A program made the position numbers and the translations under genes. Positions 1-64,000 of a DNA stretch of 64,000 bases are shown piece after piece. Each line of letters opens with the position of its first letter. Within the stretch, counting starts at the first letter, position 1. Below the pieces are notes generated by a model. It made no database searches and was not told the DNA's origin. It saw nothing but the letters and a program-made list of their open reading frames with translations. Source of the stretch: Sipunculus nudus (lineage: Eukaryota > Annelida > Sipuncula > Golfingiida > Sipunculidae); NCBI GenBank assembly GCA_026874595.1, contig CM049310.1, positions 40,181,558-40,245,557 of the forward strand. Reading direction: 5' to 3'.

Positions 1-165
1 TCCACTGATTTGTGATATTTGATGAAGACTTGAAATTGTTAAACTTATCTAACTTATCTTTATTTTAGGTCTTTGACTCTGTGACCAGGGATCTTTAAAA
101 TGTGTAAATATCCCTTTTGTTATGATTCATGCATGGTGTGTGCATTATCTGACACAAGTCATTGT

Positions 166-356
166 CTGGAGTGTGGTGGCATTGTGGTTAATGTGTTAAA
201 CTTTTGATCACAAGGTTGTGGGTTTGAATCCCGTTAGGACTGCCATCCTCACTCAGACAGCTGGCCAAAATCTTAACCATAAGGGTGAGCCCTCTCCACC
301 AAGGATTAAATGGGTACTGGTCTTGCATCTGCTGCTGGAAAAAATGTAGATGGATA
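166..356 (+). repeat. tRNA-derived SINE (copy 1)
   Basis: A degenerate tRNA-like head is visible. A box-A-like stretch lies near 172-190, and a box B (GGTTTGAATCC-like) near 220-235. A body follows with the words 'AATGGGTACTGGTC' (about 308-322), also present in the copy at 437-737. This identifies a Pol III-type SINE with a family-specific tail. It has diverged from the tRNA consensus and is not a functional tRNA gene. The family name is not assigned. Confidence 0.65.
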
Positions 357-436
357 ACTCTTATTGTAAAAAAAGAAAAAAAAAAAGGTAAAAGATAGAG
401 TTTTTATAGTCTGATATCACCTATGTCAGTCTCATC

Positions 437-737
437 TGACTTTGCCTTCCTCGTCTTTCGGGCCTGTTCATTCTTGTAGCTTTTCTCGGTTCCCTGGGGA
501 GCATACAACCCAAGCTGCCATATCAGGTGCAAGAGGGTTATTCGTTTTACATTTGCCTACCTCCCATGACCAGTACCCATTCACTCCTTGTTCGAGAGAG
601 CGCACCCTTGTGGTAAAGAATTTGCCTAAGAGTCTTAGCGCAGATGGCGGTCAGAACGGGACGCGAACCCAAGACCCTGCGGTCACAAGTCCAGCGCCCT
701 ATCCATTACGCCACCACGCTCCACGCTTGTGTCTATG
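437..737 (-). repeat. tRNA-derived SINE (copy 2, inverted to copy 1)
   Basis: Read on the minus strand, a tRNA-like head (GTGGCGTAATGGATAGGGC, then GGGTTCGCGTCCCG as box B) runs from about 725 to 655. The same body as copy 1 follows (AATGGGTACTGGTCAT near 565-580). The tail contains GAAAAGCTACAAGAATGAA-type sequence. An identical 19-nt word lies in the opposite orientation at 778-796, so a second tail fragment abuts this copy. The open frame across this segment is a by-product of the SINE. Confidence 0.7.
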
Positions 738-777
738 AAGGCATGTGTTATAGTTTATGCTTCTTATAGGGAGACAA

Positions 778-830
778 GAAAAGCTACAAGAATGAACCAG
801 CCCAAAACCAGAAGTCAAAGTGTAAAGTAG
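778..830 (+). repeat. SINE tail fragment forming an inverted repeat with 454-485
   Basis: GAAAAGCTACAAGAATGAA at 778-796 is the exact reverse complement of 467-485. Weaker similarity continues outward for about 30-40 bases on both sides (GCCCAAAACCAGAAGTC against the left arm). It is either the tail of a third SINE copy or the second arm of a foldback. Confidence 0.5.
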
Positions 831-1156
831 GATGGGATGAGATTATTACACAAAGCGATATCCAGCCTTTACCTTAAAATTCAGCAAGTTACTTTTGACC
901 CATATCTTGAATGGGAAAATGTTTGTCATTAGTTTTCACTGACATATGTACTTGGGTTCAAAGCAAAAGGCTGTAAAATTTCTTTGGAAGCTCAGAGTGT
1001 CAATCTCAAAGCATAGATTTGATCATATTGCATCATGAATACTTCATACAAAAGTACAAAGGCATTGAAACAAGGCCTGAGAAAGTGGAATATTTGGTAG
1101 AATGAATTTTATCCTATCAGGATTTCTTGTTTCATAAAGTTTATGTATGTTGATGG

Positions 1157-1159
<3 letters not shown>

Positions 1160-1225
<66 letters not shown>

Positions 1226-1226
1226 A
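1160..1226. repeat. TA/TG microsatellite
   Basis: A run of TA dinucleotides (about 1160-1208) passes directly into TG dinucleotides (about 1209-1225). The surrounding sequence from about 830 to 1890 is AT-rich and I see no gene in it. Confidence 0.95.
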
Positions 1227-1884
1227 TTTGAACACTTAAGATATGCAAATTGTTTCTATAAAAGACAAGAGTTATAAAATATGGAGATATGTTGATATTT
1301 TGCTAATTGTATTGCATGAAAAAAATTGTAAAATTGCTTTAGATTTAGCTAGAGAACATTTATGCTATTTAACTTAAAGGTGAATAAACTTACTGTAAAT
1401 ATTTATTTTGAAATTATTTTTCTATGAATGTAGACATCTTAGCTTCATACATTTAATAGTGAGACAGAAAGATGTTTATATAAGTGAATTAGTTTTAGTT
1501 ATATTACAGTTAGTTCACAAGAACATAGAGATATCTGTATAATACAATATATATGGGCAATTATATTTTGGTAATATGTTATTGTTCAGCAGCTATTAAA
1601 AAGAACAGTATAAAAGACAACTAGTATCAACCTTATCTAAAGTGACAGAAATTTTATGTTGTAAATCAGAAACTTCAGTTTCTTATGAGTGTGCTTTCAT
1701 TAAATATATTTGGCAAATATTTTGTTGTTTTAGTTCACATATTTATTGAGCTTTACATCACAGGAACATATACCTTGTAACTTTATAATTTATTTTTCAA
1801 ATAAATTCTGCTCATGATTATGCAACAGTTCCTTCCTAACAATGACGTTCTTCCTTTGTAAAAACAAAATAATACACTCTTCCA

Positions 1885-2060
1885 CATTAAGTATTCCTAT
1901 TGTGTTTCTGCCATTGTATTCCAATTGTGTTTCTGCCATTGTGTTCCAACTGTATTTCTGCCATTGTGTTTCAATTGTATTTCCCCCCACTGTATTTCTT
2001 TTGTATTCATGCAATTCTGTACATTCATGCAATTGTGTACAAGTTGTATTTCTGCCATTA
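1885..2060. repeat. Degenerate minisatellite, ~22-25 bp unit
   Basis: About seven imperfect copies of a TTCTGCCATTGTGTTCCAA-like unit follow one another. Open frames on both strands here (the plus-strand one rich in F/C/H/V) result from the repeat, not from a gene. Confidence 0.75.
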
Positions 2061-2554
2061 GGCATGAAATGGCCTTATTTTATATGACTCAAAAACTACC
2101 TTGGACTCAATGATTTGGAAAAGTGCTTTGATAGGATAGAGCAGAACTGCTGCTAAATATAAAGTTATGTTGTTTTTTTTTATAATGCCAGATATGTATC
2201 TACACTATCAATACAAAACTACACAAATTGAGAGGATAAACTATTAACTAATTATATTTTTTGCTAATGATTCTCTTGAAGTGCAAGGGCTGACAATCAT
2301 CAGAATTAGTTTTAATAATTACAGTTTAACCTCAGTACTGATAAAATAATTGTTTATTTATACCACAGGCGCATGAATCCTTATACTCCTTCAGTGTTTG
2401 TTAAAGATAAATCAATGTCAGGATATCAGCCAGTGTTATATATTTTTTTATAAACTGGGTGTTAGAAATGTCAGTTATTACTTGTTGTCATAAGTTGATG
2501 AGGCTATAGGTATGTACTGCATCAGTGAAATGACCACATATTTAAGGATTCATA

Positions 2555-2749
2555 CACAGTCGCTTGAATCCTTATTTTAAAGGGCGTGGAGGTGGAGGAG
2601 CGATGGAGCAACAGGACAAATGCGTGTTTTGGGCACCTCTTTTGTGATACACGCTGTCTCCGCATGAAGGACGGCACGCCCATATATTTATTTAGTGCAC
2701 AGTTTAATCCTTTTTTTCACATCGACATTTAGGGATTCAAGTGACTGTG
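2555..2749. mobile_element. Short inverted-repeat element (MITE-like)
   Basis: CACAGTCGCTTGAATCCTTA at 2555-2574 faces TTTAGGGATTCAAGTGACTGTG at 2728-2749, an imperfect inverted repeat of about 20 bp bounding 195 bp. Related TGAATCCTTA words occur at about 2375 and 2790, so more fragments lie nearby. I found no coding potential and no clear target duplication. 2760-4190 shows no recognisable gene or element. Confidence 0.5.
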
Positions 2750-4192
2750 AATCATATAAGGATGCACAAAATAGGCTTCATATTTAAGGATTCAAGCACT
2801 TGTGATTATACCAGTTTGTTAATGTGGCCATACATATAACCTAATGCACAATGTTTTAATGCCACGCTCAATATCTTAGAGGTACAATAGCATGTCTGAC
2901 ATGAAGAAAAAGTGAATTATATGGCATATTCTGATCTGAAATCGTCATCATAGAGATGCCCGGCATTGATCAAGGTATGCATGCACCGTAGTCGTCCATC
3001 CGTAGCTTGCAATGTTAGTACATGTACGCTGTTAAAACATTGATGCTGCATGATGACTGTACATTGAACAGTAAGTACAATCTTATGATTTAATTAAGGT
3101 GCCTGATAATTGAGATTTTATATTGCTTGTATTTGTATGTTTCATTTTATAAATGATATGCTATAAAAACTGTTTGTATGATATAACATCTTATGTGTAT
3201 TTTATAAAAATACATTAGATGATCTTGTATAACCAAATAAGGAAACTAAAATGTCAATCAAGTTAATATTTCTGGTGAATAAAACTTTGTTTACATGTAC
3301 CGGTATATCTTCTGTTGTATATAACTTTATTCTGAAAGCATGCGCAATGTTTTGGTCAGTTTTACTGGGTATGCGAAGTGAAGTTTTAAATAGATTTTAT
3401 GATATATTTCTGTGAAGTGTCAGTGATATAACAGCGAGTACAGCTAGCAATTGGATGAAGAGCAGACATTTAATTAACGACATGTAGCATTTACTTAATG
3501 ACATGTTTACTTTCATGGCAAAGTAATTCGTTCTATATTTGATATACAGGAAGATAATATGTCACAGGACTATTAGCATTATTAATTAAAAGCCATAAGT
3601 TGAAAGTTATATACAATTTCAGATTTAAAAACTAAAACCACAATTCAAAGTTAAATTTTATAGAATATGCATGCATGAATAACCTCACTGATGACTCGGG
3701 GTGGGGATGTCTAATTCTCGCTTGAGTTTGTTCAAATCTCTTTTGGCCCGCTGTGCTTCTTGGTCCATTTTAATGTCTTTAATTTTGAACATGAGATTTG
3801 CTGTATAATATTTTCTAAACGTGCGTGGAATATGAGACTTTTAGAAATCAGATAATTAAATGATTAGTCTGGAACCCTGGAAAATGGGGGTCCGTAGTTC
3901 GAAGGGACTTGGCGCTCGAAGTGGACTGTTGACAAGCTCCCTCGGCGAATAAATAAGGGGTTAACTACGATTATTAATAATACCAAAAAATAGAGATTTT
4001 GTTAGGACAGAGACGAGTGCCATATCAAGCCCAGGGCAAGAACAGTGACGAATTTCAAACAGAGCCCCGGGCCGGAAAAGAAGTCGTTGGTGTTAGGACT
4101 GCAACAGCGACCACATGGCACCGAAACCTCAGAACCCATCTTTATTTCTCTTCAGCACCGACGCTCGTACGATATGTTGGTTTGCTACTATG

Positions 4193-4836
4193 CAGTGGCG
4201 GATCCAGAAGGGTATAATTAATTTTCATTTTTTTTTTTTTCAGAAATATTTTTAATTCCCTAACAATTAGAATTACTAAGTTATCTATAGTTTATTACTT
4301 TCTAAGTCACAAGTTGAGAATATCAATGAACAGGTCTGTGATCTTGTCAATTAAGATAGCTTCCAAATGTTACTATACTGAGAGAGGCGGTCCTTTCGTC
4401 ATTGCACTCTGCTAGGTCATAACACTTAGCCCCTAAGTTTGATAACGTAATGCAATGACATTCAAGAGAATAGAAGTTGAGGAACTCAAAATGTCCTCTA
4501 TACATTGTATATTTAAAATGTCTCAATATAGCATGGGGACACCCCCTCCCGTACCCTTCCCCGTGTTCCTGTAATTAACTTTACAAAAAAAACTTGGTTC
4601 TAGATTTTATTCTTATGGGTGAAATAAAAAAAAAACTCCAAATATTTCTAATTCTCATGGCCTGAAAATATATAACGTAGTATTAATAATAATTATATAT
4701 ACATATTTATAATGTATATACACACAAAACAAAAATGTATGCACAATTTAAGAACTTAAATATTCTTAATTCCCATCAACCGTGAACCAACCCAGTATAA
4801 GCGCCCCCTGTTCTCGAATTTCTGCATCCGCCACTG
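4193..4836. mobile_element. MITE-like element with CAGTGGCGGAT termini
   Basis: CAGTGGCGGATCCAGAA opens the segment at 4193. The reverse complement of CAGTGGCGGATGCAGAA closes it at 4836, giving a terminal inverted repeat of 17 bp with one mismatch. CAGTGGCGGAT-type ends are common in hAT-like non-autonomous elements (family knowledge). Flanking 8-mers do not match, so the target duplication is lost or the ends are not exact. The interior is AT-rich and non-coding. Confidence 0.6.
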
Positions 4837-4999
4837 TTGTGTTAATCCGGCACTGATTAAATATAAATGGGGATTTTACGGTCAATAACTGAAAAAAAAA
4901 TCAGCTGGTTAATGAAAGAAATGTTTATATTGATTATGGACATCGGTTTGGTAATCGATTATTAAAGCAAGTGGCCCATTGGCCATGACGTTCAGCTGA

Positions 5000-5990
5000 A
5001 TTCGAGGAACCTTGAACAATGTGTAACATGACACCAAGAGTGCTCAAAATCATGGATTTCGCCAATACACCTTAGATATAGGTTACAGTGACCTTATTTT
5101 ACATCCAGCTGCTAACATTTGTGCCCATCTGACTAACTGTGTTTTTTTCATAAAGCTTGCAGGTTATAGGTCACATGCAGTGACATTGTTTTTTTAGGTT
5201 TCCAAGAAATTTTTACAGGAACCTGAATCTTAATCAAATTAAAAGTTTCTTGGCCCAACTGTAACCCACCATGCAAATCTGCCCTATATGGTACTCATAT
5301 CATGTTCATTCACATATTTTCCAGAATTTAGGTCACTATGACTTAATTTCAGGTTTCCGAGGAGATATGCCTAGGACCTTCCTTGAAGTACAGTTAGAAG
5401 ATTCTAGTTTTAACGGTTACAGTTTGTCCTTTATTAACAGCCAGACCACTTCATTTGAAGGTCTCAAAATAGAGAAAAAAATGCGTAAAAAATAAAAAAA
5501 AAGTACAGGTGGTACCGCTATTCTGCAGGTACTTATGAATCACTTCATGTGGCTTAAAATGTTTTTGACCAGTAATATAGGTCACCTAATTTCAGGTTTC
5601 CATGGAGATTGCCCAAGATGTTTTGGGTGATAGCACGCTAAATATATGTCCCCATGACCTAATTTCAGGCTTTCATGGAGAATACCAAAGACTTCCCTGT
5701 AGTTTTTATTGGAACATTCTAGGGCTAACAGATACAATTTGTGCCCATCTGATTTTCAGGGTGCTAAAATCCATGTTTTTGGCCCATATTTCACAGAATA
5801 TAGGTCACCATGCCTAATTTAAGGTTTCCTTGCAGATTTATCCATGACCTGTGCGAATGTCATGTACGAAGATTCTAGTCCTAGCAGATACAATTTGTGC
5901 CCAGTCTGACTGGGTGCTCAAAATCATGTTTTCAGCCTGTATTTCACAAAATATAGGTCACCGTGACCTAATTTCAAGTTTTTGATTTGC
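5000..5990. repeat. Old interspersed repeat with recurring 'AGGTCAC..TGACCTAATTTCAGGTTTCC' modules
   Basis: The words 'TAGGTCACNNTGACCTAATTTCAGGTTTCC' and 'ACAATTTGTGCCCATCTGA' recur about every 100-200 bp. The same family is seen again at 20700-21896. A perfect 15-bp AGGTCA-CCG-TGACCT palindrome lies at 5955-5969. Small open frames here are not coding. 5990-6800 has no gene that I recognise. Confidence 0.65.
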
Positions 5991-6807
5991 CTGAATGTAC
6001 AGTGAGAAATTTCTAGGTTACTAGAGTTACTACTCATCGAGCGAGTTTAACATGAACTCCACACTAACACAAATTAAATAAAGATACTATTTTATACTTA
6101 GAAATAACTTGTGCTGTAAATCCTTGTTGTGCCTGAATCAAGTTATTTGGATGCACTGCTTCCATCAAAGTCATAAGCTGATGATTCTTTCTAAATAAAT
6201 TCCAGGTTTCATTTTGAAATTATAATCTGACACAATGAGGTTTCATTGTATATCATGCATTCAAACTTAAACAGACAACATCGAACTAATATTCGGTAAA
6301 TTTATTTTCCACTCCTTTTACCAGTCTCACCGACCCAGGCTCACCATAACCAGAGAAGAAGAAAAGTAGGGTCAGTGAGAAGAAGAGTAAGAGGAGAAGA
6401 AAGAGAAGAAACACAAAAAGCATAAAAACAAACATAAGAGTTAAAGAAGCACAAGAAAACTAAGGAGAAGTGGCAAGACTAGTTCATATATATGTATTTT
6501 AGCTGCACTCAGTTCACAAATCTGTGTATACAGACGCCTGGTTGAGAGAGGGGAACCTTTGATTGAAAAAATGTGTAAACTGAAAAGAATTATGTGGATA
6601 ACCAAAAAGGCTATTTATATACCTTAAAATTTAGGAGAGAGTTGTGAAATCTGTTTAAACCTTGCCATGCAATTTTTGATTCCATACGTGCCTTCATGTA
6701 AGTCTACCTTAATGATTACTGTTCATTTTTCTTTACTTTACTTGGTACTGCTTACTTTGATTCTTAATTATGAAGCCCTCTGGTTCTGGAAGTTCATCCC
6801 TCAAGCC

Positions 6808-7263
6808 CAGCGTACACGTTACGAAGTATAGATACGAAGCAGGATGCAACAAAAAATCCTGAGAAAACGTGTATTTTGAACTACGATACAAGTCATACGA
6901 TCACGGCTTCGTATCGTACCGTATTGTATTGAGTGTGCTCGAAATTTTGTATCGTAACTGGTTTCCTTTCGTATCGTATCCGAATTTCATAACGTGCACG
7001 CTGGACATAAGTGGTTTAGTTTCTTTCCCTGTCGTAGCCTTCTTTTTTGCGCCAAAAGCCACTTTTCCACGATTTATAGAAACCAACGGTTTCTTTGGCA
7101 GACATATGTTGTTTATCAGTATATGATATAATTATCCCATCCCCGTTTGCATGAAATTCCTGTAATGTACGGGAAAATCCGATACGAATCTCAGGTATAT
7201 AAGATACGACATTCCGATAATTATGAATTCGTATCGTTTCCAAATTTCGTAACGTGTACACAG
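6808..7263. mobile_element. 456-bp MITE rich in CGATAC/GTATCG words
   Basis: CAGCGTACACGTTACGAA at 6808-6825 is mirrored by the reverse complement of CTGTGTACACGTTACGAA ending at 7263: 18 bp with two mismatches. The interior is dense in GTATCGTA, CGTATC and TACGAA words that pair with each other, so the whole element can fold. Two open frames inside are by-products. I could not confirm a target duplication. 7264-8880 contains nothing I can name. Confidence 0.65.
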
Positions 7264-8879
7264 TCCGAGGGGGTACTTCTCTCTCCACGGACAATAAATA
7301 GGTTTAGCACCGGGAAGCTAAGGTCAAAGGTGTTTGGGCGGTGGGAGGAGCGCCTTCTGGTGCTTGGAAAGAAAGAAGTTGTCCTTTATAGGCTTCACAC
7401 AGAGTCTGATGATCCAGTTCTGCATCTAGACAATTAACTGTTAGTGTCGTTGGTTTGGGATTTGGGTGATGACCTTAAGAGATTTTTACCACTGGAAAGG
7501 ACATTACTATATATATTATCGATTTACAATATTTTAACGTCTATGGGCATTACTTCACAAAGATTTTGATCAATATTGTACATGAGGACTGTTTTCTCAG
7601 AGGATTTATATTATTTTGCATCCATAATCCCATTTACCCATTTAACTGCTCGCACCCGAGGGACCCACAATTATGGTTTCGAGGATGTTCAAACCTTTAT
7701 TCGGCGAAATAACCTTGAAAAATTTCTAAAAAGCTTAATTATTTCCTTTCTCGCATCCTCTTTTAAGGTCTTTCAGCAGGGCCAAAATATTTAAAAGGCA
7801 ACATTAGACCAAGTGAAATTCCAGGAGGACGGATTACTAGCTGCGCCCCTGCTTTTTTTATAGCATCCCAGATACATTCTTCACTCATGTTATCAGCCAT
7901 AATATACGCCAAAGACCATCTGTACAGATGTGACGTGACTTTTATTGGAAAAACGTATGAAATTTGATGCAAAAGGAAGTTAAAATGTACAAAAATACTT
8001 TTCATGGCACACTTGATGTGCCAGTCATTTACAAGCAATATATACAAAACATGCCCAACCTCTAAAAGAACTCTTTGTTTCTTTTGTTTAGCTATGTCCT
8101 TACAGGGGTCTGGAGGAGTTGCGATTCAAGCGATGTTCTGTCACGCAGAAGATATCAAGAGCCTCCTCGCCCTTTCCCTGCCAAACTCCAATGCACATTC
8201 CCAAACTGGTTGTTATGGTCACACCTTGGAGTCGAAATCATCTTTCATGGAGGACTTGTCCATCTGCTTGAACTACTTTGCGATTTGGCTTCGAGAAACC
8301 GATCGGTATACTTAACACTACAGCTGCGATTACATGAATTGTCTAGTCTCACGCAGGTAATTATATACATACATGTGCCCGTGACGTCATACAGATATTA
8401 GCCAATCAGATAACACAAAGAATTCCTTGTCGATCGTGTTACAGGTTTATTTTCCTGCCCGACCGGGATACGCAGGTTTACCAAGGCACCGTACTGGCCT
8501 TGTCTTGGGCAACTGGCCGCCTGCTTGACCTTTTCAGTCAGTGATAAAACTTCTACACTGAAGGCAACCCTTTAATACCTTGCCCACGTGCACATTTTGA
8601 TCCTGGATATAAATCTCCCCAAATGTTCAAACTTTGGCATATTACGTCAGCATTTCTTCCATGACCTTCCACTTGGTCCTGCAGATGAGATGGACGGGAT
8701 TTGCAGAGGAAAATACCATGCTTTCTATAAATTTCTCATCCATTTCCATGGAAGGTATCACACCGAAAGGAAGCTTCCCTGTCAACTAAAAAAACTCTCA
8801 ATGAAAAGCCTAATTTTGATAAACTTTACATGGAGTGTACAAGTAGGGTCAGTTATTGTAACTAATACTGGGCATTCTC

Positions 8880-9058
8880 CATTGCTCAGATGGTGGTGTT
8901 TGGTTGTGTCTTGAGGTAGAGGAAATCAGAGAATGAGGAGAAACCACCAACCCAGGATAGGCCACTACAAATAACTCTCATAGGCATGCCTGGGTTCGAA
9001 CCCAGGTCGCCAGTGGAGAGAGCTGAACGTTTTACCCCACAACAAACTCTAGAAAAAA
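8880..9058 (-). repeat. tRNA-derived SINE with intact box B
   Basis: On the minus strand a tRNA-like head includes CCTGGGTTCGAACCCAGG (about 9008-8991), a perfect box B and T-arm palindrome. A body follows with AGTGGCCTATCCTGGGTTGG and TGGTTTCTCCTCATTCTCTG. It is a different family from the copies at 166-737. 9066-9630 is AT-rich and empty as far as I can see. Confidence 0.75.
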
Positions 9059-9636
9059 AGATGATTGCGTTGTTCATATGTCCAGAAATAACAAATATAC
9101 ATCATTTATGATTTCAAGTGATTTATTCATAATTTTCTCTTCACTTTTCACCCTGATCTCAAATGTATATGGACCCATGCTGGTCGAGTACAGTACAGTA
9201 CTTACATAACTTACTAGGCAGGATAATAAAATGTGGGTATGGGAAATTAAGAAAAGACACAAGTGACACTATGTTTCCATCCTTTGTAACAAAGTCAGGA
9301 GAGGGCCTCAAATCAGATAAAAGAAATCAATTGGTGTTTTTCTTCATTAAAGAGATAAACTGGTGTTCTTCTTGATCCACACAAATTAAGTTTCTTTTCT
9401 TATTAATCAATTTCATCTTTTAACATGTGCCTCTCTGATGCTTTGTTTCTTTTCTCAGAGCCCCTTTTGCACTTAAATTTTTACAGTACTTTTAAATGAG
9501 TGTTTATCCTGTAAGAAGATATACAGAAGTGTCCTGTCAACTGATGTGTCCCTGAGCTTGTATCACTGCATCCACGACCATCATGACCCTTAGATCACAG
9601 GAGTTGTCTCTGACTGCTTAAGATTAAATGACACAG

Positions 9637-9897
9637 CTACATCACATGACCAAGGTCTCCAGAAGATGTCACACCACTGATGAGATCCTGTGCCATCCAG
9701 TCAGTTTTATTTTCTTGTATCATCAACCCTTTACTGGTCTTGGACTGGTTTCCTGATTTTAGGCCATGCAACTTCCACACAAATTTTGCTTTTGGACCTT
9801 GTGTAACATGATCAACCTCATGATGACGATAACCTGAACTGCTGGGGCCTGGTGAAGGTTCTGCTTGTACCTGAACAATCACAGTACGCGGACCCTG
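9637..9897 (-). CDS. Possible terminal coding exon of an unrecognised gene
   Basis: The minus strand shows a good 3' splice site (CTCTGCTTTCAG followed by GGTCCGCG at 9897). An open frame of 86 codons then runs to TAG at 9639-9637. The peptide begins GPRTVIVQVQAEPSPG, contains a Ser/Pro/Gly stretch and a basic-aromatic segment (KAKFVWKLHGLKSG), and ends SGDLGHVM. I do not recognise the family. A strong donor (GAG followed by GTAAGTG) in matching phase lies upstream at 11248. No start exon was found. It lies 3' of RBM45 on the same strand and is not part of it. It could also be a chance open frame. Confidence 0.35.
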   Translation of the reverse strand, partial: QGPRTVIVQVQAEPSPGPSSSGYRHHEVDHVTQGPKAKFVWKLHGLKSGNQSKTSKGLMIQENKTDWMAQDLISGVTSSGDLGHVM

Positions 9898-10135
9898 AAA
9901 GCAGAGGTCAAATTTAAAATTCACACAATTATTACACATTTCAACAGATACAGGCCACAACAGTTCTATTCTGCCTGATCTGGTTAAACATACGATAAGA
10001 TGTGGCACATTCTTAGCTTTACATTATCATAGAATGTATATATGACAACAAATAAAATTATGGTTACACTAACATACAAATGCACAAAAAAATGCCCTGT
10101 TAGTGTTCCAAGGATTTTTCAGAGGTTCCTAGTCC

Positions 10136-11190
10136 TACGAGGATACACCTACAGTTGAGTCAGGCATTCTCTGACCTGGGAAGGTACATCTACAGTTGGG
10201 TCAGGCGTTCTCTGTCCAGGCAGGATACACCTACAGTTGGGTCAGGCGTTCTCTGTCCTGGCAGGATACACCTACAGTTGGGTCAGGCGTTCTCGGTCAT
10301 GGGGGGGGGGATACACCTACAGTTGGATCAGGAGTTCTCTGTCCAGGGAGGATACACCTACAGTTGGTTCTGCAGTTGGGTCAGGGGTTCTTTGTCCTGG
10401 TAGGATACACCTACAGTTAGGTCAGGAGTTCTCTGTCCTGGGAGGTAACACCTACAGCTGGGTCAGGAATTCTGTCCTGGGAGGATACACCTACATTTGG
10501 GTCAGAAGTTCTCTGTCCTGGGAGGTAACACCTACAGCTGGGTCAGGAATTCTGTCCTGGGAGGATACACCTACAGTTGGGTCAGGCATTCTCTGTCCTG
10601 TGAGGATGTAGTAGGGTCAGGCATTCTCTGTCCTGGGAGGATACAGCTACTATTTGGTCAGGCGTTCTGTCCTGTGAGGATACACCTACAGTAAGGTCGA
10701 GAGTTCTCTGTCCTGGGAGGATACACCTTCAGTTGGGTCAGGAGTTCTCTGTCCTGGGAGGATACACCTACAGTTGGGTCAGGTGTTCTCTGTCATGGGA
10801 GGATATCCCTTCATTTGGATCAGGTGTTCTCTGTCCTGGGAGGATACATCTACAGTTTGGTCAGGAGTTCTCTGTCCAAGGAGGCATTCTTTATCTTGGG
10901 AGGATACACCGTATTCTCTGTCCTTGGAGGTTTTATGTGGGCCAGGCGTTCTCTTTCATGGGAGGATACACCTTCAGTTGGATCAAGAGTTCTCTGTCCT
11001 GGGAGGATACACCTACAGTTGGGTAAGGAGTACTCTGTCCTGGGAGGACACACCTTCAGTTGAGTTGGGCATTCTCTGTACTGGGAAAATACACCTGCAG
11101 TTGGGTCAGAAGTTCTCTGTCCTAGGAGGATACACCTAAAGTTAGGTCAGGAATTCTCTATTCTGGGAGGATACAGCTACAGGTGGGTCA
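10136..11190. repeat. 41-bp minisatellite, about 25 copies
   Basis: Units of GGATACACCTACAGTTGGG plus TCAGGCGTTCTCTGTCCTGG-like sequence recur every 41 bp (for example at 10196, 10237 and 10278). Substitutions, unit truncations and a few insertions are present, including a G10 run near 10300-10309. Because 41 is not a multiple of three, all plus frames cycle through the same peptide words (YTYSWVR, FSVLGG), which creates long false open frames. Confidence 0.95.
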
Positions 11191-11689
11191 GTTGAGTCCG
11201 GGAGTCTGAATAGCTTTAGACTTCTGCTGTGTACCAGCTACACTTACCTCACTATTCACTGGCCACAGAGGCTGATTTTGCTGCCAATATCACATGGTCA
11301 TCATATCAGACATCCTGTTCTGCTAAAATGGCAAGATTAAAATTAGTAAAGTATCTAGATTTGTAAGGAATAAAATCTATAAAATACATCAATGGTATCA
11401 ATATATTAAAAAAGGGTTGCTTTTTCAGAATTTATTAATAATAATTAATAATATGTTATTGTGTTGAACATAAACAAAAATGATATTAGTCTCAACCAAA
11501 TTTCATGAAAAGTTATATAATACAAGGCCTACAGGCCTAATGCAAACATGTGCAATGGGATATACATCAGGTATAATGCTCCCATGCTGGACTTTTACTT
11601 TTCAAGTACATGTGTGACATATATATGCACAATGCAAGCACTAGACATTTTGAACCCAAGTTCATGCACCAATTACACAAACATCACTG

Positions 11690-13740
11690 CTGAAATACTG
11701 GCATAGGTGCACACAACATAAAAATGATGGTGGGTGACACCACCAGTCTTGTGTACTATAAAGCCATCAAAAATGTATTGACCTGCAAAATTTCAGACAG
11801 AAACTTCAGACCACTCTTCAGCTATGTGCACAGATGCATGAAACAATTGTGGGTGGCACCACAAGTCTTCTATACTACAAAACTCTCCAAGATGAATTGA
11901 TATGTATAATTTCAAGCTGATAAGTCAAATCATTCCTGAGAAATAGGCGGGAGCATACACTGTAAAACTACTGTAGGTAGTGCCACCTGTCTTGCATATG
12001 ATGAAGTTATTTTATATGTTTAAATATGCACAATTTCAGGCTCATATATCAAAACCCTCCTGAGAAATAAGCAGGGACATACACTGTGCAGAAGTCATTG
12101 TAGGTGGCAACACCAGTCTTGTGTACGAGAAAGTCATCAAAGATGCATAGACAGGTCAAAATATCAGGCCAATACATCAAACTTCTCTTGAGTCAGGTGC
12201 ACTGGGCTGACCAGGCTAAGGTGAGAAAGGCAGTTGCCCCAAATGAACCAGAACAAATTGCTAGCTGAAGCTACTGCACTGAGTACTGAGTGAACTCTTG
12301 ACCTGCACCTGGCTGCACTGAGTGAACTCCTAACCTAAACCTGGCTGCACTGAGAGAACCCTTGACCTGTTGCATAATTTGATAGTTTGCAGTCTGCTAA
12401 AGCTTTAAATAGATCCAGACTGATTTTTTGTAAATCTGTTTACACATACTTAAAGACTTAGGCTACAATGCTTTTTTCAAGCTGACATATCCATGAGATT
12501 TTTTTACCAAAATCTTTAGAATAATGAAAGAAGTAGGCCTTTCATTGTCAATGGTCCAGTAATTCTGCCAACAATCATTTTAGTAATTAAAAAAAAAGGC
12601 CTCCTATGAATAATTTTTGTGCAAAAATAATACAGAATACGAAACAGTTTTGCAGAAGAAGACAATTGCAGTCCTCAGTTTAAAATAGGCTTACTAATGG
12701 CCACAAGACCATCTACAGCTTTTTATGACCCTTCCCAAAATCAATGAACCCAATCTGTTCTTACAGAATTGAAAGAACCCTACCCTAGGATAATTCTTGT
12801 GAAAATTTAAATGATTCAGCTTGACAGTTTCATTATAAAACATTTTCAAGCTGACAGAGGCTAAAATAATGAGGTTTTTGTCTGTTCCATCTAGGTGGTG
12901 CCACAAAAACTGCAATTTCAAAACTGAGTCATGTGACCTACATTTGCACAAAACTACTTGATGCTAGCTCCTTTCATTTCTAAGATTGTTATGTCAGTAT
13001 GCTTACTTGGCCAAATGACTAAGTTCAAATTCCTGTAACTTGGCCAAACTTCATCAAACCCAAACAATTTTAACAAACTTGAGAAATCTTGTCTCTGGGA
13101 TCATTTCTGTGAAATACAGAACAATTTGGCAGAACAATTTCAGATAAGAGGATTTTCAAAGGTTTTTTCTAGCAAAATTGATATGTGACAGATTTTTGCA
13201 TAAAATTTGGGGATGCTAGCTCCTGCTATCCCTGAGAAATGATGGGTTAATCATAATGTACTGATGACCAATGACCCTTGTACAGAAAAGGTTAATGCAG
13301 GTGGTGCCACCAATACCTCATTTTCATATTTGAGTCATGCGACCAGCATTGGCATAAAATCTGGTGATGATAGCTCCAGTGGTTTCTGATATTGTAATTT
13401 TGTATCCTTTTTTGGCCAAATGACTAAGTTCAGATTCCTGTAACTCAGCTAAAATTCACCAAACTGGAACTATTCTTGAAAACTTGAGAGAGACTGTTTC
13501 TGAGATTATTCCTGTGAATTATTGAACAATTTCACTGAACAATTTCAGAGAAGAAGACTTTTACAGGTTTTTTAAATTTTTCCCTATTAAATCAATGTAA
13601 ATGCAGAAAGCAAAGAAATAAGCAAAATCCAATGGAGTTTTTTTAGACTGATATCTGCATAAAATTTGGTAATGCAAGCTCCTGTCTTTTGAGATAGTAT
13701 GGGTTAACATACAGACAACACCACACTATTGCATGAGCTC
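11690..13740. repeat. Ancient interspersed repeats with 'GGTGGCACCACCAGTCTTG' modules
   Basis: The words 'GTGGGTGGCACCACNAGTCTTGTRTA' (11725-12125) and 'GCTCCTGNTNTNTGAGANA' / 'CAATTTCAGAGAAGAAGACTTT' (12890-13720) recur at intervals of about 150-300 bp. Several palindromic TGGTGCCACC cores are visible. This is a decayed multi-module family also seen at 18060, 57940 and elsewhere. No coding signal. Confidence 0.6.
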
Positions 13741-14205
13741 ACAGGTTTGCTAATAAAGTATATATTATAAATATATGTACAATATATTTAGACATTCTAT
13801 CTTTAGCACATTACCAATATAAAGTGTTTGTCTAAATTGAGCACAGTTACCTAATCATATTCAAAAGTTTATGAAAGCTGTCATAATTCAGATTTTGGGT
13901 CTTATATGGTCTGTCTCCTGGTCACAGTAATAAATCACCAACATTCTAAGTTTACTATATCAACTCCCAGTGAGGTCACCTTTTTCTGTTCAGTCTGTGC
14001 CATCTTGTCAGGGTCGATACTTTCAGCTTCCGTAGCATGTACCTCATTCATATGTAGCAACGTCGCGAGCCACTTGTATTTTTCATTGCAGATTCATTGT
14101 ATCTCTGGTCTGTTATACAATGTGTCAAGCAGCAACAAGTCAAAAGCAATTTATTCATTCATTAATTACACTTGTACACATTCTTGGTGTCCCCTTCTAC
14201 TTCTG

Positions 14206-14240
14206 TGTGTGTGTGTGTGTATGAGGGGGGGGGGGGGGGT
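14206..14240. repeat. TG microsatellite plus poly-G tract
   Basis: (TG)n at about 14206-14220 is followed by ATGAG and a run of about 15 G. The 13745-16440 region around it holds no gene or clean repeat that I can define. Confidence 0.9.
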
Positions 14241-16450
14241 TAAGAGTAAAAATGTCAGTGGTAATAACAATACTGCACCATGGATTTACTGCAATACACT
14301 ATCAAAGATTCACTTGATTATATTTCCTCAGCAAACATCTGTAACTGTCTTATGAGGGGTCAAAAGGAAAGGAAAGCAGTGCATTAGGTTGAAACTCTTC
14401 TTTTTTTGTGATGAGTGGACTGCATATACATCCTATGGGCACTCAGGCATTTATGCTAGAAATTTTTAAATACATGGAAATAAACAGAATTGGAATTGGA
14501 AACAAAAATTTGACTATTAGGAACTGAGGCAAAAATGCTTTGGTCTTATTACAAAATGCTTATTTTGATTAGCTTTAGTGCCAAACAAATCAAATTGCCT
14601 TTTTCATGCACGGTCTAGATAGTTCTTAATATGCACTGGGAAAATTTCAGTGTAGTACAGAGTGTGTACAATTGTATTCATAATGGTTTATAATCGCTGA
14701 CTGTAGCCAATCAAAAACCAAAGTACTGTCGCAATCTTTTATTACATATATCTCAAGTGTATGTTTATTCTCATTAAAGCAAGAATAATGTTTGTTTACC
14801 AATGACAACATCACAACAAAAATAAAATTTGACTCATAAACCTATTCTAGTCCCCTTTACCAAATGCTGCAATGTAAGCTGTAAAAGTGTTACAAGACAG
14901 AGAAAGGTGTGTATCCATGCAAACCAACTATCTCTTCATAGACTCATGGCAATAGATACCTGCTGAACTATCCTTGTTAAATGAACGATTACTTCACGTT
15001 TCCATCAAAAGAAAGTCATTTACTGTCTTATACAGGGTCTCAGTAACATTATATGATGTCACTCAACAAACAAAATACAAAACAGAACAGTTTAAGGACT
15101 TAAAACAGTAAAACTAACTGCACATTCATATCAATATCTGTCAGCTGATTAGCTGGTTTTGCTTTGTGATAGCAGAACCCTCACCTACAATGCTCATCAG
15201 TAAACTGTGGTGGATAACAAACATTCTGCACATAAAATGCCTTAAATATGAACATTACATATAGACTACTTGTTAGCCATCTACTAACAGAATGGCAGCT
15301 AGAGCATGAACATTGCTGGACATGAATACAGTTGGATAAATGGATACATCATATCAAAATCTTACAAGTATCATGAAGAACCCGTGGTCTGAAATATATT
15401 AAAAAGGCATACATTATAATCCTTGTATGTAGAGTATGGGAATTAAATCAAAAGCCTAGGCAGATGAGATACCCCTCTGTCCGGATGTGTTGGACACCAT
15501 CACGCCATAAGATAAATTAATGTGCACTGATGTTATAACCAAATCATCTGTTTGGACATATTAAATAAACACTTCAATAAAATAAGTGTGTTCACTAATA
15601 ACTGTCTTACATAAAAAAAAAGATAAGGCAAGAAAATTTATGAACATATTTCCAACACACAGAGATAATCAGTGAAACAGCAGGCTAAAGTATTTTGTAC
15701 TGTGTATACCTCTCTACCAATACTGACCTGTCTGAACCTGCCTAATCTGAAAAAGATATTGATCTCAGTAATATCCAGCACTATTTTGTATGCTCTATTT
15801 TAAAATCTCTATCTCTGCAGGTGGGACAATAGCTCTTTCTGGCTAATTTGATTTAAAAACTTTGACAAACCATCCCATTCACTGAAAATCTGTCTGAAAA
15901 AATTTGTGGACGTTTTTCCTCAAGTCCCCTGCAAAAACAGCTGTCAATGTCTTCATCAACTTGTGTGGCACAGAAATGTCATGTCACCACCTATACTGAT
16001 ATCAATGTCAGTGATCATAATCTGGATAAAAGCAAAGACATTCTACTGGCAGTACTAAAATGATCATACAGTCTGTTTAATGTGGGTAACACTCTCAAAT
16101 GACAGGATGTCACATTTTTGTATCAGTTTGCGTCACATACTGCTGTCACACTGCAGCAACACATACAACGTGCAAAATGTTTGCCTGGTTCAATGTCTTC
16201 TGCTTGTCATCAGAAACCATTTGTTTTACTAACTTCCTTCACGTAAATGTCAACATCCGTCTTGTGAGTCTGGTTGTTTCTCTCCATGTCGGTCACTTAT
16301 AATCGTCTCCACTCACTGTCCGTCTAAAACAAAGAGGGTACAATGCATCCTGAAGATCACATTATCACATATACATAATCATTTGTTTCATGAAATATCT
16401 GTAGGATCTACTTAAAGTGATGTGGAGTGCTCAGTCTTGTTTGAACAGTA

Positions 16451-17846
16451 CCGTAAAATCTCCACTTAAAACCGCGGTTTAATCAAGAAATTCAAAATCT
16501 TGAAATCAGGTTGATTTCCTGAAAGCACTGTGCGGTTTATACTAGAAGGGTTTCCTGAATATCTTCCTGACAGACATCGTTTTGGGCCGGCGCGTGGGCG
16601 ATAACATTGCAACTTTCGAAGGCTGTTCTTAGCATGCATGGGCGCCGTGTGTAAATGTATTATTTACGATTATTTATTATTTATAAATTAAATATTGCTG
16701 ATTAGTTTTCGTGTGATATATAACTTGTTATAAAATCTTGGTAATTGTCACCAAATAATACGTTTACATCAACCCTGCTGTTACACACAGCGGCCCACTT
16801 CGTTGGGAATGGTCAAGCAAAATTGAAATAAAAGCCTACTTTAACCCATTTGCGGCATTATTTAGCAATGATTATTTGTTTAAAACGTAAAATTAATAAA
16901 AAGCTGACATCGTAAAGAGTCACACAATGGCAGACGATCGTTTTAAAATCAAGTTTGAGTGCCGCCATGTGCTGAAACGCCCTGGTATTCTGCTAAGAAT
17001 ATTTTGAACGGTTGTACGCGGTGGGTGGTAAATAGAACAGCCACCTATTTCGTCCCAGCGTGCCTTGCGCGAACACTGCCTTGACAAAATGGCTCTCCAC
17101 ACGGAAACTTTCTTCAGGTAAAAAACTTGCTCACCCGGACTGGCCACTTTAATTTTACCTTAAAATCACTCGTTTTCAAGCGTCATGTTTCCTATACGTG
17201 CGTATCTCGACAAGGTAACTTCAGTTACTTTGATATTTAGTTGACCAGCGATGTTTTCAAACGCACCAGCATATTGTGACATGGAGCGATGTCAACGTAC
17301 GATGTGACGATGATAATACCGAAGTAACCAGTATGAAAATGAGTTGAATCTTCCGAGTAATTCCAGAAAATGGAATTTTCATGAAAAATTAAGATTTCAA
17401 AATAATACTTTTAGAATTAAAATATACAGTGACTTGAAATGGATCAGCAGAATATTTTTTTCGATAATATAATGACAAATCAGTAGCAAACAAGAATACG
17501 GCACGGAATATAAAATCTGTATAACCAGGCAGAGGTTCACCGGCCCTTACGTCTTCCCAAACTTCATGCTTGAGTGACCCTGCAAAAAAGTGTTTTCATT
17601 TGTTTAAATAAAATGCCCCAGGAATTTTTAAAGTGGACAGGAATGGCCGAGTCGCAACCTACGCGTGTTCATTTCTAGATGATAGCTTGATTGTGTCTTT
17701 TGTCAAATCATTCCGTAGCGAAAGTTGGTGCGGTTTTAAAGGGGGGTTCTTAGTATTTGAGCCCCTCGCGGTGTCTCGCCTGGAATTCTGGCGAAGTCTG
17801 GGTGCGGTTTTAATCGGAAGTGCGGTTTTAAGTGGAGATTTTACGG
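16451..17846. mobile_element. TA-flanked inverted-repeat element (Tc1/mariner-type insertion), 1396 bp
   Basis: The first 25 bases from 16451 (CCGTAAAATCTCC...) are the exact reverse complement of the last 25 (17822-17846). The dinucleotide TA flanks both ends (16449-16450 and 17847-17848), as expected of TA-targeting DNA transposons. The interior (about 16690-17520) matches the interior of the element at 29640-31863 over about 0.8 kb. A short start-like segment (ATGGCTCTCCACACGG at 17088) is followed by a donor-like AGGTAAAA and may be a relic of a transposon exon. No transposase is intact. Confidence 0.8.
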
Positions 17847-18059
17847 TAATTATATTATTTAATTTTAAAGTGGATTTCTAAAATAAAATATTTAATTTCA
17901 GGCCGGTTATATATGCATTAACACTGGCTGACTATTAAGCATCTTATAACCTATAAACCTATAAATAAGGCCTTTAATCCGAGTCCACGCCTACATTAAC
18001 TAGAATATCAGCAGAAGCTGACAAAAGCCCTCAGCCAAAAGAACAGTGTTTAGAGGTGG

Positions 18060-19031
18060 TAACAGTAAAAAGTACTAAATATCTGTTCTCACATGGATGT
18101 ATATCTGAACATGTCTGAGTTATAAATTTAAAATGGAGAGGTATGTACCATGATTCATAACAATCCACCAAATGCTTCCTGAAAAATAAGCTTCTAAGTT
18201 TTATTCTATTATAAGCTCTGTGACCTTGAAAAGTAGGTCAAGGTCACCCATCTTCGAACTTGACCGAGATTTTGTCAATATACATCTTCACCAAAGAAAT
18301 AAAATTCCTATTGTGAATACTTTTAGAAAAATTCATTAAAAATCAGAAATTGCAGGTGGTGCCCCCAAACTTGTGCAGCAGTTACAGACTATCAGTCCCT
18401 ACAATCATAGTAAGTATTGTGAGAATCCAGCCAATGGTTCCAGAGAAATAAGCTTCGAAATTTTTTTCTATAATTAGCTCCAAAACGTAGAAAAATAGGT
18501 CAAGGTCACCCAGCTTCGAACTTGACCGAGATTTTGTCAATATCCATCTTCAACGAAAAAAAAATTCATTTCACCAAAGAAATAAAATTCCTATTGTGAA
18601 TTCTTTTAGAGATATCCCGCTTACAAGCCCAAAGTTGAAAAATCCGATAAAAATTCATTAAAAATCAGAAATTGTAGGTGGTGCCACCAAACTTATGTAG
18701 CAGGTACAGACTATAAGTCCGAATAATCATAGTAAGTTTTGTGAAAATCCACCAAATGGTTCCTGAGTAATAAGCATCTAAGTGTTTTTCTATAATCAGC
18801 TCTAAAATGTAGAAAAATAGGTCAAGGTCACCCATCTTTGAACTTGACCGAGATTTTGTCGATATACATCTTTACCGAGGAAATGAAATTCTGACAGCGA
18901 ATCCTTTTCAAGATATCCCGCTCACAAGGTAAAAGTTAACGGACGCCGGACGGACGGACGGCAAGACAGACGGATGGACGGACGGACAGCTTGGGTGACG
19001 ACAATAGCCCATCAGCCTAAGGGCTGAGGGC
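18060..19031 (+). repeat. Interspersed repeat ending in GGAC-rich tract and hairpin
   Basis: Three tandem modules of about 260-320 bp each carry 'AGGTCAAGGTCACCC' and 'GAACTTGACCGAGATTTTGTC' (near 18234, 18497 and 18817). The last leads to 'AAAAGTTAACGGACGCCGGACGG', a GGAC/GACA tract (about 18950-18990) and a terminal hairpin (TAGCCC...CAGCC-TAA-GGGCTG...GGGCTAA, about 19005-19035). The 3' architecture parallels the elements at 47146, 51674 and 20700. Confidence 0.65.
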
Positions 19032-19045
19032 TAAAAAGGTGAACA

Positions 19046-19195
19046 ACCATGGGTCAATGTATCCTGCTAGCAGCAAACAAAATTAATCTAGCACCATGGG
19101 TCAAAATGTATCCTGCTAGCAGCAAACAAAATTAATCCAGCACCATGGGTCAAAATGTATCCTGCTAGCAGCAAACAAAATTAATCTAGCAGACA
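19046..19195. repeat. Three-copy tandem repeat, 47-49 bp unit
   Basis: ACCATGGGTCAA...TGTATCCTGCTAGCAGC and AAACAAAATTAATCTAGC are repeated three times starting at 19046, 19093 and 19142 with almost no divergence. 19200-20020 is AT-rich without a recognisable gene. Confidence 0.9.
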
Positions 19196-20020
19196 TGACA
19201 CTGTGTTTCAGAAATTTGTGTTCATAATTTGATCTAAAACAAGTTTCTATGCAAATTCAAATCTCAATCCATTCCAGGATCTGATATCTTCAGTGTGGAT
19301 GTTTCTCAACAGTTTTAAAACTCCTTTAACTGTTTTTTAAACTGCATTTAAAAATTCTGTATATTAAATTTGACAACTTAACCATTATTAACTTTCTGCA
19401 TAAAAATAAGTGGGCTCAAAACACCCCCCCCCCTATTCAATGATGTAAAATCTACAGAACATTTATTTTGAGCTAATGGCAGGCAATCTATCCTACAATA
19501 TCTTGAAGCAATAGGTGTTCTTGGTAAGAAGGCCACTTCAAAACAAAAAAAAATTAAAGTATTATAATTTTAGTATTTTATATACAGTTTGTTTTATTCA
19601 TTACCACTTGAACATATTATGTTTCCTGTGGACAAAGCCCACTCTCAAATCTGGAATCATCATGCTGTTAATTATAACTACAGTAATAATGACTGATTCT
19701 AACAGTGATACCAAAGATGGGGTAGTTGCAGGTTGATTATCCTTTTCAGTGTAGTACACCAACTGATGTACTTAATGGTTTTCAAATATGAGTCATACCG
19801 TTCCTATAGTTGCTTTTACAAACTTTACACATATCTTGCTGAATAAATTTAACGACTTTTCAAAAACAGACCTTACTTTGCACATTAGAAATAAATTATG
19901 CACCATTTTATGGAAAGGACCAAGTTTACCATGAAGTTCTGATACAAACTGAAATGAGTAAATCACTGAAAGAATCCAAACTAATACACATTTCAAGAAT
20001 TTTTCATAATTTCTTGGTCA

Positions 20021-20026
20021 TTTATT
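20021..20026 (-). terminator. RBM45: Candidate RBM45 poly(A) signal
   Basis: TTTATT on the plus strand reads AATAAA on the minus strand, about 220 bases past the RBM45 stop codon. In AT-rich DNA such hexamers are frequent, so this is a plausible but unproven 3' end. Confidence 0.35.
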
Positions 20027-20243
20027 TTTAACTTTCATGACAAATTATTTTCAAATTTTCATATAAATGAATTTTAAATATATTTATGGTTATATGAACA
20101 ATGAATTAAATATTAAAATTGTGGCAGTACATTGCTAGCTTTCCCTTTGAATTAGCTTTGTAAAACTATATAATTTTGTTAACTATCCAGAATTAGCTGA
20201 CTTCATGTACTGACCTTTCTGAAGAACCCACTGTTGGGACAGA

Positions 20244-20431
20244 TTAGTGAATACGGGCTTTTTTCTCTTCTTCGACCTCATCATCATTTCCCCATCGACG
20301 TTTTTTCCCTTGATTAGGGTCAGCCACCATCACTTTGAGCCTCATGTCACACACGAACTGACCATGCAGAGTCTTAATGGCATGCTCTGCTGCTTCCTTG
20401 GAGGCAAACCTTGCATATCCATAGTTTTTCC
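20244..20431 (-). CDS. RBM45: RBM45 exon 10 (end of RRM4, basic C-terminus, stop)
   Basis: The acceptor GTGATTGCAG precedes GGAAAAAC. It encodes KNYGYARFASKEAAEHAIKT and LHGQFVCDMRLKVMVADPNQ, then a GKKRRW...EEEKKARIH tail and TAA at 20246-20244. 'LHGKILNGVRLKVMLADSP' is the known vertebrate counterpart. The charged tail resembles a bipartite nuclear signal. Confidence 0.96.
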
Positions 20432-23400
20432 CTGCAATCACATATGAGCATCATTCAGTAATGATGAGAATTCTTCCCTTGTATAAATGACAAAATTAAA
20501 ATGGAAATGACATGATATGTTGACAATATGTCCTTCCACAGGTAACTAATTAAGATAATGTAGGTGGCATCATTGTTCATGCATATTAGCTTAAGTTCAT
20601 CAAGACTCATAAGCACACAATATCTGATGACAATCGAACCAGCCTCTCCAGAGGAATCTGGCAATTTGTTTGTATTTTGCATTATTTCTGGGGTGCTCAA
20701 ACATACCCAAAAACTCTGAGAATAATGGCCACAGTAACCCCATTTCAGGTGTCTGGGGAGAACTTTTGAGGAACTCTCAGGATGTCATGTTAGAAGATTC
20801 TGGGTCCAGTGGTTATGATTTGTGCCCTGTCAATGGATGACTGCATCTTTAAAGGTCTCAAAAATAGAGAAAAAATTGCTTAAAATTAAAAAAAATCCAG
20901 GTGGCGCCAGGGGTTTGCTGGAACTGATGAACATTTGATGATGAATATGCATACAAAGAATCATGGTGATCAATCCATTAGTTGTTCAGATACTGCAGCT
21001 TTTGTATTTAATTTTTTAATTATTCTAGAGGTCCTTCTAAGCCCAATAGCTCAGAGAATATGGGTAACAGAGACCTAATCAAAGGTTTCCAGTGAGATTT
21101 TTCATGGACCTCCCAGGATGTAAAGTAAGAAGATTCCTGGTCGAACGGCTACAATGTGTGCCCAGTAAACAGGCGACCAAATCTTTTAAGGTCTCAAAAA
21201 TAGAGAAAAAAACGTAAAAATACAGGTGGTGCCTTCAGTCTGCAGAAACTGATGAAACATCCCATGGTCAAAATCAAGATTCATGGTGATCAATGCATTA
21301 GCTGCTCAGATACTTGAGCTTTTGTATCAAATTTCACATTATTCTGGGGGGTATTTCAGAGCCCCATAGCTCAAAGAATATGGGTAACAGAGACCTAATT
21401 TCAGGTTTCCAAGGAGACTTTTTTTAGGCCTCCTCGCATGTCAAGACAGAAGATTTTAGGGCCAGTCATAATGATTTGTGCCTTGTTTACAGATGACAGC
21501 ATCTTTTAAGGTCTCAAAAACAGAGAATAAAAATTGAAAAAACACAGGTTGTGCCACCAGTCTGCAGAAACTGATGAAACACCCCATTATCAATAACCAT
21601 GCAAAGATTCATGGTGATCAATGCATAAGCTGTTCAGATACTTGAGCTTTTGTATCAAATTTCACATTATCTAGGGGGTACTTCGGAGCCTCACAGCTCG
21701 AAGAATTTGGGTAACAGAAACCTAATTTCAGGTTTCCAAGGAGACTTTTAACGGGCCTCCCTGTATGTCAAATTAGAAGATTCCAGGTCCAGTGGTTATG
21801 ATTTGTGCCTGGTTAAGGACAGGACAGACAGACAGACGACGGACAAAGGGTGATTGCTATAGCTCAGATGACTTACACTCGGCTGAGCTTACAATACAAT
21901 TAAGTACACAATAAGAGTGAAAGGAGCTAGGCTAATCCCTTTAGAAATTAAAACACATAAGTAGAAAGGATACTTCACAAGTTGTTGTTTATGTGATTAT
22001 ATCTTATGACATTTAATATTCAACTAAAACAAATGATGTGGCATAAGTTCGATACATTTTTTACAAAATCTGACTTGAAAGATGACATAAGGACATATCA
22101 CTGCTATGTAGTTTATTTTCCTTCAGTATTTCTTGTTTTGACAGCCTCTTACTTGCAAGGAAGAACACCTCAATGAGGTCTCCAAATCGGCTGAATACAT
22201 CCCGAATATATCGCTCTGGTGGGGCATCTGGCTGTGCTACAATAAACAGTCGTTCTTGAGTGGGAGATGACTCTGGCGCCAGGGACTGTCTAGGTGGGAG
22301 GGGTACACTGCAGAATGGCAGGTTTTCTAGGCCCAATTCACTTGGAGTTGGATCTTCCGCCTGAAAACAAGACATTCATTTATTAAACTAATTACTGACC
22401 TCCTTATTATGCAATTCTATCAGTCCTATGAGATATCTTACCATATATTTTGTTGAAGTTTAAAAAGACCTTTAAAACAAGAAGATGTCAGCTTTATTAA
22501 TTACACTGGGTTATAATTCAACCCGATTAACATTGAAGTAATATGTGTTTAAGTCATTCCACACACTAGTGTTTTTAAGTTGATAATCTGATATATCACA
22601 TCAAAGTGAGTGTCACACCTATAAGATCAGAGTTGGTATTCCACGTGTGTATGCCGTATGTATGCAAAGCATATGCATGATACAGCTAGACAAGAATGGT
22701 AAATGGTGAATAATAAGCTCATCATGTATCTGGTGACCTCTGACCTCATTAAATATGCATGAATTTTGCTAGGAATGTTTCAGGTGAGAAACTCTATTGA
22801 AAAATATCTATCACAAGTTTCATCAAAATCCATAAGATTTTTGGTAAGTAACCATGGTGCCACCAAAGTCTGGTGAACTCTGACCTCATTAAATATGCAT
22901 GGATTTTGCTTGGAATTGAACTTTTATACTGGTTAATATTTCTGTAGTTTCATCAGAATCCATCATATTTCTTGTACATTATCATGGCGTCACCATAGGT
23001 AGGCCTGTACAAAGAAGTCTTGTGACCTTAGACCTCATTTAACATGCTGAATTTTTGCAGAGAATTTTAATGAGATGAGAACCTCTGTTAGCAAATATGT
23101 ATAATAGGTTTCACAGTTGATTGGTATTTCTGTTGAGTTTTATCAAAATATATCATATTCCTTGCAATTTATTGTGGGGACACCACAAAGTAGCCCAGTG
23201 ACCTCTGACCTTATTGAATATGCGTGGATTTCTTACTTTGGCCAGATAATCTACTGGTTATTGGTTATGGTGAGTTTCATGAAAATTCATCAAAGCCCCA
23301 GTGAGTTATCGTTGCAACACTTAAAAGTTAACGGACAGAAGCACAGACCATGGGTAGTCCCATCATAGACAGGCCTATAAAAATGGAAACCTGGGATTCC

Positions 23401-26400
23401 TTTAATCATAAGTGGTATGTATATATATGCAGCTAGGAATCAGTCGTTTTATTCTACTGGAGCATTTCTATTAATATGTAGGTGTATATGGTAATTATGC
23501 TGCAAAATTCCCCCATCTGTATGCGTTTTTAAAAGCTTAAGTGAGCAATCAAAATGGGCTGCATAGGCTGCCGATGACGAAAAAACTTGTTAACTTGCAT
23601 AACCAGGAAACTGGTTAAACGGTCCAAATGACCGAAATTGCAAGTAAAAAGGCTTTGGGTCTCGAAGTAAGGTCATTCACAAGGATCAAGTCCGGCTCTC
23701 GAATGGCATGGCTGGGTCTCCGCTGCTGGGATCGGTGGAGGGAATGCGGGTTGCTTCTGGCTTTGTAGCTGTGGATGCTGTAGCTTTCTAACAAGGACAA
23801 AAACCCAGGAGAGAAGATGGCGCCCTATACGGCTCCCTGCTTGGCTTGGCGTGGCACTGCTTAGAGAACATGCTTAAGGAGCACACAGGGCTGAGGTCTT
23901 GACCGCAGCAACCTGTAGCTGCTCGATGAGCGTATACTTCTTTTGGCTTGGCTGCATAGGCATACATACTTAATACACATATATGGAATTATTCTAAGAG
24001 AATATCTCCAGTTTCTGGCTTCATATGTGTAGGTAAGGCATATGTCCTGCAAGTGCATTTATGTAGTGACAGCTTAATTTTAGACAAGTGTCCGTAAAGC
24101 CTAAGTCACAAACATTGCACAACAGGTATATACAACAGGTCTACCACAGAAAATTGGGGAAAATTCCTAGGATAGTTGTGGGTATGTCATACAAAACTCA
24201 GGTGATCTACGACAGAAAATGCTGTCATAGACCCTTGTCGTAGAAATTTGAACATGTTCAAAATTTTTCAGTGTTGTAGGTCAGTCTTTTCTTAAGGCCA
24301 GTCCTGTAGTTCTGTTGTACGATGCCTTACAACTGATTTACAATAAACCTACAAATTACATACAATTTTTAGCTCAGCTGACTATAAGTCATCTGAGCTA
24401 TAGTCATGGCCCATTGTCCGTCTTCCGTCCGTCTGTCTGTAGATGTGGCACGTTTTGAAACCGTAAGACCTAGGAATCCAAAATTAGGCATAATGTTCCC
24501 CAAGATCTCCTACCAAGTCAAAAACTGGGTCTTTGTGACTTCGTTCCTTTGAGAAATTAAGGAAAAAACCTCAATTTTTTATTTAAAAACTATTTTCACA
24601 CTTCAGGATCACCTAATATCAAAACAACTCATCTGTTTTCCTCATATTTGCCATAAATATTCCTCTATATAGTTCTATGTACATGCCAGAAATTAGGTCT
24701 GTATCATATAATTTCAAAAAAGTTGTGGGCTCAAATATAATGCATTTTGTAAAAAATCACGAAAGATATTTGATCACTTAACACAAAACATTTTAAAATA
24801 TTAGCAAAAATAAAAAATTTGTACCTGAGATTTTGCCCAACTTTGGCCACGGCACGTTTTTTTCCTGTAAGTACTGTGGATTTAATTTTCACACCATGTA
24901 TACATAAGGATTTAATCTGTTAAAATCTGAAATTTGAAAATAAAAGCTGCAAAATTAGGCTAGTTATTGAATTTTTTTGGAGGCTCTTGTTGTATTCCCT
25001 TACATTGTCAAGCAGTCCACTTTGGTCACTGTAGGTCATTCAGTGCAGCTCTCTATGCTCCCCAGGCTGTTGGCATAATGTTTAGATGTCCCCAAGATCT
25101 CCTACCAAGCTGAAAACTGGGTCTTTGTGACTTTGTTCCTTTGAGAAATTAAGGAAAAACCTCAATTTTTTATTAAAAAACCTGAGATGAAATTCTGATG
25201 AGACTTGGACAATTTTGATTTTTTAAGGAAAAAAATATCAGGAATTAAATCCTAATATTCAAATGTGATAAAATATTAGGATCTAATGTAAGTGCTAACT
25301 GACAAGATTTAAGAAGATATAAATACTTTGTAGCATTTTATTCATATCTCTTTAAGTTGGCAGGGCTTAGGTGTGAATAACACTGTTAACTTAGTATTAA
25401 AATTAGGAATATTGGTCAAACTTTGTGGGATTAATTTTTAACTCATATGGCCATATATTGAACAGCTGAAAACTTAATTACCTTCACACATTATTTTTTT
25501 ATGAAATGTTACTTTTATATAACACTTACCGTAGGCCTATTTGTTCCCTTGATGGATCACTAAATGGTTTAGCTCATGTCCATTATTCTATAATTTACAG
25601 AGTTTCATTTTAGCATGGCCATTTTCTAATAGCTTTTTTAAAGATAAAATACATGAAAAACCAAAAAATATAAAAAAATTTTGCAGTTACTTATATTTTC
25701 CAAAATTCAGCTGAGTGATGTGACCCATGGATCCCTTGTTTTATAACCTGAGGCCCTACAAATTGTAGGACTTTCCTATGACAGCCCAACGATTGTCGCA
25801 CATTCTACCTGTGACTGACCTACAAATATTCTACCATAGAAGGTCATTCCTGCAACTGCCATGGGTTTGTCTTTAGCTGAAGTCACATTTATCACACAAC
25901 ACAATTGAACACATATACAACAGGTCTACAACAAGAAACTGGGCAATTTTTCTTTTGTATTATGACCACCATACAGACCTCATAAGAATGTAGAGGCTAC
26001 AATTAGGCTAAGACAGCCCTGTTCAATTTCCCCACGACCTTAGAACAACAAATATATTAAATGCGAACACTTCCAAGACATTGTCAAAATAAGACTCTCC
26101 CAGACCTATGATGTCTCTATCTGTCGAGCCCTGCTGAAATTTTACGACAGTCAAAATCGTACTATGTTTGTGACTTAGGCTTAGGGTAATTTTCAGAAGA
26201 TGACAGCTCAAAATGACCATTTAAGATATAGACAATGCAAGCATCTTTTACCAGGCATTGCCAGGCAACACACCAGTAAGCATGACTTTTTACCTTCCTC
26301 ATGGCCTTGGCCAGCATCTGTATGCTACTCTGTATGTCACCACCGACCTGGAGACTCATGGCTGCGGCCTTGATGGCAGATCCCAGCTCCCTGATCCCTG

Positions 26401-29400
26401 CATCAGGAGCCTCAGTAGCCCTGCTGGTAGAAACATTTCCTTATAACTGATGGACTCAATGCAGACATTGTCTCCTGTATGTGGCATGATGACAACAGCA
26501 CTAAAAACACTAACATAAGTTAATCAAAACTTTCAACTTTCATAACCAGATCTGCATAAAGAACAGGAATCAAAGAACTTTATGAAGTCTGTACTTCTAA
26601 CCTTGACTGAATTCACACTTTTTAAACATTAAAACCTCTGGCAAGATATGCATCACTTTTCCTAAGGCTGAAACATCACTACCTAGACCACTATCACTAG
26701 TCATATTTGGATAATGTGATACACCTCACATTATACATGACAATGTTGAATCATAGGATAATCTATAAATATAACAATATTTAAATATTTGTCTAAGAAA
26801 TATTTATATGATAATAATTAAAATAAATTTATTTTTAATAGAGTAAATTGCATTTGCTCTAAACACTTTGCAATAAAAGTATATATCATACACTAAAATC
26901 AAATTAATAAAATATTGATGTGACAAAATATGAAATTCAGGTGGTAGCACACAATGTAAAGTCAGTGTTACTGGCCTACTACAGTAATAAAAATTTGAAT
27001 ATATTTTCTAGTATTGTTATTAATAATTTAATGCATGGACTATATAGTATAACAGATACACTCTGAGTATTGTACAACTAATCTTGTAAGCTGAACAAAC
27101 TCCTTTTGCATGATCCTATTTATAACAAGAGCACCGCAAACGTGCATAATACACTAATTGTGTATCTGGTGACCAGTGACCTCATTTATATATATGAATG
27201 AATTATGATGAGAATGTAATTCAGGTGAGGAACTCTATTGGTAAATATGTATAATGAGTTTCATGAAAAATTAATCCACCGGATTTCTGGTAAGTCACCA
27301 AGGTGTCTCTAAAGTGTGGTGACCTCTGACCTCTTTAAATATTCATGGATTTTGCTAGAAATTGAACTTAGACAAGATATATTATTAATTAACATTTCTT
27401 ATGATTTTTTATCAAAATCATTCATATTCTTCGTAAGTTATCGCAGTGACACCACAAAGTAGGCTAGTGACCCATGACCTTATTAAATCTGCATGGATGT
27501 TGTCCATAATCAAACTTGGGCAGGATAATCTGTTGGGAAGTAGTTACGGTGAGTTTCATGCTTATCCATCAAAGCCCTGGTAAGTTATCACTGCGACACT
27601 AAAAGTTAACGGACAAACAGACAGGTGGGCAGTGGGTATACCATAATACTCCCGTCATATGATCAGCGTATAATAATATGAAAACAGAGCTCCTGCTCAT
27701 GAGGCATGACACAAAAATCTACAAATGTGGGTCACTGTTAAAATTGCCTGAGCCACCTTAATTATTGCACACACAATTTGAAAACTAAAGCCTGACTGAC
27801 CAGCACAAGGTCCCATATTTTTTTCCAGCGTGGCAATATCAATGAACAAAGAATATAAGATGAACAAGAGAAATAATAAACATGTGCCTACTACACTAGT
27901 ATCCTCATGATAATTACAACAAAATGTAAAATCCTGGTATTCAGTGTGGTTCCGATACAACAATGTGATGCCAAAATGTCAGGTCAGGTTGATATCAAAG
28001 TTCCTTTACATACACGGATACACTGTAAAGGATTTCATGAGTAAACCAACATCTGATTCTAACCTTTGTGTTGAGAATTGGACCATCAGTCTTGAGCCTG
28101 GGGGATACTCAAACCCGTTCAGTTTGTCCTTGGCCCATGCAGCACACTGTGGGGTCTTGTATGATGCACAACCAACACCTGAAACAATAAACAAGGGGTT
28201 CAAAATTTATAATATTCACAAATAATATCTATCCTGGCTGATTTGACCTTGAAGGCCCAGTTCAAGGTAACCAATTATGAAGCTCCTCAAAGAAGGTGAT
28301 CAATACAATTAATGTTTCAAATTTGAGGGGAAAATATGTGATACTTTAAAAGTTACAAGGTTCACCAAAAAATTTTATTTTGGCCTATTTGACCTTGATG
28401 ATGAAGGTCAAGGTCACCAGTTTTCAAACTCATCTAAGATTTTGGTAGAAACAATTCATATTTAAAATTTCATGAAAAAATTTGAATTTTTCACAAGTTT
28501 TTGCATTCAAGATATGACACAGACAATGACGACAGACGATAGACCAAACACTATGTCTCCCCCCACAGGGAGGGGAGACATAAATATTACGACTGTACTA
28601 CATGTCCAGGGAATAAAAATAATGGTCAAAAGTAACACTCCTGAAGGAATGCTGGGTAGGGCTGACTTATCACCTTTACCCTAACTTTAAGAAACACTCC
28701 CTCACACTCTGACACACAGACTGACAGGAAAAATTTTGCTCACCATCTGGCCATCACAAAATGTATAACCTCCTTATATTTCAATGAATTTCATTACTGG
28801 ATGCCCATACATGGTGCGTGTTAATTGGTTCTTTACCTGTCAGAAATGTAGTTACAACTGCTTGTCTGCTTCCAGTTTTGTACTAAAGACCTTTGTTAGC
28901 TTTAACAACGTATAAAAATATTACCTAAAGCTAAGTGGTAAGGCCAGAATGATTAGATATGGTGATTTAAATAACAAATTTCTCACAAATATCCAATAAT
29001 ACCATTTTATACCTTTATTTTAACTTAGAACAGCACATTTATTTTAATAGACAGCACACTACATATTATGATATTTTTTTTGCATGTCATTCATATTTAT
29101 ATTTATACATATATATTGATAAAACAGCAGCACTACTTACCTGACTGTAAGTTGAACTGGATGGAGTCCAGCCCTGGGACCACGTTGAACAAGGCATACA
29201 TCTGTTCTTGAGAGATGCCAGGGGACCCTACAATCTCGAGCTTGGTAATGCCATTGTTTGGGAAACTCTGGATGCGATCGATTGGTTCAGACAGGTCTGA
29301 AATGAAACACAGTTGAAAGTCTACATGATGCTGATCCAACATTTTCATAAGTTATTCCATTAATATACATCCTGGTTGAATTCTCAAATGCCTGACCTGT

Positions 29401-32400
29401 GTGGCCAAACCCATACTCTGTATAGAGACCTGCAATCCATTAGTCCAGAAATGAATGCTGCAGCCTCACAAACATTAGGACATTATAAGCCTACTGGGCG
29501 GTTCTGACATATGGTAACTTGGGACCCATGGGTATCGATACTCAGCTGAATTTGTCTTTAAAGATCGGTTTATGAACTTCTTCAAAATATGGGTCCTGTG
29601 ATCTGTTTGAAGCCAACCTGTCTACCCAAACTGGAGTTACCGTAAATCTTGTTTTTATGGCCGCACGTCTATTTATAGCCACACCCTGAGTTTGCAATGT
29701 CTCTGAAAGGAGCTCCCACTGAGGTCCAAATACCCAAAACCCCCCTTAAAAGCCGCACCCCGACTCCGTCTCTGGCCTGAGGGTAAGATAATTAGTTGCA
29801 CTTAGCAAAATAAATCACGACATAGCTGCTTTTATGAAGAATAGAATAAAAAAGTATTAATTACAGAGGTAAAATATGTTGCCAGATTACGTATATTAAA
29901 TATATTTAACGCTCGAGATAGGGACAATACAGATATTTTGTCCCTAACGACTTTTGCACATGGATTGGCAGGCATTTATCAGAAAAAGAAAGATTCCCCG
30001 AACGATCGTTTCGTTTGAATGGTGGTTACGCAAAATTATTCTTGTATGCATCAACATGCTTCTTTGCATGTAAAAGACCATAGTATGAACACTGAATTGA
30101 GGTTTATATGTACATTTATTGAAGCAAAAAGCCTGAATACTATCCACTATTACGCACCATCACGCAGTAGCGTTCAGGGGGTGACATGATGGCTAAGACT
30201 GCTGAGACTGTCAGATTTTCAACCTGCAGGAACTTAATCACGGCTCGTGGTATACATATAAAAATTTATATGTAAAACCTTGACATGTATATCTTTTGTG
30301 CTATATATAACTTGTTATAAAAAATCTTGGTAATTGTCACCAAATAATACGTTTAAAACACCCCAACTGTAACACAGCGGCCCGTTGGGCATGGTCAAGC
30401 AACATTGAAATAAATGCCTACTTTAAACTCATCTGCAGCATTATTTAGCAACGATTATTTGGTTAGAAAGTAAAATGAATAAAAAGCTGACATCGTAAAG
30501 AGTCGCACAATGGCTGATGATCATTTTTGAGTGCCACCATGTGCTGAAATGCCCTGGTGTTCTGCTAAGAATATTTTGAATGGCTGTAAGCTGTGGGTGG
30601 TAAACAGAACAGCCACCTATTTCGTCCCAGTGTGCCTTGCGCGAACGCTACCTTGACAAGATGGCAACCCACACGGACACTTTCTTGAGGGAAAAAAACT
30701 TGCTTACCTTGACCGGCCATTTTAACTTCACTCCAAAATCATTTGTTTTCACGCGTCATGTTTGCTATACGTGCGTATCTCGACATGGTAACTTCTGTTA
30801 TTTTAATATTTAGTTGAGTTGACCAGCGATGTTTTCAAACGCATCAGCAAATTGTGACATGGAGCGATGTCAACGAACGATGTGACGATGATAATACCGA
30901 AGTTACCGGTATGAAAATGATTCGAATCTTCCGAGTAATTCAAGAAATGGAATTTTCATTATAGATTAAGATTTCAAAATATTACTTTTAGAATTAAAAT
31001 ATACAGTGACTTTAAATGGATCAGCAGAATGTTTCTATCCAAAATATATTGAAAAATCAGTAGCAAACAAGAATACGACACGGCATGTAAAATCTGTATA
31101 TTCACCAAATTCCATCGGCTGTAGTGACATGTTCTACCATTTATATCTACAAGCAGGTTTCCCCTCTAACACTATTTCCATTCATACAATATATTCGTGA
31201 TTGTATAAAAAAAAAACAAAGATTAAACAGAAGTAAATGACCGGGCTATATGCATTCAAGGATGAAGGTTTTCCAGAAACATGACATGGGGGCGAGAAGA
31301 TGGGCTATTCAATATTGAGGTACATGTATCAGACATTATGAAAAATGTCAGTAAGTAACCTGCTAAATTTGAACTTTTATAAAGATTTCATAGTGTTCTA
31401 AATTACATATTTTGATTTCTGAATTATTTTTATGAACAACATAGATTCCAAGGCAATTCAGCTCCGTCAAAGGTATGACCTGTAATACCAATTTTTTCCA
31501 ACAGACGTCACCACTAGTCCTCACCATGAATAATCTCATTCATTTTAATCTCGTAATAAGTGTTGTTATTGTTCAATGTTTATTGTTATTGTTTAGTTGA
31601 TTGAATATAATTATTATATTTTATAGGAAACATTTAGACTATTTTATACAATAAATCTGTGACTACAAAGAGTATTTCCTCTGTGGTGTGCTTGATCTCC
31701 TATTATCTCCCAAAGGAGCGCCATGTCCGGGAGAGAGTTCTTCTCACAGTTCATTTCTGATAAACCATCTATTTATGGCCGCATCCTGAGTTCAGAAAAA
31801 AAGTCGAGATTTTCTATTTTGAGTTTGTTTTAAAGGCCGCGGCGATAAAAACAGGATTTACGGTATATACTACCATAAACTAATTTGTAAATGGATGGGC
31901 CCTGTGACCTTTGACCTACTGACCCCACAATCAAAAGGAACCTTCTCCTATAGCTATTGGCAGGTGCCCCACATGACAAATGGTAAAAGAAGAGTGTCAA
32001 TTCCATGCTGGATGCTGACAGGCTGAGGGAAGGGGATTGTCTGTGAGGCCTTTGGCATTCAGTTCTTGGCTCCCAGTCCATAAATTCACCAATAAAATAA
32101 GAAGCACTGACGAGGGCATAAGAATGGCATTTTTCCGCTGATCATTTTCTTCAATAGCCATGGTTCTTGGTATCTCCCTTAGGCATCTTCTCTAGAACTT
32201 ATTATCACATCTGTATGATTCCTGCATCTGTTCTTACTTTAACCATCACAAAGTTCCTAATTCCAGCTGGAGAAGAAAGCGCCAGGATTTTTAAAAATTA
32301 AGACTTTTCACAGATCTTAAATCCTAGCTTTACAATTTCAATGCAAGACTTGGTTTATTTTGTGGGGAAGAAAAACTTGACTACAAAGTTCACATGTGCA

Positions 32401-33844
32401 ACTTGTATGTCCTTTTTTATTCTATGATGAAATTAGGAATTTCCAGAAATGAATGTATCATGTTCTATCAATGAAGTGATTGGTGGTCATTTTATCAAAC
32501 ATCTCTCCCTCATTCTTGTGTGTAAGAAAAATGAATAACTTATAAATTTAATTCAACATATTTTGCTGACAGGAAAGTTGCTTAGTAACCTCAGTATGAC
32601 TCGGCACAGGACCAAGTGTATGTATCTACATTTCTTGTTAAACATGTAAAAAGGATGGATTTCAAAACACATTTGTGGAGTAATTGATCCCAGATTACTG
32701 AAGTGTTGATTAAATTGGCAAAGGTGTGTGCCCTCAAACTACTCCGTTTCTTTTAACAGTTTGACTGTAGTTTTTCAGGTCAGATGTCATTTGCAACCCT
32801 ACGCACGAAAGTTACATTGTCACAGTTTACATTATTATTAAGTTTTTACTCTGACTGCAACCCCCACCACCCAAAGAAGCCTATCATCGCATTTGTTTTT
32901 TCTTTGGAGGCCAAGAAAGCTTGTTGACAGTATCAACAAACTGTTCACATGAGAGACAGAATGCAGCTTACATTACATAAATTGTTTGCCAATCTAAGAA
33001 AAAAAAATCTCACAATAAGTGTAAAGGCTTGCTTTTGCCAGAAAACTCTTTGTTTTCTCCTACACATTCATACATGATCATTATGTTTTTTATTTTAAAC
33101 TGGCCTCTATACCCTGTCAACACAGCCAAGGACACATTTACAGTTACCATAATAATTTCTCAAACTGTTTTCATGACAGTTCTAGACACTGAGATCTGTC
33201 TCAACTCAATACATCTTACAGACTTAATGGTTTTGTGTTAAAAATGTCTTATGGAATATGGTGTACACTGAACCACCCCAGGACCCTCAGTAGGCAATCT
33301 AGCCCGATCTCTCCCCATGTTTATTTTCAAAATCTCAACAAGAACATTTCCTACCTCTTCTTGGTGGAGAATGGAAGCTGGTCCTTTCAGGCTCCCTGGA
33401 CCAGCGGTCTTGCGGTGCTGACATTCTATAGGATCTTGGGGCAGAGTATGGATCATATCGGGATTCGTAGAGATCATCCTGCCATTCTCGCTGACTCGGT
33501 CTGCTACTTTGGTCTTTGTTTTCCTTTGGATTTGCGTACACTGCTTTATAGGCTGCAAATGACATTTATATAACATTAAAAAATTTACTTTTCTATTTTC
33601 ACATTACTTATCTTAATTGTGCATTCCTTCTCTACACTAATTATCATAATCCAATTATGCTCAGACAAAAGGTCTCACGTATTTAATATAAAATCACAAA
33701 AATTGAAGCCCTATCAGGCCTGCCAAATGTAAATGACTTAATAAATGAGCAAGTGCTCTGGAAAAAGAGAGTAGACATCTTTGAAATAAAGAGTGATAAA
33801 AGAATAATATTAGCATCAATTCCCCATTTTTTATCACAGAATGA

Positions 33845-33907
<63 letters not shown>

Positions 33908-36900
33908 TATCATTCCAAAAGTAAGAGATATACATGGGGTACATCCAAATTCACGAAGATAAGGGCATTTTCCACATGGTGTGCCCCATGCTGGACATTT
34001 GCACACAAAAATAATGTAAAATGTCCCATTCTTGTTCTAACTGGACTGTTAAAGCAGGACAGATATAGAAAATCATGGAATTCTTTCATGGGAAAAAAAG
34101 TGCTGCTGAAAAAAAAGTGAAAAAAGGGTAATTAGCAGGGTTGGCTGATAAATGTCACTGGTAAATCCCGGAAATTCTGGCATGGACAATACCCCCTCTG
34201 GCAAATAAGTGGCAATTAATTGGCAAATATAAAATATTATCCGTGTTTGATTACTGTTACAAAGATCTACATACTACAAAGACCAAAAGTATCATAAGGA
34301 CTGCTCCAAATATGCGTCATTTTCAGGAAAACCAAAAAAAAAGAGTTACTCTTTTTAGAAAGAGTGATTTGGCAGGCATGCCTGTCCTGATGTGTTTAGA
34401 GGGCATAAATAACTAGACATTTCTTGGCACCGCAGGTGCCAGAGTATCCCCAGACATAGTAGGCCCCCCCCTACAAGAACAGACCCCCATTTTTAGCAGC
34501 ATATACTGTCACTTGGCATATTAATTGGTTCTTCCATCTAACAATCCACAATCTTGTTGAAGATGTTGGTCCTGTGACCTTGATCTTTTTAAAGATGTGT
34601 CCTGTGACCTTGACCTTTGACCTCATGACCCCAAAATCAATTGGAGTCTTTGCTTTTCCAATGGGACATAAACAAGTCAAGTTTGAAATCCATACATCAA
34701 TAAAAGCAGGAATTATCATCCAGAAACTAATTTTTGGACATATGGCTCCTGTGACCTTCACCTTTGACCTTGTGACCTCAAAATTGATAGGGGTCTTCCA
34801 CTCTTGGCAGGTGATCTATATGTGCAAGATGAAAGATCTGAGATGAATTGTTTGGCTGAAAATGCAACCACAATCTTTTTAAAGAGGTTTTCTGTGACCT
34901 TGACCTTTGACCTCATGACCCCAAATTCAATTCCGGTCTTGCTTTTCCAATGGGTCAAATACAAGTCAAGTTTGAAATCCATACATCAATAAAAGAAGAA
35001 ATTATCGTCTAGAAACTAATTTTTGGACAGATGGCTCCTGTGACCTTCACCTTTGACCTTGTGACCTCAAAATTGATAGGGGTCTTCCACTCTTGGCAGG
35101 TGAACTATATGTGCAAGATGAAAGATCTGAGATGAATTGTTTGGCTGAAAATGCATCCACAATCTTTTTAAAGAGGTTTCCTGTGACCTTGACCTTTGAC
35201 CTCATGACCCCAAATTCAATTCCGGTCTTGCTTTTCCAATGGGTCAAATACAAGTCAAGTTTGAAATCCATACATCAATAAAAGCAGGAATTATCATCCA
35301 GAAACTAATTTTGGACATATAGCTCCTGTGAGCTTCACCTTTGACCTTGTGACCTCAAAATTGATAGGGGTCTTCCACTCTTGGCAGGTGAACTATATGT
35401 GCAAGATGAAAGATCTGAGATGAATTGTTTGGCTGAAAATGCATCCACAATCTTTTTAAAGAGGTTTTCTGTGACCTTGACCTTTGACCTCATGACCCCA
35501 AATTCAATTCCGGTCTTGCTTTTCCAATGGGTCAAATACAAGTCAAGTTTGAAATCCATACATCAATAAAAGAAGAAATTATCGTCTAGAAACTAATTTT
35601 TGGACAGATGGCTCCTGTGACCTTCACCTTTGACCTTGTGACCTCAAAATTGATAGGGGTCTTCCACTCTTGGCAGGTGAACTATATGTGCAAGATGAAA
35701 GATCTGAGATGAATTGTTTGGCTGAAAATGCATCCACAATCTTTTTAAAGAGGTTTCCTGTGACCTTGACCTTTGACCCCAAATTCAATTCCGGTCTTGC
35801 TTTTCCAATGGGTCAAATACAAGTCAAGTTTGAAATCCATACATCAATAAAAGAAGGAATTATCGTCTAGAAACTTATTTTTGGACAGATGGCTCCTGTG
35901 ACCTTCACCTTTGACCTTGTGACCTCAAAATTGATTGGGGTCTTCCTCTATTGGCAGATGACTTATATGTGCAAGATGAAAGGTCTGAGATGAAATGTTT
36001 GGCTGAAAATGCATCCACAATCTTTTTAAAGATGTGTCCTGTGACCTTGACCTTTGACCTCATGACCCCAAAATTATTTGGGTCTTGCTTTTTCAATGGG
36101 ACATATATAAGTCAAGTTTGAAATCATTACATCAATAAAAGTAGGAATTATCATCCAGAAACTAATTTTTGGACAGATAGGTCATGTGGCCTTTACCTTT
36201 GACCTTGTGACCCCAAAATTTATATGGATCATCCACTATTGGCAAGTGAGCTATATATTCTAGATGGAAGACCTGGGATGGAAGTTTGGCTTAAAATGCA
36301 TCCACAGTATCTTTTAAAATGCCAGTCCAGTGACCTTGACCTTTGACCTCATGACCCTAGAACCTATAGGGTTCTTACTTTAGTGGTGGGCCATACATAA
36401 GTCATGTTTGAAATCCATATGGCTATCAAAACTGGAGATATCATAAGAGGTGTATGATTTTCACCATATATGGCAATATTCAAGGTCAAGGCCACTATCA
36501 TAGGTAAGGTCATGACCCCAATTTAAATAAGCATCATCCCACAACCCATACCTATGTATATGCATAATATTAAAGAAATCTGTCCATTAGTTTTTGACTT
36601 ATAATGCTAACAGTACTGTAAGGTGGCAATTTTGGGGGTATTAAACGGCACGAAAACAAGTAAAGAATAATAGGTGGCGCCACCAGTTTCTGGAACATGA
36701 CAACCCTATCCATGATCTTCCATCAACTTGATTTTGGGATAAATCCATGCAAGATTTCTTGAGATATTAAAGAATTTGTGTGATTTTCCCCAAAGTTGGA
36801 CCTATTCAAGGTCAAGGACACTCTCCTAGTAAAGGTCATGACCTCATTTTAAATAGGCGTCGTCCTCTTACCCATATCTATACATATACCAAGTTTGGTA

Positions 36901-39900
36901 AAGTTCCGTGAAATATTTTTTGGGTTATCGCGCCAACAAGATTCATATGCGGCGGCGGCGGGACCGGTATGAAAACATAGTATCCCCCGACTTTGTCTGG
37001 GGATACAATGATGGGATTATCATATATGGGGCTAAATTATCAATTATTGAATGGAGTATACATATATCAGTTTTTCTTTATACTGATGGCATTACTTTTA
37101 AGGATGGAACTGCATACTTAGGGTCACGTTTCCTGAATATAAACCAAATCTTAATCTATATAAAAAATACATGGGTCACTGTCTTCAAAGTTCTGAGATG
37201 CAAGAATTCCTTAAAACAGGCCATCTGAAATACACTGACAAAATTATACACATGGTTCAAAGTTTTCAAGTTCATGATAAAAAAGAATTACACACATGAA
37301 TCACAGTTCTCGTAGGCCAGAGCAGCGTGGTAACCTCGATAGAACTTCACGAATGCCAGGCCTCTACTCTCCCCTGAAGACTTTTCTCTCAGAATCTGAA
37401 CATAGCTGATCTCACCATATTCCTGATAATGAGAAAAGGCAGGTACAGTCCAGCTGCTAATTTGCCAGTACATCTTTATCACTGATATGTATTATGATAT
37501 TGTTATGTCCTGTATAAACCTGAACCTGCCAACCCTTCCTTGTTTTGAGCATGAGTATCTTCAAGTTTACCAGCAATGCCTACTAGGAAAAGACTCTATC
37601 TTGGACCTAGACAGTAGAACTGACCAGGTATAACAAACAGACAACAAATTTATCTTTTATATTGTTCTCTATTTAGCCTATTGTATAAAGTATAAATTGT
37701 GATCCTGTTTTGAATAACAGCATAACCTGAATAAATAAATGACTTTTGCTATAGCACAGTGGTAATTCCTCTGCAGTGTACAGGACACAGACCAAACGAA
37801 TCCATTTATGCAAAATAATACAGGCATGGCCAAATTGGGTGGTTACCCAAAGTGGATTTAAGGCTTACAATGTTTCATTTGCCTAAATTTCCTGGACAAA
37901 AGCTATGGAAATTAATGAGATTTATAAATATTCCACACAGAAAAAATATTCTGAGTATATTCTTTCAACTATACTGGTAACTTTGTGTTCAATTTAACCC
38001 AAGTGTGTCCTTTGCATGCAGAACAAGGGACTATTCCCTGGCTTTCAGAACTTTGCTTTTCATAGATAAATCATAAAGCCATAACTGCGTATTTACAGTA
38101 ACCAATTCACAATGGTAACCCATTTAACCCATTTTTTTAAATTTGGCTATGCCTGAAATAGCCGTACATCAATATAAGTCAGTGATAATTTTAAACTTCT
38201 TTCAATTTAGCTTATTTATATGCAGCAAATCAGATAAAGCATAACAGAGCTTATGTTCTTGCACACTTAGGGTACAAAATATTCAGGTGAAGTTCCCAAA
38301 TTTAAATAAGAGGAATGCTATTATCATATGTAGTGTTTCAATCTGAATAAATCTGCAACTGTGATGAGTATAGTCAATGCAATACTACCAACATTTGTTA
38401 TGTGTACACAAATAAATAAAAATATATCTAACAGTTTATGATACATTCAGAAGTGGTCTTGATAAATCCTTGATACTTTTTTTAACAGAATTCTGCGGCA
38501 TTAAAAATACCCTTCCCTGTTGTCATACTACATAGTAGTATTATAATAATCTGTAGCTTCCCCTGAAAAATACCATTTACATTCAAATACTCCTTTGCTT
38601 GTGATTCATGACTTGAACTGACCTTGAACCTTTCTTTAACTTGCTCTTCTGTGAAGTCTTTAGGAATCATGATGAACAGGCGCAGTAATTTTTCTCTTTC
38701 CCTGTCACTTTCATCCCGTTGGTTCCCTTCCTCCTTCCTGCTGGCCATGACCACCTTATCAAAGATTTATATAAATTATGTTTTTTCATGAATATATTAC
38801 AAAGGGTAACTATGTGAACTAAAGAGCTGAGAGGATCTATTTCCAACTCTTGATTACACAGGGTTGCCAGCAACCAACACTGAAGAAATTCCCTGAGTAG
38901 AACTTTGTTTAACAAAGATAAATCATCACGCCAATTTTAAATTTGGTTTAAAAAAAGCAAATTTGTGAAAATTATGTGCCTTGCTTCCCCATCTCGTCGT
39001 CCACTGCTTCCGCAGAAGGGGGGACACTGATTTGGGTTTGTCTGTCAGTCCCTCTGTTTGTCTGTCCTTCAGGTTTTAACATTCCTAAAGATTATCTGAT
39101 TTCATTCAAATTTGGTTCAGTGATTGCTCTCATGCATACCTTGGTTGGGATTGGTTTTGGAGTGTCTGTCTGAAAATTTATTATCACCAGCTCATAAACA
39201 AAACAAATAATTTCCATTTATTCCCTATTCACAACAAAATTTATGATTCATGATTTACACCCACTCTTTGCAAACTGCAAATCAAGAAAGACCTGAACGT
39301 TCAAATGGTAAGAAATAACAAATGAGAAACTGCAATCATTCAAAGATCATGTAAATATTGTTTAATAATAGTAAAACAGAGTGGCCCTCTCTGAATATCA
39401 CAGGTCTGAATTCAAATTCACATGTACCGTGACATACATTTTTCTGGCATATCACATCTGACTTACTCTAACTTAATGTCTCCTGATACACTAATAGACA
39501 ACTCTGGCTTACCTTGAGAGGCTTAGGGTAGCCAGGTATTGTCTTGCCGTTCATTTCTTCCATGGCTAGTACTGCCTCTGAGGTCTTCTTAAAGGTGATG
39601 TATGTAATTCCTGCAAAGAACAACAATGTATGCACCGGCATATATGTCAACATACAAATATGCAATTACAATAATTTTTCTGCAGTATCTAACAGCCTTT
39701 GTGTTTTAATCAGTTCAAAGAACCAGCATAAGGTGTTTACTATTCACAGAGATCCATGATCCATGGCTGTGATGCCTTCACGACAATGTTCACTGAAATG
39801 ACAAGGCCATTGATCCATATTTCATATATCAGAGCTGGGTATCTGTCAGCCTAATCAGGTAAAATATACAATACACTAAGAGCAAATTCTAATACATACT

Positions 39901-42900
39901 GACTACACACTTCATTTTTTGGGAGTATCATTTCTGGTTAAAAATTCTATGTATTTTTGGGGGGGAATTTGTAACCAAACAAATAAGACTGTAATATTAG
40001 TCTAGCTGAGTCATGAAAGCAACAGTCATGGAGAACTGTGTGTATATACACACACACACACACACACATATATACATATATATGCTACGGTATGTAATTG
40101 ATCTCAATCACTACAACCAGTTTCGCCTCATAGACTCATCAGGTGACTGAATTGTGATACTGGTTATCCGGCAGATCCATCACATACCTTAGCATACTAA
40201 ACAGAGTGCACTGGGTCTGCTTTGAGGAAAGAATACATTCCCACAAATAATTTCTACTTTATATATATATATTTCAAGGCCAAGATCCTGATTTGGACTA
40301 TTTGGTGATTGGGGTTTAGGCCGGACCATATTTCATTATCATAATGAAAAATGTGTCATTAATCAAACCTTATGCTAATAGACCCTAAATCAGGAAGCCA
40401 TTTCCTGAAATTGTCAGGGGTCAAGCTTTTTGCTCGAAAAACAAACATAAGGAAAAACGGTCAAAGGTCTAGCGGCAATTTCGTAAGACAGTTAGTGTTT
40501 ATCTTAATGCCAATTTTACTTGAGGAACACAGTGTTTCTTTTTGATCTATGTAATCAACAACAGGGACATATATATATAAAAGATATTGGATTTACTGCT
40601 GAGCATAAGTGGCATCGACCAGTCAACCTTGCTTTAAGGATGCATGGGTACCCTTTTTTCTGCAAATTCAAGGGATGGAAAGGTCAAATATCATCACCAT
40701 TGGTGATGCACAGTTTCTTTTACAGTCCAAAGGCAGCACCAGTACAGCACCAGTAGAGCGAGTGAGAGGAAAGGGAATTAAAAGTTTTTCAAATGATCAT
40801 GGAGCCTGCTTATCAAAATGGATAATTTTTCATTTTTCTTAGAGTCAGGGATATCTGACAACTTCATTTTGTATTCGACCAGTTCCTCTGTGCAATTCTT
40901 TATATATCAATAATAGTGGATCTTACGATGTTCAAATCCCTTTGAGATGATGGCAGCCTTGTCACACAAAGGTCGAGCCGCACAAGGATTGTCATCTTGT
41001 CACCAAAGCATAACGCAGTCCGTCTTTTCTCTTTGATTCCATATCTCTGCCAAGTGAAAGCCAGGTGTCTTGTTTGAGTAGTGTCCATCTTGACAGTTAA
41101 TGTGAAATGATGAATCAGCTGAATAATGGCGAGTTTTAGCAGATCACGCAACTGCTCAATGGCTTATTTATATGGCGAGGCTTGCAAGCTATGGCTGTGC
41201 CAATAAACCTGCTCGAGCATAAGGGTCGTGCAAATTAAACCTCGCCAAAGCTCATGTGAGTAAACCACTCAATTATTTGGTCCGACATCCAAGCCAAAGC
41301 CAACGGACTTTGCTTGCATGAGTACAAACAAGATATGATTGATAACACACAAACGCCCTTGGATAAACTGTTCAGCTGCTCTCTAAATACATGGTGAGCC
41401 AAGCATTGCAAAGCCAGGTATAATTTTCACACCTTTGCCCTGGAGACAACATCAGCCAAGAACTAATTAATTAGGGTCAACAACGGGCTTTAACATCTAA
41501 CTGCAGGCCATCGTGACTCATCATGACATAATTCATGTGAAGAGTTTTCATGGTTAAAATATTTTGTTAATACAAATGAATATTTGGTTTCCCATTTAAA
41601 GAGACATAATCAGGCCCAATATTATGCCTATTCTTGCACACCATCAGTTCAGGTTGCATTTATAGAAAAGTTTCTCCATCAAACCTATATCAGCATACAG
41701 TCTAAGTACCTCACATAAGGCTGTTTATCATCTTGTTATGGCTCTGCGTGCTGGTAAACACAGTCAAGGTTTGTCTGTTTACGATAACATGACCGAATCA
41801 CCAGAGGTCTGATTTTGAGCCGCAATACCCAGTGTTTCAGCCAGCGGGAATCATTCGATTATTTTGGCCAATTCAGTCAGGGCATCTCCTGACTGACAGG
41901 TGTTGTGGCTCCACGATCCACACGGCCCCACGAGCTGTGTTTATGTTGACACCTGTGATCGCGCCCGGTTCACTGTTTTTAACACTCGTTTACAAAAGCA
42001 AGCAAATGGTTTCATAGCAATATTTTGGCAGGTTCAGTTCTAATTTAGGAGGAAGAAGGTATTTTTCGTGTTAAGCTAACATGTGTTATTGGTGATTGGG
42101 CCCCTTTAAAATTTCCAAGAGCGACTGCAGGAACACTCACGCACTGTCTCGATGAGGTTATGAGTGTATATGGACAGATGGTATGATGTTTAGGATTCAT
42201 GTAATGGAGATACAAGAGGCACTCGGGCAGATAAAAATGAGTGGTAAAATTAAGAAACAAGCAGCTGGACATAAAAACTTTTTCTGTTCACAGAAGTGTT
42301 GTGCTGCTGGTAGGTGCGCAAGTTATTCTGCACTCGTGCCAAATTCCAGAAAAATGAATTTTCTGAAAAAAGCTATTCGAAAAAAGGTGCTCTACTAATA
42401 CTATATGTATAAATAATGATAGATCTATACAGAATCAACATACACAAATACATGCATACATGCCATGAAGGAATTTCAATTTTTTTAGTTATCTACCAGA
42501 AACTGTGTTACATGACAAACACCATCCGCAAAATCTGGCCGCACACTTTTAGGTAGCCGCCCGACGGCTACGCAACAGGTTTCAGGTTTCTGTTGCATCG
42601 CCAGCCCACCAAAAGGCTACCTGGGGTTATAGCACAATACGATCTGTTACTCTTAGAAAGGAAATTGAACAAAAATATTTCCTATGGTTTTAAAAAACCA
42701 ATGTTCACATAATGGTGTATGTCGAAAGGCCTGTAATAAAAAATAACCATTCTGGAAAGCATGAAGTACCTGTAACATCAACAACTTATATTATTTGTCC
42801 ATAGAGAATTGAAGCATTAACAGCCCCAGTAGACATCTTGCATTTGGTGGCAGGCCTGTATAAGGCTTTAGGCCTGCGTACTATTATGTTTATATTTTTA

Positions 42901-44402
42901 ACTTCCTCGGTACAAAATAGGGGTGAGAACAGAACAGTAATGTTCTCTAGTGGCAGGGTTGGGTTTTGTCTGGATAAAACTTGTTTAATCCAGGACAATG
43001 GATAAAACTGGGTTTTATCTGGTTTAATCCAGTTTTATCCGGATTAAACTGGATCAAACTGGATAAACTAAGAACTGCCTTGTAAAATTTAATTAAATGA
43101 ACATAAATACTTATCTGGATAAATAAGTTCAGAAGGTTTATTGATATATTAACAATATTTAAGTTTCATTCATCCAATTATCAATTTCCTCCAGGTTCAT
43201 GTTTCACGGTTGTTAACACTCAGCAGCAACTGAAGCTTATGCTGAACACACACCAGAATGGGGAGCAGTCCATTTGCTTCTATGTAACTCTCCTGGCTGG
43301 TAGTCAATTTCTCAATAGGATGTATCATCTTTATGGCATCATCCTCAGCCATTAAATATTTACTTATAGTCAAAGGACAGGCTTACAGGGTGACTTTTGC
43401 AGCCAAATTGTCAACAACTTATACATGGAGTAGGATGCCTGAATGACTTTGATCCAATGGAGTTTTCTCCTCTCAGGCTGTCATAACTGGCTGGTTGTCA
43501 AAAGGTAGCTCACTGTTGCTGCTTGTGTAAACATGCCTTAAATTACCAGTGGTGAAAAGACAATCACCTTACTACCCCACATTCAGAGAAACAAACTTTG
43601 GCAAGATAGCTTTTCAAGCATTTTATCAATTGCGTCTGAGAAGTCTCCCCCTAAAAATTATAGGCAGCTGATATCACTGTATATCTTAAGTCATTTATGC
43701 AATATATGACTGGATTATGTACATCTCTCTCAGATGTAAGAATAGACGTTTATCTGTGAATATATGATATTCTATGGTATAAGTGATTGTTCAACTAAAC
43801 ATGTGTGAACTGCAGTTGTTTAGCTTTTTTATAGTGTAATGTACAAAAAAGGTGATAATGTTTATATTCAGAATATGACTATACCCGCCAATCTACCTAA
43901 CGGAGCAACAGAAGTAGCCCTGAAAATTCTAACCTGGTCTATGACGAAAGTCGGGGAAAACTGACCCTTTGATCACCAACCGGCTGCCACTGATAGCACC
44001 ACCGAAACCCTACACCCCTGTCGGTGTGACATAATTAATTAGCTAAGTGGTTTGATTAGGAGTTGTTATGCAATGCGTTGAACCGTTACCATTTTCATGG
44101 TCCGATGGCTGTGGTCTATGGTGCTGTAACTGATACATGTCTTGTGCTAATCCGTGTTGTTGTAATCATGTCGTGTCATTAATTATATTTGCAATACATA
44201 ATGCTTTCAGCAATACGCATATCAATTAAGTCCTCATGGTTAACTAATGCAACCCTCATAGACATATTACATTCCATATTGTAGTAATCATAACGGGTCA
44301 TTTATTTTTTTAGCAATACATAATCATATTAGCAATACGCACATCAATAAAGGTGACGCTCATAGATATATTTTATTATATTCCATATTGATGATGTTAC
44401 TT

Positions 44403-44433
<31 letters not shown>

Positions 44434-47400
44434 TTTATTCTATCACCAATATATTGTATGTATTTGTTTGCACAAATGTGGATGGAAATTATTAGATATA
44501 TCTTATTTCACTGTACAGTAGCTAATTAAAGCAATATTCGGATTGAGTAGTTTCCATCTTTCCCGGGGCACGAGCCGTGGATGGGAAACCCACCCCTCCT
44601 ATAGTCAGGCAAGGTTTCATGGAGTCGGGGTGTCATAGGAGTGGTTTCAACCTGATAAAGCCCCTTCAGACCCTGCATGTCAAGAAAACCTGTTTAATTC
44701 CACATAAGGGTTTCCTCGATCCAAAACTATATAAAGTTTAGCACTCCGAACGATGGTCACTTAACCGCCCCATCTTGTCCAGACAACATGGGGAGGTCAA
44801 AGCGTTTTCCATGTTCCGTTTGCTCGCAGAATTGTCATCAGAATGTGATTGAATGCTCTGCATGCCGAAAATGGACGCATATGGAGTGTCTCTCGATGGA
44901 CAAAAAAGAACTACAGTCCTGGCACCAAAAAGGTCTGGATTTCCTGTGTCCGTCATGCGCCTTTCTGGGGGACCAGTATAATATAGCTGCAGCTTTACAA
45001 AGGTAGGTGATTATAAGCTCATCTGCAATATAATATAATTAAATATATGTATTTGGTTTGTAAACTGGTCACACTTATTGATATCGAGCAGTAACAGAAG
45101 TCTTTATCAGATAAAGTCGCTTGGGGTTTTCCGTGTTGTGATATTTGTCTCATTCACTGTTAACACATCGTTATAATTATTCCCGACTGGGCGCATTTTT
45201 ATCTTTTTAATGAGAATATAATAAAAACTCAATTGAATAAAGATGAAGAAATGCATTAACAGATTATAATAATTATATATAAATTTTTTTGTACAGATTG
45301 AAAGCCTCTACCACAGAAGACCCAGCGAAAAGTGCTGCTTGTTACAACCAGGCGCGGACAGAGAGAAAGTTGTTGTCTACTTACAAGGTAGGAATATTTG
45401 CAGTTGTATAATATAAAAGGCTATTAATTCCGTATCGAATATTTCACAACGCAAACCGCATCTTACTTAATTTATATAGATAAATTTATACAGACCTCGC
45501 ACTTCAAATGTTTGTTAATCACTAAATGAAGCAATGATAATAATTTAAAATATCACCGATTGTTAAATATACGAATTAATTTCATTCACTTTCTGAGAGA
45601 CACTCCATATGCGTCCATTTTCGGCATGCGAACATTCAATCACATCCTGCTTGGTCAATTGGCTCTTTTGCTCGAAAATGAATTTTATGTATTTATTTTA
45701 GATTGCGTTACCGCAACCGATAGACCCAAATGGCCTGTATGGAATGGAAGACCAAGTTTCCGTGCAGATACTACAACGATTCCACCCTATAGTCCTTGAG
45801 GATTTTTCCCCGAGGGATGTCATCGGAGACGGCAACTGCCTCTTCAGGGCTGCATTGTTGGGCTACTTTGGTGAGGAAAAATATCATCAGTTGTTACAGC
45901 TGTTAACAGTCTTAGAAATATTAGACCATAGGCCATCTTACGATCAGTCACACAGGAAATTTGTCGACCTTATAAATGATGATAGGATTGTGTGTCCTGA
46001 TTTTGCGACATTAGTAAGAGAAACATGCACTGATGTAGATTATGCGTGCATGGTTCACATGTTTGCCCTTAGCGCAGTGCTACAAATACCCCTTAGGTCA
46101 TACTATCCACCAACCTCAAAAAATCAACTGGCAACAGAATCGCATAGTAGGCTAGTGTATGGGCGTAGCGTCAGCAGAAAGAAAACATGTACTGTCACTT
46201 TAATGTGGACCCAAATCGAAAGCTGTAAGAGCAAATCAAAATTTATCCCAAATCATTTTGTTCCCCTATGCCAGAGGCAAACTGTACCAGAAATTAGCAT
46301 TCTAATTGATAGTGATAGCGAAACATCACCTCAGACAGAAAAAACCCTCCAAAGGAAAGTACTCCTTTCCGCGTGTTTGATTCCCCTTCTTTCCCGCAAT
46401 CTCAAATATTTGACGCTGTTTCCCCTGTTCCCGATATCTCTGATAGCCCCCCCCCCAGCAGAATCAACACCTAACCCTGTCAAGGCGATTCCCAAATCAC
46501 AAGTTTATGACTCTTTACTGAAAGAAATGGATGTAACCCTAGGAAAACAAGATAAAACATCCGCAGCGAAGCCCAGGATTTCTAAACAAGTTAAATTTAA
46601 TCTAGGTTCAAACTTGTCATCCATGAATGATCGGGATATGTCAGATGTAGCTTGCCACAATTCAGACTGTTCTGAAAATGAATTTCAAAGCCCACCAAAC
46701 TTTAAATCAAATACAGGAAAATCAGCTGATCACTCAGCTGCATCTCCAGAACCATCTCAGATTGTCAATGATTCCTCTGATTCCATTCACCCTCTAAACT
46801 CAGACCCACAAAATGATCTTGAACAACTTCGATCACTGATAAAGAGCAAATCTGTAGGTACCCTGTCAAAAGATGGCGTTAGAGCATGAAATTATCCTCC
46901 AGCATTTGATATCCCCGCAAAATGTCCAAGACGTGGTTCCTAATGAGCCCAAAGAGGACCTGTATTTCATTGTACAAAATACAAAAAAACATTGAGAAAA
47001 AAAAACGGGGAAAAAGTCGGAATTCCACGACGATTGTGGGGTCTGGGATTCTAAAACAAACAGTACCAAGAAAAAATTCTTCATTATTAATCAAAACAAT
47101 CAAGTAGAACAAAAGGGGGGTCAATTAGGCATCAGGAAAGGCAAACAAGGGACCTATGGGTCACTGTGCTCAGCTGACGTTAACCTTGAAGGTAAAAATC
47201 TAAAATAATATCAAATGGAGATAAAGTGTAAGAGGAAGAGGTAATAAAGGCCATGGTTGGTTTATATGATTGGTTTGTATTGATGAGCAAGAAATTGTTG
47301 CAAATAATATTTTGTGACCTGACCATGTGTTTCCTAATGTTGAAACTGAAGCATGTGAGCAGTTTGTGAACAAATGATCTGTACAATTACCATGATCATT

Positions 47401-50400
47401 AGTTGGCTTTTTGATTAACTGTGGACATTTCAGTAGTTTAAACATTTGTTCAATCGAATCTTTTTTTTGTATAATATATATTATTAAATATATGTTTTTT
47501 TTTATGAAATGTATACAGTTGAAATATAACTAATTAACAACATAAAACATGGCAAACAAAGCCTGATCTCAAATTCTGCTGATGCAGGAAAATAATGAAC
47601 AAATGTTTGTAATAAATCCTCATTTTTTTATCACATCAATTTTTTTTTAATTTAAGTTTATATTTCTATACATTTTCAATATAACATATATATCTGAATA
47701 TTAAAGTTGATTCATAATTCTCAATTGCATCATCATAAATCTCAATCATGTCAGATAACACCACATCATGCATACAAATGTTTATTTATTTTTTACCACA
47801 AAAATATATCTTTTAAATCTGCAAAACAATAAATATCTAAAAAAAATACTTGATTTAGATTTCACAATTTTTAATTGTGTCTTTATTTATCCATAATGTG
47901 CTTCATATTTTATCATAATTTAAGCATACTGATGGGTTCCATTATGATTGGTAAAATGATTTAAAAGAAAAATGATTTCTTTAAAAATGCTACATTACAC
48001 AACATTACATCTTCTGGATTACACTTTGAATTACTTTCTCAAGGAAAGTTTTTGCATATCAGAGTGGAAACAGCAATACAATTAAGGAGATACAGTGAAA
48101 ACAATAACAATACTGCATAACACTTGGTGGGTTAGGTTTGCGGGCGGGGGGGGGGGGGGGTGATATTGGGGTGGTGATATGAGAATAACTGTACACCTGT
48201 CACAGCAGGGGATCTCCCCCAGTGACTGTAACAAATCAGAAACCCTGGCATAGCTGACTTCCAGTGACCTGGAGTGGGACCCTGCATCTGTAACCTCTAA
48301 TCAAAGCAAATGACTACAATAGAGCCTCAAGAAAAAAATCAATAACTAGCTTAATTTTCAAGCTTTTATTTCCAAATTTCAGATTTAAACAAATTAAATA
48401 TTTATGTTTACATGCTGTGAAAATTAAATCAATGGTACTTACAGGAAAAAAACGTGCCATGGTCAAAGTTGGGCAAAATTTAAGGTACTGATTTTATTTT
48501 TATGCTAATTACTTAAAAAATTTACAAAATTCAGATCTAATTTTGGGTAAGCAATTGAATCTTAATTAAACATAGTTATATACTTGGGAAAATAGACTCT
48601 AGTTTCAAAATTTTTCATGTTAAGTGAGTAAATATTTTTCCTGATTTTTTACAAAGTCCATTATGTTTGGGCCCATAACTTAAAGAATTTATACTTAACA
48701 GACTTAATTTCTGGCATGTACATAGGAACTATATGGAAGAATATTTATGGTAAATATGAGGAAAAACAGATGAGTGGTTTTGATATTAGGCAGTCCTGAA
48801 GTGTGAAAATAGGATTTTAATAAAAAATTGAGGTTTTTCCTTAATTTCTCAAAGGAATGAAGTCGCAAAGACGCAGTTTTCGGCTTGGTAGGAGATCTTG
48901 GGGACATCTAACATTATGCTGAATTTTGGATTCCTAGGTCTTACGGTTTCAAAACGTGCCACATCTACGGACGGACGGACGGACGGACGGACGGACGGAC
49001 GGACGGACGGACGGACAGACGGACGGACGACGGACAATGGACCACGACTATAGCTCAGATGACTTATAGTCAGCTGAGCTAACAAAAAACATTTGAGCCA
49101 TTAGAGCCTCAGCCCTCTGAGCACCTTTTGATTATGCAAAAAAATTATTGTACCTCAAAACTGTCAGGAAATTACAAACGACGCGTTACTTGGATCAGTC
49201 AGGCTCCTGCGTCGATCCCCGAACAGGCCTTGAACCTAGCAATCTATGAATATTCCGGTAGGTACCCGGGATCGTCTGTTCACGGAAACTCGCAGTTTTC
49301 CGCCCACCCTTACACACGTTGTACAGGCGAAACAATGGAAACTATAGCTGAGCGATCCAAAACTACAAAGCCAAAGCAGGTATACAACCAAATGAACAGG
49401 GAAAACGGGGAGGGGGGCAGGCCCATAGATGTGAAGCAGGTTAGAAATAAAAAGTATCGGGAAGCCAAAAAGCAAAAAACAAATATCGGATCATCTCAAA
49501 ATTATGCGGACAATGTTATCAGTTTGGAAAACCTGGTGTACAGTCACCCTTTTGTTAAACATGTGTCCCACCATAAAGATATCGGCGCTACTGTCATTCT
49601 GTACACCGATGGACTGGCGGCCGCGAAATTTACATGAACTAGCGATGAAGATATACGAAACCGTTCAGGCTCAGTATATCGACTTTCAAAGGGCACTTTA
49701 CGGCCGTGGCATGTGTGTGCTTAGCGAGGCATACAAAAACCATTTCATTGACCCGGCGATTTGGGAGATAAAATCAGAGGAAGAAAGACAGAAATTGTTC
49801 ATGCGCTTTTTAAAAGACAGTAAGCCTGAATTTAAAAAGCACTTTGTCCATTCAACTGATGGTTCAAGGTTCGTGCCTACGCCCTGCGGTGGCAAAAAAA
49901 ACGCACCAAAGCAAACGTAAACGGGCAGAGCGTTCCAGGACTCCCAAAACCTGCGCCAAGAAACTTAAATTTTAATTATGAAGGCCTTATAATTTGGTTT
50001 AAGAATAGGAATAAACTTAAACGGCATTGCATTCTGTGTGCCACTGGTCAGTGGTATCGCAGTTCGTCATGTCATATAAATTAAACTTTTCTAGGGATAG
50101 AAATAAACATAAACGGCATCGCGTTCTGTGTGCCACTGGTCAGTGGTATTGCAGTTCGTCATGTCATATAAATTAAACTTTTCTAGGGATAGGAAAAAAC
50201 ATAAACTGCATCGCGTTCTGTGTGCCACTGGTCAGTGGTATCGCAGTTCGTCATGTCACATCATTGTTTATATTTTTGTTTTGTAAATAACAGTGTCAGT
50301 TGTATCTGTGTACTGTATTGTTGTATATACAGACCATGTATTGATCTTGTACAAAATGAATGTACCCCACATATTTATTTATTGTTGCATATAAGGAATA

Positions 50401-50627
50401 TGCCATGTCTTTTATGTATATACAGATGTATATAACACCCTCATACCGTTGTATATTATATATATATTGAGCATGTAAATACCTTGTACATTATGCTTGT
50501 AAATTGCTATATGCGCTTAAATTTATATGCAGATATATATAACACACACACATATATTGTATATACTGAATGCAAATCTGGATGTATATGAATGTATATA
50601 CCTATATGTAGATGAGACATGTATATT

Positions 50628-50658
<31 letters not shown>

Positions 50659-53600
50659 CAGACACAATATGCAGTTGTTATTTAACATATGCATGTGTTG
50701 GTTTTGAATAAGGAGTAGATATATTCAATATATACATTAAGAGAATTGTACATCACAGTATAGTGTTCTAGAATATATACTTGGCAGGCGCTGTGTGTAA
50801 TTATTGAGAATAGCTTGTAATTTTATTAAATATGTTTTATAATGTATATGTATGTGTGCCAGTGTCTATGACGGATATGACCCAAGGAATTTATCGATGC
50901 TCTTTATAAGAATGAACGATTAAATATCTATGCACGGTGTTTGCTACTGTATATAGCGTGGATGATATTTGTTGTGAAAGAATATTGGAGTAATTTATGA
51001 TGAATACCAATATTTAGTAGTTGTTACACTGTACAACAATTATGGACTTTGCTTTGGGGTAGCACTTTTGGTAAAACAGTAAACTATCTATTACCTATAT
51101 AGTGGTCATTGGATTTAAAGCAGTATATCCAGTTGAATAAGTGTAATTTTCCGTGTTACATATCAGTTATGAAATATTTCAGGTTTGGGGGTAAGCTGCA
51201 TGTTATTGATCTCGCAAGTTAATTAGTTAATGCCTCAATGCATACAATTTAATCAGTCTTAGGATATAGAATGAACAGAATAAACAGTCTGTTTATCAGA
51301 TAATTTGAGACCCTTTTTTAGTATAGTTTGGAATCAATCTTTGAATCTGGTAAAAATTAAATTGTCCACTCACATAATTAATCATTGAATCTGGTAAAAA
51401 AAAGTCCACTCACAAAATCACACCTGTTTGAGAAAGGGTAATAACGCTACCTTGTGGCCGGATTAATAATTAAAATGAGGCCTTTTTCTTGGGATCTTGA
51501 CAATATCGTGCATTATACATCATTAAGTGTCTGTATGCATTTAATTAATATTTTTCAGCTAGTTCTGTTGTCCCAGGCATTACAGCTGGGTCCCGGACGA
51601 TATTCTGGGGGTCCCGGACGGTGTCGGACGGTCCCGGACGGTAAATAGTCACACCGAGCTAAACTTAATAAAACAAGGGACCTATGGGTCACGAAGCTCA
51701 GCTGTTATATATGATAAAAAAATATTATTTAGAAATGAGGCACATGCTGGATTTGTGTGGTAATAAATATAAGCTGTATTATGAGTTGTTGTTTAGCTTA
51801 TGATTTTGATAGTACCTTGGGAGACAGGGAAGAGGATTGATTTCATTTATTTTATTAACAAATGGAGTACTACTGTCACACAGATTTTGACTTGGCCATA
51901 TAACTTATAAGCAGAACATATAATATAAGAGTTTAACTATTTATAAAAAAAATACAAATATTGTCCCAAATATAATTTTTATAAAAAATAATAAGAGAAT
52001 CATATGATTTTTTAAAATGAAATATAACTGATATGATTATTAAAATAATATTAAAGAATATATTCATGAATGCATTCATGAATACATTTTGAAAGTATTT
52101 GCACAAGTATTCATTTATTTTCATTTTTACCTGAATTCCCATTCTTTATGCAAGAAATTTTATAATGGAGTACAAAATCATATTCATATTTAAATACAAT
52201 TACAAAGTATTTGCACCATGTCTGGAATTTATTCAGTTTTCACCAAACAATGATGTTGAGAATCCAGAATATACAAAATTCACACATTTAAATAATGATC
52301 ATAAGTACCTGGTTTTATGGCTTTTATTTATATTAAAAATAACTGTAAAAAATTCATTTGGACTAATTTCACATCAATGTACACACTAGACACAGCAGGA
52401 ATCTAGATTAATATTATCAACTGCATCTTTGTCTAATTTCCTTCATATGATCCCTAAAGATTAGTAATGAATAATATGATTTACTTCTTTATCATTAAAA
52501 TTGAACTGAAAAATGCCATAGGTGACTGCATGGTGTTATTTGGAATATGTGACATTCTACCTATTGATACAAGATTCTTATATCATCAGTAACTGCAAGT
52601 TAATTTCCTGTTATTATAAACTAACAAATTCCTTTTCTATTTTTCTTTAATTTGTTATTAAAAACCAATAAAAATTTATTAATTTATTGTTTATTGTTAT
52701 GTTGTTGGTTAAAACTACTAGATGAGTTGGGTTGGACACCTGGATCAACTGTGGCTGGCCATAAGCTGCCTGGATTCCATGTATGCCTCGCCTCAAGCGT
52801 GCATAATTTGATGAAAGGTCAACAAGGTCAACATACAGGTGACTCAAGAGGGGCTGGAGAGAGCCAAAGTCTGACAGGGTCTCATAAAAAACATTAATAA
52901 AATCTACAATTTTTGGCCAATTTCTTTAAGCTTTCTAAACTAAAAAGCTGAAATGCTTATGTGTGCATGATATGAAAATTATATCAACAGTGCTCACGGG
53001 AAACAAACGTGCCATGGTCACAGTTGGGCAAAATTTAAGGTACTAATTTTATATTTATACTAAATAAAATTTGAAAAATTCAGAACTAATTTTGGGTATT
53101 CAATTGAATCTTGATTAAATAATGTTACATCCCTGACAAAAAAATCTCCAGCTTCAGCAATGCTCTTGTTAAGGGAGTAAATATATTTCTTGATTTTTTA
53201 CAAAGTGCATTATGTTTGGGCCCATAACTTAAAACAATTACACAATACTGACATCATTCTGGCATGTGCATAGAGAATGAAAAATATGTATATTATTTAT
53301 GATTAAAGTCAGATCAGTGGTTTTGATATTAGGCAGTCTTGAAGTGTAACAATGGGTTTTTAATGGAAAAATGAAGTTTTTCATTAATATCTCGAATGTC
53401 CTAGTGACCAAATTCTTGGCATGGTATGGCATTTTGGAGACATCTAACTGTATGCCGAATTTAAGGAACTTAGAGCTGAAGCTGGGGAGCTGAGCTCTTG
53501 CAAACTGCATAACACTAGCTTGATGTAAACAATATGTTACATGGTGCTTGAAAACTTGATTAAAATCTACAGTTTTTGATCAACTGGTTTCAAATTTTTG

Positions 53601-54915
53601 GTGTTAACAGTTGAAATGCTAACAAAAACATGCTGTGAAAATTAAATCCACAGTACTCACAGGAAAAAAACGTGCCATGGTCAAAGTTGGGCAAAATTTA
53701 AGGTACCAATTTTTTATTTTTATTAATATTTTAAAAAATTTAATAGATTTTCATCTAATTTTGGGTATACAATTTAATTTTGATTAATTAAAGTTATATT
53801 ACTGGAAAAAAGGTCCATAGCATTAACATTTTTTGTGTTAAGTGATCAAATATCTTTTCTGATTTTTTACAAAATGCATTATGTTTGGGCCCATAACTTT
53901 TTTAAATTAAATAATACAGACATAATTTCTGGCATGTACATAGGAACTATATAGAGGAATATTTATGGTAAATATGAGGTGAAACAGATGAGCGGTTTTG
54001 ATATTAGGCAGTCCTGAAGTGTGAAAATAGGTTTTTAATAAAAAATTGAGGTTTTTCCTTAATTTCTCAAAGGAACGAAGTTGCAAACACCCAGTTTTCG
54101 GCTTGGTAGGAGATCTTGGGGACATCTAACATTATGCCGAATTTTGGATTCCTAGGTCTTATGGTTTCAAAACGTGCCACATCTACGGACCGACGGACGG
54201 ACGGACGGACGGACGGACGGACGGACGGACGGACGGACGGACGACGGACAATGGACCACGACTATAGCTCAGATGACTTATAGTCAGCTGAGCTAAAAAT
54301 GTCTACTTCACAGACAGTATACACCCTAACTTTGGATAAAACTGGATAAAACCTGTTTTATCCAATCCGGATTAATCCAGATTTTTCCAGTGGATTAAAC
54401 CGGCTGCGGATAAAACTGCCAACCCTGTCTAGTGGTCAAATATACAATACCATACACATAGATGTACTGAACATCAATCAATGGATATATGTTAAATCTC
54501 ACAGGTGTGTATGGAGTGTTATTATCACAGTTAACTGCAGGGGCAATCTATGGACTCCACAGTGAGTCAGTCACTGTAAAAAGCAAAGTTCTGAGGAGTT
54601 CATTCTTATGGGCCAACTTTTAGGCTGTTTTAGGTAGACGAACCTTCGTGCACATTTGGATCAGGAAGCACGCGTTTTAGACAGTCAAGTTGCGGGGGAC
54701 CCCACGCGAGGGAAGTGCCGCTTACCTCTGGGCTCGTTGGTCGACCGGTCACGCACCGGTCGTAAGTCTGTAATCTCGCCATATTTGCCAAATGCTTCTT
54801 TAAAAACGTTTTCATCTGCTCCACGTGCACCTAAGATGAACAGTCGTGTGTAGGGTGGCTCATCACGCGAATTTCTGTCACGGTCTCCATAGTCGCGGTC
54901 TCTTCTGTTCGCCAT
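20244..54915 (-). CDS. RBM45: RBM45, RNA-binding motif protein 45 (whole gene model, 10 coding exons)
   Basis: Exons: 54915-54726, 39610-39513, 38754-38623, 37422-37296, 33552-33355, 29296-29141, 28178-28064, 26420-26294, 22360-22153 and 20431-20244. The spliced length is 1539 nt, giving 512 residues with every phase agreeing. Four RRM folds are visible. RRM1 spans about 23-96 (RNP2 LFILGA, RNP1 GITYITFK). RRM2 spans about 121-185 (LFIMIP, RGLAFVKF). RRM3 spans about 266-330 (KLEIVG, GVGCASYK), lacks the usual aromatics and is degenerate. RRM4 spans about 416-490 (RLFIVA, KNYGYARF). An Arg/Ser/Tyr-rich linker lies at 184-248, an Ala-rich helical segment at about 340-381 matches the oligomerisation region of the family, and a basic tail (GKKRRW...EEEKKARIH) looks like a nuclear localisation signal. 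Known vertebrate RBM45 is a nuclear RNA-binding protein linked to splicing. Introns are unusually repeat-laden. Confidence 0.95.
20700..21896 (+). repeat. Interspersed repeat in RBM45 intron 9, three modules, hairpin end
   Basis: Modules of about 290-340 bp repeat 'GGGTAACAGAGACCTAATTTCAGG', 'TTCATGGTGATCAATGCATTAG' and 'GTGCCNCCAGTCTGCAGAAACTGATG'. The copy ends with a CAGACAGACGACGGAC tract and GCTATAGCTCAGATGACTTA then CTCGGCTGAGCT (about 21855-21888). The same hairpin ends the (GGAC)n elements at 47146 and 51674. The interior is related to 5000-5990. Confidence 0.65.
22153..22360 (-). CDS. RBM45: RBM45 exon 9 (first half of RRM4)
   Basis: The acceptor CTTGTTTTCAG precedes GCGGAAG. It encodes AEDPTPSELGLENLPFCSVP, a Pro/Ser linker, then QERLFIVAQPDAPPERYIRD and VFSRFGDLIEVFFLA. 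'FSRFGDLIEV' matches FCRFGNLIEV in known RBM45. It ends phase 1 at GCAA followed by GTAAGA. Confidence 0.95.
22620..23390 (+). repeat. Interspersed repeat in RBM45 intron 8 ('TCTGGTGACCTCTGACCTCATT' family)
   Basis: Four modules of about 130-190 bp carry 'GTGACCTCTGACCTCATTAAATATGCATG' pieces followed by 'GTTTCATCAAAATCCAT'. It ends in 'AAAAGTTAACGGACAGAAGCACAGAC'. The same family is at 27130-27660. Confidence 0.65.
24098..26181. mobile_element. Candidate inverted-repeat element in RBM45 intron 8 containing a nested element
   Basis: AGCCTAAGTCACAAACAT at 24098-24115 is the exact reverse complement of 26164-26181 (18 bp). The interior contains the reverse-oriented (GGAC)n-family element at 24369-25738. 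A further direct partial copy of the left end occurs near 25869-25930 (AAGTCACATTTATCACACAAC, CAACAGGTCTAC), so the structure may be two copies. The target duplication is uncertain. Confidence 0.45.
24369..25738 (-). mobile_element. (GGAC)n/hairpin-ended element, copy A4 (reverse)
   Basis: Read on the minus strand it begins CAAGGGATCCATGGGTCAC with CTCAGCTG nearby and ends in CAGCTGAGCTAA. Just before that end lie a GGAC-type tract (24413-24440) and GTTTCAAAACGTGCC. Two internal modules both contain 'CTTGGTAGGAGATCTTGGGG'-like sequence (near 24510 and 25100). It is the same family as 47146-49082, 51674-54296 and 62002 onward. Confidence 0.75.
26294..26420 (-). CDS. RBM45: RBM45 exon 8 (Ala-rich helical oligomerisation segment)
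   Basis: 42 codons: ATEAPDAGIRELGSAIKAAA, MSLQVGGDIQSSIQMLAKAM, RK. The predicted amphipathic helices fall where the family has its homo-oligomer-assembly segment. The 3' splice site is a CAGCAG tandem: using the first CAG (exon from 26423) would insert one residue (Ser before Arg). It ends phase 0 at AAG followed by GTAAAA. Confidence 0.88.
27130..27660 (+). repeat. Interspersed repeat in RBM45 intron 7 (same family as 22620)
   Basis: It shares 'ATCTGGTGACC...GTGACCTCATT', 'GTGGTGACCTCTGACCTC' and the closing 'CTAAAAGTTAACGGACAAACAGACAGG'. Non-coding. The rest of intron 7 is AT-rich. Confidence 0.65.
28064..28178 (-). CDS. RBM45: RBM45 exon 7 (second half of RRM3)
   Basis: The acceptor TTATTGTTTCAG precedes GTGTTGG. 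It encodes VGCASYKTPQCAAWAKDKLN and GFEYPPGSRLMVQFSTQ. The words GFEYPPGSR match the GFQYPPGNR of known RBM45. The donor AAAG followed by GTTAGA gives phase 2. The open frame continues beyond it (LESDVGLLMK), but only this donor restores the frame of exon 8. Confidence 0.92.
28240..28560 (+). repeat. Interspersed repeat fragment in RBM45 intron 6 (GGTCAAGGTCACC family)
   Basis: It carries TTTGACCTTGAAGGCCCAGTTCAAGG and GATGAAGGTCAAGGTCACCAG, with a GACAATGACGACAGACGATAGACC tail. The tail type matches the other families in the window. Confidence 0.55.
29141..29296 (-). CDS. RBM45: RBM45 exon 6 (first half of degenerate RRM3)
   Basis: The acceptor TTTCATTTCAG precedes ACCTGTC, and G+AC gives Asp249. 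It encodes LSEPIDRIQSFPNNGITKLE, then IVGSPGISQEQMYALFNVVP and GLDSIQFNLQS. The 'QEQMYALFNVVPGLDSIQ' part matches the EEQLFSIFDIVPGLEYCE signature of RBM45 RRM3. The exon starts and ends in phase 1, with a GTAAGT donor. Confidence 0.94.
29640..31863. mobile_element. TA-flanked inverted-repeat element in RBM45 intron 5, 2224 bp
   Basis: CCGTAAATCTTGTTTTTATG at 29640 faces the reverse complement of CCGTAAATCCTGTTTTTATC at 31863 (about 27 bp with four mismatches). TA lies at both junctions (29638-29639 and 31864-31865). About 0.8 kb of the interior (30300-31100) is clearly homologous to 16690-17520, although the terminal repeats differ beyond CCGTAAA. No intact transposase is visible. Confidence 0.75.
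33355..33552 (-). CDS. RBM45: RBM45 exon 5 (end of RRM2, disordered Arg/Ser/Tyr linker)
   Basis: The acceptor CATTTGCAG precedes CCTATAAAG. It encodes YKAVYANPKENKDQSS, closing RRM2, and then a low-complexity stretch with many R, S, P, Y and W residues (for example DLYESRYDPYSAPRSYRM and SFHSPPRR). It ends phase 1 at GTAGGA. The linker is probably disordered. This exon accounts for part of the extra length over the vertebrate protein. Confidence 0.94.
33848..33904. repeat. TA microsatellite in RBM45 intron 4
   Basis: An uninterrupted TA run of almost 60 bp. It produces YIYIYI-type false frames on both strands. Confidence 0.97.
34560..36440. repeat. Satellite of about six 288-bp units rich in TGACCT half-sites
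   Basis: The landmark CTCCTGTGACCTTCACC recurs at about 34751, 35040, 35328, 35617 and 35898, with a diverged copy at 36186. Spacings are 289, 288, 289, 281 and 288. The 281 unit lacks eight bases of CTCATGACC. Each unit holds GTGACCTTGACCTTTGACC (a DR0 plus DR1 arrangement of TGACCT) and a second cluster, CACCTTTGACCTTGTGACCT. Inner units are nearly identical and outer ones diverged. Repeated open frames on both strands are by-products. Confidence 0.95.
36430..36990 (+). repeat. Interspersed repeat in RBM45 intron 4 (ends GCGGCGGCGGGA)
   Basis: It contains ATTCAAGGTCAAGGCCACTAT, AATAGGTGGCGCCACCAG, ACCTATTCAAGGTCAAGGAC and an end GATTCATATGCGGCGGCGGCG. A similar end (CCTATGCGGCGGCGGTGGG) closes the repeat at 58890. 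Confidence 0.6.
37296..37422 (-). CDS. RBM45: RBM45 exon 4 (second half of RRM2)
   Basis: The acceptor CTCATTATCAG precedes GAATATGG. The exon encodes EYGEISYVQILREKSSGESR, then GLAFVKFYRGYHAALAYENC and DS, with RNP1 RGLAFVKF. It ends phase 1 at a GTGTGT donor. The last base T joins CC of exon 5 to give Ser183. Confidence 0.94.
38623..38754 (-). CDS. RBM45: RBM45 exon 3 (inter-RRM linker, first half of RRM2)
   Basis: 44 codons, phase 0 on both sides. It starts VVMASRKEEGNQRDESDR and runs into RLFIMIPKDFTEEQVKERFK, matching the [20 protein letters not shown] type of segment in known RBM45. The acceptor (GATAAG before GTGGTC) has a weak pyrimidine tract. The donor is AAG followed by GTCAGT. 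A longer in-frame read-through beyond 38623 is intronic. Confidence 0.92.
38980..39180. repeat. Repeat fragment in RBM45 intron 2
   Basis: A CTGTCAGTCCCTCTGTTTGTCTGTCC tract is followed by ATTTCATTCAAATTTGGT. This is the reverse-orientation counterpart of the GACAGACAGA-type tails found in other repeats of the window. No coding signal. Confidence 0.4.
39513..39610 (-). CDS. RBM45: RBM45 exon 2 (RNP1 and end of RRM1)
   Basis: The acceptor TTCTTTGCAG precedes 39610. The two first bases complete Gly64, followed by ITYITFKKTSEAVLAMEEMN and a GYPKPLK end. This is the second half of RRM1 with RNP1 (GITYITFK). It ends phase 0 at AAG followed by GTAAGC. Vertebrate RBM45 has the equivalent KPIKV end. 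Confidence 0.95.
40047..40083. repeat. CA/TA microsatellite next to the hammerhead ribozyme
   Basis: CA dinucleotides run at about 40050-40069 with TATA-containing flanks. On the minus strand it lies directly downstream of the ribozyme element. Confidence 0.95.
40082..40201. repeat. Inverted repeat enclosing the hammerhead
   Basis: TATGCTACGGTATGTAATTG near 40082-40101 and the reverse complement of TATGCTAAGGTATGTGATGG near 40200 form arms of about 23 bp with few mismatches. The ribozyme sits between them. They may be element ends or an extra closing stem. Confidence 0.6.
40105..40149 (-). ncRNA. Type I hammerhead self-cleaving ribozyme (Penelope-like element type)
   Basis: Read on the minus strand: CAGTCAC (stem I, 40149-40143), CTGATGA (core, 40142-40136), GTC-TATGA-GGC (stem II hairpin with one G-U pair), GAAA (core, 40124-40121), C-TGGTT-G (one-base-pair stem III), TA, then GTGATTG (stem I partner, 40111-40105). 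The 7-bp stem I pairs throughout (one G-U). The cleavage triplet GUA obeys the NUH rule, with the cut after 40112. All conserved core bases are present. A very short stem III is typical of hammerheads in Penelope-like retroelements (family knowledge). No reverse transcriptase lies nearby, so this is an isolated remnant. Confidence 0.82.
42551..42622. other. Nested palindrome in RBM45 intron 1
   Basis: AGGTAGCC (42551-42558) pairs with GGCTACCT (42615-42622). Inside, GCAACAG (42572-42578) pairs with CTGTTGC (42590-42596). The segment is GC-richer than its surroundings. The function is unknown. The remaining 40200-42950 DNA shows no gene. Confidence 0.5.
42954..43080 (+). repeat. Left terminal and subterminal repeats of the 11.5-kb element
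   Basis: It begins CAGGGTTGGGTTTTGTC and continues as a cluster of GGATAAAAC, TTTAATCC and GGATTAAAC words, many of which can pair with each other. This kind of array is typical of transposase-binding subterminal regions (inference). Confidence 0.8.
44160..44400. repeat. Tandem duplication (~130-140 bp unit) upstream of the transposon gene
   Basis: Two copies share TTTGCAATACATAAT, CAGCAATACGCA, CATCAAT, CTCATAGA and ATTCCATATTG in order. A GA microsatellite follows at 44408-44434. The function is unknown. Confidence 0.7.
44728..44736 (+). promoter_or_regulatory. TATA box of the transposon gene
   Basis: TATATAAAG lies 52 bp before the ATG at 44788. It is preceded by a GC-richer stretch (44560-44720) that stands out from the surrounding AT-rich DNA. 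A start of transcription near 44760 would leave a short leader. This is inference from position. Confidence 0.5.
44788..46889 (+). CDS. Transposon-encoded PHD finger - OTU (vertnin-like) protein, three exons
   Basis: Exons 44788-45002, 45297-45387 and 45702-46889 join in frame with GT/AG borders to 497 residues. Residues 9-57 form a PHD zinc finger: C9-x2-C12, C23-x2-C26, H31-x2-C34, C54-x2-C57, with Trp29. Residues about 130-295 resemble an OTU-fold cysteine protease. DGNCLFRA gives the catalytic Cys148, and PNHFVPL gives His287 near the end. The stretch CMVHMFALSAVLQIPLRSYY followed by a TLMW strand matches the OTU-like domain of vertnin and related transposon proteins. The remainder (about 300-497) is Ser/Asp-rich and probably disordered. 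It may be a separate protein or the N-terminal part of a longer transposase polyprotein, because a second open frame overlaps its end. Confidence 0.8.
45595..45650 (-). repeat. Inverted copy of part of the PHD exon inside the gene's second intron
   Basis: 45595-45629 is the exact reverse complement of 44860-44894 (35 of 35 bases, covering the codons around C26-H31-C34). Similarity continues through CATTCAATCACAT to about 45650 with a few changes. The unspliced transcript could fold into a hairpin of about 50 bp. Confidence 0.9.
47146..49082 (+). mobile_element. (GGAC)n/hairpin-ended element, copy A1, inside the transposase ORF
   Basis: It starts CAAGGGACCTATGGGTCAC and GCTCAGCTG. It ends with an ACGG/GGAC tract (48963-49030) and TAGCTCAG-ATGACTTATAGTCAG-CTGAGCTAA. 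Removing 47146-49082 joins two codons of the host ORF without shifting frame. The sequence AACAA is present at both junctions. It has no coding capacity. The layout recalls Helentron-associated (HINE) or bivalve 'pearl' elements (family knowledge). Confidence 0.8.
48963..49030. repeat. GGAC microsatellite within element A1
   Basis: About 13 tandem GGAC units lie near the 3' end of the element, followed by GACGACGGACAATGGACC. Confidence 0.97.
49990..50262. repeat. 92-bp tandem repeat, three copies
   Basis: GTGTGCCACTGGTCAGTGG recurs with CCACTGG at 50041, 50133 and 50225. Each unit also has ATAAACRTAAACGGCATYGC and CAGTTCGTCATGTCATATAA. It lies immediately 3' of the transposase remnant. From 50265 to 51580 the DNA is AT-rich with ATATAT and GAGA microsatellites (50628-50660) and no gene. 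Confidence 0.9.
51590..51650. repeat. GGTCCCGGACGG short tandem repeat
   Basis: Four to five imperfect CCCGGACGGT words in an otherwise AT-rich context. Confidence 0.8.
51674..54296 (+). mobile_element. (GGAC)n/hairpin-ended element, copy A2, two internal modules
   Basis: It starts CAAGGGACCTATGGGTCACG and ends in a GGAC tract (54187-54243) plus the TAGCTCAG...CTGAGCTAA hairpin. The module beginning 'CGTGCCATGGTCA.AGTTGGGCAAAATTTAAGG' occurs twice (53010 and 53670); A1 has one. Its first 2 kb are nearly identical to copy A3 at 62002. It lies inside the 11.5-kb element next to its right end. Confidence 0.85.
54299..54427 (+). repeat. Right terminal and subterminal repeats of the 11.5-kb element
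   Basis: GGATAAAACTGGATAAAACC, CCGGATTAATCCAG and TGGATTAAACCGGC words lead to GCCAACCCTG at 54418-54427. They mirror the left end in word content, although base-by-base identity beyond the first nine bases is loose. Confidence 0.8.
54726..54915 (-). CDS. RBM45: RBM45 exon 1 (start, first part of RRM1)
   Basis: The ATG at 54915-54913 has a strong context (CAAAAATGGCG). The frame is open upstream as far as a GTG at 54930, but there is no earlier ATG. The exon encodes MANRRDRDYGDRDRNSRDEP, an Arg/Asp-rich head, then RNP2 of RRM1 (RLFILG) and GKYGEITDLRPVRD. It ends after AGA-G (phase 1) at a GTAAG donor (54725-54721). Confidence 0.95.
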
Positions 54916-54958
54916 TTTTGATGCTGACACTGCCCAGAATCAGGTACCGACTAAAACC

Positions 54959-55034
54959 CGGATGTCGGATGTCACATACCAAATCGGATGCCCCGTGGGA
55001 AGCCACTCGCGAGGTCGGATGCCATATCCGGATG
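54959..55034. promoter_or_regulatory. RBM45: Cluster of five CGGATG words just upstream of the RBM45 start
   Basis: CGGATG occurs at 54959, 54966, 54985, 55016 and 55029, 44-119 bases upstream of the RBM45 ATG. The last two lie in a GGATGCCATATCC tandem. The region is GC-richer than the rest of the window, as expected near a promoter. Whether it is leader or promoter is not known. Confidence 0.4.
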
Positions 55035-55565
55035 CCATATCCAAGACGGGACATCGTTTTTTTCTTTAGAGGTATAACCTGTGACAGGTTCGAGAAATTT
55101 GGTACCATTGTGAATGTGCGAGAGTAGATCCTACCAATTTAATGGATGCTTCAGCTAATATTAATTAGCTGGCTATATTGTATAAAATTTCTATTTTTTA
55201 TTATTGTAAAAAGGCTCGTATTCATGTATATGTGATATATAAGCGTGTGTATATGCATAAAAGAATCGCCTGTACATATTTACAGACTGGTATCTGTTAA
55301 GTGGAAATATGGAATGACTATGGACAATCGAAACTTGTCAGATCATATAAAATGCACAAATTATTTTATGTCAAGGATGCCAGCAGCCAACATCATTTAA
55401 GCAAGATATAAAGTTTCAAGACATATACATTGTACATAAAATATGTATAATTGTACCATTATACAGTGTACATTTCTGCAATTCTTAACAATGAATGAAA
55501 ACTAATATTAGGCCTATATGTCAATACAAGGTGCTTATAATTCAATGATGCGCAGCAAAAATGGA

Positions 55566-55566
<1 letters not shown>

Positions 55567-55606
<40 letters not shown>
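55567..55606. repeat. TA microsatellite
   Basis: A (TA)n run followed by ATACATATATGTATATATA. The surrounding 55100-56130 is AT-rich without a gene. Confidence 0.95.
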
Positions 55607-55610
<4 letters not shown>

Positions 55611-56135
55611 TGTATATATATAAAGTGTGTGTATACATATGTTTATGTGTAACTGTATTAGTTTCCGCTTCAGTGCTTTTACTTTAATCATCTTTTTGTA
55701 TTTGATATGTATACATATTTTTATAGGTATAGATAATTAATTTGTGATATACAATGAAATTATTTCACTTTTACATTCTGTGATAAATTACAATTAAAAT
55801 ATACTGCAACTTTCCAATATTTAGTCTGGTCTTTTTTTATTTTATTGAATATATATTACATATTTTATTGAAAAAATATTGTGTTTCTCAAATTAAATGG
55901 TTTTATAATTAATTATTTTATAAGAACTTATCTTAATTACAAATTTTAAAAGAAAAACAAACATACACAAAACTTTGACAGAAAGAAATATACATGTGTA
56001 TATATTGTACATGTGTTAATATATATGATGCTAATGTATGTAACATTTACGATCATATAAAATAAATGTTCTGACCCTTCGGCCTTCGCTTCATGAAAAG
56101 AAGGGGTTCAACCAAGGGGGATTAATGACAAAACC

Positions 56136-56480
56136 TTATAAAAGGTCTACAATTCCGGAACAGGGATAAGGATGGGTGGAGGCGGGATTTCCAGGTCTAA
56201 AAATTGGCCTGTTACGATTAAAAATTTTTGCGACTTCATTTGGGTCCGCTTCTGCTACTAACGAGGTATATGCATGTTTCCGTTTCTTTCTTTCAGAATA
56301 GTTTCCATACTTTAAAACGTACATTTAATTCATCTTTCATGTCTTCCTCACATCAACTTATTCTTTGTACGTCCAACAATCGTATCCAGTCAAAGATAAT
56401 CGAAAACCTAAATGTCCCCGCGCCAATTTCCGGGTCGCAAATGTTAACATTACTCACCAAATCTTCAATGTAAACATACC
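56136..56480 (-). pseudogene. Degenerate open frame, unrecognised
   Basis: The minus strand from 56313 reads LKYGNYSERKKRKHAYTSLV, AEADPNEVAKIFNRNRPIFR and PGNPASTHPYPCSGIVDLL, then stops at 56136. A different frame just upstream gives CEEDMKDELNVRF, so a frameshift near 56310 may split one protein. The low-complexity-free, well-mixed composition suggests a former coding sequence, perhaps from a mobile element. I do not recognise the family. Confidence 0.3.
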
Positions 56481-57939
56481 GGTATATGAATTTCTTGCCA
56501 CGAGCGCAGCGCCACAAAATAAATACAAATAAATGTATATGTACATATCTTATTGAGTCAGTATCCCACTGAAAATCTATTTTTCAACTTTTAGAATAAA
56601 AAAGAGCCACCATTCCTCATCTGAATTAATTTATCTCTATAACCCAGGTAAAAAGCCCGGTATATCGGGTTTACCACTTAGTATAAAATAAAATAGTTTG
56701 TTTTTGCAGGACGATCATGTCATGCTGTTAAGTGCAATGTTCTGGAAATAAATGTTTTAAAAATTGGCAAAAAAAGATGCATGGCACAAACATTTACATT
56801 TTATATATACATATTGTAAAATGCGTCAATATAAAAAATCAACAAAAATTCAATAAAACAATCAAGCATTGGTCGAGCACAAAATGTTCAGTAATGTTGA
56901 AAAATATAAAACATAAAGAGAAATCCGGCTTTCTGTGTTTAAATAATGTAAAAAAAACTCTTCTCTCTTTAATAATATTAAATATTAGTAAACATCGATA
57001 TTAAATAAATTAAAATAAAATTAATATAAATAAAATTAAATAAATCTTACAATAGAACTTGATACAAGCAGTTATCAGGTCTGGAGGGAGGGAGGTCCGA
57101 AAAAGCATTCACGGTACCGCAGTAAAATTCCGACTATAGTCCAGTGATTACCAGGCCTATACAAGTAAGCATAATGTTAACTCGTATTTTATGTGAAAAA
57201 AAGTAAATGCTTAACAGGTTGATATATAAGTATCAAATACATAACGCATGGGGATATTCAGATGCATGAGTAGCATTTTTTATAAATATGATTACTTACT
57301 TCTAAATCAAAGCAGAATGGAAATTATTAATACTTATAACTGAAAATTTCTATCTGGGCGGTAAATGTTTAACTAGTTTTTCCGCAGTAGTTGATTTGAT
57401 GAGTATTTGTCGTGAATTTATCGAGATAGATTCGTTCCATTATTGCATGACGCAACATTTCATGTGGAATCAAAATAAAAGAACAGGCTCGATAAAAATG
57501 CCTATGTCTTTAGTTTCTTGAAAACACCAGTTCGCCTCTTGAGATACAAAGTTTTACTTGAACCTCAATGCCTTATGGCTCAAATTATGATTTAATTATC
57601 TAAGATTTAAGATTCAACGTCGGAAATTACACAGGTTCTCCTCCTTAAAAAGGGATAATTTCTCTATCGAGATCATATTCACTACAGTACTTCTTAGCTG
57701 AAGGGAACCCAATCTCATGTTACCCATTTTAGATGCCCTAATCATGCATGTAACGTTTGAAAATTAAAGAAATGACATTTTAAACTAGAATATGGGTAGA
57801 ATATGGTAAGTGACTGCATGTGTCAGACGAAATCAGAGTGGGATGGGTGAAGTGAGGCATGGACTGAGTGGCACGAGCAAATATATAGAGTGAGATGTGT
57901 TGCATATAAGCATGGATGCGTTTATCGTAAATATGACTG

Positions 57940-58915
57940 TAGGTGGCGCCATCTGTTATTTGAAAGAGAAAGCTATCCAAAATGTATACCTATGCAAAAT
58001 TTCAGATAGATAAGTCAAACCACTGCTGAGATATGAGTGATTTTTACCCTAGACAGATGTACAGTTGGACGGCAAGCAAAAATGGTTGTTAGTTTTGTCA
58101 CAAAATTTGTATAAGATATAGAGCTATGTTATATGCAAAATTTCAGGCCTATACTTCGAACCAGTCCTGAGATATAACTATGAAGATATTAAATGTGAAC
58201 GTAGGTGGCGCCACCTGCCACAAAATCGAAAAAGCTATCCAAAATGTATATAAATGCAACATTTTATGAAGATTAGTCAAACCACTGACGAGATTTATGT
58301 GATTTTATTCCAGGGCAGACAAACAGCAGGACACTGTGCAAAAAATAGTTGCAGATGGCACCATCAGTTTTGCGTATGATAAAAGAGCTATGTGAGATCT
58401 AAACACATGCAACATTTCAGGCTAATACGTCTTACCAGTCTTATAGATATTAGCATGGATGTTTGCAGCATAAAAATAAATGTAGGTGGCGCTACCTGCC
58501 ATAAAATCGATAAAGGTCTCCAAGATTTATACGCATTCAAAATTGTAGGTAGATACGTCAAACCATGTGGAGGTATGAGTAATTTTTTACGGGGCAGAAA
58601 ACGGATGGACGCAGTGCAAAAAGGGTTGCAGGTGGTGCCACCTTTTTTGTCTGATATAAAGCTATCCAAGAGTTACACTGATGTAGAATTTCAGCCCGAT
58701 CGGTCAAACGAGTCTGAAGATATGTGGGTTAATGTGTAAAAACAGACGCACAGATGGACGCTGTGCAAAGAGGAAAGGTCAGAGGTCAACCCAAACTGGA
58801 GGCGCAGCAGTTCACATGTGACCCGATCATAATTCCGAGTTTCATAAAATTTTGTCCAGTGGTTACGGAGGAGTTCTCCGAAAACCTATGCGGCGGCGGT
58901 GGGATGAAAACCTAG
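57940..58915 (+). repeat. Interspersed repeat with five GGTGGCGCCACC modules
   Basis: GTAGGTGGCGCCATCTG (57941), GTAGGTGGCGCCACCTGC (58201), GCAGATGGCACCATCAG (58350), GTAGGTGGCGCTACCTGCC (58482) and GCAGGTGGTGCCACC (58627) are spaced about 130-260 bp. Each is followed by a 'CTATCCAAAATGTATA..TGCAA.ATTT' segment. It ends CTATGCGGCGGCGGTGGGA. Two open frames of about 100 codons inside are by-products. 59000-61990 holds no feature that I can support beyond AT-rich DNA. Confidence 0.65.
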
Positions 58916-61900
58916 TTCCCAGGAAATCTCAAATATTCTAAAATATCCTTTTATTTGAAGTTGAATTGTTATAATATTGTTGAAACATTATCAATTGTGT
59001 TATTAGCCGTCACAACCCGACTCAGTAGGCAATCGGATAATTGGGCTGGTAAGCCTACTCGAGTCGTGATACTAGTAATATGGAGGATTGTATCGCTGTG
59101 GTCTAGCATCTGGTTGCATTCATATTGTGGAAAACGGCCCATAATCTCAATATTATGCTTGGAATGGAGAATAAACACAATAGTATATGTGTGAGCTCGC
59201 AACCCAAACTGAAACACCGTCTCCATGGACACGGGTCATTTCCTGTGTCGCCTGCAAGTTGTCTGCGTCCTGTAACCCGTGCGAGCCATGCTTGTGTTCA
59301 TGTGGTCATAAATTCAACAGACATGCCGAGGGGTTTACGAATGTGCTGGGTTAAACAGGAACTTTTCCCGCTCTTATTTGGTATTATTAGAAAGTACACC
59401 CAAAAAATGCTATCGAATGGTAGAGTTTAAGCTGATTGACAGTGTACCTGTAGCCCATGAAGCTTTGTCAGAAATGACGAAAATATTTGCATCTTCATAA
59501 GGCCTTGTAATGCGATCCTCAGACGTAGATGTCATAACACTCTGGCACTAGTAATCTGGTCGTAATGCCAGAGGGTCAATATGACGCAATAGTGTTATAA
59601 AAGGTTGAAGAAAGATTTGGAAAATACGGAAAATGTTTTGATTTTCGTTTAAAAAAATAAAGATAAAGGAAAGATTAGATTTTTTAATCAGACATATATT
59701 AGTATGTAATATATAATCTGGATTGTTGTATACCTTTTCTAAGACATATTTTAGAATTTTTTCCAAAACTTATTCGTCAGTTTGAGTCTAACATTTTAAA
59801 AGTCATTTCATTTACGTTTGTGTGTTACATATGTGTTTGTAATTTTTCAGCGATGTCTTATTATGATATATTAAATTTTCATATTTGTTCAACGTATGGA
59901 AAATATATCAAAACCATATGCAACCATAACTAAAATGAAATTATATTTAGCCTGTGACTCCAAATTGACCATATGTTGACCAATGCGTCTCCGTGGCTTC
60001 CGATGTTTTACACATTTGGCCGACAAGATCGTCCATAACTTTCATGTTGTAGAATGGATAATTATGATTTTTCACAGTATGATAGAACAGGCTTTATTCA
60101 AAATGGTGTTGACCTGGAAGATTTTTGCATATGTTTTTGCACTTTATTTCTTAAAAAAGTTTCCAGCTTCCGACCTCCGAATTTTATACACAGCCCAAGA
60201 ATCATTTTAACTGGAAGCCAACTGTTACCAAAACGCGCGCACGCATTATTGCACGAAAATCTGCCATCATACATGCTTCAAACAATGCGCAGATGGATGT
60301 GGACTCAGGAGGGTGTATAAATGTACATAAATCGTGCAAAAATCCATTTCAATCGTTAATATTATCACATATTATTATTGTATTATCATATTTGAAGACA
60401 TATTTTTGTACTACGAAACCCCATTGGTTTGACTAAAAAATTCATATATTCTATTTTAATTTTAATTACTGTTCTAATGTAAAATTATAAGAAAAACATG
60501 GGAAAAATTAAAAAAAAATAAAAATAATAATAAAACATTACAAATAGAAGGAGATTATCGTCATCATTTATATCATATTCAATACAGAATTACATTTATT
60601 TTTCACATATAATATATATATATGATCTCATTATTTATAATGAATACTGGTAGGTTTGGGATATATTGTGCGTCCTAAGTTTTATGCGGATAAATCATGA
60701 CTCAGCTACGCGCTTCGCCAGTTCCAGGGAACTAATTTAGGTCCCCCAAGGGCACCGTCCGGCTTGAACATATTAATCATATCATTACTCTCCTGTGGAA
60801 CGACCTCTGGCGGGATGTGATGGCGTGTACTCAAATGGAATATATTGTGGTTAGCTACATATTCGCGGGGTTAATTTTCTGCGATTTTCTTGTTTTCAGT
60901 GTTTCGTGGGGATTTCATTTACGCGATCCTAAGATGTATTCAGGCGAAACTGAGGAGGCCTTCTATCAGAACCTATATAATATAAACACAAGGATGGGGG
61001 AAAACAATTATATAGTATACCAATTGCTGAATATTTCGTCCCCCTGGATGATGTAAATTAGCAGCTGCATATATTAGTCCAGTCCCAAGAGCGAGAATTT
61101 AAGGGGCTTTAAAGAATTAATATTATCTGCTTGCAACGTTACTAATTTCACTGAAGACTTGTACATAGTTTTGTATGTATTATGTTGAAAATTATTATAA
61201 TACTGCAAAACATCTTATTCTTGAACATCTCAATTTGTATTCAGAATATTAAGGCATATGTTGATGATGATGCATGAGCACAGCTGAGTAGATCATGAAT
61301 TCTATAACGATGTTAATGAAGAAATATACAACAAAAACAGATTATTATCAATGTTTCTCATGTTAGTAAATGTGGGAAATTTCTGGAACTGAATTGTAGG
61401 AGATAAGCGTATTTCCTAGAATTTTCAGTAAATACATGAACATGTATTTGAAGTTGCTGGGCGAATAAGGAAATACACGTATTTACTGAAAGTTTTAGGA
61501 ATTATGGGTATTTCTTGATTTCATACATTCACTGTGACATGCATATACAGCCCCACAAGCTGATAAAATAAACGATCTCATTATCTGAAACAGGTTCGAT
61601 GAATGAACTAGATATTAATATAAAACAGAATAAATTACATGTATAATTATATCATCCCTCAGTCCATATGGGCAAGGGGCACACAGCAGGTGCAATTTCG
61701 GTATATCTCTAGCAAATCGTCAGCTTGACCTCTATAGTACACTATATGCATGGAGGTTGCCCGTTCCCTGATCTGGCCGATTACTCATAAATATTATAGT
61801 ATATAATCCCCCTGAAAACTTCAATACCTGACCAATTTTTTGGTAGCTGCTTTAGAATATCAGACCCAATAGCTTAAATCTGCATGCATGGTATATGAAA

Positions 61901-62001
61901 ATTAAATCAACAGTGCTTGCAAGAAAACAATATGTGATGGGCAAAGTATATAGGGTGACATTCATGGTATAGTGATTTGACATTAAGCTGGTTACTTTAA
62001 A

Positions 62002-64000
62002 CAAGGGACCTATGGGTCACGACGCTCAGCTGTTATATATGATAAAAAAATATTATTTAGAAATGAGGCACATGCTGGTTTTGTGTGGTAATAAATATAA
62101 GCTGTATTATGAGTTGTTGTTGTTTAGCTTATGTATGATTTTGATAGTACCTTTGGAGACAGGGAAGAGGATTGATTTCATTTATTTTATTAACAAATGG
62201 AGTACTATTGTCACACAGATTTGACTTGGCCAAATAACTTATAAGCAGAACATATAATGTAAGAGTTTAACTATTTATTTAAAAAAATTACAAATATTGT
62301 CCCAAATATAATTCTTATAAAAAATAATAAGAGAATCATGATTTTTTTAATTGAAATATAACTGATATGATTATTAAAATAATATTAAAGAATATATTCA
62401 TGAATGCATTTTGAAAGTATTTGCACGAGTATTCATATACTTTCATTTTTACCTGAATTCCTATTCTTTATGTAAGAAATTTTATAATGGAGTACATAAT
62501 CATATTCGTATTTAAATACAATTACAAAGTATTCGCACCATGTCTGGTATTTATTCAGTTTCACCAACCAATGATGTTGAGAATCCAGAATATACAAAAT
62601 TCACACATTTAAATAATGATCATAAGTACCTGGTTTTATGGCTTTTATTTATATTAAAAAATAACTGTAAAAAATTCATTTTGGACTAATTTCACATCAA
62701 TGTACACACTAGACACAGTAGGAATCTAGATTAATATTATCAACTGCATCTTTGTCTATCATTAATTTCCTTCATATGATCCCTAATGATTAGTAATGAA
62801 TAATATGATTTACTTCTTTATCATTAAAATTGAACTGAAAAATGCCATAGGTGACTGCATGGTGTTATTTGGAATATGTGACATTCTACCCATCGATACA
62901 AGATTCTTATATCATCAGTAACTGCAAGTTAATTTCCTGTTATTATAAACTAACAAATTCCTTTTCTATTTTTCTTTAATTTGTTATTAAAAACCAATAA
63001 AAATTTATTAATTTATTGTTTATTGTTATGTTGTTGGTTAAAACTACTAGATGAGTTGGGTTAGACACCTGGATCAACTGTGGCTGGCCATAAGCTGCCT
63101 GGATTCCTGTATGCCTCGCCTCAAGCGTGCATAATTTGATGAAAGGTCAACAAGGTCAACATACAGGTGACTCAAGAGGGGCTGGAGAGAGCCAAAGTCT
63201 GACAGGGTCTCATAAAAAACATTAATAAAAGCTACAATTTTTGGCCAATTTCTTTCAGCTTTCTAAACTAAAAAGCTGAAATCCTAATGTGTGCATGATA
63301 TGAAATTTATATCAACAGTGCTCACAGGACACAAACGTGCCATGGTCACAGTTGGGCAAAATTTAAGGTACTAATTTTATATTTATACTAATAACTTATA
63401 AAATTTGAAAAATTCAGAACTAATTTTGGGTATTCAATTGAATCTTGATTAAATAATGTTACATCCCTGACAAAAAAAATCTCTAGCTTCAGCAATGCCC
63501 TTGTTAAGGGAGTAAATATATTTCTTGATTTTTTACAAAGTGCATTATGTTTGGGCCCATAACTTAAAACAATTACGCAATACTGACATCATTCTGGCAT
63601 GTGCATAGAGAAAGAAAAATATGTATATTATTTATGATTAAAGTCAGATCAGTGGTTTTGATATTAGGCAGTCTTGAAGTGTAACAATGGGTTTTTAATG
63701 GAAAAATGAAGTTTTTCATTAATATCTCGAAGGTATTAAGTCCTAGTGACCAAATTCTTGGCATGGTAGGGGATTTTGGAGACATCTAACTGTATGCCGA
63801 ATTTAAGGAACTAAGAGCTGAAGCTGGGGAGCTGAGCTCTTGCAAACTGCATAACACTAGCTTGATGTAAACAATATGTTACATGGTGCTTGAAAACTTA
63901 TTAAAATCTACAGTTTTTGATCAACTGGTTTAAAATTTTTGGTGTCAACAGTTGAAATGCTAACAAAAACATGCTGTGAAAATTAAATCCACAGTACTTA
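62002..64000 (+). mobile_element. (GGAC)n/hairpin-ended element, copy A3 (cut by the window end)
   Basis: It begins CAAGGGACCTATGGGTCACG and follows copy A2 (51674 onward) almost base for base to the end of the window, differing by scattered substitutions and small indels. The second module and the 3' hairpin would lie beyond 64000. Confidence 0.9.

What the first reader, a model, noticed from the sequence alone, without database searches (positions are those of the whole stretch)
42946..54435. 11.5-kb DNA transposon with a perfect 8-bp target duplication in RBM45 intron 1
The direct 8-mers TCTAGTGG lie exactly outside CAGGGTTGG...CCAACCCTG ends separated by 11,474 bp. The interior carries its own multi-exon gene on the strand opposite to RBM45. 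Large autonomous-type elements with PHD and OTU cargo are poorly described. The subterminal arrays of GGATAAAAC/GGATTAAACC words suggest a structured transposase-binding region.
Basis: partly seen in the sequence, partly recalled or inferred. Interest (0 to 1): 0.85.

Follow-up and report, generated by a model that had tools for sequence, protein, structure and literature searches.

The report
Jumping genes nested inside jumping genes
What looked like one 11.5-kb jumping gene in an intron is best read as a stack of ordinary ones: a short 1.2-kb element made the duplicated target site, and a larger, now broken transposase gene and two further repeats later landed inside it.

Summary
The ends are real. 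TCTAGTGG flanks CAGGGTTGG…CCAACCCTG exactly, and the genome holds 145 similar left ends and 206 right ends. The 11.5-kb unit is not one transposon.

Of 20 fetched relatives, 17 have both sides; 14 of these are 1.20–1.28 kb and 10 have perfect 8-bp duplications. They form a non-autonomous, probably hAT-type family.

The PHD–OTU gene belongs to a different element, about 43865–51656. Its two sides match 39 further listed places each and form 18 neighbouring pairs. A short copy has its own ends and a 9-bp duplication. Of 100 listed outer left ends, none lies within 15 kb of those places or of 73 PHD/OTU matches.

In L040, OTU and a MULE-like transposase core share one 903-residue frame, so PHD and OTU look like N-terminal transposase domains, not cargo. 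The window's copy is dead: left end and catalytic core are missing. Two Helitron-like repeats add 4.6 kb.

One locus, L050, has a transposase fragment of another lineage beside an outer copy, a partial counter-example. The outer family's transposase was not found.

The parts
42946..42953 (.). 8-bp target duplication TCTAGTGG, left copy
42954..43863 (+). Outer element, left part: end CAGGGTTGG, subterminal array of GGATNAAAC words to about 43070
43865..51656 (+). Inner element: PHD-OTU-MULE transposon, left end deleted (junction somewhere in 43856-43865), right terminus GTCACACCG at 51656
44788..45002 (+). Exon 1 of inner gene, PHD finger
45297..45387 (+). Exon 2 of inner gene
45702..46889 (+). 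Exon 3 of inner gene, OTU domain with DGNC and NHF motifs kept; the frame stops at 46889 while similarity to L040 goes on in another frame from 46879
46879..47145 (+). Further piece of the same gene in another frame (KKTGKKSEFHDDCGVW...), interrupted by repeat A
47146..49082 (+). Helitron-like repeat copy A (CAAGGGACC...CAGCTGAGCTAA), inserted in the gene; empty site seen in L042 and L043
49083..49604 (+). Gene resumes, region before the catalytic core
49624..49893 (+). C-terminal piece of the transposase in another frame; the core that should lie before it is absent
51657..51673 (+). Remnant of the outer element's middle (AGCTAAACTTAATAAAA)
51674..54296 (+). Helitron-like repeat copy B, inserted in the outer element; relative at 61999-63998 is 95% identical
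54297..54427 (+). Outer element, right part with subterminal array and end CCAACCCTG
54428..54435 (.). 8-bp target duplication TCTAGTGG, right copy
54726..54915 (-). RBM45 exon 1, coding part

Best explanation
A 'Russian doll'. Step 1: a roughly 1.2-kb non-autonomous hAT-type element inserted into an intron of RBM45 and duplicated 8 bp, moved by a transposase supplied from elsewhere (8-bp duplications shown; a hAT transposase as the mover is inferred). Step 2: a MULE-type transposon whose one gene encodes PHD finger + OTU domain + DDE transposase inserted into the middle of it (shown by the boundary at 51656 and by uninterrupted short copies). Step 3: a deletion over the left junction removed the inner element's left end and about 170 bp of the outer element (inferred from what is missing). 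The inner gene also lost its catalytic core and its reading frame (shown). Step 4: two copies of a Helitron-like repeat inserted, one in the inner gene and one in the outer element (empty sites shown; order inferred). The locus as it stands encodes no working transposase.
For: Outer family: 384 first-look candidates, 40 scored; 145 left ends and 206 right ends, reversed controls 0. Of 20 fetched copies 17 have both sides; 14 are 1.20-1.28 kb; duplications perfect in 10, one mismatch in 4, two in 1, three in 1, and in 1 (L025) the left terminus is lost. 31 of 100 listed left ends pair with a listed right end, 24 of them at 1.05-1.28 kb. Words GGATNAAAC/GTTTNATCC in 14 short copies: 85 in the left 130 bp, 0 in 13,562 interior bases, 56 in the right 140 bp. 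Inner boundaries: 31 of 39 non-window left places begin exactly at 43865; of 39 non-window right places 20 stop exactly at 51656 and 26 within 2 bp; 18 left/right pairs within 12 kb. The window's AGCTAAACTTAATAAAA just right of 51656 is the short element's own middle (found in 4 of 14 short copies by a strict pattern). Short inner copy L044+L046 has ends GGGTGTGACTATTTACC/GGTAAATAGTCACACCG and 9-bp TSD GAAAAAGAG. L043 joins the gene with the same right terminus. One gene: OTU and MULE-like core in one 903-residue frame in L040; 9 of 26 distinct C-terminal places, the window one of them, have a PHD/OTU hit upstream on the same strand within 14 kb. Core missing: the window aligns to L040 residues 31-565, while D587, D657 and E776 lie beyond (catalytic roles inferred from motifs). 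Empty sites of repeats A and B.
Against: L050 (C6:12967000-12970760) also has an outer left part, itself interrupted, followed by a 5'-truncated transposase 97% identical to L040. A gene inside or beside an outer copy is therefore not unique to the window, though this is another lineage and another position. The inner left TIR is absent in the window, so its own duplication cannot be seen there. Only one inner copy (L044) gave a clear duplication: L045's is unclear, and for the copy at C1:40.53 Mb no left end was found in the 791 bases fetched. Four inner left matches start 6-9 bases before 43865, so the junction is not fixed to the base. No outer copy with a hAT transposase was found. Longer outer pairs exist (1.9, 2.1, 3.0 twice, 9.9 and 12.8 kb). 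Apart from the 1.9-kb one (L021) they were not read, and some may be false pairs.
Confidence: 0.93

Rival explanations
1. One large autonomous element: the PHD-OTU-MULE gene and the CAGGG ends belong together, and the 1.2-kb copies are internal-deletion derivatives.
For: Ends and gene lie between one perfect 8-bp duplication; 8 bp lies in the MULE range of 8-11 bp (PMC6446971, passages); L050 has a transposase fragment beside an outer left part.
Against: The 1.2-kb copies carry middle sequence that the window lacks (171 bp in L020), so they are not simple deletions of it. The gene segment has its own boundaries, shared with 39 further listed places on each side, and its own 9-bp duplication in L044. 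0 of 100 listed left ends lie within 15 kb of 39 inner-left, 39 inner-right or 73 PHD/OTU places. L040, with the open 903-residue frame, has no CAGGGTTG or AACCCTG in 8.5 kb.
Confidence: 0.04
2. The PHD-OTU part is a host gene fragment or domesticated gene captured by a transposon (cargo).
For: Exons 1-3 keep an open frame of 497 residues while the transposase part is broken.
Against: In L040 OTU and DDE core share one frame; PHD/OTU hits lie upstream of C-terminal hits at 9 of 26 places; PHD/OTU is multi-copy (76 matches).
Confidence: 0.03
3. The outer 1.2-kb family is moved by a MULE or another 8-bp-duplicating superfamily (such as Zisupton), not by hAT. This rival concerns step 1 only.
For: 8-bp duplications are not exclusive to hAT (Zisupton 8 bp, PMC12730594, passages; MULE 8-11 bp, PMC6446971). 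No hAT-bearing outer copy found. The window's own duplication does not fit nTnnnnAn.
Against: Ends of CAG type like the hAT MITE Mar (CAG(G/A)GGTAGGC, PMC3517528, passages). 6 of 11 perfect duplications fit the Hermes pattern nTnnnnAn, binomial P 3e-4 (pattern in PMC10368747, passages). Short TIR with dense subterminal words.
Confidence: 0.2

Closest known systems
hAT MITEs such as Mar of Drosophila willistoni (PMC3517528, passages seen)
   Same: 8-bp duplications, CAG-type short inverted ends, many copies; no coding part seen in the window's outer pieces
   Different: About 1.2 kb instead of 610 bp; duplications lean to nTnnnnAn (Hermes pattern), not the Buster nnnTAnnn of Mar (0 of 11)
MULE elements with OTU or PHD modules: MuDR-6_HM (OTU) and Rehavkus (PHD finger, 9-bp duplication), table of PMC6446971 (passages seen)
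   Same: MULE-like DDE transposase; OTU in one, PHD finger in the other; L044 has a 9-bp duplication
   Different: Here PHD and OTU come together in one gene upstream of the DDE core; no sequence comparison with those elements was possible
Ginger1 transposons (PMC2836005, passages seen)
   Same: DDE transposase joined to an OTU or Ulp1 protease domain, one family with a PHD finger
   Different: In Ginger1 the OTU/Ulp1 domains are C-terminal and the core is Gypsy-integrase-like; here OTU is N-terminal and the core matches Pfam MULE

Membership tests
hAT (outer 1.2-kb element) | 8-bp target duplication | tested here: met
   10 of 17 two-sided copies perfect, 4 with one mismatch
hAT (outer 1.2-kb element) | short CAG-type inverted ends | tested here: met
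   CAGGGTTGG/CCAACCCTG in the window and with small changes in the copies; general hAT end consensus recalled, Mar ends
hAT (outer 1.2-kb element) | target preference nTnnnnAn (Ac/Hermes type) | tested here: inconclusive
   6 of 11 perfect duplications fit, P 3e-4; the window's does not
hAT (outer 1.2-kb element) | hAT transposase encoded by an element with the same ends | tested here: inconclusive
   150 hAT dimerisation matches scored of 667 candidates; of the 142 compared, 2 lay within 15 kb of one of 100 right ends. By position both lie beyond the left end, outside the outer element; only one of the two places (L047) was fetched and read
Mutator-like (inner element) | MULE-type DDE transposase in the family | tested here: met
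   L040: Pfam MULE E 1.2e-5, though 26.1 bits is just under the curated cut-off of 27.6; motifs VDRTFNL, GSDDE, CTRHLER, NNNAES
Mutator-like (inner element) | 8-11 bp target duplication | tested here: inconclusive
   9 bp GAAAAAGAG in L044/L046, up to 11 bp if the ends are set one base shorter; L045 unclear, C1:40.53 Mb not resolved
Mutator-like (inner element) | long inverted ends (a feature of many, not all, MULEs) | tested here: met
   L045 120-130 bp at 73%, by self-comparison
Mutator-like (inner element) | catalytic core present in the window copy | tested here: not met
   window aligns to L040 residues 31-565, then only to the C-terminus
Helitron (nested repeats A and B) | 3' end CTRR, no target duplication, Rep-helicase | tested here: inconclusive
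   ends in CTAA; empty sites agree with no duplication or a 2-bp one; no coding part looked for; Helitron features recalled

The most novel reading that the evidence does not exclude
The inner element represents an undescribed MULE clade whose single gene fuses a PHD chromatin reader and an OTU deubiquitinase-type domain to the DDE transposase, with at least one locus (L040) holding an uninterrupted 903-residue OTU+DDE frame. Such a transposase might choose targets by chromatin mark and act on ubiquitinated repair factors.
Probability: 0.35. Interest if true: 0.55.

Novelty: new member of a known kind. Interest (0 to 1): 0.3.

Why it matters
It corrects a tempting reading: one clean target duplication around a large interval does not prove one large element, and nested insertion can mimic cargo capture. 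The by-product of some interest is a multi-copy family of transposases in which PHD and OTU appear as N-terminal domains of a MULE-like protein. It offers material to ask why ubiquitin proteases join transposases again and again, a link raised in print for Ginger1 (PMC2836005, passages).

Tried and rejected
Tried without result. Relatives of the window's proteins in IMG/VR: searches found none; one search gave one 18-residue match, L001, taken as chance. DNA pattern in IMG/VR (L002, L003, not followed). Genome contigs and IMG/VR with a recalled transposase core (none). Paper searches for a PHD+OTU MULE listed no title under that description, which is weak evidence because only open-licence papers are held and I saw listings, not texts, for most. 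A link to vertnin was dropped. The idea that CGGTGTGAC at 44022 is the inner left end was dropped after L044 showed that stretch to be internal. Search for an autonomous outer copy near hAT transposases: L047 holds a hAT fragment outside the outer copy.

Rows dropped or not compared. The 20 outer copies are the first 20 of 39 non-window places, ranked by left-end similarity; 3 of the 20 showed no right end in the fetched stretch. One search printed matches of 150 bases or more. One search used 18 gene places of the 76 matches. One search used 100 listed right ends of 206, 142 of 150 hAT places and the same 18 gene places. One search used 64 left ends picked by hand of the 100 listed; one search repeated it with all 100 listed (145 exist), 100 listed right ends (206 exist), all 73 non-window PHD/OTU matches and all 26 non-window C-terminal matches. 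Only L050 came up among left ends. One right end (C4:89051717) has an inner right end 8.1 kb away, outside the outer element.

Full report
What was claimed and what is there. The 8-mer TCTAGTGG lies directly outside CAGGGTTGG (42954) and CCAACCCTG (to 54427) and nowhere else in the window. The window is C5:40181558-40245557 of an unnamed 1.43-Gb genome of 153 contigs. The surrounding gene is RBM45 on the minus strand. Its exon 1 is 54915-54726, followed by a GTAAGC donor, and the insertion lies 290 bp behind it. The next exon was not located. Taken alone, a duplication plus 9-bp inverted ends is only moderately unlikely: 7 chance pairs arose in 20 shuffles. The genome makes the case.

The outer element is a family of mostly 1.2 kb. 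The left 255 bp gave 39 scored non-window matches out of 384 candidates, 34 of them starting within one base of the base after the duplication. A 27-base left-end pattern with up to one mismatch occurs at 145 places and a 20-base right-end pattern at 206, with none in the reversed controls. I fetched 20 copies, the first 20 of the 39. Seventeen have both sides and 14 of these measure 1.20-1.28 kb. Duplications are perfect in 10, off by one in 4, by two in 1, by three in 1, and one copy has lost its left terminus. Of the 100 listed left ends, 31 pair with one of the 100 listed right ends. Twenty-four of these pairs measure 1.05-1.28 kb and the rest 0.5, 1.9, 2.1, 3.0 (twice), 9.9 and 12.8 kb; since both lists are partial, the long pairs may be false. 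The words GGATNAAAC/GTTTNATCC occur 85 times in the left 130 bp, never in 13,562 interior bases, and 56 times in the right 140 bp of the 14 short copies. Such terminal arrays recall the subterminal repeats that the BED domains of the Hermes hAT transposase bind (PMC10368747, passages). Six of 11 perfect duplications fit the Hermes target pattern nTnnnnAn, P 3e-4; the window's own does not. I did not find an element with these ends that encodes a hAT transposase, although hAT transposases are common in the genome (150 scored matches of 667 candidates).

The gene belongs to a second element. Of 39 non-window places that match the stretch from 43840, 31 begin exactly at 43865; four start 6-9 bases earlier, so the junction is not fixed to the base. 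Of 39 that match the stretch around 51656, 20 stop exactly there and 26 within 2 bp. Eighteen left/right pairs lie together in the genome, 15 of them under 1 kb apart start to start. None of 39 outer left places is within 12 kb of any of these or of 18 gene places. None of 100 listed outer left ends is within 15 kb of them or of any of 73 PHD/OTU matches, and among 100 right ends one has an inner right end 8.1 kb away, outside the element. A short inner copy (L044 with L046) shows the family's ends, GGGTGTGACTATTTACC and GGTAAATAGTCACACCG, and a 9-bp duplication GAAAAAGAG. A second copy, L045, has 120-130 bp inverted ends at 73% but no clear duplication. At C1:40.53 Mb no left end was found in what could be fetched. 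Immediately right of 51656 the window reads AGCTAAACTTAATAAAA, which is the middle of intact short outer copies. The inner element therefore lies inside the outer one. Its left end and about 170 bp of the outer middle are missing, best explained by a deletion over that junction (inference).

PHD and OTU look like part of the transposase gene. The window gene has three exons with a PHD finger (E 1.7e-5) and an OTU match just under the curated cut-off (E 8e-4, 20.4 of 23.3 bits). In L040 one uninterrupted frame of 903 residues holds OTU (E 2.7e-5, over the cut-off) and MULE (E 1.2e-5, 26.1 bits, just under 27.6), with a PHD hit about 1 kb upstream. Nine of 26 distinct places encoding the C-terminal part, the window among them, have a PHD/OTU hit upstream on the same strand within 14 kb. 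Against L040 the window aligns over residues 31-565. The putative catalytic residues D587, D657 and E776 lie in the missing part, and the C-terminal piece follows in another frame. The gene also shifts frame near 46880 and is cut by repeat A. This copy cannot make a transposase.

Two Helitron-like repeats make up 4.6 kb. Copies A (47146-49082) and B (51674-54296) share the ends CAAGGGACC...CAGCTGAGCTAA with a copy at 24365-25738 (minus); a fourth, from 61999, is 95% identical to B as far as the window reaches. L042 and L043 show the gene without A, and short outer copies show the site without B. The Helitron label rests on the CTAA end and the lack of a clear duplication, and was not tested further.

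Against my reading. L050 has an outer left part, interrupted, followed by a 5'-truncated transposase 97% identical to L040, a lineage about 38% identical to the window's. It is the only case among 100 listed left ends and differs in lineage and position, so I take it as another nested insertion. A reader may hold it as a hint that these transposases favour such sites. The 3.0, 9.9 and 12.8-kb outer pairs were not read.

Comparison with the literature. MULEs duplicate 8-11 bp; MuDR-6_HM carries an OTU domain and Rehavkus a PHD finger (PMC6446971, passages). Ginger1 carries OTU or Ulp1 at the C-terminus (PMC2836005, passages). The hAT MITE Mar is a fair model for the outer element (PMC3517528, passages). 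Expansion of the MULE domain is reported for two deep-sea clams (PMC7826175, PMC9993606, passages). That the genome is a mollusc's is my inference from repeats and recall, not a result.

Verdict. The one-element reading is not supported, and the parts are known kinds of element. The PHD-OTU-MULE family may deserve its own description.

Noticed in passing
L040 (G000:C6:58343300-58351800), minus strand 2299-5007: Uninterrupted 903-residue frame with OTU and MULE-like transposase domains, PHD hit about 1 kb upstream; no CAGGGTTG or AACCCTG end words in the 8.5-kb stretch.
   Followed up: partly
window 24365-25738 (-), 47146-49082, 51674-54296, 61999-64000: Interspersed repeat CAAGGGACCTATGGGTCAC...CGGACGG microsatellite...CAGCTGAGCTAA, four places in the window (the last runs off the end), with empty sites for two; Helitron-like, reminiscent (recalled) of bivalve repeats with ACGG microsatellites.
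   Followed up: partly
L050 (G000:C6:12967000-12970760): Outer-family left part, interrupted, followed by a 5'-truncated transposase of the L040 lineage.
   Followed up: partly
G000:C1:78323960-78376753: Tandem cluster of outer-element ends repeating roughly every 12.3 kb, as if a larger unit had been duplicated.
   Followed up: no
G000:C4:226411-229430 and C4:970080-973094: Two outer-type pairs of ends 3.02 kb apart, a possible longer subfamily that could carry the missing transposase.
   Followed up: no
window 44860-44894 and 45595-45629: Perfect 35-bp inverted repeat: a piece of the PHD exon reappears inverted in intron 2 of the inner gene, seen less perfectly in L042 and L043.
   Followed up: no
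window 50000-50275: Three tandem copies of a 92-bp unit behind the transposase remnant.
   Followed up: no
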